NCBI GenBank assembly: GCA_018725565.1
Contig: QLUR01000001.1
Location: 124,001 to 188,000 of the forward strand
Source: Bacillota bacterium
GTDB lineage: Bacteria; Bacillota; Dethiobacteria; Dethiobacterales; Dethiobacteraceae
Length of the DNA: 64,000 nucleotides
Direction: 5' to 3'
A program made the translations under genes and the position numbers. Below, one piece after another: positions 1 to 64,000 of the stretch (its first letter is position 1; the number at the start of each line of letters is the position of its first letter). The notes under the pieces were generated by a model. The model ran no database searches. It was given only the letters and a program-made list of their open reading frames with translations, and was not told the origin of the DNA.

Positions 1-1
1 C

Positions 2-952
2 CTGGGAATCGAAGCGACGCTTCAGACCAGCGAAATAGGAGAAGAGGAAGTGGACCGGCAACTGGAGCAGCAGCGGCACCGGCAGGTCAGGCTGCAGGTG
101 GTGGAGGAGGGAACTCTGGAGAACGGGGACCTGGCGATTCTTGATTTTACAGGGATTATCGACGGCGTACCGTTTGAGGGAGGAGAAGCCGAGGGCTATT
201 CGCTGGAAGTCGGTTCCGGTTCGTTTGTCGCCGGGTTTGAAGAGCAGCTTATCGGCCTGCGGTGCGGTGAAGAAAAGGATGTTGCCGTTACTTTCCCGGA
301 GGATTATCGTGCCGGTCACCTGGCGGGACGGGAGGCGGTTTTCAAAGTGCTGGTAAGGGAAATCAAGCGTAAAGTATACCCGCCGCTTGATGACGCTTTT
401 GCGGCGGAAGTTTCTGAATTTGCCACTCTGGATGAATTTAAAGCGGATGTGATGAATAAACTGAAGGCAGCTGCGAAGAAAAAAGCCCATGGGGAATTGA
501 CGGAACAGGTAGTGGAGGCGGTGACGGCAAACGCTTCCGTGCCGGTGCCGGCGGTACTGGTTGAGAGGGAAATCGGGCGCCTGTTGGGGGAGATGGAGCA
601 TTTCCTGCGCCTGCAGGGACTTTCTTTGGAGAAGTACCTGTCTTTTTCAGGCAAAAGCTTGCCTGAACTGCGGGAGGAAAAAAGGGAAGAGGCCGGGGGA
701 AACGTGAAGACCGGTCTTGTGCTGGAGGCTGTTGCGCAAAAAGAAGGAATTGAGGTAAGCGATGAAGAAGTACAGGATAAGGTTCGGGAGTTGTCCGCCG
801 TCTACCAGCTGGATTCAGCCAAATTCGAAGAGTATTTCTCGGATGTTTCCCGGAGGGAAGGGCTGCGCAGGGAGGTAAGGCTTGACAAAACACGGGACTT
901 TTTAGCCGGTCGGGCCAACGTGCGGGAGACAACCGCCGCCGCCGGCCAGTAA
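2..952 (+). CDS. tig: Trigger factor, 5'-truncated by the window edge
   Basis: This is the C-terminal part of trigger factor, the ribosome-associated chaperone and peptidyl-prolyl isomerase that meets nascent chains. The frame is open from base 2, so the start and the N-terminal ribosome-binding domain lie outside the window. What remains is the FKBP-type PPIase domain (GDLAILDFTG, then the GSGSFVAGFEEQLIGL stretch) followed by the long helical chaperone domain with many Lys/Glu-rich helices. It stops 15 bases before clpP, and the gene order tig-clpP-clpX is standard in Bacillota, so the three are probably co-transcribed. Nothing looks broken; the truncation is purely the window boundary. Confidence 0.95.
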   Translation: MGIEATLQTSEIGEEEVDRQLEQQRHRQVRLQVVEEGTLENGDLAILDFTGIIDGVPFEGGEAEGYSLEVGSGSFVAGFEEQLIGLRCGEEKDVAVTFPEDYRAGHLAGREAVFKVLVREIKRKVYPPLDDAFAAEVSEFATLDEFKADVMNKLKAAAKKKAHGELTEQVVEAVTANASVPVPAVLVEREIGRLLGEMEHFLRLQGLSLEKYLSFSGKSLPELREEKREEAGGNVKTGLVLEAVAQKEGIEVSDEEVQDKVRELSAVYQLDSAKFEEYFSDVSRREGLRREVRLDKTRDFLAGRANVRETTAAAGQ

Positions 953-967
953 GGAGGAAACTTTGCA

Positions 968-1549
968 GTGAACCTTGTACCGATGGTTGTAGAGCAGACA
1001 AATCGCGGAGAGCGGGCCTATGACATTTATTCGCGGTTATTGAAGGACCGGATTGTGTTTATTGGGACGCCGATTGACGATATGGTAGCCAACCTGGTGG
1101 TTGCCCAACTGCTGTTCCTGGAATCGGAAGACCCGGAAAAAGACATCAGCCTGTATATCAACACTCCCGGCGGGTCGGTGTATGCGGGGCTGGCTATTTA
1201 TGACACGATGCAGTATATCAGGCCGGAAGTATCTACCATCTGCGTCGGACTGGCGGCCAGCATGGGCGCGGTGCTGCTGGCGGCCGGAGCGGTGGGCAAA
1301 CGGTTTTCCCTGCCTAATTCCAGGGTGATGATGCACCAGCCGCTGGGCGGAGCGCGCGGACAGGCTGTGGATATTGAAATTCATGCCCGGGAGATTCTTG
1401 GTATTCGGGAGCGGCTGAACAATATTCTGGCCAAACATACCGGCCGGCCGGTGGAGCAAATCGCCCAGGATACTGACAGGGATTTCTTTATGTCGGCTGA
1501 GCATGCCAGGACCTATGGGCTGATTGACAGCGTACTGGAAAAACGCTAA
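968..1549 (+). CDS. clpP: ATP-dependent Clp protease proteolytic subunit ClpP
   Basis: ClpP forms the tetradecameric serine-protease chamber that degrades substrates fed by ClpX. The 193-residue protein has the family's normal length and a complete triad: Ser98 in GLAASMGA, His123 in MMHQPLGG and Asp172 in the [11 protein letters not shown] stretch. The GTG start at 968 is chosen because an AGGAGG sits about 11 bases upstream and the N-terminus ([24 protein letters not shown]) is canonical. It lies between tig and clpX on the same strand and is presumably part of their operon. No CtsR-like operator is visible in the short gap. Confidence 0.97.
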
Positions 1550-1568
1550 GTGCCAATGAGGTGAAATA

Positions 1569-2831
1569 ATGTTTAAATTCAGCGACGAAAAGGGCCAATT
1601 GAAGTGTTCTTTTTGTGGCAAGACCCAGGAACAGGTGCGTAAGCTGGTGGCTGGTCCGGGCGTCTATATTTGTGATGAGTGTATTGAACTGTGTAACGAA
1701 ATTATTGAAGAAGAACTGTCTGAAGAGCTGGAACTGGACCTGGTGGAACTGCCGCGCCCTACTGAAATCATGGGAACTTTGAACCAGTACGTGATCGGCC
1801 AGGACGAAGCAAAGAAGTCTTTGGCAGTGGCTGTTTACAATCACTTCAAACGGATCAATTCCGAGTTGAAGCCGGATGACGTGGAGCTGCAGAAAAGCAA
1901 TATTTTACTGGTCGGGCCCACCGGAGTGGGCAAGACCCTGCTGGCCCAGACATTGGCTAGAATTCTTAATGTGCCGTTTGCGATTGCCGATGCTACGTCG
2001 CTGACGGAGGCCGGCTATGTGGGCGAAGATGTTGAGAATATCCTGCTGAAACTGATTCAGGCCGCCGATTATGATTTGGAGAAAGCGGAAAAAGGGATTA
2101 TTTATATAGACGAGATTGATAAAATTGCCCGCAAAACCGATAATCCTTCTATTACGCGTGACGTTTCCGGCGAGGGAGTGCAGCAGGCGCTGCTGAAAAT
2201 CCTGGAAGGCACGGTGGCCAGCGTGCCGCCGCAGGGCGGCCGCAAGCATCCGCACCAGGAGTTCATGCAGATTGACACTACCGACATTTTGTTCATCTGC
2301 GGGGGGGCTTTCGAAGGGCTGGAAAAAATCATCCAGACCCGTATCGGCAAAAAGGGGATCGGCTTTGGCGCGGAGGTGGTCGGCAAGCGTGACCAGCATA
2401 TCGGGCAGGTTTTGCGTCATGTGCTGCCTCAGGACCTGATCAAGTTTGGCCTGATTCCTGAATTTGTCGGCCGTGTCCCGGTCGTGGCCACGCTGGATGC
2501 CCTTGATAAGAATGCCCTGATCCGGATTCTGACCGAACCGCGTAACGCACTGATCCGGCAGTACCAGCGCCTGTTTGATATGGACGGTGTGTCGCTGGAA
2601 TTCAAGGACGGGACCCTGGAGATAATTGCGGAGGAAGCAATCCGGCGCAGCACTGGGGCCAGGGGGCTGAGGGCTATCCTGGAAGGGATCCTGCTTGATG
2701 TAATGTACGAACTGCCGGCCCGGAACGACATCGGCAAGTGTATCATTACGCGGGAAGTTGTGTCCAAGCGGGAGAAGCCGATTCTGGTTACTCTCGACAA
2801 GCGCCGCAAGAAAAAAGAAGAGACGGCTTAA
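1569..2831 (+). CDS. clpX: ClpX, AAA+ unfoldase of ClpXP
   Basis: ClpX unfolds tagged or regulatory proteins and threads them into ClpP. The 420-residue protein starts with the C4 zinc-binding dimerisation domain (Cys13, Cys16, Cys35, Cys38). The AAA+ module follows, with Walker A GPTGVGKT at residues 116-123, the GYVG pore loop, a Walker [10 protein letters not shown] and the usual C-terminal small domain. It is preceded by clpP with a 19-base gap and followed by a clear hairpin terminator. All key motifs are intact. Confidence 0.97.
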
Positions 2832-2838
2832 CCGCAGC

Positions 2839-2868
2839 AAACCGCCGAAAGCGGCGGTTTATTTCTTT
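2839..2868 (+). terminator. Rho-independent terminator after clpX
   Basis: A perfect 9-bp stem (AAACCGCCG / CGGCGGTTT) with an AAAG loop begins 8 bases after the clpX stop and runs into a T-rich tract (ATTTCTTT). It should end the tig-clpP-clpX transcript, although lonB begins only about 50 bases further on. Confidence 0.85.
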
Positions 2869-2916
2869 GCCGGCGGGTATACTAAGTGCAAGAACGCTGG
2901 CAAGGGGGCGAAGTGC

Positions 2917-4605
2917 GTGGCGGAACTCGCGCCGTTCATCGGGATGGTGCAGGTTTTTTTTGCTGTGGTTATCGGCCTGTATTTCTGGAACCTGCTGCGC
3001 TCGCAGCAGTCCAGCAAGACGGCCGTTGACCGCGAGTCACGGAAAGAACTGGAGCAGTTGCGCCGGATGAGGGAGATTTCTCTGACGGAACCGTTGGCGG
3101 AGAAAACACGGCCGGCAACGTTTGCCGAGATTATTGGCCAGGAGGAAGGCTTGAAGGCCTTGCGGGCGGCGCTTTGCGGCCCGAATCCTCAGCATGTGCT
3201 GTTGTTCGGGCCGCCCGGAATCGGCAAAACGGCTGCCGCCCGCCTGGTGCTTGAAGAAGCGAAACGGAACGCAGTATCTCCCTTCGGCAAAGAAGCCAGG
3301 TTTATTGAGCTTGATGCCACCACGGCACGTTTTGACGAACGCGGGATTGCTGACCCGCTGATTGGCTCGGTGCATGACCCAATTTACCAGGGGGCGGGAC
3401 CCCTGGGAATAGCCGGCATTCCTCAGCCCAAGCCGGGTGCTGTGACTAAGGCGCACGGAGGGGTGTTGTTTATTGATGAGATTGGCGAGCTGCACCCCAC
3501 GCAGATGAACAAGCTGCTGAAGGTGTTGGAGGACCGCAAGGTTTTCCTGGAAAGTGCTTACTACAGCCAGGAGGACCGCAATATACCGCAGCATATCCAC
3601 GAAATCTTTCAACGAGGCTTGCCGGCCGATTTTCGCCTGATCGGGGCTACTACCAGAATGCCGGAGGAGATCCCGCCGGCTATCCGTTCCCGTTGCCTGG
3701 AAGTCTTTTTCCGTGGGCTGCTGGCGGAAGAAATCGGCCAGATTGCCGAGAATGCCGGCAGGCGCATCGGTTTTGCCCTGGACGGTCCGGCACTGGAGGT
3801 GATCCGGAAATATGCCGCCAACGGCCGCGAAGCCGTCAACACAGTCCAGGTTGCCGCCGGTATCGCGCTGTGTGAGCAGAGCAGGCGGCAGCTGACCGCC
3901 ATTGATGTGGAGTGGGTGGTTAACGCCAGCAGGATGTCGCCGCGTCCGGAGAAGAAAATCCCGCCGCAGCCTCAGGTTGGCTATGTCAACGGCTTGGCGG
4001 TCTACGGCCCGAGCATGGGCATGCTCCTGGAAATCGAAGTGGCCGTACACCGCGTGGCTCCCGGACAGGGGCGGCTGCAGCTTACCGGGGTAGTGGAAGA
4101 GGAGGAGATGGGCGGGCCGCAGCGGCTGATCCGGCGTAAAAGCATGGTACGCGGTTCGGTGGAGAACGTGCTGACGGTACTGCGGGATTACCTGGATATC
4201 AACCCGCGGGATGTTGATATCCACGTTAATTTTCCTGGCGGCGTGCCGGTAGACGGGTCGTCTGCCGGGGTAGCGGTGGCGGTGGCGATTTGCTCCGCCG
4301 TCAAGGCTGTACCGGTTTTAAACACAGTGGCGTTGACAGGGGAAATTTCAGTGCGCGGCAGTGTCCGTCCGGTGGGAGGCATCGTCTGCAAAGTGGAAGC
4401 CGCCCGCCGGGCGGGTGTCCGGAAAATCCTGATCCCCAGGGAGAACTGGCAGCAGTCTTTCGCAGGGCAAGCTGACATCGAGGTGGTTCCTGTAGAGACA
4501 CTTGACGAGGTTCTGGAGTTGACTTTCGTCAGGGAGCAGCAAGGGGTAGCAGCCTGTCCAGCCAAGGCGGCGGCAGCTTCCCTGATGCAGGAAACCCCGT
4601 GCTGA
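2917..4605 (+). CDS. lonB: LonB, membrane-anchored Lon-family protease
   Basis: LonB is the second Lon-type protease of spore-formers; in Bacillus subtilis it is linked to the forespore. The GTG at 2917 is preferred over longer in-frame starts inside clpX because an AAGGGGG ribosome site precedes it and it gives 562 residues, close to the Bacillus protein. A single membrane segment (about residues 8-26, MVQVFFAVVIGLYFW) is followed by a AAA+ domain with GPPGIGKT and an S16 peptidase domain with the Ser449 (DGSSAG) / Lys492 (GGIVCK) dyad. It sits directly before lonA, the usual arrangement. The position and the 43-residue Ser-Lys spacing fit an active enzyme. Confidence 0.93.
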   Translation: MAELAPFIGMVQVFFAVVIGLYFWNLLRSQQSSKTAVDRESRKELEQLRRMREISLTEPLAEKTRPATFAEIIGQEEGLKALRAALCGPNPQHVLLFGPPGIGKTAAARLVLEEAKRNAVSPFGKEARFIELDATTARFDERGIADPLIGSVHDPIYQGAGPLGIAGIPQPKPGAVTKAHGGVLFIDEIGELHPTQMNKLLKVLEDRKVFLESAYYSQEDRNIPQHIHEIFQRGLPADFRLIGATTRMPEEIPPAIRSRCLEVFFRGLLAEEIGQIAENAGRRIGFALDGPALEVIRKYAANGREAVNTVQVAAGIALCEQSRRQLTAIDVEWVVNASRMSPRPEKKIPPQPQVGYVNGLAVYGPSMGMLLEIEVAVHRVAPGQGRLQLTGVVEEEEMGGPQRLIRRKSMVRGSVENVLTVLRDYLDINPRDVDIHVNFPGGVPVDGSSAGVAVAVAICSAVKAVPVLNTVALTGEISVRGSVRPVGGIVCKVEAARRAGVRKILIPRENWQQSFAGQADIEVVPVETLDEVLELTFVREQQGVAACPAKAAAASLMQETPC

Positions 4606-4620
4606 CTGCGGGGGTTTTTC
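4592..4620 (+). terminator. Rho-independent terminator overlapping the lonB stop
   Basis: AAACCCCG pairs with the CGGGGGTTT arm across the lonB stop codon (one bulged G), followed by TTTTTCTTTT. The hairpin overlaps the last codons of lonB and separates it from lon. Confidence 0.7.
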
Positions 4621-4736
4621 TTTTATCCGCCGGGAAATACAAAAATAGATTTCCGGGAGAAAAGGAAAAAGTGTCGTTTTCGCGAATATAAACTTGCCGT
4701 AGAGGTAATTAATCTCCGAGAGAGAGGAGAAAAACC

Positions 4737-7055
4737 ATGGGTGAAAAGCATAAGATATTACCTCTTTTGCCTTTACGGGGAATTTTGGTCTTCCCCAACA
4801 TGGTGTTGCATCTTGACGTTGGCCGGGAGAGGTCTGTCAATGCCCTGGAGCAAGCCATGGTTGAGGACAGTCTGGTGCTGCTGGTAGCACAAAAGGAGGC
4901 GCGCGTGGACGACCCGAAGCCGGAGGAGATTTACGGCATAGGAACCATTGCGCAAATCAAGCAGATGCTGAAGCTTCCGGGAGGTACGATCCGGGTTCTG
5001 GTAGAGGGGCTATCCAGGGCAACGATCCGCGATTATAAGGCTACCGAGCCTTATTTTCAGGTGCAGGTGGATGAAATCCCTGAAGACAGTTCGCGAAGCA
5101 TCGAGATTGAAGCGTTGATGCGCAGTGTTATCTTTCAGTTCGAGCAGTATATCAGGCTAAGCAAAAAAATACCGCCCGAAACCCTGGTGACCATCTCCGC
5201 CATCGATGAACCAGGTCGCCTGGCTGATGTTATTTCGTCTCAACTGTCGCTGAAAGTGCAGCAAAAACAGGAAATCCTTGAGTCTCTTTCACCACGCAGG
5301 CGCCTGGAAAAGCTAAGCGGAATTATTAGCCATGAAATGGAAGTCTTGGAAATTGAGCGCAAAATTAATTTGCGTGTGCGCAAGCAGATGGAACGCACCC
5401 AGAAAGAGTATTACCTGCGTGAACAGATGAAAGCAATTCAGAAGGAACTGGGCGATAAAGACGAACGAATGGCCGAAGCTGACGAATACCGGCTGAAAAT
5501 AGATGAAGCCGGGCTTCCTGAAGAAGTGCGGGAAAAGTCGCTGAAAGAAGTTGAGCGCCTGGAAAAAATGCCCCCGGCGGCCGCGGAAGCAGTGGTTATC
5601 CGCAATTACCTGGACTGGATATTGGCTTTGCCCTGGTCCAGACAGACGGAAGACCGCCTAGACCTGGACGCGGCGGAAAAAATTCTGGACGAGGACCATT
5701 ACGGTCTGCAGAAGGTTAAAGAGCGTATTGTTGAATACCTGGCGGTACGCCAGTTGGCTAAGAAACTAAAGGGCCCGATTCTTTGCCTGGTAGGCCCGCC
5801 CGGGGTAGGGAAGACTTCACTGGCCAAATCGGTGGCCCGCGCGCTGGAGCGCAATTTTGTCCGCATCTCGCTGGGCGGCGTGCGCGATGAGGCGGAAATC
5901 CGCGGACACCGCCGCACTTACGTGGGTGCTTTGCCGGGCCGGATTATCCAGGGCATGCGGCAGGCCAAGTCGCAAAACCCTGTTTTTTTACTGGACGAAA
6001 TTGATAAAATGGCCACTGACTTTCGGGGCGACCCCTCCGCGGCGCTGCTGGAGGTGCTTGATCCAGAGCAGAACAACGCTTTTTCCGACCATTACCTGGA
6101 AATGCCCTTCGATCTTTCCCATGTGATGTTTATTACCACAGCCAACGTCATGTACAATATCCCGCAGCCTTTAATGGACAGGATGGAAACAATTTATCTG
6201 CCGGGCTACACGGAGGAAGAAAAGGTCAAAATCGCCGAACGGTACCTGCTCCCCAAACAGTTAAGGGAACATGGCCTTGACAAAGTACAGGTTACCGTTT
6301 CGGAAAAAGTGCTGCGCAAGATTATCCGTAATTTTACCAGGGAAGCCGGGGTGCGCAACCTGGAACGGATGTTGGCTTCCATCTGCCGCAAGGTGGCCAG
6401 GGAAGTGGTGCGGGACCGGAAGAAGCGGGCAGTGATCCTGCCGCAGAGCCTGGAAAAATATTTAGGCGTCCCGCGCTACCGGTTCGGTGCGGCTGAGAAA
6501 GACGATGAGGCAGGCGTAGCTACCGGCCTGGCCTGGACGGAGGCCGGGGGCGATACGTTGGTCATTGAGGTTACCCTGATGAAAGGAAAGGGCAAGCTGC
6601 TGCTGACCGGAAAACTGGGAGAAGTGATGCGGGAATCGGCCCAGGCGGCACTCTCTTTTATCCGCTCGCGTGTAAGGGAACTGGAGATTGACGAGAACTT
6701 TCACGAAATGTATGATATTCATATCCATATTCCGGAAGGAGCCATCGCCAAAGACGGGCCGTCGGCCGGAATTACCATGGCTACGGCGCTGATTTCTGCG
6801 CTGACCCGGCGCCCGGCCAGGCACGCGGTAGCCATGACCGGGGAGATTACGTTGCGTGGTCGCGTGCTGCCTGTCGGCGGGATTAAGGAGAAAGTGCTGG
6901 CCGCCCACCGGGCCGGGATAAAAACGATCCTGTTGCCGGCGGAAAACAAGAAGGACATCAAAGAAATCCCAGAAAACGTGCGGCGCAAACTGGAGCTGGT
7001 CTTCGTGGAACATATGGACCAGGTCTTGCAGCAGGCACTGGCGGCAACCCTGTGA
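4737..7055 (+). CDS. lon: Lon protease (LonA type)
   Basis: Cytosolic ATP-dependent protease for misfolded and regulatory proteins. The 772-residue protein has the LAN substrate-binding domain ([16 protein letters not shown]), a coiled-coil region, a AAA+ module (GPPGVGKT) and the S16 peptidase domain with Ser676 in DGPSAG and Lys719 in GGIKEK; the 43-residue spacing is the family norm. ATG 4737 follows GAGAGAGGAG. The upstream 131-base gap holds a TATAAA element at 4687-4692 without a convincing -35 box, and a short dyad (see findings). The lon stop overlaps the engB start. Confidence 0.96.
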
Positions 7056-7660
7056 AGATAAACGAAGCCAAATGGGTTGCCGGTGCGGCGGCTCCAGGCC
7101 GGTTCCCCGCCCCGGGGTTGGCGGAAATTGCCTTTGCCGGCCGCTCCAATGTGGGCAAGTCATCGTTGCTTAATTGCCTTGTCAACCGCAAAGCGCTGGC
7201 CAGGGTCGGCAATACGCCGGGGAAGACCCGCCAGGTTAATTTTTTTCTGGTTAACAGGTCGTTTTATCTGGTAGACCTGCCCGGGTATGGTTATGCCCGC
7301 ATCGCAGGGGAAACCAGGCAAAGTTTTGGACGCCTGATGGAGCAATACCTGTACGGGCGGGAGAGTCTGCGGCTGGTTGTGCTGCTGGTAGATATCCGCC
7401 ACAGGCCAAGTGCGGACGACAGGACGATGTACGAGTGGCTTATTTCTTTCCGGGTGCCGGCGGTGATCGTGGCGGCTAAGGCGGATAAAATCGCCCGTGG
7501 CAGGTGGCCGGCAGCCTTGCGGCAAATCAGGGAGGGGCTGGGGCTTGGCTCCGAGGGGCCGGTCATCCCTTTTTCGGCGCGGACTGGCGCGGGGAAGGAC
7601 ACTTTGTGGCGCATCATCGTTCAATTCCTGGACGGCAGAGCAGCTGCTTCCATACGGTAG
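7052..7660 (+). CDS. engB: YihA/EngB family ribosome-biogenesis GTPase
   Basis: EngB (YsxC) is an essential GTPase that assists maturation of the large ribosomal subunit. The 202-residue protein has all G motifs: G1 [10 protein letters not shown]3 DLPGYG, G4 AKADK and the G5 SA. The GTG start overlaps the lon stop (GTGA), so translation is probably coupled. The lon-engB pairing is common in Bacillota. Length and motifs are normal. Confidence 0.95.
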
Positions 7661-7725
7661 CCTGCCCTTTTCCTTGTCAGACCCTGCAGAGCGCCCGCTT
7701 TGCTGAGATTTAAGGAGGCTGTTTG

Positions 7726-10374
7726 ATGACTGAACCCAATTTGGCGCCCGTCTACGACCCTGGCACGGTGGAGGACAGACTGTACAGGGAATGGTTGGCA
7801 CGGGAGTTTTTCCGTGCTCCGGGCGACCCGGCTAAAAAATCATTTACTATTGTTATTCCGCCTCCCAATGTAACAGGCTCGTTGCACATGGGCCATGCTC
7901 TGAACAGCACTATTCAGGATATTCTCATCCGCCGGCAGCGTATGCGGGGGATGGACGCCCTCTGGCTGCCGGGCACCGACCATGCCGGTATCGCCACGCA
8001 GATCAAGGTGGAGGAGCACTTGGTTGAGGAAGGACTCTCGCGCCGTGAGCTGGGCCGGGAGGAGTTTCTCGCGCGTGTTTGGGAGTGGAAAGAAGAGTAC
8101 CATGGCCGAATTGTCCGGCAACTGCAGAAACTGGGCCTTTCCTGCGACTGGTCGCGGGAAAGGTTTACCATGGATGAAGGCTGCTCCCGGGCGGTAAGGG
8201 AGGTTTTTGTGACGCTTTACGAGCGGGGACTTGTTTACCGGGGGGATTATATCACCAACTGGTGCCCGCGTTGCCAGACGGCCCTGTCTGATATTGAAGT
8301 GGAACATGAAGAAGAAGCAGCGGGGACACTTTATTTTATCGGTTATCCTGTTATTGACGGGGACGGTTGGCTGGCGGTGGCGACAACCAGACCGGAAACA
8401 ATGCTTGGCGATACGGCCGTGGCTGTTCATCCCCGGGATTCGCGCTACCAGGCGCTGGCCGGCCGGCAGGTGCTCCTGCCGCTGGTTGGGCGCCGGCTGC
8501 CTGTTGTGGCCGATGAGTATGTGGACCCTGAATTTGGCAGCGGCGCGGTTAAGATTACGCCGGCCCACGACCACAACGATTTTTTGCTGGCCGCGCGGCA
8601 CGGCCTGCCGGCGGTGAAAGTCATCGGTGAAGACGGGCTGATGACAACGGCCGCCGGACGCTATGCCGGACTGAACTCCGGGGAAGCCCGTCGCCGGATT
8701 GTGGAGGATCTGCGGGCGGCAGGGCTGTTACTTGCCGAACAGGAGCAAAGTCACGCTCTGGGGCGGTGCCAGCGTTGCCGCACAGTCATTGAACCGTTGT
8801 TGTCCAAGCAGTGGTTTGTGCGTATGAAGCCGCTGGCGGAGCCGGCCATCGCCAGGGTTAAAAGCGGAGAAATCCGCTTTGTTCCTGAGCGCTTTACCCG
8901 TGTATATCTGAACTGGGTGGAAAATATCCGCGACTGGTGTATCTCTCGCCAGATTTGGTGGGGACACCGTATACCCGCCTGGTACTGTGCCTGCGGCGAG
9001 ACATTGATAGCGCGCCTGGAGCCTGCGGCCTGTCCGTCCTGCGGCGGTGTCCCGGTGCAGGACCCGGATGTGCTTGACACTTGGTTTTCTTCGGCGCTGT
9101 GGCCGTTTTCCACGCTCGGTTGGCCGGAGCGGACAGGCGACCTGGTTCATTATTACCCGACCAACGTGTTGGTGACCGGTTATGATATTATCTTTTTTTG
9201 GGTGGCCCGTATGATTTTTATGGGGCTGGAGTTTATGAACGAGGTTCCCTTTCGCACCGTATATATTCACGGCCTGGTGCGTGATGCGCTGGGGAGAAAA
9301 ATGAGCAAGTCGCTGGGAAACGGCATCGACCCGCTGGAAATAATCGAGCGCTACGGTGCCGATACGCTGCGTTTTACCCTAGTTACCGGCCAGGCTCCGG
9401 GCAATGACCAGCGGTTCCGGCAGGAGAACGTGGAGAACAGCCGTAATTTTGCCAACAAAATCTGGAATGTTTCCCGCTTTGTGTTAATGAACACTACCGG
9501 AACCGCCGTCGGCCAACCGGATAAGGCCGGTCCGCTTTCCGCCGCCGACTGCTGGATTTTGCACCGCTACAATGAGACGGTTCGCCGTGTTGACCGGTTG
9601 ATGGAGGAGTATGAACTGGGGGAGGCGGCGCGTCATATTTACGATTTTTTATGGAGCGATTATTGCGACTGGTATGTGGAGATGGCCAAAATACCGTTGT
9701 ACTCACCGGGGAAAGAGGTCGAAAAGCAGACGACACGTTCCGTGCTGGTGTTTGTGCTGGACGGGATCTTACGGCTGCTGCACCCGTTTATGCCCTTTAT
9801 TACTGAAGAAGTCTGGCAGAAACTGCCCTCTGTGCAGGCAGGCGCTACCGTCATGCTGGCACCTTGGCCTGCAGAAACAGCCGGGCTGGTCTATTTTGCA
9901 GAACACGACAGGATGAATCTGGTCATGGAAGTGATCAGGGCCATCCGTAACTTGCGCGGCGAGGTACAACTTTCGCCGGGCGCCAAGGTAAAGGTCATCC
10001 TGCAGGTGACCAGAGAAACAGGCGCTGTGCTGTCGGAGAGCGCGGCGCTGCTGCAGCGGCTGGCTAATGCAGGCGAGGTGCAATTGGTTTTGGACCTGGC
10101 CGACAAGCCGCGCTGCTGCCTTACCGCCACCGTTGGGGAGGTGGAGATTTATCTGCCGCTCGCCGGCATAATGGACGTGGGCCAGGAGCGTCAACGCCTG
10201 GAAAGAGAGGCCCAGCGGCTGGACGCTGAACTGGCCAGGAGCCGGACCAAGCTGCAAAATGAAGTTTTCCTGGCCAAGGCGCCGATCCGGGTGGTTGAAG
10301 AAGAGCGAACCAAGGAAGCGGAATACAGTCTGCAGCGCAAGAAGGTACGGGACCGCTTGGCGGCGCTGCAATAG
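7726..10374 (+). CDS. valS: Valyl-tRNA synthetase
   Basis: Class Ia synthetase that charges tRNA-Val and edits mischarged threonine. The 882-residue chain has the HIGH signature at residues 54-57 (HMGH), a CP1 editing domain containing TTRPETMLGDTAV, the KMSKS loop from residue 525 and a C-terminal coiled coil rich in Arg/Glu. ATG 7726 is favoured over the TTG one codon upstream because TAAGGAGG is better spaced from it. Only 65 bases separate it from engB, too short for the T-box leader that often controls valS in this phylum, so it probably depends on the upstream operon. folC follows after 18 bases. Confidence 0.97.
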   Translation: MTEPNLAPVYDPGTVEDRLYREWLAREFFRAPGDPAKKSFTIVIPPPNVTGSLHMGHALNSTIQDILIRRQRMRGMDALWLPGTDHAGIATQIKVEEHLVEEGLSRRELGREEFLARVWEWKEEYHGRIVRQLQKLGLSCDWSRERFTMDEGCSRAVREVFVTLYERGLVYRGDYITNWCPRCQTALSDIEVEHEEEAAGTLYFIGYPVIDGDGWLAVATTRPETMLGDTAVAVHPRDSRYQALAGRQVLLPLVGRRLPVVADEYVDPEFGSGAVKITPAHDHNDFLLAARHGLPAVKVIGEDGLMTTAAGRYAGLNSGEARRRIVEDLRAAGLLLAEQEQSHALGRCQRCRTVIEPLLSKQWFVRMKPLAEPAIARVKSGEIRFVPERFTRVYLNWVENIRDWCISRQIWWGHRIPAWYCACGETLIARLEPAACPSCGGVPVQDPDVLDTWFSSALWPFSTLGWPERTGDLVHYYPTNVLVTGYDIIFFWVARMIFMGLEFMNEVPFRTVYIHGLVRDALGRKMSKSLGNGIDPLEIIERYGADTLRFTLVTGQAPGNDQRFRQENVENSRNFANKIWNVSRFVLMNTTGTAVGQPDKAGPLSAADCWILHRYNETVRRVDRLMEEYELGEAARHIYDFLWSDYCDWYVEMAKIPLYSPGKEVEKQTTRSVLVFVLDGILRLLHPFMPFITEEVWQKLPSVQAGATVMLAPWPAETAGLVYFAEHDRMNLVMEVIRAIRNLRGEVQLSPGAKVKVILQVTRETGAVLSESAALLQRLANAGEVQLVLDLADKPRCCLTATVGEVEIYLPLAGIMDVGQERQRLEREAQRLDAELARSRTKLQNEVFLAKAPIRVVEEERTKEAEYSLQRKKVRDRLAALQ

Positions 10375-10392
10375 ATTTTCAGGGGTGAAACA

Positions 10393-11709
10393 TTGAACTA
10401 CCAAGAAGCGCTGGCCTGGATCCACAGCCTGTACCGCTTTGGTTCCAAGCCCGGACTGGAGCGGATTGCGGACCTTCTTAAACGACTGGGAGACCCGCAT
10501 CAGCTGCTGCGCTCTGCACATATTACCGGAACGAACGGCAAAGGCTCGACGGCCGCTTTTTTGGCGGCTCTGTTGTCAGCCCACGGTTTGCGTGTGGGCC
10601 TGTATACATCGCCGTACCTGGAATCGTTTACCAATCGCATGGCTGTAGACGGACGTGACGTGGCAGAGGACGAGCTGGTCGACCTGGTGAAAAAGGTGCG
10701 GCCGCACGTGGCTGAAATTGCCGATTCCGCTTTCGGGCAGCCTACGGAGTTTGAGGTCATCACAGCCATGGCTTTTGACTATTTTGCCGCATGCTTGCCG
10801 GACTGGGTCGTGGTGGAAGTGGGGCTAGGCGGCCGGTTGGATGCCACTAACGTAATTATGCCGGAGGTAGCGGTAATTACTAATATTGGCTTGGAGCATA
10901 CTCAGGTCTTGGGCGATACGGTCGAGCAGATCGCTTTTGAGAAAGCCGGAATTATCAAACAGGGAGTCCCTGTGGTTACCGCGGCGGACAAGCCGGAAGC
11001 GCTTGCCGTACTGGAAAAGACGGCGAGGAAGCGGGGGAGCCGGTTGCTGGCCGTAGGCCGTGAAGTACAGATCGAAAGTGCCGGGACAACGCTGGACGGT
11101 CAGATTTTTAATTACCAGAGTCCTTGGCGGGAACTGAAGGGTTTAAGTATCGGGCTGCTGGGCCGTCACCAGTTGGTCAACGCCGCCAGTGCGCTGGCGG
11201 CGTTGGAATGCCTGCCGTCTGTCCCCATTAGTGAAGCGGCTGTCCGGAGAGGGTTGGCTGCCGCCCGCTGGCCGGGCCGTCTGGAGATTTATTCCCGTAA
11301 CCCGCTGGTGCTGGTGGATGGTGCCCATAACGTGGATGGGGCGTTAGCCTTGCGCCGGGCTTTAACGGAATTGCTTGATGGTCGGAAACTGTACCTGGTT
11401 CTTGGCATCCTGGCTGACAAGGCGGTGGAGGAAATGCTTTCCCTGCTGGCCCCACTTGCTACCGCCGGCCTGCTGGCAACCCGCCCGGACAACGTGCGGG
11501 CTGCCGATCCTTATGTTGTGGCGGAACTGGCCCGCGCCTATACGAGGGCAACTGTCCAGGTGACGCCAAATGTTCCCGCAGCGCTGGAAGCGGCGCTCTC
11601 CGCCGCCAAACCGGAGGAAGCGGTTTGCGTGGCCGGTTCTTTGTATACTGTCAGCGAAGCCTGTGCAGTATTGCGCAAGGTCTTTGACAAAAGCCGGCCG
11701 CTATTTTAA
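10393..11709 (+). CDS. folC: Bifunctional folylpolyglutamate / dihydrofolate synthase
   Basis: Mur-ligase-family enzyme that adds glutamates to folate and in many bacteria also makes dihydrofolate. The 438-residue protein has the N-terminal ATP-binding HITGTNGKGSTAAFL motif, the GLGGRLDATNVI stretch and the C-terminal DGAHNVDGALALRRAL region. TTG 10393 is preceded by AGGGGTGA. The valS-folC order is conserved in many Bacillota. A 106-base A+T-richer gap follows before the rnf operon. Confidence 0.95.
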   Translation: MNYQEALAWIHSLYRFGSKPGLERIADLLKRLGDPHQLLRSAHITGTNGKGSTAAFLAALLSAHGLRVGLYTSPYLESFTNRMAVDGRDVAEDELVDLVKKVRPHVAEIADSAFGQPTEFEVITAMAFDYFAACLPDWVVVEVGLGGRLDATNVIMPEVAVITNIGLEHTQVLGDTVEQIAFEKAGIIKQGVPVVTAADKPEALAVLEKTARKRGSRLLAVGREVQIESAGTTLDGQIFNYQSPWRELKGLSIGLLGRHQLVNAASALAALECLPSVPISEAAVRRGLAAARWPGRLEIYSRNPLVLVDGAHNVDGALALRRALTELLDGRKLYLVLGILADKAVEEMLSLLAPLATAGLLATRPDNVRAADPYVVAELARAYTRATVQVTPNVPAALEAALSAAKPEEAVCVAGSLYTVSEACAVLRKVFDKSRPLF

Positions 11710-11815
11710 ATGTGAGAAGTGTAACAGATGAAAGCGAATTAGGCAGGATTTATGCAAAATATCACGAAGATTTTAAAGTTGCCATTATCAAATGTTTTAG
11801 AGGGGTGAGTTAAGC

Positions 11816-13141
11816 TTGAGTTTTAAAACGTTCAGGGGAGGTGTCCATCCCGGGCATTACAAGAATGCGACGGAAAAAATGCCCGTGGTGCCGGCTCGCT
11901 TGCCGGCAGTGGCGATCATCCCTATGGCGCAGCATATCGGTGCGCCATGTGAGCCCTTGGTTGCTGTCGGCGATGAGGTAAAAACGGGGCAGAAAGTTGG
12001 TGACAGTCAAGCCTTTGTGACCGCTCCTGTCCATTCCTCTGTTTCGGGAAAGGTTGTCAAAATCGCTCCCTGCAATCATCCGTTGGGGCGCCTGGTTAAT
12101 GCAGTCTACATTAAGTCGGACGGGGAAGATACCTGGCATGAAGACGTGCGTCCGCATCCGGACTGGGAACAAGCCAGCCCCGATGAATTGAGAAAAATTG
12201 TCCGGAACGCGGGTATTGTCGGGATGGGCGGAGCCACTTTCCCGACGCATGTCAAGCTGTCACCGCCGCCGGGCGCAAAAATTGACTATTGTCTAGTTAA
12301 CGGTGCTGAGTGCGAACCGTATCTGACCTCCGACCACCGGGCCATGCTCGAACGGCCGGCTGAAATTATCACGGGTTTAAGAATTATTATGAAAGCTGTT
12401 AACGCTCCCAAAGGATATATCGGCGTGGAGGACAATAAGCCGGACGCCGTGGAGGCCATGAAAAGAGCCGCCGCAGGTCTGGCTGATGTTGAAGTTCACG
12501 CTTTGCATACCAAGTATCCGCAAGGAGCGGAAAAACAGCTGATAAAAGTTTTTACCGGCCGGGAGGTTCCTTCCGGGGGGCTGCCTTCCGCGGTTGGGTG
12601 TGTGGTGCATAATGTAGGCACCTGTATTGCCATTGCCGATGCGGTTTGTTCCGGCAAGCCTTTGATTGAAAGGATTGTCACAATTACCGGCTCAGGCATC
12701 AATGAGCCGAAAAACATGCTGGTACGTGTCGGCACACCTATGGAGGAAGTGATTGAACAGTGCGGCGGGTTTAAGCCCGATGTCCGTAAAGTCATTCTTG
12801 GCGGGCCGATGATGGGCCTGGCCCAGCCGACTGTGGAGAATTTTCCGGTGATCAAGGGCACCTCGGGTATTCTTTGTCTGACCAGCCTGGAGGTGGAGCT
12901 GCAAGCCTTCAGTCCCTGTATCAGGTGTGCGCGGTGTGTGGATGTCTGCCCGGTCAGCATCATGCCACTGTTCATCGGCTCCGCGGTGGAACAGGGACTG
13001 TACGACCGGGCCGAGTCAGCCAATGCCATGGACTGTATTGAGTGCGGCTGCTGTACTTATGTTTGTCCGTCTAAACGGCCGCTGGTCCAATGGATCCGCT
13101 TGTCCAAGGGAGATATAGCCGACAGGCGGGCTAAAAAGTAA
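11816..13141 (+). CDS. rnfC: Rnf complex subunit C (NADH-side subunit)
   Basis: RnfC is the soluble NADH/FMN- and Fe-S-containing subunit of the ferredoxin:NAD+ oxidoreductase that pumps Na+ or H+. The 441-residue protein has the SLBB-type N-terminal region (FRGGVHPGHYKN), a GMGGATFPTHVK nucleotide/FMN-binding segment and two [4Fe-4S] motifs: Cys368-371-374-378 and Cys407-410-413-417. TTG 11816 follows GAGGGGTGAG at good spacing. It leads the rnfCDGEAB run. I looked for a promoter in the 106-base leader and found none I would call. Confidence 0.95.
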   Translation: MSFKTFRGGVHPGHYKNATEKMPVVPARLPAVAIIPMAQHIGAPCEPLVAVGDEVKTGQKVGDSQAFVTAPVHSSVSGKVVKIAPCNHPLGRLVNAVYIKSDGEDTWHEDVRPHPDWEQASPDELRKIVRNAGIVGMGGATFPTHVKLSPPPGAKIDYCLVNGAECEPYLTSDHRAMLERPAEIITGLRIIMKAVNAPKGYIGVEDNKPDAVEAMKRAAAGLADVEVHALHTKYPQGAEKQLIKVFTGREVPSGGLPSAVGCVVHNVGTCIAIADAVCSGKPLIERIVTITGSGINEPKNMLVRVGTPMEEVIEQCGGFKPDVRKVILGGPMMGLAQPTVENFPVIKGTSGILCLTSLEVELQAFSPCIRCARCVDVCPVSIMPLFIGSAVEQGLYDRAESANAMDCIECGCCTYVCPSKRPLVQWIRLSKGDIADRRAKK

Positions 13142-13162
13142 TTCGACAAGGAGGGAGAAAGG

Positions 13163-14095
13163 GTGGAAGCAAAGCTCGTAGTTTCGTCTTCGCCACATCT
13201 GCGCAGGCCGGAATCAGTCCAAAGCGTTATGATTGATGTTCTGGTGGCCTTATTCCCGGCCGCTTTGGCCGGCGTGATTTTCTTCGGGTGGCGTGGCCTT
13301 CTGACCATGATGCTCGGCATGCTTGCAGCCATGGTTGCGGAGGCTGTGGTGCTGAGACAAAAAAACATTTTTGGGGACGGCAGCGCTGCTGTAACCGGTC
13401 TGCTGCTGGCCTTGACGCTGCCGCCGGCACCTCCCTGGTGGCTGGTGGTCACCGGCAGTGTGGTGGCGATTGTGATTGGCAAACAAGTTTTTGGAGGGAT
13501 CGGCAACAATATTTTTAACCCTGCTTTGGTTGGGAGAGCTGTACTGGTGGTCTCCTGGCCCGCGCATATGACGACTTGGCTGCGCCCGCTTGATTTGGCT
13601 ACAGCGGCCACGCCGCTGGCGCCCGGGGCGGAGCCAGCCAGTCTGTTCAATCTTTTTGTCGGCGCCGTCCCCGGCTCCCTTGGCGAGACGAGCGCTTTTG
13701 CCCTGTTGCTGGGGGCTGCCTGGCTTTTTTACAAGGGACTTATTGACTGGCGCATTCCTGGAGGGTATCTTGGCACAGTCTTTCTCATGGGCGCATTTTT
13801 TGACGGCACCGGCACGCTGCCGGAGATGTTCTCCAGGGGACTGTTTCACCTGTTGGCCGGCGGCGTCATGCTCGGCGCGCTGTTTATGGCCACCGACATG
13901 GTAACCTCACCGGTGACTGCCTTGGGCCGCCTGATTTTCGGAATTGGCTGCGGCCTGGTGACTATGCTGATTCGCTTGTTCGGTGCTTTCCCGGAGGGAG
14001 TTACTTTTGCCATTTTGCTGATGAACGCGCTGACCCCGCTGCTCGATAACTTGACGCTGCCCAAGAAATTCGGGGAGGTGGCAAAACTGCAATGA
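13163..14095 (+). CDS. rnfD: Rnf complex subunit D (membrane flavoprotein)
   Basis: Integral membrane subunit that carries covalently bound FMN and is thought to form part of the ion path. The 310 residues contain about eight to nine hydrophobic segments. The DLATAATPLA stretch matches the position of the flavinylation site of RnfD/NqrB, with Thr150 the likely FMN acceptor. GTG 13163 follows AAGGAGGGAG. The stop overlaps the rnfG start (ATGA). ApbE, the enzyme that attaches such flavins, is encoded about 11 kb downstream on the same strand. Confidence 0.95.
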   Translation: MEAKLVVSSSPHLRRPESVQSVMIDVLVALFPAALAGVIFFGWRGLLTMMLGMLAAMVAEAVVLRQKNIFGDGSAAVTGLLLALTLPPAPPWWLVVTGSVVAIVIGKQVFGGIGNNIFNPALVGRAVLVVSWPAHMTTWLRPLDLATAATPLAPGAEPASLFNLFVGAVPGSLGETSAFALLLGAAWLFYKGLIDWRIPGGYLGTVFLMGAFFDGTGTLPEMFSRGLFHLLAGGVMLGALFMATDMVTSPVTALGRLIFGIGCGLVTMLIRLFGAFPEGVTFAILLMNALTPLLDNLTLPKKFGEVAKLQ

Positions 14096-14622
14096 AGGAA
14101 ATCGTCAGACTGGCCATAATTTTGATGCTGATTACGGGACTGGCTGCCGGGTCGCTGGCCTACGTCAACCAGATAACCTCTCAGGTGATTGCGGAGCGCG
14201 AAGCGCAAGAAAAGATTGCTCTGATACAGAAGATTTTCCCTGAAGCGGCAAGATTCGAAGAAAAAACGATAGACGGACTGACAGCCATGCTGGCTTTGGA
14301 CGCCGCAGGCCAGGCGGTCGGGCTGCTCACGGAGGGCAGCGCTGCCGGCTACGGCGGTCCCATCACGTTTAGCCTGGCGGTGGACGGTGCAGGAAAAATT
14401 GTCAGCGTGGGCGTTACTTCCCACACGGAAACGCCCGGAATCGGCGACATAATAGCAGAGCGGTCTTTCCTGGACCAGTTTACGGGGAAAACTGCGGCCG
14501 ACCCGCTGACAGTGGGTCAGGATATCGACCATATCACCGGCGCCACCGTTTCTGTCGAGGCGATGGCGGATGGTGTCCGGCAAGTATTGCCGGCGACGGT
14601 TTCCCGTTTTTTGGGTAAATGA
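14092..14622 (+). CDS. rnfG: Rnf complex subunit G (covalent FMN-binding)
   Basis: RnfG has one N-terminal membrane anchor and an extracytoplasmic FMN-binding domain. The 176-residue protein shows an anchor at about residues 5-23 and the flavinylation motif ITGATVS with Thr152 as the acceptor, the pattern recognised by ApbE. It overlaps rnfD by 4 bases. It is followed by a 78-base spacer holding a palindromic repeat. Confidence 0.95.
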   Translation: MKEIVRLAIILMLITGLAAGSLAYVNQITSQVIAEREAQEKIALIQKIFPEAARFEEKTIDGLTAMLALDAAGQAVGLLTEGSAAGYGGPITFSLAVDGAGKIVSVGVTSHTETPGIGDIIAERSFLDQFTGKTAADPLTVGQDIDHITGATVSVEAMADGVRQVLPATVSRFLGK

Positions 14623-14646
14623 GTTGGGAGAGGGGAATTAAGAAGT

Positions 14647-14687
14647 GCCCTCACCCGGCTTCTCCCAGAGGGAGAGGGGAATTAAAG
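14647..14687 (+). repeat. Palindromic spacer repeat, copy 1 (rnfG-rnfE gap)
   Basis: This 41-base element fills the rnfG-rnfE gap and matches the element at 15302-15342 in 37 of 41 positions. Its core is an inverted repeat (CTTCTCCC / GGGAGAGG around AGA) that can fold in RNA with a G-U pair. Part of it (TGGGAGAGGGGAATTAAG) also occurs just upstream at 14625-14642, so the spacer looks built by duplication. It lies entirely between genes. Confidence 0.85.
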
Positions 14688-14700
14688 TGGAGGTGAAAAA

Positions 14701-15297
14701 ATGAGCCCGCTTAAGGCTTTATTGAACGGCTTTAAAGAAATCCCGCCCCTGCGCTTGGTGCTCGGTCTGTGCCCGGTGCTGGCCGTGTCGGCGTTTGCGG
14801 AAAACGGCTTTGGCATGGGCCTTGCCGCCACGGCGGTGCTGATCGGTTCCAACCTGGTGATCAGCGCCTTGCGCAACGTGATTCCGGATAAAATCCGCAT
14901 CCCCTGTTTTATTGTGGTAATCGCCACCTTTGTTTCCATCGTCGATATGACGCTTAATGCCTTTATGCCGGCGCTGCACGCTGAGCTAGGTATCTTTGTG
15001 CCGCTGATTGTGGTTAACTGTATTATCCTCGGGCGGGCGGAAGCGTTTGCCTCCAAAAACGGTGTCCTTAGTTCCATCGCTGACGGCATCGGCGTAGGAC
15101 TGAGCTTTACTTTTGCCCTGACATTGCTGAGCGCTATTCGAGAGCTGCTCGGCGCCGGCACTATTTTCGGAGTCAGTGTCCTTGGCGAGGCGTACCAACC
15201 GTTCAGAGTGTTCGGGTTCCCGCCCGGCGCTTTTATTGCGCTGGGCTTGATGCTGGCCTTTTATAATATGCTGGCCAAGAAATATAAACTGGGGTAG
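14701..15297 (+). CDS. rnfE: Rnf complex subunit E
   Basis: Polytopic membrane subunit of the Rnf complex, homologous to RnfA and NqrD. The 198-residue protein has about six transmembrane segments, with paired half-repeats in inverted topology known for this family. The Cys in VVNCIILGRAEAFA lies in the region that in RnfA/RnfE supplies ligands to the intramembrane iron-sulfur cluster. ATG 14701 follows GTGGAGGTGAAAAA. The usual order (E before A) holds, but spacers on both sides contain the same 41-base repeat. Confidence 0.95.
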   Translation: MSPLKALLNGFKEIPPLRLVLGLCPVLAVSAFAENGFGMGLAATAVLIGSNLVISALRNVIPDKIRIPCFIVVIATFVSIVDMTLNAFMPALHAELGIFVPLIVVNCIILGRAEAFASKNGVLSSIADGIGVGLSFTFALTLLSAIRELLGAGTIFGVSVLGEAYQPFRVFGFPPGAFIALGLMLAFYNMLAKKYKLG

Positions 15298-15301
15298 AGG
15301 C

Positions 15302-15342
15302 GCCCTTGCCCGGCCTCTCCCAGAGGGAGAAGGGAATTAAAG
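15302..15342 (+). repeat. Palindromic spacer repeat, copy 2 (rnfE-rnfA gap)
   Basis: Second copy of the 41-base element at 14647-14687, with four substitutions. The palindromic core CTCTCCC-AGA-GGGAGAAG and the tail GGGAATTAAAG are retained. It ends just before the rnfA ribosome-binding site (AGGAGG). Confidence 0.85.
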
Positions 15343-15358
15343 AAGGAGGCTGCCGGCT

Positions 15359-15934
15359 ATGGAATTGATAGCCATTATTTTCGGGGCGATCTTTATTAAT
15401 AACTTTGTGCTTTCGCGTTTCCTCGGGCTTTGCCCGTTTGTGGGCGTTTCCCGCAAGGTGGAAACAGCCCTTGGCATGAGTATGGCCGTTGTTTTTGTCA
15501 TGGGGATGACGGCCGTGGTAACCTGGCCTATCGAGCATTTCCTGCTTGTCCCCAATGACTTGCAGTACTTGCGCACGATTGTCTTTATCCTGGTCATCGC
15601 TACGCTGGTCCAGTTTGTGGAGCTGGTGGTGCGCAAAATCAGCCCCGCGCTGTACCAGGCGCTGGGTATTTTCCTGCCGCTGATTACCACCAACTGTGCC
15701 GTACTGGGCGTGGCTATCCTTAATATCACGCTGGAATACAACCTGCTGGAGTCCGTAGTGTTCAGTGTTGCAGCCGCCGTTGGCTTTGCCTTGGCACTGC
15801 TGATTATGGCCGGTATCCGCGAACGCCTGGAGTTCTCGTTTGTGCCGCTTCATTTTAAGGGGATTTCCCTGGCGCTGATTATGACCGGAATTCTTTCACT
15901 GGCTTTCTCCGGATTTAAAGGGATGTTGGAATAG
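15359..15934 (+). CDS. rnfA: Rnf complex subunit A
   Basis: Polytopic membrane subunit, homologue of RnfE and NqrE. The 191-residue protein has about six membrane segments, begins with the typical IFINNFVLSRFLGLCPFVGVS stretch (Cys near residue 25) and later has TTNCAVLGVAI; these two Cys regions are the family's conserved ligand positions. ATG 15359 follows GAAGGAGGCTGCCGGCT. rnfB follows after 14 bases. Confidence 0.96.
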   Translation: MELIAIIFGAIFINNFVLSRFLGLCPFVGVSRKVETALGMSMAVVFVMGMTAVVTWPIEHFLLVPNDLQYLRTIVFILVIATLVQFVELVVRKISPALYQALGIFLPLITTNCAVLGVAILNITLEYNLLESVVFSVAAAVGFALALLIMAGIRERLEFSFVPLHFKGISLALIMTGILSLAFSGFKGMLE

Positions 15935-15948
15935 GGAGGCGAAGAAAC

Positions 15949-16728
15949 ATGATTATCGCCATTGTCAGCCTGGGGGGCCTCGGCCTGCTCTTTGGCGGCC
16001 TGTTAGCCTTTGCGGCGCGAAAGTTCGCCGTGGAGGTAGATCCCCGGGTGGAAATGACGCAAAGTTACCTGCCGGGCGCTAACTGCGGGGTCTGCGGCTA
16101 TGCCGGGTGCGCCCAGTACGCCGAGGCGGTGGTGGCCGGCGGGGCGCCGCTTAATGCCTGTACCCCGGGCGGCTCCGAAGTGTCCAAAAATATCGCCGGG
16201 TTGCTTGGCATGGAGGCGCCTGCGGCGGAAGCCAGGCTCGTAGCGCAGCTGGTCTGTCTTGGAGACTGCGAGACGGCCAAGGACAAAGCTGTATATGACG
16301 GCTTCAGAGAATGCAAGGCGGCGTTGATGTTCGGCGGCGGCGTGAAAGCCTGCCGCTTCGGCTGCGTCGGTGAAGGCAGCTGTGTGCGCAGCTGCCCGGT
16401 GGAGGCCATCACCATGAGCAAGAACGGTTTGCCGCTGATTAACCATAAACTGTGCATCAGCTGCGGAAAATGCAAGAACGTTTGCCCGCGCCAGGTAATC
16501 GAGATGGTCAGTGCCAATATGCTCTATCATGTGCGCTGCAAGTCGCTGGACAAGGGCAAGCAGGTCCGGGATATCTGCTCCCGTGGCTGCATTGCCTGCA
16601 ACCTGTGTGCGAAAGAGTGCCCGGTCAAGGCCATTCGCCTAGAGAACAACCTGGCGATTATTGACGGCTTGATCTGTAACAACTGCGGCACCTGCGTAGA
16701 GGTTTGCCCGCAAAAGACTATTGCCTGA
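15949..16728 (+). CDS. rnfB: Rnf complex subunit B (ferredoxin-side Fe-S subunit)
   Basis: RnfB accepts electrons from ferredoxin and passes them to the membrane part. The 259-residue protein has an N-terminal membrane anchor (residues 2-20) and a CGVCGYAGC motif followed by a further Cys, typical of the RnfB-specific cluster. Several ferredoxin-type sets follow: GSCVRSCPVEAI, CISCGKCKNVCP, CIACNLCAKECP and CNNCGTCVEVCP. ATG 15949 follows AGGGAGGCGAAGAAAC. This completes rnfCDGEAB; moaC begins 14 bases downstream. Confidence 0.95.
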   Translation: MIIAIVSLGGLGLLFGGLLAFAARKFAVEVDPRVEMTQSYLPGANCGVCGYAGCAQYAEAVVAGGAPLNACTPGGSEVSKNIAGLLGMEAPAAEARLVAQLVCLGDCETAKDKAVYDGFRECKAALMFGGGVKACRFGCVGEGSCVRSCPVEAITMSKNGLPLINHKLCISCGKCKNVCPRQVIEMVSANMLYHVRCKSLDKGKQVRDICSRGCIACNLCAKECPVKAIRLENNLAIIDGLICNNCGTCVEVCPQKTIA

Positions 16729-16742
16729 CAGAGGGAGCAAAG

Positions 16743-17255
16743 ATGGAAAGGCTGACGCATCTGAACCGGGAAGGCAGGGCCAGGATGGTCGATGTTTCCG
16801 GCAAGGAGGATACGCCGCGTGAAGCGGTGGCCCGGGGGCGCGTCCAGATGCGCCCGGAAACGCTGAAACAGATTGCCGCCGGCAGCCTGGCCAAGGGTGA
16901 TGTGCTGGCCGTTGCCCAGGTTGCGGGAGTGATGGCTGCCAAGCAGACGGCACAGCTGATTCCCATGTGCCATCCACTTTTGCTGACGGCGGTGGATCTA
17001 AAATTTACCACGGACACGGCCGGGAGCGCGCTGGTGATTGAGGCTGCCGTGAAAACGGCCGGTAAAACGGGCGCGGAGATGGAAGCGCTCTTTGCCGTGG
17101 CCGTGGCGGCTCTGACCGTTTACGACATGTGCAAGGCCGTGGACAGGGAAATGGTTATCAGCCAGGTCTGCCTGCTGGAAAAGCGCGGCGGCAAATCCGG
17201 CGACTTCAGACGGAGTGAAGAGGGCGGCGAAAATGTGCATCAGGAAAGAGAATAG
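16743..17255 (+). CDS. moaC: Cyclic pyranopterin monophosphate synthase MoaC
   Basis: MoaC converts the MoaA product to cyclic pyranopterin monophosphate in molybdenum-cofactor synthesis. The 170-residue protein has the KQTAQLIPMCHPL substrate loop and the MEALFAVAVAALTVYDMCKAVD active-site helix. ATG 16743 is chosen over an earlier in-frame ATG inside rnfB because GAGGGAG precedes it and the N-terminus (MERLTHLNREGRARMVDVSGK) is canonical. No other cofactor gene is in the window, and it lies oddly between rnf and the antiporter module. Its 3' end overlaps the next gene. Confidence 0.95.
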   Translation: MERLTHLNREGRARMVDVSGKEDTPREAVARGRVQMRPETLKQIAAGSLAKGDVLAVAQVAGVMAAKQTAQLIPMCHPLLLTAVDLKFTTDTAGSALVIEAAVKTAGKTGAEMEALFAVAVAALTVYDMCKAVDREMVISQVCLLEKRGGKSGDFRRSEEGGENVHQERE

Positions 17256-17742
17256 GACTTTTTGGGCTACTTTTGGCTTGCTCCTGCTGTTTTGGCTGCT
17301 GATTACCTGGCGCCTGCACTGGCAGCACCTGTTAGTTGGGGTGATCTGTTCCTGGGCTGTTGCCATGATCAACCGCGATTTGTTGCTGCAGCCGGCGGAG
17401 CGGCCGCTGCTGCTCCTAACCACAGCCAGAAAATGGGTACAGTATTTTTGCCAGTTGTTGGCAGCCATTTTTAAAGCCAATTGGGATGTGGCCAGAATTG
17501 TGCTTAAGCCGAAGCTGGAGATTTCGCCCAGCTTCGTCAGGTACAGGACGAGGGTCGGTAAACCTTTTAACAGGCTGATACTCGGCAATTCCATTACCCT
17601 GACGCCCGGCACGCTGACGGTGGAGATTGCTGAAGACACGTACGTGGTACACGCTATTACGCGTGCCGCTGCCGAGGACTGCGCCGAATGGGAAATGATG
17701 AACAGGCTCGCCGAAATAGAGGAGGTGGAGCGGGGTGCTTGA
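17233..17742 (+). CDS. mrpE: MrpE/MnhE-type (MbhA-like) Na+/H+ antiporter subunit
   Basis: Small membrane subunit of Mrp-type cation/proton antiporters; the same family is MbhA in archaeal membrane-bound hydrogenases. About 169 residues, with two hydrophobic N-terminal segments and a cytoplasmic domain containing ILGNSITLTPGTLTVEI, the MrpE hallmark. ATG 17233 (AGAGGG eight bases upstream) is preferred to GTG 17215; either start overlaps moaC. It begins a tightly packed run of eight genes. Confidence 0.9.
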   Translation: MCIRKENRTFWATFGLLLLFWLLITWRLHWQHLLVGVICSWAVAMINRDLLLQPAERPLLLLTTARKWVQYFCQLLAAIFKANWDVARIVLKPKLEISPSFVRYRTRVGKPFNRLILGNSITLTPGTLTVEIAEDTYVVHAITRAAAEDCAEWEMMNRLAEIEEVERGA

Positions 17743-18001
17743 GACAGTATTTGTCGCTTTTGCTGTTTTGCTTTCAGCGGCTACTTTTCTTTGCCTGTTC
17801 CGCGCTGTGCTTGGCCCCTCAGCCGCTGACCGCGTGGTGGCCATCAATGTTATCGGCACCAAGGCGGTGGTCATCATTTCCCTGATTTCTTTTGCTTTTC
17901 ACCAGGAGTACTTCCTGGACGTGGCCATTGTCTACGCTTTAATCAGTTTTGTGGCTACTGTCGGGATAGCCAAGTATCTGGAAAAAGGATCCCTGGAATA
18001 G
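17735..18001 (+). CDS. mrpF: MrpF/MnhF-type (MbhB-like) antiporter subunit
   Basis: Three-helix membrane subunit of Mrp-type antiporters. The 88-residue protein has the FRAVLGPSAADRVVAINVIGTKAV motif typical of MrpF. The GTG start overlaps the mrpE stop by 8 bases and follows GGAGGTGG. The 9-base gap to mrpG indicates co-translation. Confidence 0.92.
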   Translation: MLETVFVAFAVLLSAATFLCLFRAVLGPSAADRVVAINVIGTKAVVIISLISFAFHQEYFLDVAIVYALISFVATVGIAKYLEKGSLE

Positions 18002-18010
18002 GGGGAGCTT

Positions 18011-18343
18011 ATGGAAATTTTAGTAATTATTTTTTTGCTGGCCGGGATGTTCTTTTTTGTGGTCGGGGTAGTCGGTCTGCTCAGGCTGCCTGATGTCTAT
18101 TGCCGCCTGCACGCTACCACTAAATGTGATACGCTGGGCGCCGGACTGATTCTTTTTGGCCTCGTTCTTTTTGCAGGTATTTCCGTGGACAGCGTCAAAC
18201 TGTTGCTGATAATCCTGTTTATCTGGCTGACCAACCCCACCGCCTCCCACATTATCGCCCATGCCGCTTACCGCAACAATGAACCGACTGCTGAAGGAAC
18301 CCATACGCTGGATAAGACGGAGAGGGGAGCGGCCTGTGACTGA
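18011..18343 (+). CDS. mrpG: MrpG/MnhG-type (MbhC-like) antiporter subunit
   Basis: Small three-helix Mrp subunit. The 110-residue protein contains GLLRLPDVYCRLHATTKCDTLGAGLIL, the MrpG signature, and TNPTASHIIAHAAYR. ATG 18011 follows TAGGGGGAGC. It overlaps the next gene by 8 bases. Confidence 0.92.
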   Translation: MEILVIIFLLAGMFFFVVGVVGLLRLPDVYCRLHATTKCDTLGAGLILFGLVLFAGISVDSVKLLLIILFIWLTNPTASHIIAHAAYRNNEPTAEGTHTLDKTERGAACD

Positions 18344-18575
18344 GCTGCTCCAATACCTGCTGATGTTGTTTTTGGTCGTCTGTGCCGTAGCGGTGGCCCG
18401 GATCCGTGACCTGCTGGCAGCAGTGATTATATTTGCGGCGTACAGCCTGGTAATGGCCATCCTCTGGCTGTTGCTGGCCTCTCCTGATATCGCCATTACC
18501 GAGGCGGCGCTCGGCGCCGGGGTGACGACGCTGCTGCTGCTGGCGGCTATCAGCAAGACGAGGAGGGAAGAATGA
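18336..18575 (+). CDS. MbhD-like subunit (MrpA C-terminal-type, DUF4040 family)
   Basis: A 79-residue, three-helix membrane protein resembling MbhD and the part of MrpA beyond its NuoL-like region (DLLAAVIIFAAYSLVMAILWLLLASPDIAITEAALGAG). The Glu in ITEAALGAG is a conserved membrane acid of this family. GTG 18336 is preferred over an upstream ATG because AGAGGGGA precedes it. In classical Bacillus Mrp this segment is fused into MrpA; here it is a separate gene, as in Mbh/Mbs complexes. Confidence 0.82.
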   Translation: MTELLQYLLMLFLVVCAVAVARIRDLLAAVIIFAAYSLVMAILWLLLASPDIAITEAALGAGVTTLLLLAAISKTRREE

Positions 18576-18844
18576 TGCGCAAAATCCTGATAGTCTTGTT
18601 ATTGCTGCTGATTGGTCTGGCCCTGATTGTGACCGTGCTGGAGATGCCTACCTTCGGTGAAGCAGGTAACCCAACCAACAATGAGGTGCCGGAGCGCTAC
18701 CTGGAGCGAAGCATCGAGGAAACAGGGGCGCTGAATGTAATCGCTAGCATTATTATCGATTACCGCGCGTTTGATACCTTAGGCGAGGCGACGGTCCTGT
18801 TTGTGGCCATTGCTGCTGCCTTTGCCACTCTGAAAGCAAACTGA
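18572..18844 (+). CDS. MbhE-like subunit (MrpA C-terminal-type)
   Basis: A 90-residue membrane protein with an N-terminal helix, a loop (PTFGEAGNPTNNEVPERYLERSIEETGALNVIASIIIDYRAFDTLGEATVLFVA) and a C-terminal helix. NVIASIIIDYRAFDTLGEATVL is the hallmark shared by MbhE and the MrpA C-terminus. ATG 18572 overlaps the preceding stop by 4 bases. It too is unfused, matching the Mbh arrangement. Confidence 0.85.
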   Translation: MMRKILIVLLLLLIGLALIVTVLEMPTFGEAGNPTNNEVPERYLERSIEETGALNVIASIIIDYRAFDTLGEATVLFVAIAAAFATLKAN

Positions 18845-18868
18845 AGCCATAAGACACGGGGTGATTTT

Positions 18869-19312
18869 GTGGAAGACCTGATTCTTCGCTACGTCAGCCG
18901 CATTGTCGTTCCTTTCGTGCAGCTGTACGGGCTGTATGTTGTGTTTCACGGGCATCTTTCTCCCGGCGGGGGCTTTTCGGGCGGGGCTATCATCGGCGCC
19001 AGCATGATTTTGTACGCTCTGGCCTTTAACCTGGCGGCGGGGACGAAGAAAATTTCCCACGATTTATCCCTGATTCTGGAAAGCAGCGGCGGCTTGATTT
19101 ATGCCGGGGTCGGGTTGCTGGCGATTTTCTTAGGCGCTAATTTCCTGGGCAATATGGTAGCCGGCTTCCCGCTTGGCACTCCCGGCAACCTGTTCAGCGG
19201 CGGGGCAATCATGCTGATTACTTTAGGGGTCGGCATCAAGGTTGCCGCTACGATGATTACCCTGTTTTACAGCCTTATTGAAGAGGAGCAAGCAACAGAT
19301 GAGCATCACTGA
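18869..19312 (+). CDS. mrpB: MrpB/MnhB-type (MbhF-like) antiporter subunit
   Basis: Four-helix Mrp subunit. The 147-residue protein has YGLYVVFHGHLSPGGGFSGGAIIGAS, the typical MrpB motif, and a second Gly-rich stretch GNLFSGGAIMLITLGVGIKVAAT. GTG 18869 follows GGGGTGA. It overlaps mrpC by 14 bases. Confidence 0.92.
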   Translation: MEDLILRYVSRIVVPFVQLYGLYVVFHGHLSPGGGFSGGAIIGASMILYALAFNLAAGTKKISHDLSLILESSGGLIYAGVGLLAIFLGANFLGNMVAGFPLGTPGNLFSGGAIMLITLGVGIKVAATMITLFYSLIEEEQATDEHH

Positions 19313-19682
19313 CGTCCTGCTGCGCCTGCATCAGAACAATTTCTATTTTTTTGCCATCCTTCTTTTTATTATCGGCTTTCATACCATGCTGACCCACAAT
19401 AACCTGATCAAGAAAGTGATCGGCATGAATATCATGGATACCGCCATCTTTCTCTTTTTCGTGGCTATCGGTTATATCCACGGCGGCCGCGCGCCGATCC
19501 TGGAGCCGGGAGCAGCTCATCTGTATGTCAATCCGTTGCCCTCCGCGCTGATTCTGACCGGCATCGTGGTGGCTGTCAGCATTACTGCTTATGCGCTGAG
19601 CCTGATTGTGAAAATTTATCAGCATTACGGGACGATTGATGCCGAGGAAATCATGCGCCTGCGGGGAGGCGAAACACTGTGA
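19299..19682 (+). CDS. mrpC: MrpC/MnhC-type (MbhG-, NuoK-like) antiporter subunit
   Basis: Three-helix subunit homologous to NuoK. The 127-residue protein contains GFHTMLTHNNLIKKVIGMNIMDTAIFLFFV and DPLP-like NPLPSALILTGIVVAVSITAYAL, the NuoK/MrpC pattern. ATG 19299 is preferred over an earlier start within mrpB because GAGGAG lies 10 bases upstream. The stop overlaps the mrpD start. Confidence 0.92.
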   Translation: MSITDVLLRLHQNNFYFFAILLFIIGFHTMLTHNNLIKKVIGMNIMDTAIFLFFVAIGYIHGGRAPILEPGAAHLYVNPLPSALILTGIVVAVSITAYALSLIVKIYQHYGTIDAEEIMRLRGGETL

Positions 19683-21166
19683 ATGCGGCGCATCATTTGC
19701 CGGTGCTGGCGATTGTCCTGCCTCTGGTATTCGCATATTTAATGCCTTTATTTGACCGCTGGCGGCGGGGCTGGTGCACGCCGGCAGCGCTCGGGGTGCT
19801 GGCGGTTTCCTTTGTTGCATCCCTGGCCATGGCCTGGCAGGTCATGACCGGGGGACCTTACTACTACCAGATGGGTAACTGGCCGCCGCCCTGGGGAATC
19901 GAGCTGAATATCGATTACTTGGCGGTTTTTACGGCGATTACCATGACGGGCGTCAGCCTGGTGGTCCTCGTCTACGCTTCCAAAGACCTGCTGCATGAAT
20001 TAAAACCCCACCTGCTCGGCTGGTACTACACGCTGTACCTGTTGCTGGTTGCTTCCATGGTAGGGATGGCGCTGACCAATGATATTTTTAACCTCTTTGT
20101 CTTTGTGGAGATTTGCGCCATTGCCGCCTGCGGCATCATCTCCATCAAGTCAAACAAAGAATGCCTGGAGGCCTCGTTTAAGTACCTGATTTTGTCGACG
20201 CTTGGCTCCGGCTGCCTGCTGCTGGCCATCGCCCTGCTGTACATGGTCACCGGCCACCTGAACTTTACTTATATAGCGCAGGCGCTGCCGGAGGCGATGC
20301 GTCTCTACCCCTACAATATTCTGGCCGCGCTGGCGCTGCTGCTGGTAGGCATGGGGGTAAAGGCGGCCCTGTTTCCGCTGCACGTTTGGCTGCCTGACGC
20401 CCACTCGTCGGCGCCGTCACCTTCATCGGCGGTGTTGTCGGGGCTGGTCATCAAAATTTACGCCGTTTCCCTGCTCAGAGTTCTGTATCAAGTCTTTCCG
20501 GCCGATATTTTCGAGGTGACGCCGGTCCTGAACATCCTGCTCTGGATGTCGACGCTGGCCATTATTGCCGGCTCCATGTTTGCCATCGTCCAGGAGGATA
20601 TCAAAAAAATGCTGGCTTACTCCAGCGTCGCGCAGATTGGCTACGTCTTTATGGGTTTTGCCATTGTGGATTTCTTCGCTCTGACAGGAGGCATCCTGCA
20701 TGTCTTTAACCATGCCATGATGAAAGCAATGCTGTTCATGGCCGCCGGCGCGTTTATTTACAGTACGGGGGTGCGGCACTTAAGCGGCTTAAAAGGCATC
20801 GGACATACCATGCCGGTCCCGGCGGTGGCTTTTGCCATCGGCGCGCTGGCCATGGTCGGCATACCCCTGACGAACGGTTTTATTTCCAAGTGGTACCTGG
20901 TGCTCGGCGCCTTGCACGACGGCCAGCCGTTTTTCGCGGCGGTTATTCTGCTAAGCAGTCTGCTGAACGGAATCTATTACCTGCCGATTATTGTGAACGC
21001 ATTTTTTAGCGAACCGCAGGGCCGGGTGGCCGCACCGCTGCCGCTGCCGCGGCAGATGCAGGTTCCGCTTATTATCCTGGGTCTGGGCTGCCTGCTGTTC
21101 GGCATTGCCCCCTCACTGATTCTGGGACTAATTTACAGAGCCAGCGAGGCACTGCTTGGTTTATAA
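19679..21166 (+). CDS. mrpD: MrpD/MbhH-type antiporter subunit (NuoN/M/L family)
   Basis: Large polytopic antiporter-like subunit with the Proton_antipo_M domain, homologous to NuoL/M/N. The 495-residue protein has about 14 membrane helices and the key ion-path residues Glu144 (FVFVEI, TM5) and Lys228 (GMGVKAALFPLHVWLPDAH, TM7). The GTG start overlaps the mrpC stop by 4 bases. It closes an E-F-G-D'-E'-B-C-D order identical to mbhA-H. A 66-base gap precedes a second paralogue. Confidence 0.92.
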   Translation: MNAAHHLPVLAIVLPLVFAYLMPLFDRWRRGWCTPAALGVLAVSFVASLAMAWQVMTGGPYYYQMGNWPPPWGIELNIDYLAVFTAITMTGVSLVVLVYASKDLLHELKPHLLGWYYTLYLLLVASMVGMALTNDIFNLFVFVEICAIAACGIISIKSNKECLEASFKYLILSTLGSGCLLLAIALLYMVTGHLNFTYIAQALPEAMRLYPYNILAALALLLVGMGVKAALFPLHVWLPDAHSSAPSPSSAVLSGLVIKIYAVSLLRVLYQVFPADIFEVTPVLNILLWMSTLAIIAGSMFAIVQEDIKKMLAYSSVAQIGYVFMGFAIVDFFALTGGILHVFNHAMMKAMLFMAAGAFIYSTGVRHLSGLKGIGHTMPVPAVAFAIGALAMVGIPLTNGFISKWYLVLGALHDGQPFFAAVILLSSLLNGIYYLPIIVNAFFSEPQGRVAAPLPLPRQMQVPLIILGLGCLLFGIAPSLILGLIYRASEALLGL

Positions 21167-21232
21167 TAGATGCAGGCCTCCTATGAAATGAGCTGGTAAC
21201 TTTTCTGACTAACATGAAAGGATCTGAAGCCC

Positions 21233-22717
21233 GTGGAAACGGCAATATCTTTTCTGCCTGTCTGGATCGTGATGTTTCCGATGTTCATGACACTGGTTAT
21301 ATACTATGTGGAACAGCGCTCCGAAAAAATGCGCAATGCCTTGTCTGTAGGGACTTCTGTGGTTACGTTTCTTTCCGTGCTGATGCTTTACCCCTACATG
21401 ATGGCCGGGGAGATCATTGAGTATAGTATGTTCCAACTGCTGCCGAACCTGGAGATTTCTTTCCGGGTCGATATCTTGAGCTTTTCTCTGGCCTTGCTGT
21501 CCTCTTTTATCTGGATGCTGGTATCTATCTATTCCATCGACTACATGTGTCATGAGCACGGCTGCAACCGTTATTACCCGGTCCTGATAATCACGCTGGC
21601 CAGTTGCATGGGCATTTTTATGGCCGGGGACCTGTTTACGCTGTTTGTCTTTTTTGAATTGATGTCCTTAATCTCCTATGTGCTTGTGGTCCACGAGGAG
21701 TCGCTTGAGGCATTGCGGGCCGGGTATAAATACCTGATTATGACTATTATCGGCGGGCTGGCCCTCTTTTTCGGCATAATTATTACTTTTGAGTTGGGCG
21801 GCTCGGTATCGCTGGGCGGAGAGACCCTGATTACCGTGCCTTCTACACTGGCTTTCTTTGCTTTTATTTCCTTCCTGATCGGCTTTGGCATGAAAGCCGG
21901 GATGTTCCCGCTGCATGTCTGGCTGCCTGATGCCCACCCTGTAGCGCCGTCGCCAGCCAGCGCCCTGCTTTCCGGCATTATGCTGAAAACCGGCGCCTAC
22001 GGCCTGCTGCGCGTCATTTTCCACGTATTCTCTCCGGGCTTATTGCAGGAAGCCGGCTGGATGATAATTCTTGCTGTGGTGGCAATTATCACCATTCTGC
22101 TTGGCTCGGCGGTAGCCATCACCCAAGACGACATAAAAAGGCGCCTCGCTTATTCCAGTGTCGGACAAATGGGCTACATTTTGCTTGGGATGTCTATTTT
22201 CACGGAACGGGCGCTTATCGGGGACATCTTTCATATTTTCAGCCACGCCTTCATGAAGAGCACCCTCTTCCTGGCAGCCGGCGCTATTATTCTGAAAACA
22301 GGCAAGCGCTCCATCCGGGAGCTGGGGGGCATCGGCCGCCTGATGCCTTTTACCATGCTTGCCTTTACCATGGCGGCGCTTTCCATGATTGGGATTCCTC
22401 CTTTAAGCGGGTTCTTAAGCAAGTGGACCTTGTCGCTTGGCGCCATGGATGCCGGCCTGCCTTATTATGTCCTGGTCCTTTTGGTCAGCAGCTTGCTGAA
22501 CGGTCTTTACTACCTGCCCATAATTATCACTGCTTTCTTCGGCGCCGAGCCTGGTCATGAGCACGAACAGGTAAAAATCAGCGAAGCGCCGTATAAAATG
22601 CTGATCCCCATCGCCATTCTTGCGGTAAGCTGCCTGTTGTTCGGCCTCTTGCCCACCAACCTGCCGTTTGACCTGTCACGTAAGGCCGCTGATTTTCTGC
22701 TGAGAGGGGGATTTTAG
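21233..22717 (+). CDS. Second MrpD/NuoM-type antiporter-like subunit
   Basis: A second 494-residue Proton_antipo_M protein. It keeps Glu142 (FVFFEL) and Lys221 (GFGMKAGMFPLHVWLPDAH) and has about 14 membrane helices. Whether it is an MrpD paralogue or stands in for the NuoL-like N-terminal half of MrpA cannot be settled by eye. GTG 21233 follows GGATCTGAAGCC; the ribosome site is weak. It is followed by a 191-base spacer before the third paralogue. Confidence 0.88.
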   Translation: METAISFLPVWIVMFPMFMTLVIYYVEQRSEKMRNALSVGTSVVTFLSVLMLYPYMMAGEIIEYSMFQLLPNLEISFRVDILSFSLALLSSFIWMLVSIYSIDYMCHEHGCNRYYPVLIITLASCMGIFMAGDLFTLFVFFELMSLISYVLVVHEESLEALRAGYKYLIMTIIGGLALFFGIIITFELGGSVSLGGETLITVPSTLAFFAFISFLIGFGMKAGMFPLHVWLPDAHPVAPSPASALLSGIMLKTGAYGLLRVIFHVFSPGLLQEAGWMIILAVVAIITILLGSAVAITQDDIKRRLAYSSVGQMGYILLGMSIFTERALIGDIFHIFSHAFMKSTLFLAAGAIILKTGKRSIRELGGIGRLMPFTMLAFTMAALSMIGIPPLSGFLSKWTLSLGAMDAGLPYYVLVLLVSSLLNGLYYLPIIITAFFGAEPGHEHEQVKISEAPYKMLIPIAILAVSCLLFGLLPTNLPFDLSRKAADFLLRGGF

Positions 22718-22908
22718 TACCTTACAGTTTTAGAACTGCAGTAGTAACAAGCAGTTATTATCCTTGCTGGAGGCACCAAAGCTGTGTAATAATCTTTGTA
22801 GTAATGCAACCAAAATATGTCGATTGAAATCCCATACCGGTTGGAATCATAAGTTGATTATTGAGGTGTGGGCAAAGCCCTCTGTGGATTAAAAGGCGGT
22901 GACTGAAA

Positions 22909-24936
22909 GTGGAGTTCTATTTATTGTTTATTCTCAGCTGTTTTATTGTTGCCCCCTTTTTGCCGCGCTTATCTGAAAAGAGGAGGCGCGGTGTACTGGT
23001 CATGCTGCTTTGCCTGATGATTTTTTTGGCCTTTTACAATCTTTCCGGTGTGGAACTGCACGATTATAGTGTTTTAGAGGAGCTTGAAGCTATGGGGCTT
23101 GCGCCGCTGGCCTTCACGGCGCATCCTTATGCCAGGATGGCTGTCTTCGGGTTTCTGCTGGTGGGAGCACTGGCCCTGATGTATGGTCTGCAGGTTGCCG
23201 GACCCAAAGAACAAGCAGTTTCACTGGTTGCTATAGCCAGTGCGGTGGGTATCGCGCTTTCCGCTAACTTTATCACCCTCTTTTTGTTTTGGGAAGTACT
23301 GACATTTTCAGTGGCGATACTGATCATGCTAAAACTGACACCGCATGCCGTAAGCATGGGTTGCAAATTTTTGATCTTCCATATCGTGGGAGGCCTGCTG
23401 TTATTTTTGGGTATTGTGCAGCATCACTCTGCCAGCGGTTCTTTTGTGCTGGAAAAGCCGGCGGCAGGACTGCTGTTCTTTGTCCTGGCCATTGCTTTTA
23501 AGGCGGCTTTCCTGCCGCTGCATGTCTGGGTGGCCTGGGGCTACCCGGCGGCTTCTCATGCTACCAGTGTAGTCCTGGCAGGGCTGACCACCAAAGTAGG
23601 GGTCTATGCTGTGGCCAGGATTTTAGAGCCACACCCGGCCATTGTCCTGATGGGAGCTTCTATGGCAGTATTTGGGATTTGCTGCGCCTTACTGCAAAAA
23701 AATATGCGCGGGCTTCTTTCATACCATATTATCAGCCAAGTTGGCTATATGGTGGCCGGGGCGGGGATGGGAGGATACTATGGGATTGACGGGAGCCTGC
23801 TGCATGTCATAAACCATATGCTTTATAAGGCGCTGCTATTTATGAGCGCGGGAGCTGTCCTACTAACGGCCGGCACGGAGGATCTGCACGACCTGAGCCA
23901 TCATCAGGGCGATAAGCAGGTGCTATCGCTGTGGAGAGTCCTGCCTGTCGCCGCACTTGGCGCGCTGGTTGGTGCGCTTTCTATCTCCGGCGTTCCCCCC
24001 TTTAATGGCTATGTGTCAAAATATCTCTTGAAGAAGGCTATGTATGGCGCTGGTCCTGCCGAGACCATGCTGATGCTGGCCAGTATTGGCACGGTAGTAT
24101 CGTTTTGCAAGTTCTGCTATTTTGCCTTTGTCAAAGGACGTGTCCCTCTGCAGCGCGGCCTGCCTGTTTCCATGCAGGCCGCTATTTTGCTTGCCTCAGC
24201 GGCCTGCGTTTTTCTCGGTATATACCCGCATGTGGTGCAGAAGATTCTCCCTTACCATTCCAGCCTGATAGTTTACAACGCAGGCGGGATTGTAAGCGCC
24301 CTGACCTTTCTAGCCGTGGGGATAGCTGTGTTTGTTGTTCTGAAAAAAACTTTGGATCGAGGAATTAATTTACCTGCCTGGCTGAGCGTGGAGCAATCCC
24401 TGTACCAGCCGCTGGCTTTTTCCCTAAAGGCCTGCTGTCACTATATCACCACGTTTGACTCCTCCTTGAATACTGCTTACGAAAAAGCCGGCGGTACGGC
24501 TAGGATCCTGATCGAGAAAACTGAGCTGTTTGACGGCGCTATCAACGAGGCTTACGAGAAATCCGGCGACCTGGCCCGGCGGCTGGCAGACAGGACGGAG
24601 CAATTTGACGGGGCATTAAATGAGGCTTACGAAAAGTCAGGAAAGTTTGCCAAACAGCTGGCTGACGGGACGCAAGCTTTTGATGCTTCTTTAAACGAAG
24701 CGTATGAAAGTTCCGGCAAGCTGGCCCGGCGCTTAGCGGATAAAGCGGCGCAGGCTGACGATACCTTGGATGACCTGTACGAGCAATCTGGTCAGAGGTC
24801 GCGCAGTTTGTGGGACAGGATGCGCGGCCGTCCTTCCGACTGGAATATCAGGAACCTGAACTTTGACTCGTTTCTGATCGCGCTGATGCTCGGCCTCTTT
24901 CTTTTCATCCTGGTTTATTTCACCGGAATCCGCTGA
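22909..24936 (+). CDS. Third antiporter-like subunit with C-terminal 25-residue repeats
   Basis: A 675-residue protein whose first ~490 residues form a divergent Proton_antipo_M domain: Glu129 (FLFWEV) and Lys198 (AIAFKAAFLPLHVWV) are kept, but the usual LPDAH after the Lys helix is replaced by VAWGYPAASH. From residue 515 to 639 come five consecutive 25-residue repeats with the pattern FDxxLNEAYEKSG then LARRLAD, rich in charged residues, followed by a last hydrophobic helix (about 652-672). This resembles in layout the lateral amphipathic helix plus terminal anchor of NuoL, though the repeat sequence is unfamiliar to me. GTG 22909 follows AAGGCGGTGA. Confidence 0.88.
   Translation: MEFYLLFILSCFIVAPFLPRLSEKRRRGVLVMLLCLMIFLAFYNLSGVELHDYSVLEELEAMGLAPLAFTAHPYARMAVFGFLLVGALALMYGLQVAGPKEQAVSLVAIASAVGIALSANFITLFLFWEVLTFSVAILIMLKLTPHAVSMGCKFLIFHIVGGLLLFLGIVQHHSASGSFVLEKPAAGLLFFVLAIAFKAAFLPLHVWVAWGYPAASHATSVVLAGLTTKVGVYAVARILEPHPAIVLMGASMAVFGICCALLQKNMRGLLSYHIISQVGYMVAGAGMGGYYGIDGSLLHVINHMLYKALLFMSAGAVLLTAGTEDLHDLSHHQGDKQVLSLWRVLPVAALGALVGALSISGVPPFNGYVSKYLLKKAMYGAGPAETMLMLASIGTVVSFCKFCYFAFVKGRVPLQRGLPVSMQAAILLASAACVFLGIYPHVVQKILPYHSSLIVYNAGGIVSALTFLAVGIAVFVVLKKTLDRGINLPAWLSVEQSLYQPLAFSLKACCHYITTFDSSLNTAYEKAGGTARILIEKTELFDGAINEAYEKSGDLARRLADRTEQFDGALNEAYEKSGKFAKQLADGTQAFDASLNEAYESSGKLARRLADKAAQADDTLDDLYEQSGQRSRSLWDRMRGRPSDWNIRNLNFDSFLIALMLGLFLFILVYFTGIR
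24451..24825 (+). repeat. Five tandem 75-base / 25-residue repeats in the third antiporter subunit
   Basis: Units start at 24451, 24526, 24601, 24676 and 24751. Units 2-4 are closest at protein level (FDGAINEAYEKSG, FDGALNEAYEKSG, FDASLNEAYESSG), while the DNA differs largely at silent positions, so the protein pattern has been kept. Units 1 and 5 are more diverged. Confidence 0.9.
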
Positions 24937-24981
24937 CACTCATCCGACATCTGACATCTGATTTGGGACGGAGCGGTTGCT

Positions 24982-25998
24982 TTGAGGAAAACGCTGTTCC
25001 CATATATCATTGCTGCTGTTATGCTGGCGGTGCTGGCAGCGGGATTGCATGCCCGGGGCGGGATGGAAAAGGTCACCCGGGCTGAGTTCCTGATGGACAC
25101 TCTCGTGCAAAGCACTGTCTTTGCCCGGGAGGCAAGCCAGGGTCAACATGCGCTGGAGGCGGCTTACCAGGAGATGTTCAGGCTGGAGAGGCTGCTGGAC
25201 AGGCACCATCCTGGCTCGGAAGTGACGCAAATTAACCGGGCAGCCGGCCGGGAGCCGGTGCCGGTTTCGCCGGAAACGCTGCTGATAATTGAGCAGGCAC
25301 TGGAGTATGCCGTGCTGACGGGCGGTGCGTTTGATATTACCGTAGGCCCGCTGTTGCGACTGTGGCGCTTCACCGACGCCGGGGGGCGGGTTCCGTCTGC
25401 GGAAAGCCTGCAGGCTGCGGCGGCGTTGGTGGACTTCCGTCAGGTTGTGGCGGACAGGCAGGCGGGCTCCGTCTTTTTGCGGAAAAACGGGGCTGAGATT
25501 GATTTGGGCGGGATTGCCAAAGGCTTTGTCGTGGACCGGGCGGTGGAAGTATTGCTCCGGTCCGGCATATCTTCAGCTTCGGTGGATGCCGGCGGCGATA
25601 TCCGTCTGCTCGGGGCCAAGCCTGACGGCAGTCCCTGGCGGATTGGAGTGCGTCACCCGCGGGAGCGGCGCGGGATTATTGCCGTCCTGGAGCTGGAGGG
25701 TTGCGCAGTCGTTACCTCGGGGGATTATGAGCGCTACTTTTTATATGGCGAGGTTCGTTACCACCATCTCCTTGACCCCGCTACCGGCCGACCGGCCGGA
25801 GGCTTGGTCAGCGTGACCGTGGTGGCGCCGGAGGCCACGACCGCTGATGCCTTGTCTACCGCGGTGTTTGTGCTGGGACGTGAGCGCGGCCTGGCGCTGA
25901 TCGAGTCCTTGCCCGGGATTGAGGCGCTCCTGGTTACCGCAGAACTGGAAGTGGTTTACTCCAGCGGGTTGGCAGGGAAGGTGACTGTCAGTCCATGA
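24982..25998 (+). CDS. apbE: FAD:protein FMN transferase ApbE
   Basis: ApbE attaches FMN from FAD to Thr residues in (S/T)GAT-type motifs of exported or membrane flavoproteins such as RnfD and RnfG. The 338-residue protein has an N-terminal membrane/signal segment (residues 6-23), then MDTLVQSTVF, GGAFDITVGPL, GGIAKGFVVD, VDAGGDIRLLG and the Mg-binding TADALSTAVFVLG stretch. No lipobox Cys is evident. TTG 24982 is the best start, with a weak GGACGGAG upstream. Its stop overlaps the next gene (ATGA). Confidence 0.94.
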   Translation: MRKTLFPYIIAAVMLAVLAAGLHARGGMEKVTRAEFLMDTLVQSTVFAREASQGQHALEAAYQEMFRLERLLDRHHPGSEVTQINRAAGREPVPVSPETLLIIEQALEYAVLTGGAFDITVGPLLRLWRFTDAGGRVPSAESLQAAAALVDFRQVVADRQAGSVFLRKNGAEIDLGGIAKGFVVDRAVEVLLRSGISSASVDAGGDIRLLGAKPDGSPWRIGVRHPRERRGIIAVLELEGCAVVTSGDYERYFLYGEVRYHHLLDPATGRPAGGLVSVTVVAPEATTADALSTAVFVLGRERGLALIESLPGIEALLVTAELEVVYSSGLAGKVTVSP

Positions 25999-26525
25999 CC
26001 GGGACACGTAAAATGGCTCACGTCGCCCTGCTCGTGGCGCTGGCGATGGCTTTTCATGCCCTGGAAGCGGCGTTGCCGCTTCCAGGCATAGTACCGGGGG
26101 CCAGGCTGGGTCTGGTGAACATTGTTACACTGCTTGCTTTACTCCTTTATGGTTTCAGGACGGCAATGTTTGTGACCGTGGTCCGTTCACTGCTGGGCAG
26201 TTTTTTTCTTGGCAATTTTCTCGGCTTTGGCTTTTACCTCAGCCTGGCCGGAGCAGTTTTTTCTACCCTGGCGATGACGCTTGCGCTGTGGGGCTGGCGC
26301 CGCGGGCTGTTTTCCCTGGTTGCGGTCAGCATCACCGGTGCTGTGGTCCATAACACGGCGCAAGTCGCTGCAGCCAGCCTGCTGATTGGCAATCTGAACC
26401 TGCTGCGCCTTTATTTGCCGTTATTGCTCGTCCTGGCAGTCCCGGCAGGTTTTATTACCGGGTTGGCCGTTTTGTACAGCTACCGGGTGCTGGCGCGCCT
26501 CATCCATAACCAGCCGGAAAGTTGA
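25995..26525 (+). CDS. Gx transporter family membrane protein (heptaprenyl diphosphate synthase component I-like)
   Basis: A 176-residue protein with about five membrane segments, matching the family named Gx transporter / Hpre_diP_synt_I (start MAHVALLVALAMAFHALEAALPLPGIVPGARLGLVNIVTL). The family's substrate is unsettled; the enzyme-like name is historical. In many anaerobes it neighbours apbE and Rnf genes, as here, which hints at a flavin- or redox-related role. It overlaps apbE by 4 bases and maf follows at once. Confidence 0.85.
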   Translation: MTGTRKMAHVALLVALAMAFHALEAALPLPGIVPGARLGLVNIVTLLALLLYGFRTAMFVTVVRSLLGSFFLGNFLGFGFYLSLAGAVFSTLAMTLALWGWRRGLFSLVAVSITGAVVHNTAQVAAASLLIGNLNLLRLYLPLLLVLAVPAGFITGLAVLYSYRVLARLIHNQPES

Positions 26526-26533
26526 GGGAAATG

Positions 26534-27166
26534 ATGGTCAGGATTGTACTGGCCTCCGCTTCGCCGCGGCGGGCCGAACTGCTCAGGCAAATCGGACTGG
26601 CCTTTGAAACGCTGGAAAGCAGTGTGCCTGAGGAACCCGGCGATGAAACCGACCCGGCAATGCTGGCGGAAAAGCTTGCCCTGCTAAAAGCGCAGGCGGC
26701 GGCGGGCAAATGCAGTGCTGAGGTGATTATTGCCGCCGACACGATTGTCTCTGCAGATGGCAAACTGCTTGACAAGCCGCGTGACGTGCGGGAAGCCGCG
26801 GCGATGCTGCGGAGCCTTTCCGGGCGTAGACATGAAGTCCTGACCGGTGTGGCCGTAATCGACCGGCGGGGGGGACGCCTCCTGACTCACGTTGAGAAAA
26901 CAGCTGTCTATATGCGAGTTATTCCGGATGATGAGTTGGACTGGTACGTGCAAAGCGGAGAACCGTTTGACAAGGCTGGCGGCTACGGTATTCAGGGGCG
27001 GGCGGCCGTCTTTGTGGAACGGGTGGAGGGCTGTTATTTCAATGTGGTGGGGTTGCCGCTGTCTGCGCTTTGGCGAATGCTTCACCGCTTGGGTGTCGAA
27101 CCGTGGGAAGGAGCTGGTTTTGTTGACTTCACGGCGCCTGACCATCAAGGACCTGCCTCTGCATGA
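26534..27166 (+). CDS. maf: Maf family nucleotide pyrophosphatase
   Basis: Maf proteins hydrolyse dTTP/UTP or modified nucleotides to monophosphates; Bacillus Maf also affects septation. The 210-residue protein has the SASPRR motif near the N-terminus, the catalytic AADTIV and the DKAGGYGIQG stretch. ATG 26534 (GAGGG just upstream) is chosen; TTG 26522 and ATG 26531 are alternatives. The 3' end overlaps radC by 44 bases. The order maf-radC-mreBCD is classic for Bacillota. Confidence 0.94.
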   Translation: MVRIVLASASPRRAELLRQIGLAFETLESSVPEEPGDETDPAMLAEKLALLKAQAAAGKCSAEVIIAADTIVSADGKLLDKPRDVREAAAMLRSLSGRRHEVLTGVAVIDRRGGRLLTHVEKTAVYMRVIPDDELDWYVQSGEPFDKAGGYGIQGRAAVFVERVEGCYFNVVGLPLSALWRMLHRLGVEPWEGAGFVDFTAPDHQGPASA

Positions 27167-27815
27167 GCGGCCGAGGGAACGCCTGCTCAACTCCGGTCAG
27201 GCGGCCCTCTCCGACGCGGAACTGCTCGCCATTCTGCTTCGCACGGGGACAAGCAGGGAAACGGCCGTACAACTGGCGGAGAGAGTCCTGGTCGAGTTCG
27301 GCGGCTTGCACGAATTGCCGCGCCGGACGGTGGACGAATTAACCACTTTGGACGGCCTTGGCCCGGCTAAAGCGATAACGCTGCTGGCAGCCGCGGAACT
27401 GGCCGTGCGCCTGGCTGCCCGCCAGCGGGTGGCGCTGCCTGTCGCCTCCCCGGCGGATGTGGCCGGCCTGGTTATGGAGGAAATGCGTAATTACCGGCGT
27501 GAGCATTTCCGTGTTGTGATGCTTGATGTGAAAAACAAGGTGCTGGGTACGGAGGAGATTTCCATCGGCAGCCTGAACACCTCGCTTGTGCACCCGCGGG
27601 AAGTTTTCCGGCCGGCGATTCTCAAGTCCTGTGCCGGCATTATCCTGGTCCACAACCATCCGAGCGGTGACCCCACTCCAAGCGGTGAAGACCTGGAGGT
27701 AACCCGCAGGCTTTGCGACGCAGGCAGGTTGATGGGGATTGAGGTGCTGGACCATGTGGTGATTGGTGACGGCAAATTTTTCAGTTTCCGGGAAAAAGGG
27801 TTGCTTCCTGTCTGA
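27123..27815 (+). CDS. radC: RadC family (UPF0758) JAMM-domain protein
   Basis: RadC proteins carry a helix-hairpin-helix region and a JAMM/MPN metalloprotease-like domain; a DNA-repair role was suggested historically but remains uncertain. The 230-residue protein has an N-terminal HhH (TLDGLGPAKAITLLAAAEL) and the metal motif LVHNHPSGDPTPSGED. TTG 27123 is preferred because AAGGAG lies 9 bases upstream and the N-terminus (RRLTIKDLPLHERPRERLL) is canonical. Longer frames inside maf are rejected. Its stop is followed by the mreB promoter. Confidence 0.93.
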   Translation: MTSRRLTIKDLPLHERPRERLLNSGQAALSDAELLAILLRTGTSRETAVQLAERVLVEFGGLHELPRRTVDELTTLDGLGPAKAITLLAAAELAVRLAARQRVALPVASPADVAGLVMEEMRNYRREHFRVVMLDVKNKVLGTEEISIGSLNTSLVHPREVFRPAILKSCAGIILVHNHPSGDPTPSGEDLEVTRRLCDAGRLMGIEVLDHVVIGDGKFFSFREKGLLPV

Positions 27816-27834
27816 ACCGGCAGAGTTTTACCAG

Positions 27835-27862
27835 TTGTCACTTCGGATAAAACTGATATAAT
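27835..27862 (+). promoter_or_regulatory. Sigma-A promoter of the mreBCD operon
   Basis: TTGTCA at 27835-27840 and a perfect TATAAT at 27857-27862, separated by 16 bases, lie 48 bases before the mreB start. This is the best-matching promoter in the first half of the window and should drive mreBCD-mrdA. Confidence 0.85.
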
Positions 27863-27910
27863 AAGCGCAGAAGCTATTTAGTTTAGGTGATTAATGAAAG
27901 GAGTCGCAGC

Positions 27911-28948
27911 ATGCAGTTTCTGACCAGGTTTTTCTCCCGGGACATCGGGATTGATTTAGGCACGGCCAATACACTCGTCTTTGTCAAGGGCAAAGGGATT
28001 GTTTTGCGGGAGCCGTCGGTGGTTGCCATCCGGCGTGATACGGGAGCGGTACTGGAAGTAGGGGAGGAGGCCAAGCGCATGATTGGCCGCACGCCGGGCA
28101 ATATTGTGGCCATCCGGCCGATGAAGGACGGCGTGATCGCTGATTTTGACGTGACGCAAATGATGCTGCGCCATTTTATTGCTAAAGCTTACCGGCGCAG
28201 AGGTATCTTCAAAGCCCAGGTAGTGGTCTGTGTTCCTTCCGGAGTGACGGAAGTGGAAAAGCGGGCTGTGATTGACGCCACCAAACAGGCCGGCGCCCGG
28301 GAAGCTTTTCTGATTGAAGAGCCGATGGCGGCGGCTATCGGTGCCGGGCTGCCGGTGGAGGAGCCGACCGGCAGCATGATTGTGGATATCGGCGGCGGCA
28401 CCACGGAGGTGGCCATTATTTCGCTCGGCGGGATAGTTACCAGCCGTTCTGTCCGCATGGGCGGCGATGAGATGGACGATGCCGTTGTCCAATACATTAA
28501 AAAAACATATAATCTGATGATTGGAGAGCGTACGACCGAGGAAATCAAAATCAAGATTGGCACTGCCTTACGTGATCCCAAAAACCAGCGGCAGATGGAG
28601 ATCAGGGGTCGCGACCTGGTCAGCGGGTTGCCGAAAACACTAACAGTAACAGATACTGAAATTGAAACAGCTCTTGCCGACCCGGTGTCCAGCATCGTGG
28701 AAGCGATAAAGATAACCTTGGAAAAAACACCGCCGGAACTAGCTGCCGATATTATGGATAAAGGGATTGTGATGACGGGCGGAGGTTCGCTGCTGCATGG
28801 ACTGGACCGCCTGGTGGCAAAAGAAACGGGGATGCCGGTCTACCTGGCTGATAACCCGCTGGACTGCGTAGCGCTAGGTGCCGGCAAGGCACTAAGTGAA
28901 ATAGAGTTGCTTAGGCGGGTGGCCCTGGCGCCGCGCCGTTTGGGTTAG
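27911..28948 (+). CDS. mreB: Rod shape-determining protein MreB
   Basis: Bacterial actin that guides lateral cell-wall synthesis. The 345-residue protein has the actin-fold signature from the start ([16 protein letters not shown]), phosphate-2 loop [17 protein letters not shown] and adenosine motif [17 protein letters not shown] 27911 follows AAGGAG at 7 bases; an earlier start would add only a short non-conserved tail. mreC, mreD and PBP2 follow. Confidence 0.97.
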
Positions 28949-28977
28949 CCCGTCATTACTACCTGAGGGTGAGGAGA

Positions 28978-29838
28978 TTGCTTGCTCCCTTGAAGCACAG
29001 AAAAAAAAAGATTCCTCTTCTGCTGCTAGTAGTCCTGCTGCCGGCGCTGCTCGCGTTTACCGTCCGCTGGCGACAGGATATTACTGTCATTGAAGAGGCT
29101 GTGCTGTTTGTCATGGCTCCGGTACAAGAGGGGTTTCAGAGCGTAACACGCTCTGCGGAGGTCGTTTGGGCGACAGTTCGTAACTACCGGTATCTTTTGG
29201 AGGAAAATGAAAGGCTGAAGCGTCAACTGGCGGCAGCCTATACTCTGGAGACGCGCCTGGCCGAATTGTGCCTGGAAAACCTCCGGCTGCGCCGGATGCT
29301 GGAATTTCAGGAACGGGCGGAACATGAACTGCTCCCGGCTGAAGTAATCGCCAGGGAGGCGTCCGGCTGGTTTCAGACAGTAACCATTAACAGGGGTGCT
29401 GCTCATGGAGTGAGGTCCGCCATGGCGGTTGTCACCAGCGACGGCTTAGCGGGCAGCATCTTGTCGGTTACGCCTGTTTCGGCTCAGGTGCTGCTGCTGA
29501 CCGATTCGCGCCGGGCGGTCAGCGCGCTGGTGCAACGCTCCCGGGACCCGGGGGAGGTAGGCATAGTGGAAAGTGCGCCTGGTCGGCCCGGCTACCTGAA
29601 AATGGTTAACCTGCCGGGCAGTGCGAGTATCCGGCCGGGGGACACCGTTATTTCCTCAGGTCTCGGAGGGTTTTTCCCCAAAGGGCTGGTGATCGGGTAT
29701 GTCCTGGAAACGGGTGAGGATGAGTTAGGATTGACCAAATATGCCTTGTTGCAGTCTGCGGCTAATTTTAACCGGTTGGAGGAAGTGTTCGTAGTACTGT
29801 CTGCCGCGGAGACAGACGGAGAGGCGGCAGAAGAATGA
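28978..29838 (+). CDS. mreC: Rod shape-determining protein MreC
   Basis: MreC is a bitopic protein linking MreB to the elongation PBPs. It has one membrane helix (about residues 12-27), a coiled coil (LLEENERLKRQLAAAYTLETRLAELCLENLRLRRML) and an extracellular beta-domain with VTINRGAAHGVRSAMAVVTSDGLAG. The start is uncertain: TTG 28978 has GAGGGTGAGGAG upstream, while GTG 28969 would add three residues. The stop overlaps mreD (ATGA). Confidence 0.94.
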   Translation: MLAPLKHRKKKIPLLLLVVLLPALLAFTVRWRQDITVIEEAVLFVMAPVQEGFQSVTRSAEVVWATVRNYRYLLEENERLKRQLAAAYTLETRLAELCLENLRLRRMLEFQERAEHELLPAEVIAREASGWFQTVTINRGAAHGVRSAMAVVTSDGLAGSILSVTPVSAQVLLLTDSRRAVSALVQRSRDPGEVGIVESAPGRPGYLKMVNLPGSASIRPGDTVISSGLGGFFPKGLVIGYVLETGEDELGLTKYALLQSAANFNRLEEVFVVLSAAETDGEAAEE

Positions 29839-30344
29839 TGGCCTGCCTGCTGGTTGCCGTCCTGTTTGTTGCCGGGATCGCAGTGCAAACTTCAGTTCTT
29901 GCTTTGCTCGTCCCGGGAGGTGTGCACCCCGACATTTTGCTGCTGCTCGTGATAACTTTGGCACTGTTTTCCGATGCACGCCGGGGGGCGCTGCTGGGGC
30001 TTGCGGCCGGCCTTCTGCAGGATATCGTGTTTGCTGCGCCGCTTGGTTTTTTTGCTTTTGGGAAAACGCTGGCCGGGGTGCTGGCGGGTCTGTTGGCCCG
30101 TGAAGTCCACAAAGATTTGTTGCTTTCCCCGGTGCTGGTCGTCATGGTGCTGACCGTTCTGGTCGAAACAGCCACTTTTCTGCAGCAACACCTGCTGTTT
30201 GCCGGCTCGCCTTTGTTCGCTTCTTATCTGGCCGCTGTTGTTCTTCCGAGGATGGCGGTGCATGCCCTGCTGACACTCTTGCTCTACCCTTTATTTTACC
30301 GCCTGCATAAAAAGGCGCTGTTGTTTGCTGACCGCGAAGCTTAA
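29835..30344 (+). CDS. mreD: Rod shape-determining protein MreD
   Basis: Small polytopic membrane partner of MreC. The 169-residue protein has about five to six hydrophobic segments and the family-typical GGVHPDILLLLVITLALFSDARRGALLGLAAGLLQDIVFAAPLGFFAFGKTLAG stretch. It overlaps mreC by 4 bases and is followed after 22 bases by the transpeptidase gene. Confidence 0.93.
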   Translation: MMACLLVAVLFVAGIAVQTSVLALLVPGGVHPDILLLLVITLALFSDARRGALLGLAAGLLQDIVFAAPLGFFAFGKTLAGVLAGLLAREVHKDLLLSPVLVVMVLTVLVETATFLQQHLLFAGSPLFASYLAAVVLPRMAVHALLTLLLYPLFYRLHKKALLFADREA

Positions 30345-30366
30345 GCTGTGTGGGAGGTGAGGGCGT

Positions 30367-32166
30367 ATGAACAAATCAATGCTGAAAAGGCTGCGCTTTT
30401 TTTCCGCCGCTACTTTGCTGGTGATGCTGGTGTTGACAGCGCGGCTGGCTTGGTTGCAGATTTACCGGTATGACTATTATTTTTCCCGTGCGGAAACTAA
30501 CCGCATCAGGGCACTGCCTGTTACGGCACCCCGCGGAATAATTTATGACCGGCACGGGGAGGTGCTGGCCGGCAACCGCGCCGGCTTCACAGTTTCCCTG
30601 CTGGACTTGCCTAAAAGAGACCGTCCGGAGGTAGCGCGCTTTCTGGCCACACTGCTGGAAACGGACGAGGACTGGATACATGAGAGAATAGCGGAGAGAC
30701 GCTTCAGCACCTTTGCGCCCATCCGACTGAAAAACGACGTTTCGCCGGAAGTGGTCGCACGGGTCCGGGAGCAGCAGCTGGAACTGCCTGGGGTGATCAT
30801 TGAAACCCAGCCGGTTCGCTATTACCCGGGCGGCAGCCTGGCAGCTCACCTGCTCGGGTATGTCGGCGAAATCGGTCCTGGGGAGCTGCAACGGGCAACG
30901 GAGCAGGGCGCTGCTTACCGTGCCGGGGACAACATCGGCAAGTTTGGCCTGGAAAGTGCCTGGGAAAGCAAGTTGCGCGGGCGGGACGGGACCTTGCTGG
31001 TGGAAACCAATCGTTTCGGGCAGCGCGTAAGCGTGCTGGACCAGGAAAACCCCCTTCCCGGGCACAACCTGCAGCTGACGCTGGAGGCCCGGCTGCAGCG
31101 GGCAGCCGAGCAGGCTCTGGCCGGCGTAATTGCTGCTGCGCGGGAAGCAGGCAACGAGCAGGCCGGCAGAGGGGCGATAGTCGCTTTGGACCCGCGCAGC
31201 GGTGAAATTCTGGCACTTGTCAGTTATCCGGCTTTTGACCCGAATAGCATCAGCCTGGATTTTCCCGCCTTGAGAGATGACCGTGACCAGCCGCTGGTGA
31301 ATAAAGCAATTCTTGGTACCTATCCGATCGGCTCGACCATGAAAATGGTGGGAGCGGTGGCCGGTCTGGAAGAGGGGGTGCTTGATGAAAGAACCCGTAT
31401 TGTTTGCAGCGGCCCGAAAATTTTCTTCAGGGGGGAAAATCCGCGCGGCTGCTTCCGCGGCGCTGCCCACGGTCCATTGAATGTAGTCAGGGCGCTGGCC
31501 AAATCGTGCAATATATTTTTCTTTGAACTTTCCCTGCGTCTTGGAATCGACACCATGGAACGCTACGCTCATGATTTTGGCTTCGGGCGGCTAACCGGCC
31601 TTCAGGACATAACCGGAGAGGCTGACGGGGTTTTTGACAGCCGGGAGCAGCGCCGTTCCCGCGGTACGCGCTGGCATCCCGGTGATGTGCTCTCCGTGGC
31701 TGTAGGCCAGGCGAATACGCGGGTCACACCTCTGCAGCTGGCCAATTATGCCGCTCTGCTGGCCAACGGCGGCATTCATTACCGCCCCCGTCTGGTGCGG
31801 GCCGTGACCAACCATCAGGGGGAGGAAGTTTACCGCTCCGAGCCGGAAATACTCAGGAGCCTGGAGTACAGTGAGGAAACGTGGCATATCGTTCGTCAGG
31901 GAATGGAGAGCGTCACCGCACCCGGCGGCACAGCGGCAACCCTGTTCCGGCTGCCGGTCAGGATAGCGGGCAAAACAGGTACGGCCCAAGTCGGCGGCCG
32001 GGATACCAACCTTAGCCCCCACACTTTGTTTGTCGGCTACGCTCCGGCCGAAGCCCCGGAAATAGCTTTTGCAGTTATTGTTGAACACGGTGAGAGCGGC
32101 GCACTGACCACCCTCCCCTTGGTCGAGGCCCTGGTCGGGGAATACTTCCGGGAGGCCGGGGAATAG
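30367..32166 (+). CDS. mrdA: Penicillin-binding protein 2 (elongation transpeptidase)
   Basis: Class B PBP that cross-links peptidoglycan in the rod complex with RodA and MreBCD. The 599-residue protein has an N-terminal membrane anchor (residues 9-30), a pedestal domain (RGIIYDRHGEVLAGN) and a transpeptidase domain with SxxK at Ser323-Lys326, SxN at Ser380-Cys-Asn and KTG at Lys536. ATG 30367 follows GGGAGGTGAGGGCGT. A SpoVD-type role is less likely given its place after mreBCD and the absence of a PASTA domain. Confidence 0.94.
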   Translation: MNKSMLKRLRFFSAATLLVMLVLTARLAWLQIYRYDYYFSRAETNRIRALPVTAPRGIIYDRHGEVLAGNRAGFTVSLLDLPKRDRPEVARFLATLLETDEDWIHERIAERRFSTFAPIRLKNDVSPEVVARVREQQLELPGVIIETQPVRYYPGGSLAAHLLGYVGEIGPGELQRATEQGAAYRAGDNIGKFGLESAWESKLRGRDGTLLVETNRFGQRVSVLDQENPLPGHNLQLTLEARLQRAAEQALAGVIAAAREAGNEQAGRGAIVALDPRSGEILALVSYPAFDPNSISLDFPALRDDRDQPLVNKAILGTYPIGSTMKMVGAVAGLEEGVLDERTRIVCSGPKIFFRGENPRGCFRGAAHGPLNVVRALAKSCNIFFFELSLRLGIDTMERYAHDFGFGRLTGLQDITGEADGVFDSREQRRSRGTRWHPGDVLSVAVGQANTRVTPLQLANYAALLANGGIHYRPRLVRAVTNHQGEEVYRSEPEILRSLEYSEETWHIVRQGMESVTAPGGTAATLFRLPVRIAGKTGTAQVGGRDTNLSPHTLFVGYAPAEAPEIAFAVIVEHGESGALTTLPLVEALVGEYFREAGE

Positions 32167-32283
32167 CTGCTTATCTTCCGCTGCCTTCTATTTTGCGGCC
32201 AGGCAGGAATTTGTTGGTTCTTGCCGAAACAACCTGTAAAGTAGCGGCACCCTGGATGCGGCAAACATGGAGGCGCGGATATT

Positions 32284-32976
32284 TTGAAAAAGATGGCGGT
32301 GGAGTTTAAAGGAACAAAGGGCGGGCTGACCATCTATTGCCTGGAAGGAGTCGGCTTTAGTGAGCTTCTTGCTGACCTGGAGCAGCGCCTGCGGCAGAGG
32401 GCCGCGTTTTTCGGCGAGGCGGAGGTGCGGGTCAATGTGGGCGGCAGGGAATTGACGGAAGAGCAAAAGGAACGGCTTGTCACGGTCATCAGGGAGAACA
32501 GCCGGCTGAAACCGGCAGGGATCGTAATGCAGCCGGATGGTTCAGCCGCCTTGCCGCCCGCGCGCCGCCGCGGCGATTTTGAGTCCCTGCAGCTGGAAGG
32601 GTTAAAGGAAGGACGTTCCCTGGTGATTAAGCGGACGCTCCGCTCCGGTCAGGGGATACACTTCCCCGGGCATGTCGTTGTCCTTGGTGATGTTAACCCC
32701 GGTGCAGAAATTATTGCTGAAGGCGATATTTTTGTCTTTGGCACTATCCGGGGCATAGCCCATGCCGGTGCCAGGGGCGACCGGAAGGCCTCCGTGGTTG
32801 CCCTGCGCCTGTCCCCGACTCAGTTGCGCATCGCCGACGTAATATCCAGGGCCCCCGACGAAAATCCGCCGCTCCCGGACCAGGCGGAATATGCTTATAT
32901 AGCTGACGACAGGATACTGATTGCCGCTATAACCACAAAAGCGGCGGCAGCGTCGGTGCGCAAGGAAGGAGTGTAG
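32284..32976 (+). CDS. minC: Septum site-determining protein MinC
   Basis: MinC inhibits FtsZ assembly away from midcell. The 230-residue protein has an N-terminal FtsZ-inhibiting domain (VEFKGTKGGLTIYCLEGVGFSELLADL) and the C-terminal beta-helix (GQGIHFPGHVVVLGDVNPGAEIIAEGDIFVFGTIRGIAHAG). TTG 32284 is preferred over ATG 32293 because GGAGG is 10 bases upstream. The 117-base leader after mrdA contains a weak TTGTTG/TGTAAA pair (32211, 32235) that I would not call firmly. Confidence 0.95.
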   Translation: MKKMAVEFKGTKGGLTIYCLEGVGFSELLADLEQRLRQRAAFFGEAEVRVNVGGRELTEEQKERLVTVIRENSRLKPAGIVMQPDGSAALPPARRRGDFESLQLEGLKEGRSLVIKRTLRSGQGIHFPGHVVVLGDVNPGAEIIAEGDIFVFGTIRGIAHAGARGDRKASVVALRLSPTQLRIADVISRAPDENPPLPDQAEYAYIADDRILIAAITTKAAAASVRKEGV

Positions 32977-32980
32977 GAGA

Positions 32981-33778
32981 ATGGGTGAAGCCATTGTTAT
33001 TACTTCCGGCAAAGGAGGCGTTGGTAAAACAACGGCCGTGGCCAATCTGGGAGTGGGACTGGCACTGCTTGCCAATAAGGTGGTTTTGGTCGATGCGGAT
33101 ATCGGCCTGCGCAACCTGGATGTGGTGATGGGACTGGAGAACCGGATTGTTTATGACCTGGTAGACGTGGTGGAGGGGCGCTGCCGGAGCAAACAGGCGT
33201 TGATTCGTGACAAGCGCTATGACTTGCTGTACTTGCTGCCGGCGGCGCAGACGCGTGATAAAAGCGCTGTCTCCCCTGAGCAGATGAAGAAACTTTGTGA
33301 AGAATTAAAAGCCGAGTTTGATTTTGTGCTGGTGGATTGCCCGGCGGGGATAGAGCAGGGTTTCCGCAACGCCATTGCCGGTGCAGACCGGGCCCTGATC
33401 GTTACTACGCCGGAAGTGTCTGCGGTGCGCGACGCCGACCGCATTATCGGTCTTTTGGAAGCGGCGGGGCTCAGCGGAGCACGTCTGATTATCAACCGTA
33501 TCCGCCCCGATATGGTCAGGCGCGGTGACATGATGGATATTGACGACATCCTGGAGATCCTGGCCATCGACCTGATCGGCATTATCCCCGATGATGAGAG
33601 GATTATTGTTTCCACAAACCGCGGGGAACCGGTTGTTGCCGCCGACAACGCCTTGTCAGGTCAGGCATTCCGTAATATTGTCAGGCGCCTGCTTGGCGAG
33701 GAAGTGCCTTTCCAGGATATTTACCGGCAAAGTTCCTGGTTTGGTCGCTTAAAGAAAATCATAGGCCTTGGCGGCTAG
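32981..33778 (+). CDS. minD: Septum site-determining ATPase MinD
   Basis: Membrane-cycling ATPase that recruits MinC. The 265-residue protein has the deviant Walker A GKGGVGKTT at the N-terminus, DADIGLRNLD, the switch-II DCPAGIEQGF and a C-terminal amphipathic targeting helix (WFGRLKKIIGLGG). ATG 32981 lies 4 bases after minC. minE follows. Confidence 0.97.
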   Translation: MGEAIVITSGKGGVGKTTAVANLGVGLALLANKVVLVDADIGLRNLDVVMGLENRIVYDLVDVVEGRCRSKQALIRDKRYDLLYLLPAAQTRDKSAVSPEQMKKLCEELKAEFDFVLVDCPAGIEQGFRNAIAGADRALIVTTPEVSAVRDADRIIGLLEAAGLSGARLIINRIRPDMVRRGDMMDIDDILEILAIDLIGIIPDDERIIVSTNRGEPVVAADNALSGQAFRNIVRRLLGEEVPFQDIYRQSSWFGRLKKIIGLGG

Positions 33779-33795
33779 GAAGGAAGTGCAGCTCG

Positions 33796-34062
33796 ATGAA
33801 TATCCGTGCTTTGCTCAACATTCTGACCGGCAGACAGGACAGCAAGGATATAGCAAAAGAGCGACTGCGCCTGGTGCTGGTTCATGACCGTACTGCTATT
33901 TCCCCGGAATTTTTGGAGCGGATCAAGGAAGAAGTAATTCAGGTAATCTCCAAGTATATGGAAATTGACGAAACTAATACTAGAATCAAGATCCACCGCG
34001 CTGATGAGATGGCAGTTCTCGAGGCCAACCTGGCGATCAAAGCTATCCACCGCAATATTTGA
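33796..34062 (+). CDS. minE: Cell-division topological specificity factor MinE
   Basis: MinE stimulates MinD ATPase and drives pole-to-pole oscillation. The 88-residue protein has the anti-MinCD helix region (KDIAKERLRLVLVHDRTAISPEFLERIKEEVIQVISKYMEID) and the C-terminal specificity part. Its presence distinguishes this organism from Bacillus, which uses DivIVA/MinJ. It ends at a terminator-like hairpin. Confidence 0.95.
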   Translation: MNIRALLNILTGRQDSKDIAKERLRLVLVHDRTAISPEFLERIKEEVIQVISKYMEIDETNTRIKIHRADEMAVLEANLAIKAIHRNI

Positions 34063-34103
34063 CCGGTCTGCCCGTTTGCAGCGGACAGACCGGCGGATTT
34101 ATT
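34063..34103 (+). terminator. Hairpin terminator after minE
   Basis: CCGGTCTG (34063-34070) pairs perfectly with CAGACCGG (34086-34093), with a further CCG/CGG inner stem. The tail is only moderately T-rich (GATTTATTT), so efficiency is uncertain. Confidence 0.65.
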
Positions 34104-34109
34104 TCCCGC

Positions 34110-34138
34110 TTTACCGGGGAGAGCGGATCTCTTATAAT
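34110..34138 (+). promoter_or_regulatory. Sigma-A promoter of rodA
   Basis: TTTACC at 34110-34115, a 17-base spacer and a perfect TATAAT at 34133-34138 lie 49 bases before the rodA start and directly after the minE hairpin. This makes rodA separately transcribed from the min genes. Confidence 0.75.
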
Positions 34139-34186
34139 TATTAGTGCGGGTTTCCCGTACTTTTTGTTTCGACTGGAGGCACTGTT

Positions 34187-35293
34187 TTGTTTGACCATCG
34201 CTTGTGGCGCAATTTAGATTTTCCGCTGCTGCTGCTCACCTGTGCCCTTGTGATTGTCGGCTTGGTGGTAATCAGCAGCGCCACGCTGGTAAATATATCC
34301 GGTGACCAGTTCTTTTACGCCAGGAGGCAGGCTGTCTGGATCGTTTTTGGGTTCTCGGCTTTACTGCTCATAGCTAGCATTGACTATACTCAAATCCATC
34401 GCCTGGCGCCGTACCTGTATGTCTTAAACCTGCTGCTGCTGCTGGCCGTCTTGTTTTTCGGGCGGGAGGCATGGGGTGCTCAACGCTGGCTGGATCTGAA
34501 AATTTTCAATTTTCAGCCTGCGGAATTTGCCAAAATTATTCTTATTGTTACCCTAGCCAATTTGCTGGCGGCACGCGAAGGAAATTTTGACGCTTTTTTC
34601 AGCAGCATCCCGTCCCTGGCGCATGTTTTACTGCCGACAGTCCTGATTTTACTGCAGCCGGATCTGGATACCTCGCTGGTCTTGCTTGTCACCGCCTTTG
34701 GCATGCTGTTTATGGCGGGGGTTAAGTCGCGGCACATGCATGTTTATCTCCTGCTTAGTGTTATAGGCAGCGTGCTGTTTTATTTCTTCGGACTGCGGGA
34801 TTACCAGAGACTGCGCTTAACTGTTTTTCTCAGCCCGGAAAAGTACCCGCTCGGGCCCGGCTATCAACTGAATCAGTCACTGATTGCCGTTGGTTCCGGG
34901 GGATTCAGCGGAAAGGGGTTGTTCGACGGAACGCAAAGCCAGTTGGCCTTTTTGCCGGCGCAGCATACCGACTTTATTTTCTCCGTCCTTGCGGAAGAGA
35001 CAGGTTTTATCGGTGCGGTAACATTGCTGCTTCTTTTTTCGCTGCTGATTTTCCGGATCCTGCGTATAGCAGCGGTGGCCAGAGATTCTTTTGGTACGCT
35101 TGTCTGCGTGGGAGTGGCCGGTATGTTTACTTTTCAGTTATTAGTAAACATTGGCATGGCGATCGGAGTGATGCCTGTCGCCGGACTGACGCTGCCATTT
35201 GTGTCTTATGGCGGAAGTTCCCTGCTGACTAACCTGCTGGCGGTGGGGCTGGTGCTTAACATTGGGATGCGCCGGCACAAGCTGATGTTTTAG
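34187..35293 (+). CDS. rodA: SEDS-family glycosyltransferase RodA
   Basis: RodA polymerises lipid II glycan strands in the elongation machinery, working with PBP2. The 368-residue protein has about ten membrane segments, the loop QRWLDLKIFNFQPAEFAKI and the C-terminal GLTLPFVSYGGSSLLTNLLAVGLVLNIGMR, both SEDS signatures. TTG 34187 follows CTGGAGGCACTG. FtsW or SpoVE cannot be fully excluded, but the position beside mre/mrd genes favours RodA. Confidence 0.92.
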   Translation: MFDHRLWRNLDFPLLLLTCALVIVGLVVISSATLVNISGDQFFYARRQAVWIVFGFSALLLIASIDYTQIHRLAPYLYVLNLLLLLAVLFFGREAWGAQRWLDLKIFNFQPAEFAKIILIVTLANLLAAREGNFDAFFSSIPSLAHVLLPTVLILLQPDLDTSLVLLVTAFGMLFMAGVKSRHMHVYLLLSVIGSVLFYFFGLRDYQRLRLTVFLSPEKYPLGPGYQLNQSLIAVGSGGFSGKGLFDGTQSQLAFLPAQHTDFIFSVLAEETGFIGAVTLLLLFSLLIFRILRIAAVARDSFGTLVCVGVAGMFTFQLLVNIGMAIGVMPVAGLTLPFVSYGGSSLLTNLLAVGLVLNIGMRRHKLMF

Positions 35294-35321
35294 CATATTC
35301 TCGCCCCCGGGGAAATATATA
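35293..35321 (+). promoter_or_regulatory. Candidate sporulation (sigma-E-like) promoter before the spoIVFA-like gene
   Basis: GCATATT at 35293-35299 fits the sigma-E -35 pattern (KMATATT) exactly. After 14 bases, AATATATA at 35314-35321 matches the -10 pattern (CATACAHT) in five of eight positions. In Bacillus subtilis the spoIVF operon is sigma-E-driven, so the site is plausible, but this is pattern matching by eye. Confidence 0.4.
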
Positions 35322-35355
35322 TTATCTAGGGACAAACCGCCCCGGAGGTGAGCAA

Positions 35356-36129
35356 ATGAGCAGGAAAAAGGAGCCTATGCCACGTTCTGCACTGCGGGAA
35401 AAATTGCAGAGGCTTGGCAGGGAAAAGGAGCTTATGCACGATTCTTCTCCCGACTGCCGGCGATTGCAGTGGGAGACTCTTCCCGGGCAATGGCTGCGCC
35501 CGCTGCATGAACACATGTTTGAAAAGACGGTGGCTGCCACACTGGCCGTGATTTTTTTCGGCCTGTTCAGCCTGCTCGATTTTCCCCTCGCCAACCGGAT
35601 TACGGACACGGCGCGTTATCTTACCGTCCACCAAACTGACCCGCGGGAATTGCTTGAACAGGCACAGCCGGTGGTTAAGGCTTTCCGCGAGTTTGAACTT
35701 CAGCGCCGCCCGCATATGGTCAGCGATGCACCCACCACGGAAACCATGGCGGCTCCGGTCAGCGGCATATTACACAGACCTTTTGGTACGGTACTTGATG
35801 CTTCAGGAGCAAAGCCGGAAACCAGTTACGGGATTGATGTGGCGGCGGCAGCCGGAACACCTGTGTACGCCGCGCTTTCCGGAACAGCGACGCTGCTCAG
35901 GGAACACCCGGTCTATGGACTGACGGTCTATCTGACGCATCCGGGGGGATTTAAAACAATTTATGGCCGTCTGGACCGGGCGGAGGTTGCGGCCGGCGAT
36001 GGTGTCCGGCAGGGCCAGCGGCTGGCTGTGGTCGCACAGCAGCGCGCCGGTCAGGAAACCCTGCACTTTCAGATATGGAAAGACGGCCGGCCGGTGAATC
36101 CCGAGGAGTTTGTGGTTTTCCTTCGTTAA
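35356..36129 (+). CDS. spoIVFA: SpoIVFA-like membrane protein with degenerate M23 domain
   Basis: SpoIVFA holds and regulates the intramembrane protease SpoIVFB during sporulation. The 257-residue protein has one membrane helix (about 59-76), a linker and a C-terminal M23/LytM-type domain. The zinc-site residues are incomplete: the usual HxxxD reads S-Y-G-I-D and the final HxH reads T-L-H, so it is probably not an active endopeptidase, as in Bacillus SpoIVFA. ATG 35356 follows CCGGAGGTGAG. It is followed after 12 bases by the S2P protease gene, which supports the assignment. Confidence 0.82.
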   Translation: MSRKKEPMPRSALREKLQRLGREKELMHDSSPDCRRLQWETLPGQWLRPLHEHMFEKTVAATLAVIFFGLFSLLDFPLANRITDTARYLTVHQTDPRELLEQAQPVVKAFREFELQRRPHMVSDAPTTETMAAPVSGILHRPFGTVLDASGAKPETSYGIDVAAAAGTPVYAALSGTATLLREHPVYGLTVYLTHPGGFKTIYGRLDRAEVAAGDGVRQGQRLAVVAQQRAGQETLHFQIWKDGRPVNPEEFVVFLR

Positions 36130-36141
36130 AGGGCAGGAAAA

Positions 36142-37023
36142 TTGAAAAATACAGGCATTGGCGGAATCAGCATCAGATTTCACTGGGTATTTTTGCTCTT
36201 GCTGTTTGTCTTGGGTTTTCTGGGCTACTTATGGGAAACACTTATCTTGTTTGCCCTGATTTTCCTCCATGAAATAGTTCATGTGCTGGCGGCGCGGGCA
36301 CACGGGCTCGGAACGTCACAGGTCCTGCTTTTCCCCCTCGGAGGGGTGGCCACGCCTGAGGATGCGCTGGAACTTGACCCGCAGACAGAGTTCAAAGTAG
36401 CCCTGGCCGGCCCGTTGTTTAATTTTTTGCTGGCAGCGGTATCACTGGTTATTTACGCCAACGTGCCAATGTGGCGGGAGGAGGAAACTTTTCTCTTCTT
36501 TATCCGCTGCAATTTGGTACTGGGCTTTTTTAATTTGCTGCCGGCCCTGCCGCTGGACGGCGGACGGATGCTGCGTGCCAAGCTTTCCGCGACCCTTGGT
36601 TTCAAACGGGCCACCGAACTGGCAATTTACCTCAGTCAACTGCAAGCCGGACTACTGGCTGCCCTCGGACTGTACCTGTACTGGCGCGGGCAGCTGCATA
36701 CCACAGTGTTTGCGGCCGCGTTTTTTCTTTATTGCGCCGCCACCCGTGAACGGACGGCGTCCATCTATATCTTTATCCGCAGCCTGACCAGGAAGAAACA
36801 GACGTTTTTCAGGCAGGGGGTTATGCCGCTGGTAACGCTGATAGCTTTGGCAGATACCCCGGTAAAGGATGTATTGCGCCAGTTCGTCATGAAAAAGTAT
36901 CATCGTATCGTGGTGGTAGATAAAGACGGGCAGGTATTGGGTGAGGCCATGGAAAACGAGGTGGTGGAGGCTATGCTGAGCAGGGGAGGCTCCGTCACCA
37001 TGCGCTCTGTCCTTCTCCACTAA
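36142..37023 (+). CDS. spoIVFB: SpoIVFB-like site-2 protease (M50)
   Basis: Intramembrane zinc metalloprotease; in Bacillus SpoIVFB cleaves pro-sigma-K in the mother cell. The 293-residue protein has about six membrane segments with the HEIVH zinc motif (near residue 48) and the second-site LPALPLDGGRML. A C-terminal CBS-like segment (ADTPVKDVLRQFVMKKYHRIVVVDKDGQVLG) fits the family and senses ATP in Bacillus. TTG 36142 follows AGGGCAGGA. The pro-sigma-K substrate is inferred, not shown here. Confidence 0.88.
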   Translation: MKNTGIGGISIRFHWVFLLLLFVLGFLGYLWETLILFALIFLHEIVHVLAARAHGLGTSQVLLFPLGGVATPEDALELDPQTEFKVALAGPLFNFLLAAVSLVIYANVPMWREEETFLFFIRCNLVLGFFNLLPALPLDGGRMLRAKLSATLGFKRATELAIYLSQLQAGLLAALGLYLYWRGQLHTTVFAAAFFLYCAATRERTASIYIFIRSLTRKKQTFFRQGVMPLVTLIALADTPVKDVLRQFVMKKYHRIVVVDKDGQVLGEAMENEVVEAMLSRGGSVTMRSVLLH

Positions 37024-37028
37024 AATAC

Positions 37029-37057
37029 TTGCCATCTTCTGTAACTTCATATAAAAT
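37029..37057 (+). promoter_or_regulatory. Sigma-A promoter of the VapBC-like pair
   Basis: TTGCCA at 37029-37034, a 17-base spacer and TAAAAT at 37052-37057 lie just after the spoIVFB stop and 35 bases before the antitoxin start. An overlapping TATAAA begins at 37050. Confidence 0.7.
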
Positions 37058-37092
37058 AATTACATGATAAATGTTTGGAGGTAGGACGATTC

Positions 37093-37344
37093 ATGAAAAA
37101 AGTCCCCTTGCAGGTATATGTGGATCAGGCGTTACATCAGCAATTGTGCCTGATTGCAAAAAGGCAAAAGGTAACCCAGGCGGAATTGGTCAGGAAGTAC
37201 CTTTACCAGGGGATGCAAAGAGAGCCTGGTTTGCATGACACCGCCCTTGATATTATCGGTTTAGGTGACGGCAAAACAACGGACCTCTCCGCCCGGCACG
37301 ACCACTATCTGGCATTACGGGAAAAGGAGCGCTGGAAGGATTGA
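37093..37344 (+). CDS. Ribbon-helix-helix (CopG-like) antitoxin
   Basis: An 83-residue protein with a short N-terminal ribbon-helix-helix pattern (KKVPLQVYVDQALHQQLCLIAKRQKVTQAELVRKYLYQGM) and a C-terminal tail that would bind the toxin. ATG 37093 follows GGAGGTAGG. It overlaps the PIN-domain toxin by 4 bases, the normal layout for type II toxin-antitoxin pairs. It probably represses its own promoter. Confidence 0.82.
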   Translation: MKKVPLQVYVDQALHQQLCLIAKRQKVTQAELVRKYLYQGMQREPGLHDTALDIIGLGDGKTTDLSARHDHYLALREKERWKD

Positions 37345-37757
37345 AGCGAATATTTGTGGATACGTCCGCTTGGGTAGCGGTAGCCAACCGCCGTGATCAG
37401 CATCATGTAACTGCAGCTAACTTTTATAAGGAAATTTTTAAGGAGTTTGATGAACTTCTGACCACTAATCTGGTAGTGTCCGAGACATACATATTGTTAA
37501 GGCTGGACTGTGGTTTGGATGTTGCCCTGAGTTGGTGGGAACGAATCGCTTCTTCATTAAAGGTTAAAATCATCTATGCTGACCCGGACCTGACTGAAGA
37601 GGCAATTTCCATCTTGCGAAGATATGACGATCAGCATTTTTCCCTTACTGATGCCGTCTCTTTTGCTCTAATGAAGAAAACAAAGATAACAGACGCTTTC
37701 GCGTTTGACGTTCATTTCGCAATTGCTGGATTTCTTCAGTCACCGCAGAAAGCATAA
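37341..37757 (+). CDS. PIN-domain ribonuclease toxin (VapC-like)
   Basis: A 138-residue PIN-domain protein, presumably the RNase toxin of the pair with the upstream RHH protein. Candidate metal-binding acids are Asp7 (FVDTSAW), Glu48 (VSETY), Asp104 (SLTDAVSF) and Asp123 (AFDVHF), so it appears intact. The TTG start overlaps the antitoxin stop. The pair sits between spoIVFB and the radical SAM gene, a spot that is usually free of such genes in relatives. Confidence 0.87.
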   Translation: MKRIFVDTSAWVAVANRRDQHHVTAANFYKEIFKEFDELLTTNLVVSETYILLRLDCGLDVALSWWERIASSLKVKIIYADPDLTEEAISILRRYDDQHFSLTDAVSFALMKKTKITDAFAFDVHFAIAGFLQSPQKA

Positions 37758-37843
37758 AGGGTTTGCCTGCGCGGAAGCGAACTTTTGTAAAATAGCTTTT
37801 GCGAAAACAATACTATTATTGACATCTTCAAGCGGAGGTTGCC

Positions 37844-39673
37844 ATGTCCTCTTTCCGACAGTACCTGGTGGAGAATATTCTGCCGCGGGTACAAAAACCG
37901 ACACGCTATCTGGGAAACGAACTGAACAGCGTCAAAAAGGAACACCAGGCGGTCCGCTTTAAGGCGGTGCTGGCCTTTCCTGACCTTTATGAGGTGGGGA
38001 TGTCGCACCTGGGACTGAAAATACTGTATGCAGTCATCAATAACAAAGAAGAATGGCTGGCGGAGCGTGTCTTTGCCCCCGCTCCGGACCTGGAAGCCGT
38101 CTTGCGCGCGGAGGACCTGCCGCTCTTTTCCCTGGAAACAACAACGCCGCTGGCTTCCTTTGACTTGATCGGCTTTACTCTGCAATATGAGTTATCATAT
38201 GCCACGATTTTGCAGATGCTTGCTTTGGCTCAAATCCCGCTTTCTGTTAAAGAAAGAGGAGAGGATGACCCGCTGGTGGCCGGCGGTGGTCCCGGTGCCT
38301 TTAATCCGGAACCACTGGCAGATTTTTTTGATTTTTTTGTCCTCGGCGATGGGGAGGAGGCGCTGCCCGAGGTAATCGGCACCCTGACCGAAGCAGCTGT
38401 TTCTTCCCGGCAGGACAAGCTGCGCCGCCTGACCAAACTCAGAGGCGTCTACGTTCCGGCGTTTTACCGCGCAAGCTTTAGCGACGCCGGACGTTATCTG
38501 GGGACGTTTCCGGTTTGCGATGACCTTCCGGTCCGTGTCCGCCGGGCGGAGCCAGTCAGCCTTGAGGAGGCGGTTTACCCCGCGGCACCGGTTGTCCCGT
38601 TCGGGCCAATAGTGCATGACCGTCTGGTGCTGGAGCTGTTCCGCGGGTGTACCAGGGGCTGCCGTTTTTGCCAGGCCGGCATTATTTACCGCCCGGTCAG
38701 GGAGCGCAGTGTGCCCCGGCTTAAAGAGCTGGCTCATACGATGGTGAGAAACACCGGCTATGAAGAGCTGGCGTTAAGCTCGCTGAGCAGCGGCGACTAC
38801 AGCGCCATCGGACAGGTGGTGAAGGAGCTCGGCTGTGAATTGGCGGAATGCGGCGTTTCCCTGTCGCTCCCGTCTTTGCGGCTTGATTCGTTTAGCCCGG
38901 AGATGGCGGAAGGCCTGCGGGCATATTGCAGGAGCGGGCTGACTTTTGCTCCGGAGGCCGGAACGCAGCGACTGCGAGATGTTATTAACAAAAATATACG
39001 CGAGGAAGACCTGCTGGCGGCTGTGAGGGAGGCGTTCCGCGCCGGTTGGTCGGCAGTCAAGCTCTATTTTATGATCGGCTTGCCCACGGAAACAGACGAA
39101 GACCTGTACGGCATAGCCGAACTGGCTCATAAAACAGAGCTGGCATACAGGCAGGCGGGTAAGCGCGGCAGGCCGCGCCTAACCCTTTCTGTGGCCGTGT
39201 TTGTGCCCAAGCCCCATACACCTTTTCAGTGGCACGGCCAGATTCCCAAGGAGGAGATTTTGCGCCGGCAGGAGGTACTGCGCCGTGCTTTGCGCAAGCA
39301 TGGACTAAGCTGCCAGCGGAACGACGCGTCGCCCAGCGTCCTGGAAGCGGCGCTGGCCAGGGGGGACCGGAGCCTTGGCAAAGTTATCGCCCGCGCGTCC
39401 GCCCTCGGTTGCCGACTGGACTCCTGGGACGAACACTTTTCTTATTTCCGCTGGCAGCAGGCTTTTGCGGAACACGCGCTGGACTTGGAGCAATACGCGG
39501 CCCGTAACTTGGACCCGGCAGAGCCGTTGCCCTGGGATCATCTGGAGACTGGTGTGCCCAAGAAATACCTGCTGCGAGAAAGAGATCGCGCGTTGGCAGG
39601 AGTTGTGACTGCTGACAGTCGCGCCGGCCGTCAGGACAACGAAGGAGCGGGCCGCGATGCGTTACTGGATTAA
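37844..39673 (+). CDS. B12-binding-type radical SAM protein (TIGR03960 family)
   Basis: A 609-residue protein of the radical SAM family designated TIGR03960, usually encoded before a DUF2344 protein and RNase E/G in Clostridia; its substrate is unknown. The N-terminal ~190 residues resemble a cobalamin-binding Rossmann domain without the usual DxHxxG His motif being evident. The radical SAM core has Cys269-x3-Cys273-x2-Cys276 (CTRGCRFCQAG) and the typical LSLPSLRLDSFSPEMAE and APEAGTQRLRDVINK stretches. ATG 37844 follows GCGGAGGTTGCC. The 3' end overlaps the next gene by 17 bases. Confidence 0.9.
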   Translation: MSSFRQYLVENILPRVQKPTRYLGNELNSVKKEHQAVRFKAVLAFPDLYEVGMSHLGLKILYAVINNKEEWLAERVFAPAPDLEAVLRAEDLPLFSLETTTPLASFDLIGFTLQYELSYATILQMLALAQIPLSVKERGEDDPLVAGGGPGAFNPEPLADFFDFFVLGDGEEALPEVIGTLTEAAVSSRQDKLRRLTKLRGVYVPAFYRASFSDAGRYLGTFPVCDDLPVRVRRAEPVSLEEAVYPAAPVVPFGPIVHDRLVLELFRGCTRGCRFCQAGIIYRPVRERSVPRLKELAHTMVRNTGYEELALSSLSSGDYSAIGQVVKELGCELAECGVSLSLPSLRLDSFSPEMAEGLRAYCRSGLTFAPEAGTQRLRDVINKNIREEDLLAAVREAFRAGWSAVKLYFMIGLPTETDEDLYGIAELAHKTELAYRQAGKRGRPRLTLSVAVFVPKPHTPFQWHGQIPKEEILRRQEVLRRALRKHGLSCQRNDASPSVLEAALARGDRSLGKVIARASALGCRLDSWDEHFSYFRWQQAFAEHALDLEQYAARNLDPAEPLPWDHLETGVPKKYLLRERDRALAGVVTADSRAGRQDNEGAGRDALLD

Positions 39674-40358
39674 GTTTGCCAAAGAGGGCGAGTTGTGCTT
39701 TATCTCTCATCTGGACCTGCAGCGCTGCTGGCAGCGCTGCATGCGCCGGGCCGGCCTGCCGGTGGCGTACAGCGCCGGTTTTAGCCCGCACATGCGGCTG
39801 TCCTTTGCATCGGCGCTGCCGGTCGGCGCTACCAGTGAGGCAGAGTATGCGGAAGTCTGGTTTGCCCGCCCAATCGCGGCAGATGAATGGCAGCGCCTGC
39901 AGGCGGCCATGCCGGAAGGGTTTACCTTGCTTGGCCGGCGGGAAGTTCCGGATGGTGCGGCTTCCCTGATGTCTCTGATTGCTGCCTCCGGCTGGCTGGT
40001 GGCGGTGGATGGCCATGAACACGGGGAGCTGTCCGCCGCCCTGCAGCGATTGATCTCTTCCGTGGAGCTCCCTGTGGTGCGGAACAGCAAAAAGGGAAAG
40101 AAAACAGTAGATTTGCGTCCCTCTATTCTGAACGTCGGGCTTTGTGGCCGGGAAGTGCGGATGCTGTTGAAAACAGGCGAGGGAGGAGGGGCAAAGCCGC
40201 AGGAAGTGCTGGCGGCGGCAGGGCTTTTTGCTTTTCAGCCGGTACGCAGGACAGGGCTTTATATTCTGGCCGGGCAGCGGCTACAATCCCCCTTGGAGGT
40301 TGCTTTAAACAAAAATGAGGTAATCATAAATGAACAAAAAGATTATTATCAACTGTGA
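39657..40358 (+). CDS. DUF2344 / TIGR03936 family radical SAM-linked protein
   Basis: A 233-residue protein starting MRYWIKFAKEGELCFISHLDLQRCWQRCMRRAGLPVAYSAGFSPHMRLSFASALPVG, the hallmark of the DUF2344 radical SAM-linked family. It is translated in overlap with the upstream radical SAM gene (17 bases) and the downstream RNase (29 bases). Function is unknown; partnership with the radical SAM protein in RNA or ribosome modification is a guess from context. Confidence 0.9.
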   Translation: MRYWIKFAKEGELCFISHLDLQRCWQRCMRRAGLPVAYSAGFSPHMRLSFASALPVGATSEAEYAEVWFARPIAADEWQRLQAAMPEGFTLLGRREVPDGAASLMSLIAASGWLVAVDGHEHGELSAALQRLISSVELPVVRNSKKGKKTVDLRPSILNVGLCGREVRMLLKTGEGGGAKPQEVLAAAGLFAFQPVRRTGLYILAGQRLQSPLEVALNKNEVIINEQKDYYQL

Positions 40359-41877
40359 TGACAGGCGGACGAGAGTGGCTTTGCTGGAAGACGGCAAGGT
40401 AGTGGAGGTGTACCTGGAGCGTCCTTTGCACCAGCGGGTGGTAGGCAATATCTACAAGGGCCTGGTAACCAGCGTCCTGCCCGGAATGCAGGCTGCTTTT
40501 GTTGATATTGGGCTGGCACGCAACGCCTTTCTGTATGTTGATGAGGCTGCCGCGCTCAAAGGGCATGAAGGGGAGGTTCACAGACCCCGGCGGACTATTG
40601 AGTGCCTGCTCCGTCCGGGGCAGGAAATCATGGTGCAGGTAGTCAAGGAAGCGTTTGCCGGAAAAGGGGCCAGGCTTACCCGCCGGATAACACTGCCCGG
40701 CCGTTACCTTGTTTTGATGCCAAACGCGGAGTACAGCGGTGTTTCCCGGCGTATTGGAAGCAGCGCCGAGCGTGAGCGTTTAAAAGGTTTGGTGGCTGAA
40801 ATGCGACCTGCGGCGATGGGCCTTATTGCCCGTACAGTCAGTGAAGGGCAGGAGGATAACGCTCTGCGGCAGGATTTACAGTTTCTCCTGTCGCTGTGGG
40901 AAAACATCCAGTCCTGTTATCGTCAAAAACAGGCTCCACAACTTCTTTACCAGGATTTGGACCTCATCTTCCGCATAATCCGCGACCTGTTCAGCGACCA
41001 GGTTGAGCAACTGCTGGTGGACAGGAGCAGTGAGCACCGGAGAATACTTGACTCCCTGAAATACCTGGCTCCTGCCCTGGCAGGCAGGGTCAACCTGTAC
41101 ACCGGTAAGGAGCCGGTCTTTGAGACCTTCAGTGTGGAGCGGGAAATCGAGCGGGCGCTTTCCAGGGTGGTCTGGCTGGCATGCGGCGGGTATCTAGTCT
41201 TTGACCATACGGAGGCACTGACGGTCATTGATGTCAATACAGGGAAATATACCGGCAAAACGAACCAGGCGGACACTATTTTAAAGACCAACCTGCAGGC
41301 GGCTGTGGAAATTATCCGGCAGATCAGGCTGCGCAATCTTGGCGGGATAATTATTATCGATTTTATCGATATGAAAGCGGAGGACCACAGACAGCAGGTT
41401 CTGAGCGTTTTGGCCGGCGAGCTGAAAAAAGACCGGACCAGAGCGCAGATCGTGGGGTTGACAGGACTCGGGCTGGTGGAAATGACTCGCAAGAAAGCGC
41501 TCCAAGGCCTGGGAGGGTTGCTGCAGCAACCCTGTCCCTATTGCGGCGGAAGCGGCAGAATCTTGTCAGGAGAGGCGGCTGCTGCAAAAATTGCCGCAGA
41601 AATCAAAAGTCTGCTGGAAGGACTGCAGGAACAAGCAGTACTGCTGGAAATGCATCCCCAGGTGGCAGCAGCGCTGAAGGAGCCGGGCGGCGCAGCTTTG
41701 CGCAGGCTGGAGGCGGAAACAGCCAAGACCATATTAATCCGGGCGAGCGAAACGATCCATATCGAAAAATACCGGCTGGTGGCCAGCGGTGAAGCGGCAA
41801 GCTTGGCGATGCTTTCCGGTTCTGTGGAGGACGGACAGTCTGCAGTAAGCAGGGAGACGGATTGTCGCCAAGAGTGA
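40330..41877 (+). CDS. rng: Ribonuclease E/G family protein
   Basis: Endoribonuclease for rRNA maturation and mRNA turnover. The 515-residue protein has an N-terminal S1 RNA-binding domain (GNIYKGLVTSVLPGMQAAFVDIGLARNAFLYVDE), a DNase I-like catalytic core with Asp301 (TVIDVNTGKY) and Asp344 (IIIDFIDMK), and the zinc-link Cys402-x2-Cys405 (CPYCGG). No long C-terminal scaffold is present, so it is RNase G-like. In relatives it is followed by rplU-ysxB-rpmA; here uvrB comes next. Confidence 0.92.
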   Translation: MNKKIIINCDDRRTRVALLEDGKVVEVYLERPLHQRVVGNIYKGLVTSVLPGMQAAFVDIGLARNAFLYVDEAAALKGHEGEVHRPRRTIECLLRPGQEIMVQVVKEAFAGKGARLTRRITLPGRYLVLMPNAEYSGVSRRIGSSAERERLKGLVAEMRPAAMGLIARTVSEGQEDNALRQDLQFLLSLWENIQSCYRQKQAPQLLYQDLDLIFRIIRDLFSDQVEQLLVDRSSEHRRILDSLKYLAPALAGRVNLYTGKEPVFETFSVEREIERALSRVVWLACGGYLVFDHTEALTVIDVNTGKYTGKTNQADTILKTNLQAAVEIIRQIRLRNLGGIIIIDFIDMKAEDHRQQVLSVLAGELKKDRTRAQIVGLTGLGLVEMTRKKALQGLGGLLQQPCPYCGGSGRILSGEAAAAKIAAEIKSLLEGLQEQAVLLEMHPQVAAALKEPGGAALRRLEAETAKTILIRASETIHIEKYRLVASGEAASLAMLSGSVEDGQSAVSRETDCRQE

Positions 41878-41901
41878 ATTTCGAGGCGCAGAGGAGAAAT
41901 C

Positions 41902-43881
41902 ATGGGAACTTTTCAACTTAAAGCCGGCTTCAGCCCGCAGGGCGACCAGCCGAAGGCCATCCGCCAACTGGCGGATGGCCTGGCGCAGGGGAAGCGTCAC
42001 CAGGTGCTTCTGGGTGTGACCGGCTCCGGCAAAACGTTTACTATGGCTAGCGTAATTGAGCGGGTGCAAAGGCCGGTGCTGGTCATCGCCCACAATAAAA
42101 CGCTGGCGGCGCAGCTTTGCGGTGAGTTCAGGGAGTTCTTCCCCGACAACGCTGTAGAGTACTTTGTCAGCTATTATGACTATTATCAGCCGGAAGCGTA
42201 TTTGCCGCAGACTGACACTTATATTGAGAAAGACGCCTCTATTAACGATGAGATTGACAAACTGCGCCACTCGGCGACCAGCGCCCTCCTGGAACGGCGG
42301 GATGTGATTATTGTGGCCAGCGTGTCATCTATCTACGGCTTGGGCTCGCCGCAGGAATACCGTGATCACGTGATTTCCCTGCGCACCGGGATGGAAAAGC
42401 CGCGCCAGGACATTATCAGGCGTCTGGTCGAAAACCAGTACGAGCGAAATGACAGTGTGCTGGAGCGCAACCGTTTCCGGGTACGGGGGGATGTGCTGGA
42501 GATTTATCCCGCTTCCTTCACGGAAAAAGCGGTACGGGTGGAGTTTTTCGGCGATGAAATAGAGCGGATCAGAGAGATTGATACCCTGACCGGCGAGGTC
42601 CTGCGCGAACGGCAGCACATTGCCGTTTTCCCGGCTTCCCACTTTGTGACCTCCCGGGAAACGCTGCTGGCGGCAATTGACGATATACGCCTGGAACTTA
42701 AAGACAGGCTGCAGGATTTACGCGCTCGCGGCAAGCTGCTGGAGGCGCAGCGCCTGGAGCAGCGGACCAGATATGACTTGGAAATGATGAACGAACTGGG
42801 CTTTTGCACCGGCATTGAAAACTACTCGCGCCATCTGGACCGGCGTCCGCCCGGCAGCCGTCCGTCCACCCTGCTTGACTACTTTCCCTCAGATTTTCTG
42901 CTGTTTATTGACGAGTCGCATGTGACCGTTCCCCAGATCCGCGGCATGTATGCCGGAGACCGCTCGCGCAAAGAAACGCTGGTGGAGTTTGGTTTCCGCC
43001 TGCCTTCGGCACTGGACAACCGACCGCTGCAATTCGCTGAATTCGGGGAGCTGGTAGGCCAGGCCGTTTATGTTTCTGCAACGCCGGGACCTTATGAACT
43101 GGAACGAGCGGAGCAGGTAGCAGAGCAGATTATCCGGCCCACCGGCCTAGTCGACCCGCAAATTTTCGTGCGTCCTGTCAAGGGGCAACTTGACGACCTA
43201 TACGGTGAAATCCGGCAGAGACAAGAGCAAAACGAGCGGGTGCTGGTGACTACGCTGACCAAACGGATGGCTGAAGACCTGACCGAGTATTTCCGGGAAA
43301 TGGGCCTGAAGGCTAGGTATATGCACTCGGAAATCAATACCCTGGAGCGGATGGAAATTATCCGCGACCTGCGCCTCGGTGAATTTGACGTGCTGGTAGG
43401 CATCAACCTGCTGCGTGAGGGGTTAGACCTGCCGGAGGTGTCACTGGTAGCCATTTTGGATGCCGACAAGGAAGGGTTCCTGCGGGCGGAAAGGTCTCTC
43501 GTCCAGACCATCGGCCGGGCCGCGCGCAACATCAACGGCACGGTAATCATGTACGCCGACAAGGTAACCGCATCGATGCGGCTTGCTATTGACGAGACGA
43601 ACAGGCGCCGGCAGCTGCAGTCGGAGTTTAACGAACGGCACAGTATTACTCCGGCTACCGTGCAAAAAGCGGTCCGCGGCGTCATTGAAGCCACCCGGGT
43701 GGCGGAGGCCCCTCTCCCCGGTTACCTGCAAAGCGGTAAACTCCAGGCTATGACGCCGGCGGAGCGCAAAAAAATGCTGGCCGACCTGGAAAAAGAAATG
43801 AAAAAAGCGGCGCGCGAACTGGAATTCGAGCGCGCCGCGCAGTTGCGCGACCTGCTGTTTGAACTGCGCCGGTCCTCCTGA
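41902..43881 (+). CDS. uvrB: UvrABC excinuclease subunit B
   Basis: UvrB verifies DNA damage and recruits UvrC. The 659-residue protein has Walker A GVTGSGKT, the beta-hairpin [21 protein letters not shown], the DESHVT box, helicase motif VI ([19 protein letters not shown]) and the C-terminal UVR domain ([24 protein letters not shown]). ATG 41902 follows GAGGAGAAATC. Its 3' end contains one copy of a 19-base exact repeat, and the normal partner uvrA lies 3.5 kb further on, beyond an accessory island. Confidence 0.97.
43800..43818 (+). repeat. 19-base direct repeat, copy 1 (uvrB 3' end)
   Basis: GAAAAAAGCGGCGCGCGAA, inside the UVR-domain codons, is identical to 45715-45733 in the 5' part of the reverse-strand protease gene. 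The similarity stops abruptly on both sides. Confidence 0.8.
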
Positions 43882-43956
43882 GTATAACTATAACTACGGT
43901 TGCAGGTTAACTGTTCGGGAAACTATGATGCATGTCTCCGATTGCTTACGGCAGGG

Positions 43957-44604
43957 TCAGCGAGCAACCACTTCTATCCAGAGGGGCTCTGCAGCAATAT
44001 GCAATGGGTTAGCAGCATAGTAGGGTCTCTGATCCAAGCTGAACTCAGCCCAAGCTACTACTTTGTAGCTACCGGGCTGGTCTAAGGTAAAGGTATAGCC
44101 TTCCGGCCACGTTTCAACATGAGCTGCGCCTGGGCTAAGGGATAGCGTTCTCAAGATATCCTGCCGAATTATTGGATTGGCCGTAGCCGCCAGGCCACCA
44201 AAAGGCAACAGGTCGAGGACGTCTTTTTCTCCCACCGCTCTCTTATCTGCATCGTAGACTCTGAAAAAGAGCAGCGGATGTGTACCGAAAATAGTAACCG
44301 GTTGCTCGCCAGTGTTAATAAGTAATGGTCTTACCAAAATTTTCTCACCCACTTGATACTGGGTCTTGTCTAACTCAGCAACAATTTTAAGCTGGGGAGC
44401 CTGAGCCAAAATTTTCTCACCTTCTTGATATTGATACTGAGCTTTGTCTAAGGCTGACTCAGCGGCAACCTTAAGCTGGGGAGCCTGAGACTGACTTAAA
44501 TAGGCATCGTAGAAGAGTATACATCCTATCGCCGGCCCAACAGCCCCTACGACAAATAATATTTTTTTAACAACATCACCTAACATCCTTAATGAGACCC
44601 CCAT
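43957..44604 (-). CDS. Membrane-anchored BsuPI-like (proteinase-inhibitor domain) protein
   Basis: A 215-residue protein with an N-terminal hydrophobic anchor (about 14-32; AIGC could be a weak lipobox at Cys28) and an extracytoplasmic beta domain. The pattern YQVGEKILVRPLLINTGEQPVTI ... LSPGAAHVETW ... PGSYKVVAWAEF resembles the BsuPI intracellular proteinase-inhibitor fold. Residues 40-66 and 68-90 are a tandem duplication. Starts at 44604 or 44586 are both possible; neither has a strong ribosome site. It overlaps the upstream protease gene by 16 bases, suggesting coupled translation and a protease-inhibitor pair. The inhibitor role is inferred from fold resemblance and context. Confidence 0.62.
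   Translation of the reverse strand: MGVSLRMLGDVVKKILFVVGAVGPAIGCILFYDAYLSQSQAPQLKVAAESALDKAQYQYQEGEKILAQAPQLKIVAELDKTQYQVGEKILVRPLLINTGEQPVTIFGTHPLLFFRVYDADKRAVGEKDVLDLLPFGGLAATANPIIRQDILRTLSLSPGAAHVETWPEGYTFTLDQPGSYKVVAWAEFSLDQRPYYAANPLHIAAEPLWIEVVAR
44335..44487 (-). repeat. Internal tandem duplication in the BsuPI-like gene
   Basis: Two imperfect direct copies encode QAPQLKVAAE...QEGEKIL (27 residues) and QAPQLKIVAE...VGEKIL (23 residues). Similarity is high at the DNA level too, so the duplication looks recent. Confidence 0.85.
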
Positions 44605-45764
44605 CGCAAGGCAAGGTCGTTTGCTACTCCCTCCACAGGACTATAGAATGCATAGCTCCCAGCCAGCCCTGAATGGATACCGAATATTATAGCGTTACCA
44701 GCTCCATCAACGCCGAATGTTGGTGCGCCGCTGTCGCCCCCAGCTCTCGCATATGTTGCCAGAACCTGCCTGTGAAGTGTTCCAAATATGGGACACCACA
44801 CAGTTACATTGATGCTGCGCACAATCCCCGTAGTGCCACAACTTGTTTTTCCTTCCATCCTCACCGGAGTTCCCGGAGGAGTTCCAGGAGGGGTGGAAAA
44901 AGAGCTTCGCCAACCAATTATACTTCTGCCGGGCCATATTGCCGGAACAACATTGGCAGTTGGAACAAAAGCGGCATCACTAAACCGCGGGCCAGGGGGG
45001 TTCACCGTTATTATTCCCACACTATTATTCGACACACGGGTAGGCTGCCATACCTCAGTTCCTACCCACCCGGCATGCCCGGTCATTACGAAGCCCACGG
45101 TTCCATCATGACGGGTTGCCCGAAAACCTAAAGTGGATGACCCAGCCGGAGTTGTTACTTGTATGCCCCCAAGCATTGGTCGGTGTCTGCTAGTTTTAGT
45201 CGAATCTAACGTAACTTCTCCTTCTATAAATTCTATCGGCACTTCGGTGCCGACAACCTGCCTGATCGCTTCAACATACTGGGGCTTAATTTCTTTTAAA
45301 CCAACTTTTAACCCGTTGTTCTTGATATCCACCGCTATCAGAGTTAGGGGGATATTGGTCTCGGCTAATCTGTTCTTTGTTCTTCCCCCAAGCTGTTTTC
45401 TCATCTCATTTCTAATGGCTTCATCTTCACCATTTAATTTTTCTATATCCGCAGAGCTAATTCCTAAGAATTCCATTTCAATTTTGTCTTGAAGGTTACT
45501 AAGCTCTGCCTCGGTAAACCTAGCTTTAAAAAACTCCAGCTTTACACCTTCCACTTTATTTACTTTAGCTTTTATGGGCTTAGTATAGTTATCTTTTATT
45601 TCGGTAAGCCCCACGTAGATTGTACAAGTCTGAGCGTCTACGTAAAAGCCGGCTAGAGATATGCCCTTTGCAGCCAAGTCTGCTGACGCAAGCTTTTCCG
45701 AAACTTCCTGACGCGAAAAAAGCGGCGCGCGAAACTTTTGTTTTTGAGGGCCTGGGGATATCAT
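44589..45764 (-). CDS. Chymotrypsin-fold serine protease with duplicated prodomain-like region
   Basis: A 391-residue protein whose C-terminal half is a trypsin/streptogrisin-type protease: His230 (VMTGHAGW), Asp263 (FSDAAFV) and Ser345 (AGGDSGAPTF), with Cys309 and Cys324 as a possible disulfide. The first ~190 residues contain two related modules (about 36-82 and 140-188: ...VDxxxxxxxVGLxEIK... and ...EFxEGE) that look like the N-terminal prodomains of alpha-lytic/streptogrisin-type proteases. No signal peptide precedes them, an in-frame TAG lies 8 codons upstream, and no ribosome site is visible, so the 5' end may be truncated. It is followed by the BsuPI-like gene. Confidence 0.78.
   Translation of the reverse strand: MISPGPQKQKFRAPLFSRQEVSEKLASADLAAKGISLAGFYVDAQTCTIYVGLTEIKDNYTKPIKAKVNKVEGVKLEFFKARFTEAELSNLQDKIEMEFLGISSADIEKLNGEDEAIRNEMRKQLGGRTKNRLAETNIPLTLIAVDIKNNGLKVGLKEIKPQYVEAIRQVVGTEVPIEFIEGEVTLDSTKTSRHRPMLGGIQVTTPAGSSTLGFRATRHDGTVGFVMTGHAGWVGTEVWQPTRVSNNSVGIITVNPPGPRFSDAAFVPTANVVPAIWPGRSIIGWRSSFSTPPGTPPGTPVRMEGKTSCGTTGIVRSINVTVWCPIFGTLHRQVLATYARAGGDSGAPTFGVDGAGNAIIFGIHSGLAGSYAFYSPVEGVANDLALRWGSH
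45715..45733 (+). repeat. 19-base direct repeat, copy 2 (protease 5' region)
   Basis: Exact copy of 43800-43818. It falls in the codons for FRAPLF near the protease N-terminus, close to the point where an ordinary secreted protease would be expected to continue into a signal peptide. Confidence 0.8.
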
Positions 45765-45808
45765 TGCAAGATATTTTTTTGAAATCTAGGCGCATCCGGC
45801 CGCGATGA

Positions 45809-45817
45809 TGGTACAAT
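45809..45817 (+). promoter_or_regulatory. Candidate extended -10 promoter of the nucleotidyltransferase-like gene
   Basis: TGG-TACAAT (extended -10 form) lies 21 bases before the start codon; no convincing -35 box is seen at the proper distance. Confidence 0.35.
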
Positions 45818-45838
45818 AGAAACGAGGAGAGGTTTCCG

Positions 45839-46384
45839 ATGTCAGAAGAACTTGATGTCTTAAAAGATATATCACGACGCTTATCTCTGGCCGGAATACC
45901 TTACATGATTACCGGTTCTATGGCGATGAGTTTATACGCCTGTCCACGTATGACCAGAGATATAGACATCGTCATACTGTTGCTTGATGATGATGTAGAT
46001 CTTTTTGTAACTGCTCTGGATAAAGACTACTATCTGGACACCGCCAGTATTCGCCTGGCCTTGCGTAAACCGCCGCATATGTTCAACGTTATCCACGAAA
46101 AATTCATAATTAAGGTAGATTTAATTCTAAGGCCGGATACCGACTACGCCCGAACAGCCTTTGAACGTCGTCGTTCTTGCGACCTGTTCGGACAAACGGT
46201 TTGGGTCATTACAGCGGAAGACCTAATCCTGGCCAAGTTAAATTGGGCACGGGACAGTCATTCTGAGTTCCAGCTCAACGACGTGCGGGCTATGTTGCGT
46301 GGTGAGAACTTGGATATGTTTTACATTGAAAAATGGGTGCGTGATCTGGAATTGTATGCAATTTGGGAGATGGTGAAACCTTGA
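45839..46384 (+). CDS. Nucleotidyltransferase-like protein (AbiEii/MNT-type fold)
   Basis: A 181-residue protein with a nucleotidyltransferase signature: Gly26-Ser27 (ITGSMAMSLYA), Asp41 and Asp43 (TRDIDIVI) and a third acid at Asp94 (KVDLIL). Such small proteins are often one half of toxin-antitoxin or phage-defence pairs. ATG 45839 follows ACGAGGAGAGG. The next gene starts within its stop codon. Target and activity are unknown. Confidence 0.75.
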   Translation: MSEELDVLKDISRRLSLAGIPYMITGSMAMSLYACPRMTRDIDIVILLLDDDVDLFVTALDKDYYLDTASIRLALRKPPHMFNVIHEKFIIKVDLILRPDTDYARTAFERRRSCDLFGQTVWVITAEDLILAKLNWARDSHSEFQLNDVRAMLRGENLDMFYIEKWVRDLELYAIWEMVKP

Positions 46385-46638
46385 AGGATACTGATACCAA
46401 GATTGAGGAGATTTACGAGAAGATGCTGCTGGCACGCCCAGGAGCCGAACGTATGCGCATGGTCAGTTCCATGCATGCGACAGCGAAAGCTCTTGTCTTG
46501 GCTTCCCTGCGGGAAAAGTACCCGAACTCCCCAGAGGCTCAGTTACGGGGCCTCCTTTTTCTGAGGTTCTACGGTAATGACTTTTCCCCGGGGGAGAGAG
46601 ACAGGATTTACCATCGCCTGGCCTGCAATTCGGAGTAG
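46381..46638 (+). CDS. Hypothetical partner of the nucleotidyltransferase-like protein
   Basis: An 85-residue soluble, mostly helical protein (EEIYEKMLLARPGAERMRMVSSMHATAKALVLASLREKYPNS, then LRGLLFLRFYGNDFSPGERDRIYHRL). I recognise no domain, but similar short proteins occur beside nucleotidyltransferase-like genes. TTG 46381 overlaps the preceding stop (TTGA); TTG 46363 is an alternative. Tight coupling suggests the two act together. Confidence 0.6.
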   Translation: MKDTDTKIEEIYEKMLLARPGAERMRMVSSMHATAKALVLASLREKYPNSPEAQLRGLLFLRFYGNDFSPGERDRIYHRLACNSE

Positions 46639-46674
46639 AAATTCAGTATGGTGTCCCTCGAATTGAAGCGCTGA

Positions 46675-47061
46675 CTACCAGATTGTTTGCACGTTGTATC
46701 CGGCAAATTGCGGATCGGTCGTCAAAACGGGTAAGTCTTCGACCTGGGCCTGGGCGACAATCATCCGGTCAAAAGGGTCACCGTGGAAGTCCGGGAGGCT
46801 GCTCACGTGCAAGGCATGTTTCATTTGTACGGGCAACGGGGTGATTGCATTAACGGACAGTTGTTCAAGGATAAAAGAGGTTATATCGGTAGGCAGCTTT
46901 AATTTTCCCAGCCTGGTTTTAATGGCGATTTCCCACCCGCTGGCCGCGCTCAGAAAAAGAGTATTTTCTCCGTTACCGATAATTTGACGGGCTTTCTGTG
47001 ACAACTGCTGGGCATCACTAATCCACCACAAAAAGGCATGTGTATCAAGGAGTATTCTCAT
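46675..47061 (-). CDS. vapC: PIN-domain toxin VapC
   Basis: A 128-residue PIN-domain RNase of the type II toxin class. The acids Asp6 (LLDTHAF), the Glu in SGWEIAIK and the Asp residues in DPFDRMIVAQA and TTDPQF are all present. The PIN subtype (DTHAFLWW) is the one usually paired with Phd-like antitoxins, matching the upstream gene, which it overlaps by 17 bases. Confidence 0.92.
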   Translation of the reverse strand: MRILLDTHAFLWWISDAQQLSQKARQIIGNGENTLFLSAASGWEIAIKTRLGKLKLPTDITSFILEQLSVNAITPLPVQMKHALHVSSLPDFHGDPFDRMIVAQAQVEDLPVLTTDPQFAGYNVQTIW

Positions 47062-47290
47062 AGTTCTCAAACTCCCGCAATAAGTCAGCCGGCAACGAAT
47101 CGTTAAAGTCCGGCGAAATGATTATAATGCCCCTAGCGCTGCCGGGGACGCGCTTTGACGGCCTGTCGGTATAAGGAACCAACCGGGCCACCGGTTTGCC
47201 GGCCCTGGCAATGACCACATCCTGCCCTTCGCTGACTTTTTTTAACAGCGCGGACAGGTTCGTTTTTGCTTGGTGAATATTAACCAGCAT
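47045..47290 (-). CDS. vapB: Phd/YefM-family antitoxin
   Basis: An 81-residue protein beginning MLVNIHQAKTNLSALLKKVSEGQDVVIARAGKPVARLVPY, the classic Phd/YefM DNA-binding half, with a flexible acidic tail that would neutralise VapC. ATG 47290 has GGAGAGG 8 bases upstream; a GTG three codons earlier is possible. It should autoregulate the promoter at 47309-47337. Confidence 0.92.
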   Translation of the reverse strand: MLVNIHQAKTNLSALLKKVSEGQDVVIARAGKPVARLVPYTDRPSKRVPGSARGIIIISPDFNDSLPADLLREFENYENTP

Positions 47291-47308
47291 CGCACTCACC
47301 TCTCCTTC

Positions 47309-47337
47309 ATAGTAAACTAAGCTAAGGACTAAGTCAA
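47309..47337 (-). promoter_or_regulatory. Sigma-A promoter of the reverse-strand vapBC pair
   Basis: On the reverse strand, TTGACT (47337-47332) and TACTAT (47314-47309) are separated by exactly 17 bases and lie 19 bases before the antitoxin start. Confidence 0.8.
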
Positions 47338-47361
47338 GATAAATTGCTTTACCGTCAGAGC

Positions 47362-47390
47362 TTTTTGTCTGCCGGGGAAAATGATATAAT
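47362..47390 (+). promoter_or_regulatory. Extended -10 promoter of uvrA
   Basis: TGA-TATAAT at 47382-47390 is a perfect -10 with the TG extension; the -35 (TTTTTG at 47362) is weak. It is 37 bases before the uvrA start and faces away from the vapBC promoter, so uvrA has its own promoter rather than relying on uvrB. Confidence 0.75.
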
Positions 47391-47427
47391 AGTAAAGCTT
47401 ACTGATTTTTTACCTTGGGGGCTTAGC

Positions 47428-50274
47428 ATGGTACAGGATAAGATTGTCATCAGGGGAGCGCGCGAGCATAACCTGAAAAATATCGACGTGGAGATTCCCC
47501 GCAACAAGCTGGTCGTAATTACCGGAGTATCCGGTTCCGGCAAGTCGTCGCTGGCTTTTGACACTATTTACGCTGAGGGGCAGCGGCGGTATGTGGAGTC
47601 GCTGTCGGCTTACGCCCGGCAGTTTCTGGGACAGATGGACAAACCGGATGTGGATTACATCGAGGGGTTGTCACCGGCCATTTCCATTGACCAGAAGACC
47701 ACTTCCCGCAACCCGCGCTCCACGGTGGGGACGGTGACGGAAATTTATGATTACCTGCGGCTGTTGTATGCCAGGATAGGGCACCCGCACTGCCCGCATT
47801 GCCGGATAAAAATCGCCCGGCAGACGGTGGAGCAAATGGTGGACCGCCTGCTGGCGCTGCCCGAGGGCACGAAACTGCAGGTGCTGGCCCCGCTGGTCCG
47901 CGGCCGCAAAGGCGAATACGCCAAGCTGTTTCAGAAGGCGAGGGCGGACGGCTTTGTGCGGGTGCGGGTGGACGGGCAAATTTATGACCTGGAAGAAGAA
48001 ATTAAGCCGGAGAAGAACAAAAAGCATACCATCGAAGCAGTGGTGGACAGGCTGGTCATCAGGGAAGGCCAGGCGCAGCGCCTGGCCGATTCTTTGGAAA
48101 CGGCGCTTAAATACGGGGGAGACCTGGTGTCGGTAGAGATTATCGGTGGAGAGGAGCTGCTTTTCTCCGCCTTGTTTGCCTGCCCGGAGTGCGGTTTCTC
48201 CTTTGAGGAGCTGGCGCCGCGGATGTTTTCTTTTAACAGCCCGTACGGGGCTTGCCCGGAGTGCAGCGGTCTTGGTTTTAAAGCCGAGATCGACCCGGAT
48301 AGAGTAATACCGGACCGCCGGCGGACGCTGGCCGGCGGCGCCGTCGCTCCCTGGAGAAGCGGGAATAACGGTTATTACCAGCAGTTGCTGGCGGCCGTGA
48401 CGGAACATTTTGCCATTGACGGCGAGGTGCCGTTTGAACAACTGCCGCAGGCCCAGCAAGATGTGCTGCTTTATGGGACTGAGGAGCGTGTGCCGTTCAG
48501 CTATGAGGACGCTTCAGGACGCACTCACCGTTACCAGCTGCGCTTTGAAGGAGTGGTAAAAAGCCTGGAGCGTCGTTACCGGGAAACTTCCTCGGAACAG
48601 GTCCGTGAGGAACTGGAAAGTTTCATGTCCCACACTCCCTGCCCCAATTGCCGCGGAACAAGGCTGAAAGAGGCGAGCCTCGCCGTAACCGTCGGGGAGA
48701 AAAACATTGCGGAGTTGTCGTCTTTAAACGTGGAGCAGGCCAAACTGTTTCTCGCGAATTTACATTTGAGCGACAAAGAACGGCAGATCGCCAGGCTGGT
48801 TTTGAAAGAAATCCAGGCCAGGCTGGGGTTTTTGGAGAATGTCGGCCTGACTTACCTGACGCTGGACCGAGCGGCGGGGACGCTGTCGGGCGGGGAGGCG
48901 CAGCGAATACGCCTGGCCACCCAGGTCGGCTCCAGCCTGACCGGGGTGCTGTATATCCTGGATGAGCCAAGTATCGGCCTGCACCAGCGGGACAACGCGC
49001 GCCTCATCCGGACCCTGCTTTCCCTGCGGGATTTGGGAAACACGGTTATCGTGGTGGAACACGATGAGGAAACAATCCGCAAGGCTGACCATGTGCTTGA
49101 TATCGGGCCGGGTGCCGGAGCTCACGGCGGGCGGGTGGTAGCGGCCGGGACAACCGAGGAGATTGTCCGGGCGGCGGATTCGCTGACCGGCCAGTACCTG
49201 TCGGGCAGGAAAAAGATAGCCTTGCCGGACGCCCGCCGTTCTCCAAACGGTAACTGGCTGGAGATTCGCGGCGCGCGCGCCCATAACCTGAAAAACATAA
49301 ACGTTCGCATTCCTCTGGGTACCTTTACCTGCGTGACCGGCGTTTCCGGCTCGGGGAAAAGTACCCTGGTCAATGAAATCCTGTACCGGCGGCTGGCCAT
49401 GGAACTGCACAACGGACGGGAAAAGCCGGCCGGGCACGAGGCTGTGCTGGGCCTGGAGCTGCTGGACAAGGTGATTAATGTTGACCAGTCGCCGATCGGC
49501 CGTACTCCCCGCTCCAACCCGGCCACTTATACCGGTGTCTTTGACCAAATCCGCGAACTTTTTTCCAGGACAAACGAAGGCAGAATGCGCGGGTACCAGC
49601 CCGGACGCTTCAGCTTTAACGTCAGGGGCGGCCGCTGCGAGGCGTGCCGCGGCGACGGCATCCTGCGCATAGAAATGCACTTTTTGCCTGCCGTCTACGT
49701 CCCCTGCGAAGTATGCAAGGGGGCACGCTACAACCGGGAAACCCTGGAAGTGCGCTATAAAGGGAAAAACATTGCCGACGTGCTGTCTATGACGGTTACG
49801 GAGGCGCTGGCCTTTTTTGACGCCATTCCTGCTGTCAGTCGCAAGCTGCAAACGCTGGCCGATGTGGGGCTGGGGTATATCCGCCTTGGCCAGCCGGCAC
49901 CGACGCTGTCCGGCGGCGAGGCGCAGCGTGTCAAGCTGGCTTCAGAGCTGTCCCGGCGCAGTAACGGCAAGACCCTGTATATCCTGGATGAACCGACCAC
50001 GGGGCTGCACAGCGACGATATCAACAGGCTGCTGGCTATCCTGGACCGGCTGGCGGACAACGGCGACAGCGTGCTGGTCATTGAACACAACCTCGATGTG
50101 ATCAAACGCGCCGATTATGTAATCGACCTGGGCCCGGAAGGGGGCGAGGCCGGCGGCAGGGTCATAGCCTGCGGGACTCCTGAGGAAGTATCCGGTGTGG
50201 AAGGCTCCCATACCGGCAGCTTCCTGCGCAGGGTGCTGCCCGGCGCTTCTCCCGGGGAAAGGGCCGCGTCATAA
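47428..50274 (+). CDS. uvrA: UvrABC excinuclease subunit A
   Basis: UvrA is the damage-sensing ABC ATPase of nucleotide excision repair. The 948-residue protein has two ABC modules: Walker [11 protein letters not shown] and [10 protein letters not shown], and signatures LSGGEAQR twice. Zinc-finger Cys pairs appear in [11 protein letters not shown]...CPECSGLG and CEACRGDG...[12 protein letters not shown] 47428 (TTGGGGG upstream) is chosen; a longer frame runs through the promoter. uvrC follows. Confidence 0.97.
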
Positions 50275-50306
50275 AAAATTGCCGCTTCCTGAACGGGGGA
50301 ACGCAG

Positions 50307-52166
50307 ATGAATAAGGATGTGCCGGAAATAATCCGGGAAAAGCTGCCGCTCCTGCCGCGGCGGCCGGGTGTCTACCTGCTGAAAGACAGGCAGGGCAATA
50401 TTATCTATGTGGGCAAGGCCCAAGACCTTCTGCAGCGGGTGCGTTCTTATTTTCAGTCGGGAGAGAAGCTGCCGCCCAAAGTCCGTGCCGTGGTTGAGCG
50501 CGTCTCCGATCTGGACTATACCGTGACGGACACGGAAATGGAAGCGCTGATCCTGGAGAACAACCTGATTAAGGAGCATCAGCCGCATTATAACATCAAC
50601 CTGCGGGATGACAAGCAATACCCTTACCTGCGGGTGACTGTGCAGGAGCCGTTTCCCCGCCTGCACCTGACCCGCCGCAAGGAGGCGGACGGAGCCCGTT
50701 ATTTCGGGCCGTACACCGATGCCGGAGCCCTGCGGGAGACTATCCGGCTGTTGCGGCGATTTTTTCCTTTTCGCCACTGTCACGGTGAGTTTTTACCCGG
50801 ACAGCGCCGGCCTTGCCTGAACCGGCACATCAGGCGCTGCCTGGCCCCCTGCGCCGGGGAAGTGACAGCGGAGGAATACAGGACCATGGTGGACGAAGCG
50901 CTGTTCTTTCTGGAAGGCAAGCGGAACAGGCTGCTCAAAGAGCTGTCGGCACGGATGCGGGCGGCGGCGGTACAGCTGGATTTTGAACAGGCGGCCAGGC
51001 TGCGAGACCAGTATCGCGCCCTGGAGATGGTGCTGGCCGCTCAAAAACTGAAAGCCTTCAGCGGCAGCGACCACGATTGCCTGGCCCTGGCCGCCGGTGT
51101 CCAGGCCGCCGTCGTCCAGCTGTTTTCCGTGCGGGGAGGGAAATTAACCGGCAGGGAGCACTTTTACTTGACCAATCCCACGGAGGAGGGGGAGCCGCAG
51201 CTGCTGGCGGCGTTTTTGCGCCAGCATTATTCCCGCACCGGGGTTGTCCCGCCGGAAATTTTCTTTTCCACGGAGGTGCCGGAGCAGCCCTTGTTGGCGG
51301 CCTGGCTAAAAGAATTGCGCGGCGGCCGGGTAACTCTTCGCGTGCCAAAACGCGGGGCCAGGAAAAAAATGCTGCGGCTGGCTGCCGAAAACGCCGGGTT
51401 GTTCCTGCAGCAGGAACAGCTGCGGGAAGAGGCGCGCAACCCGCAAAAGGCGCTGCAGGATTTGGCCCTGGCGCTAGGGCTGCAAGGAGTACCCGGCCGC
51501 ATCGAGGGCTACGATATTTCCCACCTGCACGGTGAGGGTACTGTGGCAGCCATGGTCGTGTTTGCCGGCGGCTTGCCCCTTAATGCGGCGTACCGGCGCT
51601 TTCGCATCGGCTCAGTTTCAGGTCCGGACGACTATGCCGCGCTTGCTGAGGCGTTGCGCCGGCGTCTGTCACGCCTTACAAAGGCTGGCCGGAATGAGAT
51701 GCTGAAAGACGCGGATGACCCGTTCCGGCAGGCTCCAGACCTGATCCTGGTGGACGGAGGCGCCGGCCAGCTGAGCAGCGCACTGCAGGCCTGCGCGCAG
51801 TCCGGGTTCCCGGACCTTCCGGTTGTCGCCCTGGCTAAAGAGGCTGAACTTGTCTTTCTGCCCGGCGTGCGGGAACCGCTGGCCCTCCCCCGCAGTTCCC
51901 CGGCCCTGCAGTTGCTGCAGCGCATCCGTGACGAAGCGCACCGCTTTGCCGTAACCTACCAGCGCACCTTGCGCAGCGGAAAATCGCGCCGTTCCAGGCT
52001 GCTTGAGGTCCCAGGCATCGGTGAAAAGCGCAAAACCGCGCTCCTCGTCCATTTCGGCAGCATGGCCGCCATAAAAAAAGCAACGCCTGAGCAACTGGCC
52101 GCGGCAGCCAGGCTGGACAGAACAACAGCCGAGCGCCTGTACTTTTTCCTGCAGGAGAATGATTAA
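50307..52166 (+). CDS. uvrC: UvrABC excinuclease subunit C
   Basis: UvrC makes both incisions around a lesion. The 619-residue protein has the GIY-YIG domain (PGVYLLKDRQGNIIYVGKA), a Cys-containing central part, the UVR domain that meets UvrB, an RNase H-like nuclease domain (GYDISHLHGEGTVAAMVVF) and a C-terminal helix-hairpin-helix (VPGIGEKRKTALLVHFGS). ATG 50307 follows GGGGGAACGCAG. Confidence 0.97.
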   Translation: MNKDVPEIIREKLPLLPRRPGVYLLKDRQGNIIYVGKAQDLLQRVRSYFQSGEKLPPKVRAVVERVSDLDYTVTDTEMEALILENNLIKEHQPHYNINLRDDKQYPYLRVTVQEPFPRLHLTRRKEADGARYFGPYTDAGALRETIRLLRRFFPFRHCHGEFLPGQRRPCLNRHIRRCLAPCAGEVTAEEYRTMVDEALFFLEGKRNRLLKELSARMRAAAVQLDFEQAARLRDQYRALEMVLAAQKLKAFSGSDHDCLALAAGVQAAVVQLFSVRGGKLTGREHFYLTNPTEEGEPQLLAAFLRQHYSRTGVVPPEIFFSTEVPEQPLLAAWLKELRGGRVTLRVPKRGARKKMLRLAAENAGLFLQQEQLREEARNPQKALQDLALALGLQGVPGRIEGYDISHLHGEGTVAAMVVFAGGLPLNAAYRRFRIGSVSGPDDYAALAEALRRRLSRLTKAGRNEMLKDADDPFRQAPDLILVDGGAGQLSSALQACAQSGFPDLPVVALAKEAELVFLPGVREPLALPRSSPALQLLQRIRDEAHRFAVTYQRTLRSGKSRRSRLLEVPGIGEKRKTALLVHFGSMAAIKKATPEQLAAAARLDRTTAERLYFFLQEND

Positions 52167-52203
52167 AGCGGGGTTCTTTTTGGGAAACGGCCCCAAAAGC
52201 TGC

Positions 52204-52232
52204 TGGAAATTAACACTTTAACATGTTATGAT
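52204..52232 (+). promoter_or_regulatory. Possible promoter before the HAD hydrolase gene
   Basis: TGGAAA (52204-52209), 17 bases, TATGAT (52227-52232), 22 bases before the TTG start. The -35 match is weak. Confidence 0.3.
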
Positions 52233-52254
52233 TAGCGCGTGAGAGGTGGGTTGC

Positions 52255-53070
52255 TTGTCTTTTAAGCTGCTGGCCCTGGATTTGGACGATACGCTGCTCA
52301 ACGGGGAGTTTCGCATTTCCGAGGAAAACCTGCTCGCTATCCGCTGCGCCGCCCGGCAGGGAGTGCTGATAACCCTGGCCACCGGCAGAATGTTCCGCTC
52401 TGCCCTTCCTTTTGCCCGGGAACTGGGGATTGCCCTGCCGCTGATTACCTATCACGGAGCCCTTATCCGCACGTCGGGCGGTGAGACGCTTTGCCACCAG
52501 CCTGTGCCTCTGGAGGCGGCCAGGCAGGTGGCGGCCGTTTGCTTGCGGCACGGATTTCATGTTAATGCATATCTTGATGACGAACTGTTTGTCGCCGAGG
52601 AGAACGAGCTTTCCCGCTATTACCAGAACATAGCCGGTGTCAGGGTGACTGCTGTCGGGGACTTGGCGGCATTTTTAGCTGTTCCGCCGACGAAATTGAC
52701 GGTTATCAGCCGCAACGGCCGCTTTGATGAACTGAAAGACGAGCTGAACATGCACTTTGGCAGCCGGCTGTCTATTACCATTTCCCGGCCCGATTTCCTG
52801 GAAATCACCGACCGGCTGGCAACCAAGGGGCAGGCGCTGAAATATCTGGCTGAACTGCTGCAGGTCCCGCGTGAGCAAGTGGCGGCGGTGGGTGACAGCC
52901 AAAATGACATTGATATGCTCCTTTACGCCGGGACCGGTGTAGCGGTGGCTAATGCCAGGCAGGAGGTTAAGGCCGCAGCCGACCTTGTTACTGCCTCCAA
53001 TCTGGAGCATGGGGTGGCGGTTTTTCTCAGGCGGTATTTCGACGACAAGGGGGCCAGTTGTGATGAATGA
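52255..53070 (+). CDS. Cof-type HAD-IIB family hydrolase
   Basis: Sugar-phosphate or flavin/cofactor phosphatase of the Cof subfamily; the substrate cannot be read from sequence. The 271-residue protein has motif I DLDDTLL, motif II TLATGR, the conserved Lys in TKGQALKYL and motif III/IV GDSQNDIDML, with the IIB cap between. TTG 52255 is preferred (AGAGG upstream) over GTG 52246. Its 3' end overlaps the next gene by 8 bases. Confidence 0.92.
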   Translation: MSFKLLALDLDDTLLNGEFRISEENLLAIRCAARQGVLITLATGRMFRSALPFARELGIALPLITYHGALIRTSGGETLCHQPVPLEAARQVAAVCLRHGFHVNAYLDDELFVAEENELSRYYQNIAGVRVTAVGDLAAFLAVPPTKLTVISRNGRFDELKDELNMHFGSRLSITISRPDFLEITDRLATKGQALKYLAELLQVPREQVAAVGDSQNDIDMLLYAGTGVAVANARQEVKAAADLVTASNLEHGVAVFLRRYFDDKGASCDE

Positions 53071-54076
53071 AAAAGAAGTCAGGGACCGGGCAAGGGAGAG
53101 GCTGAAGGGCTTTTGCCGGGTCTGCCCGAGTTGCGACGGACGGGCCTGCGCCGGGGAGGTGCCCGGCCTGGGTGGGGTGTTGACCGGCAGTTCCTTTGTC
53201 AACAATGTGGAAGCACTGTCTATGTACCATCTTAACATGCGGACCATTCACCAGGCGGGCGAACCGGATACTTCCCTTCATGTCTTCGGCAGGCTGTTCG
53301 GCACGCCGATTTTCGTGGCCCCGCTGACCGGCGCGTCCTACAACATGGGTGGGGCGCTGAGCGAACAGGAAATGATTACTTGCCTGGTTGACGGAGCAAA
53401 AGAGGCCGGCTCGTTTGCCTTTACAGGTGACGGGGCCGAGGAGGAAATTTTCGGTGCCGGGACAGCAGCGGTTAAACATGCTGCGGGCCTCGGTATTCCT
53501 ATTATTAAGCCGCGCTCCGTGGAGGCGATCATCGTCCGCCTGCGCCAGGCTGAGGAAAGCGGCGCTTTTGCGGTCGGCGTGGATATTGACGGGGCCGGTT
53601 TGGTGACTATGGACCTGAAGGGTCACCCTGTAGGGCCAAAAACTTTCTACCAGTTGCGGAATCTGGCCCAGTTGACGAGCCTGCCGTTTATCCTTAAAGG
53701 AATTATGACTGTCCAGGAGGCGGAAATGGCAGTAGAAATAGGTGCTGCGGCAATAGTTGTTTCCAACCACGGCGGACGGGTGCTTGACGGAACACCAGGG
53801 GTGGCGGAAGTGCTGCCGGAAATTGTGGAACGGGTTAAGGGGGAAATCTTTGTTTTCGCTGACGGTGGCATCCGCAACGGTATTGACGCCCTGAAAATGC
53901 TGGCGCTGGGAGCCAATGCCGTGCTGATCGGGCGTCCGGCACTGTGGGGAGCGTTTGGTGGCGAGGCAGGGGGTGTGCGCCTGCTGCTGGAGAAGATGAC
54001 GGCTCAGTTGCGGCACGGTATGCTGATGACCGGCTGCATCAATGTCAAGACTGTCGACCACCGTGTTATCTACTAA
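53063..54076 (+). CDS. FMN-dependent alpha-hydroxy-acid oxidizing protein with N-terminal Cys cluster
   Basis: A 337-residue TIM-barrel flavoprotein of the lactate/glycolate oxidase and type-2 IPP isomerase superfamily: VAPLTGASYNMGG, FILKGIMTV, VVSNHGGRVLDG (catalytic His), FADGGIRNGIDALKMLALGANAVLIGRP. The N-terminus carries Cys18-x2-Cys21-x2-Cys24-x4-Cys29, which could hold a metal or Fe-S site. ATG 53063 has AAGGGGG upstream. The acceptor and true substrate are unknown. Confidence 0.88.
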   Translation: MNEKEVRDRARERLKGFCRVCPSCDGRACAGEVPGLGGVLTGSSFVNNVEALSMYHLNMRTIHQAGEPDTSLHVFGRLFGTPIFVAPLTGASYNMGGALSEQEMITCLVDGAKEAGSFAFTGDGAEEEIFGAGTAAVKHAAGLGIPIIKPRSVEAIIVRLRQAEESGAFAVGVDIDGAGLVTMDLKGHPVGPKTFYQLRNLAQLTSLPFILKGIMTVQEAEMAVEIGAAAIVVSNHGGRVLDGTPGVAEVLPEIVERVKGEIFVFADGGIRNGIDALKMLALGANAVLIGRPALWGAFGGEAGGVRLLLEKMTAQLRHGMLMTGCINVKTVDHRVIY

Positions 54077-54077
54077 G

Positions 54078-54809
54078 ATGCGGTTAGCAGCCGACCTTCA
54101 TGTACACTCTCTTGCCAGCGGGCACGCTTTCAGCACGGTAGAGGAGATTGTCCGCGTCGCCCGGAAAAAAGGTTTGGAAATGCTGGCGTTAACCGATCAC
54201 GGTCCGGCGATGCCGGGAGGAGCGCATGAATATTACTTCGGTAACCTGCGCATTCTGCCCAGCCGCCTGCAGGGGGTGGAAATCCTGCGCGGTGTGGAGG
54301 CAAACGTGCTGGATGTGTATGGCAGGCTGGACCTGCCCGAGGGTTACCTGCAACGTCTTGACCTGGTGCTGGCCGGCCTGCATACGCCCTGCCTGCCTCC
54401 ATCGGACAAAGACTGCAATACGCTGGCTATGATCAATGCTCTGCGTAATCCGTATGTTGATATTGTTGTCCATCCGGGTAATCCTGAATTTCCTGTCGAC
54501 TTTGCAGAGGTGGTCCGGGTAGCAACGGCTGAGGGAAAGGCCCTGGAGCTGAACAACAGTTCTTTCCTGGTGCGGAAAGGCAGCTGGGAATTTTGCACAG
54601 AGGTGGCTCGCCTTGCCCGTCAGTTCGGCACCCTGGTTTCCATCGGCAGTGACGCACATTTTTCTGCAGACGTCGGTAATTTTGAACGGGCGGTTGAGCT
54701 TGCCCAGGCAGCAGGCATTTCGCAGGAGCAAGTGCTGAACAGCTCGGCTCAGCGGGTAAGTGAATTTCTGGCAGCCAGGGGGAAGAAACGCTTTGTGGAA
54801 AAAAGATGA
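54078..54809 (+). CDS. PHP-domain phosphoesterase (YcdX-like), first copy
   Basis: A 243-residue PHP protein with metal-binding motifs DLHVHS, DHGPAM, a Glu in GVEANVLD, HPGNPE and GSDAH, close to the YcdX-type phosphatases. ATG 54078 lies right after the preceding stop; no good ribosome site is visible. The 3' end overlaps the Crp-type regulator by 17 bases. A related but distinct PHP gene lies just beyond that regulator. Confidence 0.9.
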   Translation: MRLAADLHVHSLASGHAFSTVEEIVRVARKKGLEMLALTDHGPAMPGGAHEYYFGNLRILPSRLQGVEILRGVEANVLDVYGRLDLPEGYLQRLDLVLAGLHTPCLPPSDKDCNTLAMINALRNPYVDIVVHPGNPEFPVDFAEVVRVATAEGKALELNNSSFLVRKGSWEFCTEVARLARQFGTLVSIGSDAHFSADVGNFERAVELAQAAGISQEQVLNSSAQRVSEFLAARGKKRFVEKR

Positions 54810-55494
54810 GCCGGGACAGCAACGTCCGGAAGTCTTAAAGAAAGTACCTTTTTTTGAGGACCTGACGGACGCAGAATTGTCAATGATTGCAGCTGTAATG
54901 ACGGAAAAGGCTTTTGCCAGAAACGAACTGATTTTTCTGGAAGACGATCCGGGAGAAGGCATGTTTATTATCCGGCAGGGCAGGGTAAAGGTCAGCAAAT
55001 CCTCGGCTGACGGGCGGGAACAGATCTTGCATATCCTTAAAGAAGGGGACATTTTTGCCGAGGTGGTCCTTTTCGACCAGGGCGTGTACCCGGCTTCAGC
55101 GGAAGCGGTGGAGGAAACCCGTGTCTGGTTGCTGCGCAACGGGGACATGGAGGTGCTGTTGCAGAACCACCCGAAGCTGGCAGTGAAACTGCTGCGACTG
55201 ATGGGAAGAAGGCTGCGCCAGGCCCAGCTGCTGATCCGTGACCTGGCGCTGCACGACACCTGCGGGCGGCTGGCCGGGTTGCTGCTGCGTTTTGCCCGCC
55301 GGGAAGGGGAAAGAACAGAAAGGGGAATTGTACTGGACCTGGACCTGACTCGCCAGGAACTGGCCAGCATGATCGGCACCTCACGGGAAACAGTGGCTCG
55401 CATTTTAAGCCGTTTTCAGAGAGAAGGCCTCCTCGAGCTTGATAAACAAAAAATTGTTATCCGCGACGAACAGAAACTACGTGATTGGGCATAG
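54793..55494 (+). CDS. Crp/Fnr family transcription regulator
   Basis: A 233-residue regulator with an N-terminal cyclic-nucleotide-type effector domain (FFEDLTDAELSMIAAVMTEKAFARNELIFLEDDPGEGMFIIRQGRVKVSK) and a C-terminal winged helix (LTRQELASMIGTSRETVARILSRFQREGLLEL). No Fe-S Cys cluster of the FNR type is present, so it is Crp-like; the ligand is unknown. TTG 54793 follows GGGGGAAG. It is sandwiched between two PHP genes. Confidence 0.92.
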   Translation: MWKKDEPGQQRPEVLKKVPFFEDLTDAELSMIAAVMTEKAFARNELIFLEDDPGEGMFIIRQGRVKVSKSSADGREQILHILKEGDIFAEVVLFDQGVYPASAEAVEETRVWLLRNGDMEVLLQNHPKLAVKLLRLMGRRLRQAQLLIRDLALHDTCGRLAGLLLRFARREGERTERGIVLDLDLTRQELASMIGTSRETVARILSRFQREGLLELDKQKIVIRDEQKLRDWA

Positions 55495-55536
55495 TGGTTT
55501 TCGGGGCACACTGTTAAGGGGGGTGTGCCTGTTTTT

Positions 55537-56277
55537 ATGCGCATCACAGTTGACCTGCACACGCATACGGTGTACAGTCACGGACAGGGAACCATTGAGG
55601 ACAACGTACGCGCAGCGTACAGCCGCGGTCTGCGGGCTGTGGGTATCGCTGACCACGGCCCGGGTCATCTATTTATCGGTATCAAAGGATTGGCAGCGTT
55701 CCGGCGCATGCAACGGGAAATCGCAAAGACACGCCGGTTGTTTCCGGGGATGGAAATACTTTTGGGGGTAGAGGCTAATATTGTTGACCTGGACGGCACT
55801 ATTGACATTCCGCCTGCCTTCTTGCCGGAACTTGATTACCTGCTGGTCGGCTATCATAAGCTGGTCAGACCGCATAGTATTGCGGCGCTGAAAGTGGCGC
55901 TCCGCAATCTGTTCGCCGGCTGGACCGGTCAGTGTTCCGGCAGCCTGCGCCGCGGGAACACTGCTTCCCTGACGGCGGCAGTCCGGCGTTATCCGGTTGC
56001 CGCGGTTACCCATCCAGGACTGCAAATTGGGATTGATACCTATGAGTTGGCATTGGTTTGCGCCGAGTACGGGACAGCGCTGGAAATCAACAGCGCCTAT
56101 GCTGCGGAACAGGAAAATCATGTAAAAAAGGCGCTTCAGGCGGAAGTCAGTTTTTTGGTCAGCAGTGACGCACATTCTCCGGACAGGGTAGGTGATTTTG
56201 CAGAGGCGTTAGCGTTGATTGAACGCCTTAACATCCCCGTGGAACGTCTCCTGAACTGGGAGAACAGTTATAACTAA
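55537..56277 (+). CDS. PHP-domain phosphoesterase, second copy
   Basis: A 246-residue PHP protein: DLHTHTVYSHGQG, DHGPGH, GVEANIVDLDG, THPGL and SSDAHSPDRVGDF. It shares architecture with the PHP protein encoded 1.4 kb upstream, but identity is modest, so this is an old divergence or separate origin. ATG 55537 is used; AAGGGGGG lies 13 bases upstream, and GTG 55525 is the alternative. rapZ follows after 64 bases. Confidence 0.9.
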   Translation: MRITVDLHTHTVYSHGQGTIEDNVRAAYSRGLRAVGIADHGPGHLFIGIKGLAAFRRMQREIAKTRRLFPGMEILLGVEANIVDLDGTIDIPPAFLPELDYLLVGYHKLVRPHSIAALKVALRNLFAGWTGQCSGSLRRGNTASLTAAVRRYPVAAVTHPGLQIGIDTYELALVCAEYGTALEINSAYAAEQENHVKKALQAEVSFLVSSDAHSPDRVGDFAEALALIERLNIPVERLLNWENSYN

Positions 56278-56341
56278 GCAGGAAAACCCGGTTTGGAAGC
56301 GAAACATAAGGCAGAGCAGGGTTGAGTGCGGAGGGAAAAAG

Positions 56342-57208
56342 GTGGAAAATATTCGTTTTGTCATTATCACCGGCCTCTCGGGTGCCGGCAAGAGTCAGGC
56401 GATGCACAGCTTTGAAGATCTGGGCTACTTTTGCATTGACAACCTGCCGCCGTTGCTGATCCCTAAATTTGCTGAGGCGGTGGCGCAGTCGGACGGAAAA
56501 ATCAACCGGATCGCTCTTGTCTCAGACGTTCGCGGCGGCGAGTTTTTTGCCAGCCTGCTGGAGGCCCTGGACTTGCTGACTGAGGTAGGGTTGGACAGCG
56601 AGATTCTCTTCCTGGAAGCGGAAGACCAGGTTCTTATCCGCCGCTTTAAGGAAACGCGCCGCCGCCATCCTTTGGCTGCCCAGGGGAGCATTGCCGAGGG
56701 CATCAGGGAGGAGCGCCGCCTGCTTTCCGGCATCCGCGACCGGGCGGACAAAATAATAGATACATCCGAATTGTCTCCTCAGCAACTGAAGGAGGAAATC
56801 ACCTCCCTTTATACACCGGACGGGGAAAAGGACCGTATACTGATAACGCTGGTGGCCTTTGGCTTTAAATACGGTATTCCGCTGGACGCTGATCTGGTCT
56901 TTGATGTGCGCTTTCTGCCCAATCCCCACTATGTGGAACACCTCCGTCCGCTGACCGGTCTTGAAGAACCGGTAAAGGATTATGTCTGGAAATGGGCGAT
57001 TACGCATAAGTTTTATCAAAAGCTGTCCGACCTGCTCCAGTTTCTCGTTCCCTGTTACAGTAAAGAAGGCAAGCCGCAGCTGGTGATAGCTATCGGCTGT
57101 ACAGGCGGAAAACACCGGTCGGTGGTTATTGCGAATGAATTGGAAAAAATGTTCAAAGGAAAGAATTATAAGATTATCAGGGAATTACGTGACCTTGAAA
57201 AAGCCTGA
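56342..57208 (+). CDS. rapZ: RapZ/YvcJ nucleotide-binding protein
   Basis: P-loop protein; the E. coli homologue RapZ binds GlmZ RNA, and the Bacillus homologue YvcJ hydrolyses GTP. The 288-residue protein has GLSGAGKS at residues 11-18, DNLPP and the C-terminal GCTGGKHRSVVIANEL. GTG 56342 follows GGAGGG. It heads the conserved rapZ-yvcK-whiA trio. Confidence 0.95.
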   Translation: MENIRFVIITGLSGAGKSQAMHSFEDLGYFCIDNLPPLLIPKFAEAVAQSDGKINRIALVSDVRGGEFFASLLEALDLLTEVGLDSEILFLEAEDQVLIRRFKETRRRHPLAAQGSIAEGIREERRLLSGIRDRADKIIDTSELSPQQLKEEITSLYTPDGEKDRILITLVAFGFKYGIPLDADLVFDVRFLPNPHYVEHLRPLTGLEEPVKDYVWKWAITHKFYQKLSDLLQFLVPCYSKEGKPQLVIAIGCTGGKHRSVVIANELEKMFKGKNYKIIRELRDLEKA

Positions 57209-57227
57209 TCGGGAGAGCGGGGAAATC

Positions 57228-58286
57228 ATGGAAACTGACGGGTCCAGGTGGGAAAAAATGCAGATAGCAGCTATCGGGGGCGGAACCGGTCTCTCAATGC
57301 TGTTGCGCGGCTTAAAGAGCTATACGCCCAACTTGTCAGCCATCGTTAATGTAACGGATGACGGGGGCAGTTCAGGCTGGCTGCGTCAGAATATGAATAT
57401 GCTGCCTCCCGGAGATATCCGCAATTGCTTGGTGGCGTTGGCCGACACCGAGCCGTTGCTGGAAAAAATATTTCAGCACCGCTTTACCACCGGTGAGGGT
57501 CTGGAAGGCCATGCGTTCGGGAACCTTTTCCTGGCGGCCCTGACCGATCTGTTTGGCTTTGAGGAAGCGCTGGCTGCGGCGGCCAAAGTACTGGCTGTCA
57601 AAGGAAAGGTGTTGCCGGTTACACTGGACAAATTACAACTGGTGGCGGAATTCTGCGATGGCAGCCAGGTAACAGGCGAGAGTCGGATACCGGCAAAGCG
57701 CGGCAAAATTTCACGCCTGAGGCTTGAGCCGGCCAGCTCCCTGATTTATCCTGCGGCAAGGCAAGCTATTCTGGAAGCTGATTTGGTGGTTGTCGGACCG
57801 GGCAGTCTGTACACCAGCGTTTTGGCTAATCTCCTTGTTTCCGGCGTGGCGGAGACGATGCGGGAAACAAGGGCCTGTAAAGTATACGTCTGCAATTGTA
57901 TGACCCAGCCGGGGGAAACAGACGGTTATACCGCCGCCGACCACCTGCAGGTCATTGAGGAACATGTGGGTCCGGGGCTTTTTGATACAGTGATTGTCAA
58001 CTCCGATTTGGCAATTTCTCCCGGACTGCTGCACAAATACGCGCTGGAAGGAGCCGGTCCCGTGCCGGCCGACTTGCAGAGGTTGAATAAATTCCAGCTG
58101 AAGGTATTGCCCGCGGAGTTGATTTTTCAGGAAGAACTGGTCCGCCACGACCACGACCAATTGGCCAGGCTGCTGTTGTCCGCGGCGCAAGGTTGCGAGG
58201 AAAAGGAGCCTGTGTCTATCAGGAATAAAAAGAGGTATGCTGATGACGTATGCCCTGCAGGCCAAAAACGAACTGGTGCGGCATAA
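57228..58286 (+). CDS. yvcK: YvcK/GlgC-like gluconeogenesis factor (CofD-like)
   Basis: YvcK is a UDP-sugar-binding protein of the CofD-like family, required for growth on gluconeogenic carbon and linked to cell-wall synthesis. The 352-residue protein has IAAIGGGTGLSMLLRGLK, VTDDGGSSGWLR, PPGDIRNCLVAL, GHAFGNLFLAAL and GPGSLYTSVLANLL. ATG 57228 follows GAGCGGGGAAATC; longer frames overlap rapZ. Its C-terminal 44 bases overlap whiA. Confidence 0.95.
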   Translation: METDGSRWEKMQIAAIGGGTGLSMLLRGLKSYTPNLSAIVNVTDDGGSSGWLRQNMNMLPPGDIRNCLVALADTEPLLEKIFQHRFTTGEGLEGHAFGNLFLAALTDLFGFEEALAAAAKVLAVKGKVLPVTLDKLQLVAEFCDGSQVTGESRIPAKRGKISRLRLEPASSLIYPAARQAILEADLVVVGPGSLYTSVLANLLVSGVAETMRETRACKVYVCNCMTQPGETDGYTAADHLQVIEEHVGPGLFDTVIVNSDLAISPGLLHKYALEGAGPVPADLQRLNKFQLKVLPAELIFQEELVRHDHDQLARLLLSAAQGCEEKEPVSIRNKKRYADDVCPAGQKRTGAA

Positions 58287-59232
58287 TCTGGGCAATAATT
58301 GTTGCCGGCGTGCGGAGCTGACCGCGTTTATACATCTGGGAGGGAACCTACAACTTTCCGGGCGGAAGTTGTCGCTTAATGTAGTTACTTCCCATGCGGC
58401 GGTAGCGCGCCGTGTGTTCAGCTTATTCAGGCAAACCTTCAAACTTGCGGTTCCGGAGGTATTGGTCCGGAAAAAATTCCGGCTGCGAAAAAATAACGCG
58501 TACCTTGTACGCATTAACGATTCCCCTAAGCTCCGGGAATTGGTTGAGCAGCTTGGTTTGCTGCATGAGGACAAGACGACTGCGTTGCAGGCAGGCGATA
58601 GGTGTTGCCGGCGCTCTTACCTGCGAGCAGCTTTTTTAATTGCCGGCTCACTGTCTAACCCGGAAAATTCTTACCATTTGGAAATATACACTGACTACTT
58701 GCACCAGGCGGAGGAGCTGGCTGCCTTAATGCTGGCTTTTGGCTTAACTCCAAAAACAATCAAGCGAAAAAACGGTTTTCTGGTCTATCTGAAAGAAAGC
58801 GACCAGATAGGGGTATTTCTGAACATCATAGGCGCCCACACCACGCTGTTCGGGTTTGAAAACATCCGTATTCTGAAAAGTATGCGCAACCGGATCAACC
58901 GCCTGGTTAATTTCGAAACGGCAAACGTCAACAAAACGGTGGAAGCAGCACTGAAACAGATGGAGGCAATTCAGTATCTTTGCCGTCTGAGGGGACTGGC
59001 TTCTTTAACGCCGCCGCTCAGAAGCCTGGCCGAGTTGCGCCTGGCTCATCCTGAGGCCAGCTTGCAGGAACTGGGGGAAATGATGTCGCCACCGCTTGGC
59101 AAGTCGGGAGTAAACCACCGTATGCGGAAGTTGGTGAAAACGGCCGCCGCTTTAGCACATAAAGAAAGCGGCGGGCAGGATTCTGTCCGCCGCGGAGCGA
59201 ATCATAAAACAAAAGGGAAGCAACAGGGATAA
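58243..59232 (+). CDS. whiA: DNA-binding protein WhiA
   Basis: WhiA combines a degenerate LAGLIDADG homing-endonuclease-like domain with a C-terminal helix-turn-helix and affects division and sporulation. The 329-residue protein starts MTYALQAKNELV, has RRSYLRAAFLIAGSLSNPENSYHLEI and ends with the HTH ASLQELGEMMSPPLGKSGVNHRMRKL. ATG 58243 (AGAGG seven bases upstream) is chosen over ATG 58237. It overlaps yvcK. Confidence 0.96.
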   Translation: MTYALQAKNELVRHNLGNNCCRRAELTAFIHLGGNLQLSGRKLSLNVVTSHAAVARRVFSLFRQTFKLAVPEVLVRKKFRLRKNNAYLVRINDSPKLRELVEQLGLLHEDKTTALQAGDRCCRRSYLRAAFLIAGSLSNPENSYHLEIYTDYLHQAEELAALMLAFGLTPKTIKRKNGFLVYLKESDQIGVFLNIIGAHTTLFGFENIRILKSMRNRINRLVNFETANVNKTVEAALKQMEAIQYLCRLRGLASLTPPLRSLAELRLAHPEASLQELGEMMSPPLGKSGVNHRMRKLVKTAAALAHKESGGQDSVRRGANHKTKGKQQG

Positions 59233-59329
59233 GGTTCTGTTGGCTAACCGTGTCATTTTCGTGTTTCCCGGGTAATAAACTTTGGTAGACTTAAATAACG
59301 AACCAAAAAGCCGGAAGGGATTTTGCCTC

Positions 59330-60733
59330 ATGCGTATATCACAGGGCTGCAAACTCGAGCAGACCCAAAAGCTGTTTATGACGCTTAAGCTGCAGCAGGC
59401 CATCAGCCTGCTCCAGCTTTCTTCGCTTGAGCTGAATGACCTGATACATGAAGAACTGTTAAACAACCCTGTTTTGGAACTGGATGAAGACGAGGCGAAA
59501 GAGGAAGTCAGGGAGAACGGAGACGAAAGCCCTGACAAGGTGCAGGAAAAAGATGCGATAGATTGGGGGATGTATTTTCAGGAGGAAGGTTACGAACCGG
59601 GACCGGGAACGGGGAGGAGGGATACGGATGACGACGCCTCCTATGAAACTTTCCTTAGCCGGGAGATTTCCCTGCAGGAGCACCTGCTGCTGCAGTCAGG
59701 GTATTGCCGGCTGGCAGAAACAGAAAGAAAAGTGCTGGAGTTCCTGATCGGCAATATTGACCACAATGGTTATCTGATAGGCGAACTACAGGAGTTTGCT
59801 TCACTTCTGGGAGTGGATTACCGGGAGATGGAGCATGCGCTCCAGGTGCTCCAGCAGTTTGACCCTGCCGGAGTCGGGGCCAGGAATTTAAGGGAATGTT
59901 TGCTGCTGCAGCTGCGCGAGCGGGAGAATCCGCCTCCGCTGGCCCGTGTAATTATTGAAGTGTACCTTGAGGAGGTAGCCGCAAACCGCCATAAAAAAAT
60001 TGCCTTGGCCTTGCAGGCAGAGCTGTCCGAGGTTCAGGCGGCGGTCGATTTTATACGCACACTGGAACCGAAGCCGGGTCGCCTGGCGGGAATTGCGAGC
60101 GACGAGGTCCGCTATATCCACCCGGATGTTATCATCGAAAAAGTAGCCGGTGACTATTGTATCCTGGTCAACAAGTATACTGCTCCGAGACTGACAATAA
60201 ATCCTTATTACCGTTTTCTGCTGAGCCAGGGGGCCTGCGAAACATTAACCAGTTCTTTTATCAAAAGTCGCCTGGACTCAGCCCTTTGGCTGTTACGCAG
60301 CATTGAACAGCGCCGCCTGACGCTGTATAAGGTAGCAGAAGCGATTGTCAAGCTGCAGCGGCGTTTTTTTGATGAGGGGGTCAGGTGTTTGCAGCCGCTT
60401 GTCCTGCGCCAAATAGCTGATGAGATAGGAGTTCACGAGTCAACTGTCAGCCGGGCTACGGCTAACAAGTATGCGCAGACGCCCCGTGGTATCTTCCCTT
60501 TGAAATTTTTCTTCGCGTCCGGAATTGAGGGCCATGACGGAACGATTTCTTCGCAGGCAGTCAAAAGCCATCTTCTTGAAGTAATCAGCGCGGAAAACGT
60601 GTACTTCCCACTCAGCGACAAGCGGCTGACCGAGTTGCTGGCTGAACGGGGAATTGTCGTTTCCAGGCGGACGGTGGCTAAATACCGTGAAGAATTGGAC
60701 ATCCCTTCATCAGGCAGAAGAAAACGCCACTGA
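59330..60733 (+). CDS. rpoN: RNA polymerase sigma-54 factor RpoN
   Basis: Alternative sigma factor that needs AAA+ enhancer-binding proteins; none is encoded in the window. The 467-residue protein has the Gln/Leu-rich region I (KLEQTQKLFMTLKLQQAISLLQLSSLELNDLI), an acidic linker, the core-binding part, the HTH (ADEIGVHESTVSRATANKYAQTPRGIFPLKFFF) and the RpoN box SRRTVAKYREELDIPSS at the C-terminus. ATG 59330 follows GGAAGGGA. It sits just before gap, in the place where Bacillus has cggR. Confidence 0.96.
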   Translation: MRISQGCKLEQTQKLFMTLKLQQAISLLQLSSLELNDLIHEELLNNPVLELDEDEAKEEVRENGDESPDKVQEKDAIDWGMYFQEEGYEPGPGTGRRDTDDDASYETFLSREISLQEHLLLQSGYCRLAETERKVLEFLIGNIDHNGYLIGELQEFASLLGVDYREMEHALQVLQQFDPAGVGARNLRECLLLQLRERENPPPLARVIIEVYLEEVAANRHKKIALALQAELSEVQAAVDFIRTLEPKPGRLAGIASDEVRYIHPDVIIEKVAGDYCILVNKYTAPRLTINPYYRFLLSQGACETLTSSFIKSRLDSALWLLRSIEQRRLTLYKVAEAIVKLQRRFFDEGVRCLQPLVLRQIADEIGVHESTVSRATANKYAQTPRGIFPLKFFFASGIEGHDGTISSQAVKSHLLEVISAENVYFPLSDKRLTELLAERGIVVSRRTVAKYREELDIPSSGRRKRH

Positions 60734-60883
60734 TTGCACTGTAAATGTATATATGGAAGCTGCAGGAATTTTTATTCCGGCGCAGAATACATCATGGCGG
60801 CAGGACGCTGTATTTAAGCGGGCTTTCTGTTGTATTAGGGGGCAAATTATCAAAATAGACTTAAATTGTCTGGAGGTAGGGCA

Positions 60884-61900
60884 ATGAAAGTTAAACTAGG
60901 CGTAAACGGTTTTGGACGGATCGGGCGTGCCTGCATACGCGCATCGCTTGACCATCCCGGGGCGGAAGTGGTCGCCTTTAACAGCACTCGCGACCCGCAG
61001 TTCCTGGCTCACCTGCTAAAATATGATTCCGTTTACGGTCACTTGCCTTACGAAGTGAGAGCAGAAGGACAGACACTGGTCGTTAACGGCCGCAGGATGA
61101 CGATCTTGGCCGACCGGGACCCGGCTAAGCTAAACTGGGGGGCTTATGGCGCAGAAGTGGTGGTGGAAGCTACCGGGGCTTTCAAGGACGCGCAGGACGT
61201 TTCCGGCCAGTTAAGCGGAGCAGCGAAAAAAATGATTATTACCTCACCGGCCAAGGGAGTAGACACTACAATTGTCATGGGGGTTAATGAGAGTGCGTAC
61301 GACCCGGACAGGCACCACATTATTTCCAACGCCTCCTGCACCACCAACTGCCTGGCGCCCGTCTGCAAAGTGCTGGATGAGGAATTCACCTTTGTTAAAG
61401 GTTTAATGACCACGGTTCACGCGTATACTAACGATCAGAGAATCCTCGACCTGACGCATAAGGACTACCGCCGTGCCAGGGCGGCGGGACTGTCCATCAT
61501 CCCGACAACCACAGGCGCCGCCCGCGCCGTGTCTTTAGTCCTGCCCGGTATTGCAGGGAAAATTGACGGCTTTGCCTTGCGTGTTCCCACTCCGACAGTA
61601 TCGCTTGTTGACTTAGTCGCAGAGCTAGGCCAAGAGGTAACTGCCAAAGAAGTCAATGCTGCTTTTCGTCGTGCGGCTGACGGCCCGCTCCGCGGGATAC
61701 TCGGCGTTTCCGATGAACCGCTTGTTTCGGTGGACTATAAGGGCGACCCTCGTTCAAGCGTTGTGGATGCACTCTCCACAATGGTCGTAGCGGGCAACAT
61801 GGTAAAAGTTGTTGCCTGGTACGACAACGAGTGGGCTTATGCGCAGCGCGTCCTGGACCTGGCCGCCTATCTCGCGCGGCAAAAGGGCTGTAAGAAATAG
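60884..61900 (+). CDS. gap: Type I glyceraldehyde-3-phosphate dehydrogenase
   Basis: Glycolytic/gluconeogenic enzyme. The 338-residue protein has the NAD-binding GVNGFGRIGR, catalytic Cys152 in SNASCTTNCLAP and the TTVHAYTNDQ stretch. ATG 60884 follows GGAGGTAGG. The 150-base gap from rpoN is A+T-richer and may hold the promoter of the glycolytic operon, but no site I would call firmly. pgk, tpiA and gpmI follow. Confidence 0.97.
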   Translation: MKVKLGVNGFGRIGRACIRASLDHPGAEVVAFNSTRDPQFLAHLLKYDSVYGHLPYEVRAEGQTLVVNGRRMTILADRDPAKLNWGAYGAEVVVEATGAFKDAQDVSGQLSGAAKKMIITSPAKGVDTTIVMGVNESAYDPDRHHIISNASCTTNCLAPVCKVLDEEFTFVKGLMTTVHAYTNDQRILDLTHKDYRRARAAGLSIIPTTTGAARAVSLVLPGIAGKIDGFALRVPTPTVSLVDLVAELGQEVTAKEVNAAFRRAADGPLRGILGVSDEPLVSVDYKGDPRSSVVDALSTMVVAGNMVKVVAWYDNEWAYAQRVLDLAAYLARQKGCKK

Positions 61901-61918
61901 TACGGGGGGGGGTTGTAA

Positions 61919-63103
61919 GTGGCCAAAAGAACAGTCAGGGAGATAGCCCTGGCCGGCAAGCGTGTTTTTGTGCGCGTTGATTTTAATGTGCCGCAAAACG
62001 GCCCGGGAGAAATACTGGACGATACGAAAATCAGGGCGGCTCTGCCAACGATCCGTTACCTGCTTGACCAGGGTGCCGCCGTAATTTTGGCCAGCCACCT
62101 GGGGCGTCCCAAGGGGCGAGTGCAGGAGAACCTGCGCCTGGATGCGATTAGGCGGAGGGTGGCGGAATTACTGGGGCGGGACGTGCAAAAGACCAGCGAA
62201 GTCGTTGGGGAGACAGTCACGGCGGCAGCCGCTGCCCTGCAACCCGGGAAGATTCTGCTGCTGGAAAACGTCCGCTTTCACCCCGGAGAGGAAAAAAATG
62301 ACCCGGAGTTAGCCCGTGCTTATGCCAGCCTTGCTGAAATTTTTGTGTCGGATGCTTTCGGAACGGCTCATCGTGCTCATGCTTCCAACGTTGGGATAGC
62401 TGCCTTCCTGCCGGCGGTGGCCGGCCTGCTGCTGGCGGAAGAGGTGAGCAATCTGGACAAGGCTTTACTTAATCCCGACCGTCCGCTGGTAGCTGTTGCC
62501 GGAGGCAACAAGGTGGCCGACAAAATAGGCATTCTCAAAAACCTGCTTCATAAAGCCGAGTCCTTGTTGCTGGGCGGCGGTATGGCCAACACTTTTCTGC
62601 ATGCCAAAGGATGTCAGTTGGGACGTTCCAAGCTGGAAGAAAGCAGCCTGGCGGAAGCGACCGCCTTAATCGCTGCCGCAGCAGACCACGGTGTTAATCT
62701 TTGCCTGCCCGCGGATGTGGTGGTGGCAGAAGAGGCGGTTCCCGGTGCACAGGCGGAAGTGGTGCCGGTGAACGCCGTCCCGCCTGACAAGATGGCGCTT
62801 GATATCGGGCCGGCCACTCGCCGCCAGTATTCCGAAATAATCAGCGGGGCGGGAACGGTAATCTGGAACGGCCCGCTTGGCGTTTACGAAATTGAGCAGT
62901 TTGCCGCGGGGACTAATGCTATCGCCCGAGCGATAGCAGCTTCCGGTGCATTTTCCATTGTTGCCGGCGGCGATGCCGTGGCGGCGGTGGAAAAAGCGGG
63001 TGTGGCGGCTGAGATTTCACACCTTTCCACCGGGGGGGGCGCCACGCTGGAGTACTGGGAGGGCAGGGAACTGCCCGGCATTGCTGTTTTACAGGATAAT
63101 TAA
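61919..63103 (+). CDS. pgk: Phosphoglycerate kinase
   Basis: Makes ATP and 3-phosphoglycerate. The 394-residue protein has VRVDFNVP, the ILASHLGRPKG loop, LLLENVRFHPGEE, DAFGTAHRAHAS and the C-terminal GGGDA-type loop (VAGGDAVAAVEKAG, STGGGATLEYWEG). GTG 61919 follows a G-rich ribosome site. Order gap-pgk-tpiA-gpmI is the usual Bacillota glycolytic operon. Confidence 0.97.
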   Translation: MAKRTVREIALAGKRVFVRVDFNVPQNGPGEILDDTKIRAALPTIRYLLDQGAAVILASHLGRPKGRVQENLRLDAIRRRVAELLGRDVQKTSEVVGETVTAAAAALQPGKILLLENVRFHPGEEKNDPELARAYASLAEIFVSDAFGTAHRAHASNVGIAAFLPAVAGLLLAEEVSNLDKALLNPDRPLVAVAGGNKVADKIGILKNLLHKAESLLLGGGMANTFLHAKGCQLGRSKLEESSLAEATALIAAAADHGVNLCLPADVVVAEEAVPGAQAEVVPVNAVPPDKMALDIGPATRRQYSEIISGAGTVIWNGPLGVYEIEQFAAGTNAIARAIAASGAFSIVAGGDAVAAVEKAGVAAEISHLSTGGGATLEYWEGRELPGIAVLQDN

Positions 63104-63121
63104 CCTTAGGAGAGACAACAA

Positions 63122-63889
63122 ATGCGGGTACCAATTATTGCCGCCAACTGGAAAATGTATAAAACCACTGCTGAGGCTCAGGATTTCCTGGGTAAATTCT
63201 CCGGGATGGTTACAGCGGGGAAGATAGAAGTTGTTATCTGCCCGCCTTTTACATTGCTCTGCGCAGTGGCAGCACTATGCCGGCAAAGCGGGCTGAAGCT
63301 AGGCGCACAAAATATGTTTTGGGAAATGTCCGGTCCCTATACCGGAGAGGTTTCACCGCGGCATCTGGCGGATCTGGGCGTTCACTATGTGCTTCTCGGC
63401 CATTCTGAACGGAGGCAGCATTTCGACGAGACTGAGGAAGACATCTCCCGCAAGGTGAAGGCCGCTTTCGCCGCTGACCTGACTCCCATCGTCTGTGTCG
63501 GAGAAAGCTGGCCGGAGCGCCTGGCCGGTCAGACAGCCAATGTGGTGCAAAGACAGCTGGCGTCAGCTTTGCGGGACTTGGACCCTTCCCAGGTGCGGCG
63601 CGTGGTTGTGGCTTATGAACCGGTCTGGGCCATCGGCAGCGGCCTGCCGGCTGCCCGGAATGACGCGGAACAGGCGGCGCTGGAGCTCCGCCGGCAGATT
63701 GGGGAGCAGTTCAGCCTGAAAGTAGCCAGAGATGTGCGTATCCAGTACGGCGGCAGCGTTAATCCGGAAAATATCCGGGAGTTTATGGGCAGTCCCGAGA
63801 TTGACGGTGCCCTGGTAGGCGGCGCGAGCCTGAATGCCGAAAGTTTCGCGGCGCTTGTCAGCAGTGCCGCGCAAGCGGAAGCGCTATGA
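63122..63889 (+). CDS. tpiA: Triosephosphate isomerase
   Basis: Interconverts dihydroxyacetone phosphate and glyceraldehyde 3-phosphate. The 255-residue protein has Lys11 (NWKM), His94 (LGHSERR), Glu166 (YEPVWAIG) and the phosphate loop YGGSVN. ATG 63122 follows TTAGGAGAGAC. It overlaps the gpmI start by 4 bases. Confidence 0.97.
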   Translation: MRVPIIAANWKMYKTTAEAQDFLGKFSGMVTAGKIEVVICPPFTLLCAVAALCRQSGLKLGAQNMFWEMSGPYTGEVSPRHLADLGVHYVLLGHSERRQHFDETEEDISRKVKAAFAADLTPIVCVGESWPERLAGQTANVVQRQLASALRDLDPSQVRRVVVAYEPVWAIGSGLPAARNDAEQAALELRRQIGEQFSLKVARDVRIQYGGSVNPENIREFMGSPEIDGALVGGASLNAESFAALVSSAAQAEAL

Positions 63890-64000
63890 ACAGGCCGCGG
63901 CCGCTTTTGCTTGTTATTCTTGACGGCTGGGGGTTGGGCCGGAACCGGAAAGGCAATGCTGTTCACCAGGCAAAACTTCCTTTTTACCGTTCTTTGCTGG
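63886..64000 (+). CDS. gpmI: 2,3-bisphosphoglycerate-independent phosphoglycerate mutase, 3'-truncated
   Basis: Only the first 38 codons lie in the window. ATG 63886 overlaps the tpiA stop (ATGA). The N-terminus PLLLVILDGWGLG, followed by GNAVHQA, matches the metal-binding start of the alkaline-phosphatase-superfamily mutase, and the place after tpiA is exactly where gpmI is expected. The rest runs off the end. Confidence 0.9.
   Translation, partial: MNRPRPLLLVILDGWGLGRNRKGNAVHQAKLPFYRSLL

Follow-up and report, generated by a model that had tools for sequence, protein, structure and literature searches.

The third antiporter subunit of an Mrp-type gene cluster in the window, by which we mean the whole 64,000-nucleotide stretch of DNA that was analysed, ends in a tail built from five repeats of 25 residues. 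The tail lies where NuoL and MrpA carry their lateral helix (HL). Tails made of the same unit recur in many Bacillota, sit on two different antiporter core families, and are found once per complete operon. We consider it somewhat probable that the repeat region is an expanded, and expandable, lateral helix with docked ends and a polar rod, which would brace or tether an Rnf-linked Mrp antiporter, with one such helix per complex.

The repeat array and its operon

The subunit is encoded by an open reading frame at 22909-24936 (+; 675 amino acids) with a Proton_antipo_M domain (PF00361). It is the last gene of an Mrp-type cluster in which MrpA is split, and which holds members of the MrpE, F, G, B, C and D families together with MbhD/MbhE-like genes and two more antiporter subunits. 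The features of this region are as follows.

11816..16728 (+): RnfC, D, G, E, A and B, directly upstream (RnfC_N, NQR2_RnfD_RnfE, FMN_bind, Rnf-Nqr twice; RnfB FeS and Fer4)
16704-17255: moaC, a MoaC gene between rnfB and mrpE
17215..22717 (+): rest of the Mrp-type cluster, with MrpE, F, G, MbhD-like, MbhE-like, MrpB, C, antD and ant2 (Pfam, NCBIfam)
19679-21166 (+): antD, within the Mrp-type cluster
21233-22717 (+): ant2, directly before the repeat-bearing gene in cluster order
22909..24372 (+): antiporter core, 15 TM helices, ANT3 family (PF00361, E 8e-33; AF2 core)
24373..24453 (+): pre-linker, PAWLS...YITT
24454..24528 (+): unit 1, FDSSLNTAYEKAGGTARILIEKTEL, starting at F516
24529..24603 (+): unit 2, FDGAINEAYEKSGDLARRLADRTEQ, starting at F541
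24604..24678 (+): unit 3, FDGALNEAYEKSGKFAKQLADGTQA, starting at F566
24679..24753 (+): unit 4, FDASLNEAYESSGKLARRLADKAAQ, starting at F591
24754..24828 (+): unit 5, the last, ADDTLDDLYEQSGQRSRSLWDRMRG, starting at A616
24844..24933 (+): anchor, NIRNLNFD plus TM16, residues 646-675 (AF2 model; near-core conservation)
24982..25998 (+): ApbE FMN transferase, directly downstream of the repeat-bearing subunit (PF02424, E 6e-92)

The five units follow one another head to tail over residues 516-640 (24454-24828), and a terminal hydrophobic helix lies at about 652-674. When the 125-residue array is compared with itself at a lag of 25, 54 of 100 positions are identical, whereas no lag exceeded 0.25 in any of 20,000 shuffles, which rules out a chance repeat. 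Five 25-residue repeats before a terminal membrane helix, as proposed in the initial annotation, are therefore real, although its register (residues 515-639) began one residue early. Tandem Repeats Finder detected no DNA-level repeat at the array, the units being too diverged. Indeed, units 2-4 share 15-18 of 25 residues in pairwise comparison but only 42-54 of 75 bases, the differences falling mostly at third positions, and among them dN is 0.21-0.33 while dS is saturated or above 2. These units are thus old, and a recent DNA-level tandem expansion in the window is ruled out. The same annotation had noted that silent positions account for most differences between units, which is true of units 2-4 and less so of units 1 and 5.

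The arrangement of rnfCDGEAB, Mrp-type cluster and apbE (11816-25998 in the window) is conserved across several Bacillota families, and moaC is kept between rnfB and mrpE in many, though not all, of these Rnf-Mrp operons. Several of the anaerobes that carry them come from alkaline habitats. A literature search, with subscription papers largely outside its reach, found no published description of an Rnf-Mrp operon.

Distribution of the repeat and exchange of the tail

The initial annotation had proposed a profile search with the repeat and a count of units in homologues. A profile of the array found repeat tails in 62 of the 98 class genomes. In a phylum-wide set of 399 genomes it found them in 26, some of which are already in the class count; the survey genomes, all Bacillota, are mostly MAGs. 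Wherever the profile matched, it did so at the C-terminal end of a frame that either had antiporter length or was truncated by the end of its contig, so that a repeat in other protein types is ruled out for these genomes. There were no plasmid-borne copies of the tail. The count gave 3-7 units per tail in 58 distinct tails (274 units). For example, the nearest named relative, a Dethiobacter MAG from the group that includes the source genome, is 70% identical and likewise has five units. Spacing is exactly 25 residues in 214 of 216 cases, and since this spacing recurs throughout the 58 tails the repeat is not a single-gene oddity. The first unit, moreover, invariably starts 27-28 residues past PxWLS. 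The exact spacing and the fixed start both support an expanded lateral helix.

Over all 274 units the consensus reads [FL]D-S-S-[LI]-[DN]-E-A-Y-E-K-S-G-x-A-A-R-K-L-A-x-R-T, with Y9 (94%), D2 (90%) and G13 (85%) as the best-kept positions. First units are more hydrophobic than later ones (0.37 versus 0.08-0.11), carry 5.2 charges as compared to 8.4-9.3, and have Cys at position 20 in 79% of cases versus 3% elsewhere. At the other end, identity of the anchor within the class comes close to that of the core (0.53 versus 0.54; 0.65 versus 0.70). A hydrophobic first unit, polar later units and this anchor conservation support the expanded-lateral-helix reading; against it, the anchor is somewhat less conserved than the core outside the class (0.36 versus 0.45).

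Two core families, ANT3 and ANT4, carry the tail and are split by a 100/100 branch in the core tree; the window ANT3 core is about 30% identical to ANT4 cores. The window protein and its nearest relative have ANT3 cores, yet their tails branch with ANT4 tails from the same taxonomic family (100/99.8), and a topology in which ANT3 tails form one clade is rejected (AU p 2.9e-5). Similarly, over residues 1-400 the window protein matches its ANT3 paralogue at an identity of 0.61-0.76 and an ANT4 protein (G018) at 0.24-0.38. Past residue 500 the ANT3 value drops to 0.1-0.3, and over residues 621-675 the ANT4 value stands at 0.67-0.90; the crossover lies near residues 480-540 of the window protein. 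The paralogue on contig C58 is 63% identical in its core and has no repeats. On these comparisons the tail is a cassette moving between antiporter core families. Recent internal duplications are seen in other genomes, as in G007, where units 3 and 4 are 96% identical in DNA; these duplications and the conflict between tail and core trees also favour an expandable lateral helix.

In complete operons exactly one subunit bears repeats. In genus g13, for example, they are found on the ANT3-type subunit and its ANT4-type neighbour has none. A complex identical but for the loss of its repeats, which the initial annotation had named as a finding that would speak against it, was not seen: among 57 genomes with an orthologous ant2 (above 540 bits), 55 have repeats and the other two have ant2 near a contig end. 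The single carrier per complete operon, the co-occurrence with ant2 and the repeat-free state of both core types in Mrp operons that lack Rnf support a lateral helix present once per complex. Counting against this are two orphan repeat-bearing genes of ANT4 type with no Mrp or Rnf genes nearby, at L121 (G006; 9227-11608) and L144 (G018; 3-2159).

Other antiporter gene arrangements were also encountered. A Syntrophomonadaceae MAG (L013, 3-4835) has three tandem antiporter genes, one with repeats and two short-tailed, all three ending in a NIKNxNFD anchor helix. The source genome itself (C58:52000-71000, locus L010) contains at about 4600-16450 a second operon of Mrp type, in which the small subunits are followed by five antiporter-like ones, or six counting the first antD, and the operons of L138, L139 and L140 have four to seven antiporters. 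The frame of one ant2 orthologue (G065:C257:5902-7383) runs across a single in-frame TGA, which may be an error or mark a pseudogene.

Lateral-helix position and competing readings

The AF2 model has 15 TM helices and a terminal TM helix, with the tail between TM15 and TM16 as in the lateral helix of NuoL and MrpA. Foldseek returned MrpA, NdhF, ND5 and NuoL, all of them HL-bearing subunits, as top or near-top matches, and the loops hold 11 K/R on the tail side versus 3 on the other, which by the positive-inside rule makes the tail side cytoplasmic. Position, side and fold matches therefore support the expanded lateral helix and bear out the earlier assignment of the tail to the lateral-helix position. 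Neither hmmsearch nor hhalign against E. coli NuoL detected sequence similarity to its HL; sequence homology to the E. coli helix was accordingly dropped, and this result weighs against the reading.

Twenty-five residues make seven turns at 3.57 residues per turn, and the hydrophobic moment of the window array peaks at 100.6 degrees (3.58 residues per turn; 0.40 versus a shuffled maximum of 0.25). Each repeat would thus present the same face, as had been anticipated in the annotation, and the array has a single continuous amphipathic stripe. The hydrophobic phase carries over Gly13 with a difference of 3-28 degrees, and the tails contain hardly any proline (9 of 6575 residues). This phase fits one continuous amphipathic helix, which the tail would presumably form. 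The structure prediction proposed for the subunit gave a divided answer: AF2 of the tail alone returned an unbroken helix of 135 residues (490-624), albeit at a pLDDT of only 50-70, whereas in the full model the core reached mostly 70-90 and the tail about 40, with helices at 494-550 and 556-627 and a break at 551-555. The alignments behind both models were shallow (8 sequences for the full protein, 6 for the tail), and both are low-confidence for the tail. The moment, the phase, the rarity of proline and the single helix of the tail model all support an expanded lateral helix; the low confidence and the break argue against it.

In the mechanism that we propose, the chain past TM15 would arrive at the cytoplasmic face, where unit 1 would pack onto the membrane domain. 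Units 2 to n would form a long polar amphipathic alpha-helix, with seven turns per 25-residue unit, before the chain re-enters the membrane through the conserved anchor (NIxNLNFD and TM16) at a defined site. With both ends docked, the middle rod could lengthen or shorten by whole units through internal duplication. The repeat helix would then be a brace or tether, present once per Rnf-linked Mrp antiporter and outside the ion path.

One specific form of this explanation, which we hold to be rather unlikely, names Rnf as the partner: the polar rod would attach the Mrp antiporter to Rnf, the ferredoxin:NAD oxidoreductase of the same operon, giving an Rnf-Mrp supercomplex with adjacent Na+ circuits. 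In an operon survey of chosen loci, as opposed to a random sample, upstream sequence was available for 19 repeat-bearing operons, and 17 of these have Rnf genes or an RnfG-like gene immediately upstream. It is this association that makes a tether to Rnf attractive. An ApbE gene lies directly downstream in nearly all repeat-bearing operons, and ApbE flavinylates Rnf subunits. Consistent with such a link, the same core families occur in seven MrpB-first operons or operon fragments that lack Rnf (L010, L134, L135, L136, L138, L139, L140), and neither ANT3 nor ANT4 cores bear repeats there. Against it, G017 and G077 have repeats without Rnf beside Mrp, in G114 and G230 the Rnf genes are limited to one RnfG-like gene upstream, the two orphan genes lack any operon, and a common operon is no proof of contact. 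It is likewise doubtful that the repeat helix is a transferable, length-adjustable Mrp-Rnf tether whose supercomplex would couple ferredoxin oxidation, Na+ pumping and Na+/H+ exchange at one site.

The main structural rival to the expanded lateral helix, itself unlikely, is a helical bundle or hairpin, in which S/T-Gly at positions 12-13 would break the helix to give an antiparallel stack or a cytoplasmic coiled-coil hairpin as a docking platform, a role that the initial annotation had also raised. The conservation of SG, with Gly13 present in 85% of units, would suit such breaks, and the array profile is similar to designed helix-loop-helix repeat proteins whose SG turns have a comparable spacing (E 9e-11), a likeness that also counts against the expanded lateral helix. 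Free variation in copy number suits a protruding stalk, and an association of Y9 with G13 across units (odds 15, p 3e-6, in a statistic that ignores kinship) suggests helix-helix packing. However, the hydrophobic phase runs on across Gly13, no consistent N-cap residue follows the Gly, and the AF2 tail model is unbroken.

The initial annotation had suggested a brace spanning several antiporter subunits. As a straight lateral brace, the five units would run along the membrane as a single helix of roughly 190 Angstrom, each of them in contact with an antiporter subunit. Tail position and amphipathic continuity agree with this, and MrpA and NuoL provide a precedent, but copy number makes it quite improbable. 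Each unit corresponds to about 37 Angstrom of helix, and within one family, on an identical operon gene set with three antiporters, there are 4 (L127, L132), 5 (L126) or 7 (L122) units; L147, L118 and L117 have only two antiporters, yet 3-5 units. Scaling of length with antiporter number is thereby ruled out, and this independence disfavours a straight brace in which all units are docked. In fact, with conserved ends and a middle whose length changes in steps of whole units, it is unlikely that each middle unit docks on a constant set of subunits, and units 2 to n are markedly more polar than unit 1. Finally, it is very unlikely that the tail is slack, a tolerated repeat expansion with no function of its own, as variable copy number and recent unit duplications might suggest, given the near-invariant 25-residue register, the retention of D2, Y9 and G13, a dN far below dS among window units 2-4 and the retention of the tail on core exchange.

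Relation to known systems

The position and architecture of the tail, as a lateral helix, are already known. For the exact expandable repeat, the core-family exchange, the once-per-operon rule and the Rnf association, a literature search that left subscription papers largely out of reach found no description. The role of the lateral helix in complex I-type pumps is debated, with piston, brace and assembly staple all proposed. The repeat tails amount to a natural length experiment, in which pumps of one kind carry from 3 to 7 complete helical units and the tail stays constant while cores are exchanged. This length variation and these core swaps make it testable which parts of the helix need docking and whether length matters for coupling.

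To our knowledge Rnf is a separate complex in all known systems; here it is encoded directly upstream in the same operon as the Mrp cluster. The Rnf-Mrp operon suggests that two Na+-linked machines for energy conservation in anaerobes are connected, either physically or functionally. Amphipathic-repeat proteins of the apolipoprotein and perilipin type share tandem amphipathic helical units with the tail, but the unit here is 25 residues long, and Pfam gave no accepted match for the tail, Apolipoprotein reaching only E 0.09, below its cut-off.

The HL of NuoL/ND5/Nqo12 in complex I is likewise a long amphipathic helix on the cytoplasmic side that links TM15 to a C-terminal TM16 (PMC3274701). 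Unlike that helix, with which no sequence match was found, the tail is built from exact 25-residue units, and about 177 residues separate TM15 from TM16; the C58 paralogue has about 130 there, and E. coli NuoL 80. The E. coli helix 'does not have a clear conserved pattern of amino acid sequence', and removal of the NuoL C-terminus leaves a fragile, nearly inactive complex I, whereas most insertions are tolerated (PMC3274701). MrpA (PDB 7QRU, 6Z16) is among the best fold matches, and its HL, running from TMH15 to 16, 'braces the complex' (PMC7419157). The NuoL deletion and the MrpA brace both support an expanded lateral helix. Unlike MrpA, the window protein ends at TM16, with the MbhD/MbhE-like parts as separate genes, and the window cluster differs from Mrp antiporters in having three antiporter-type subunits and an HL expanded by repeats.
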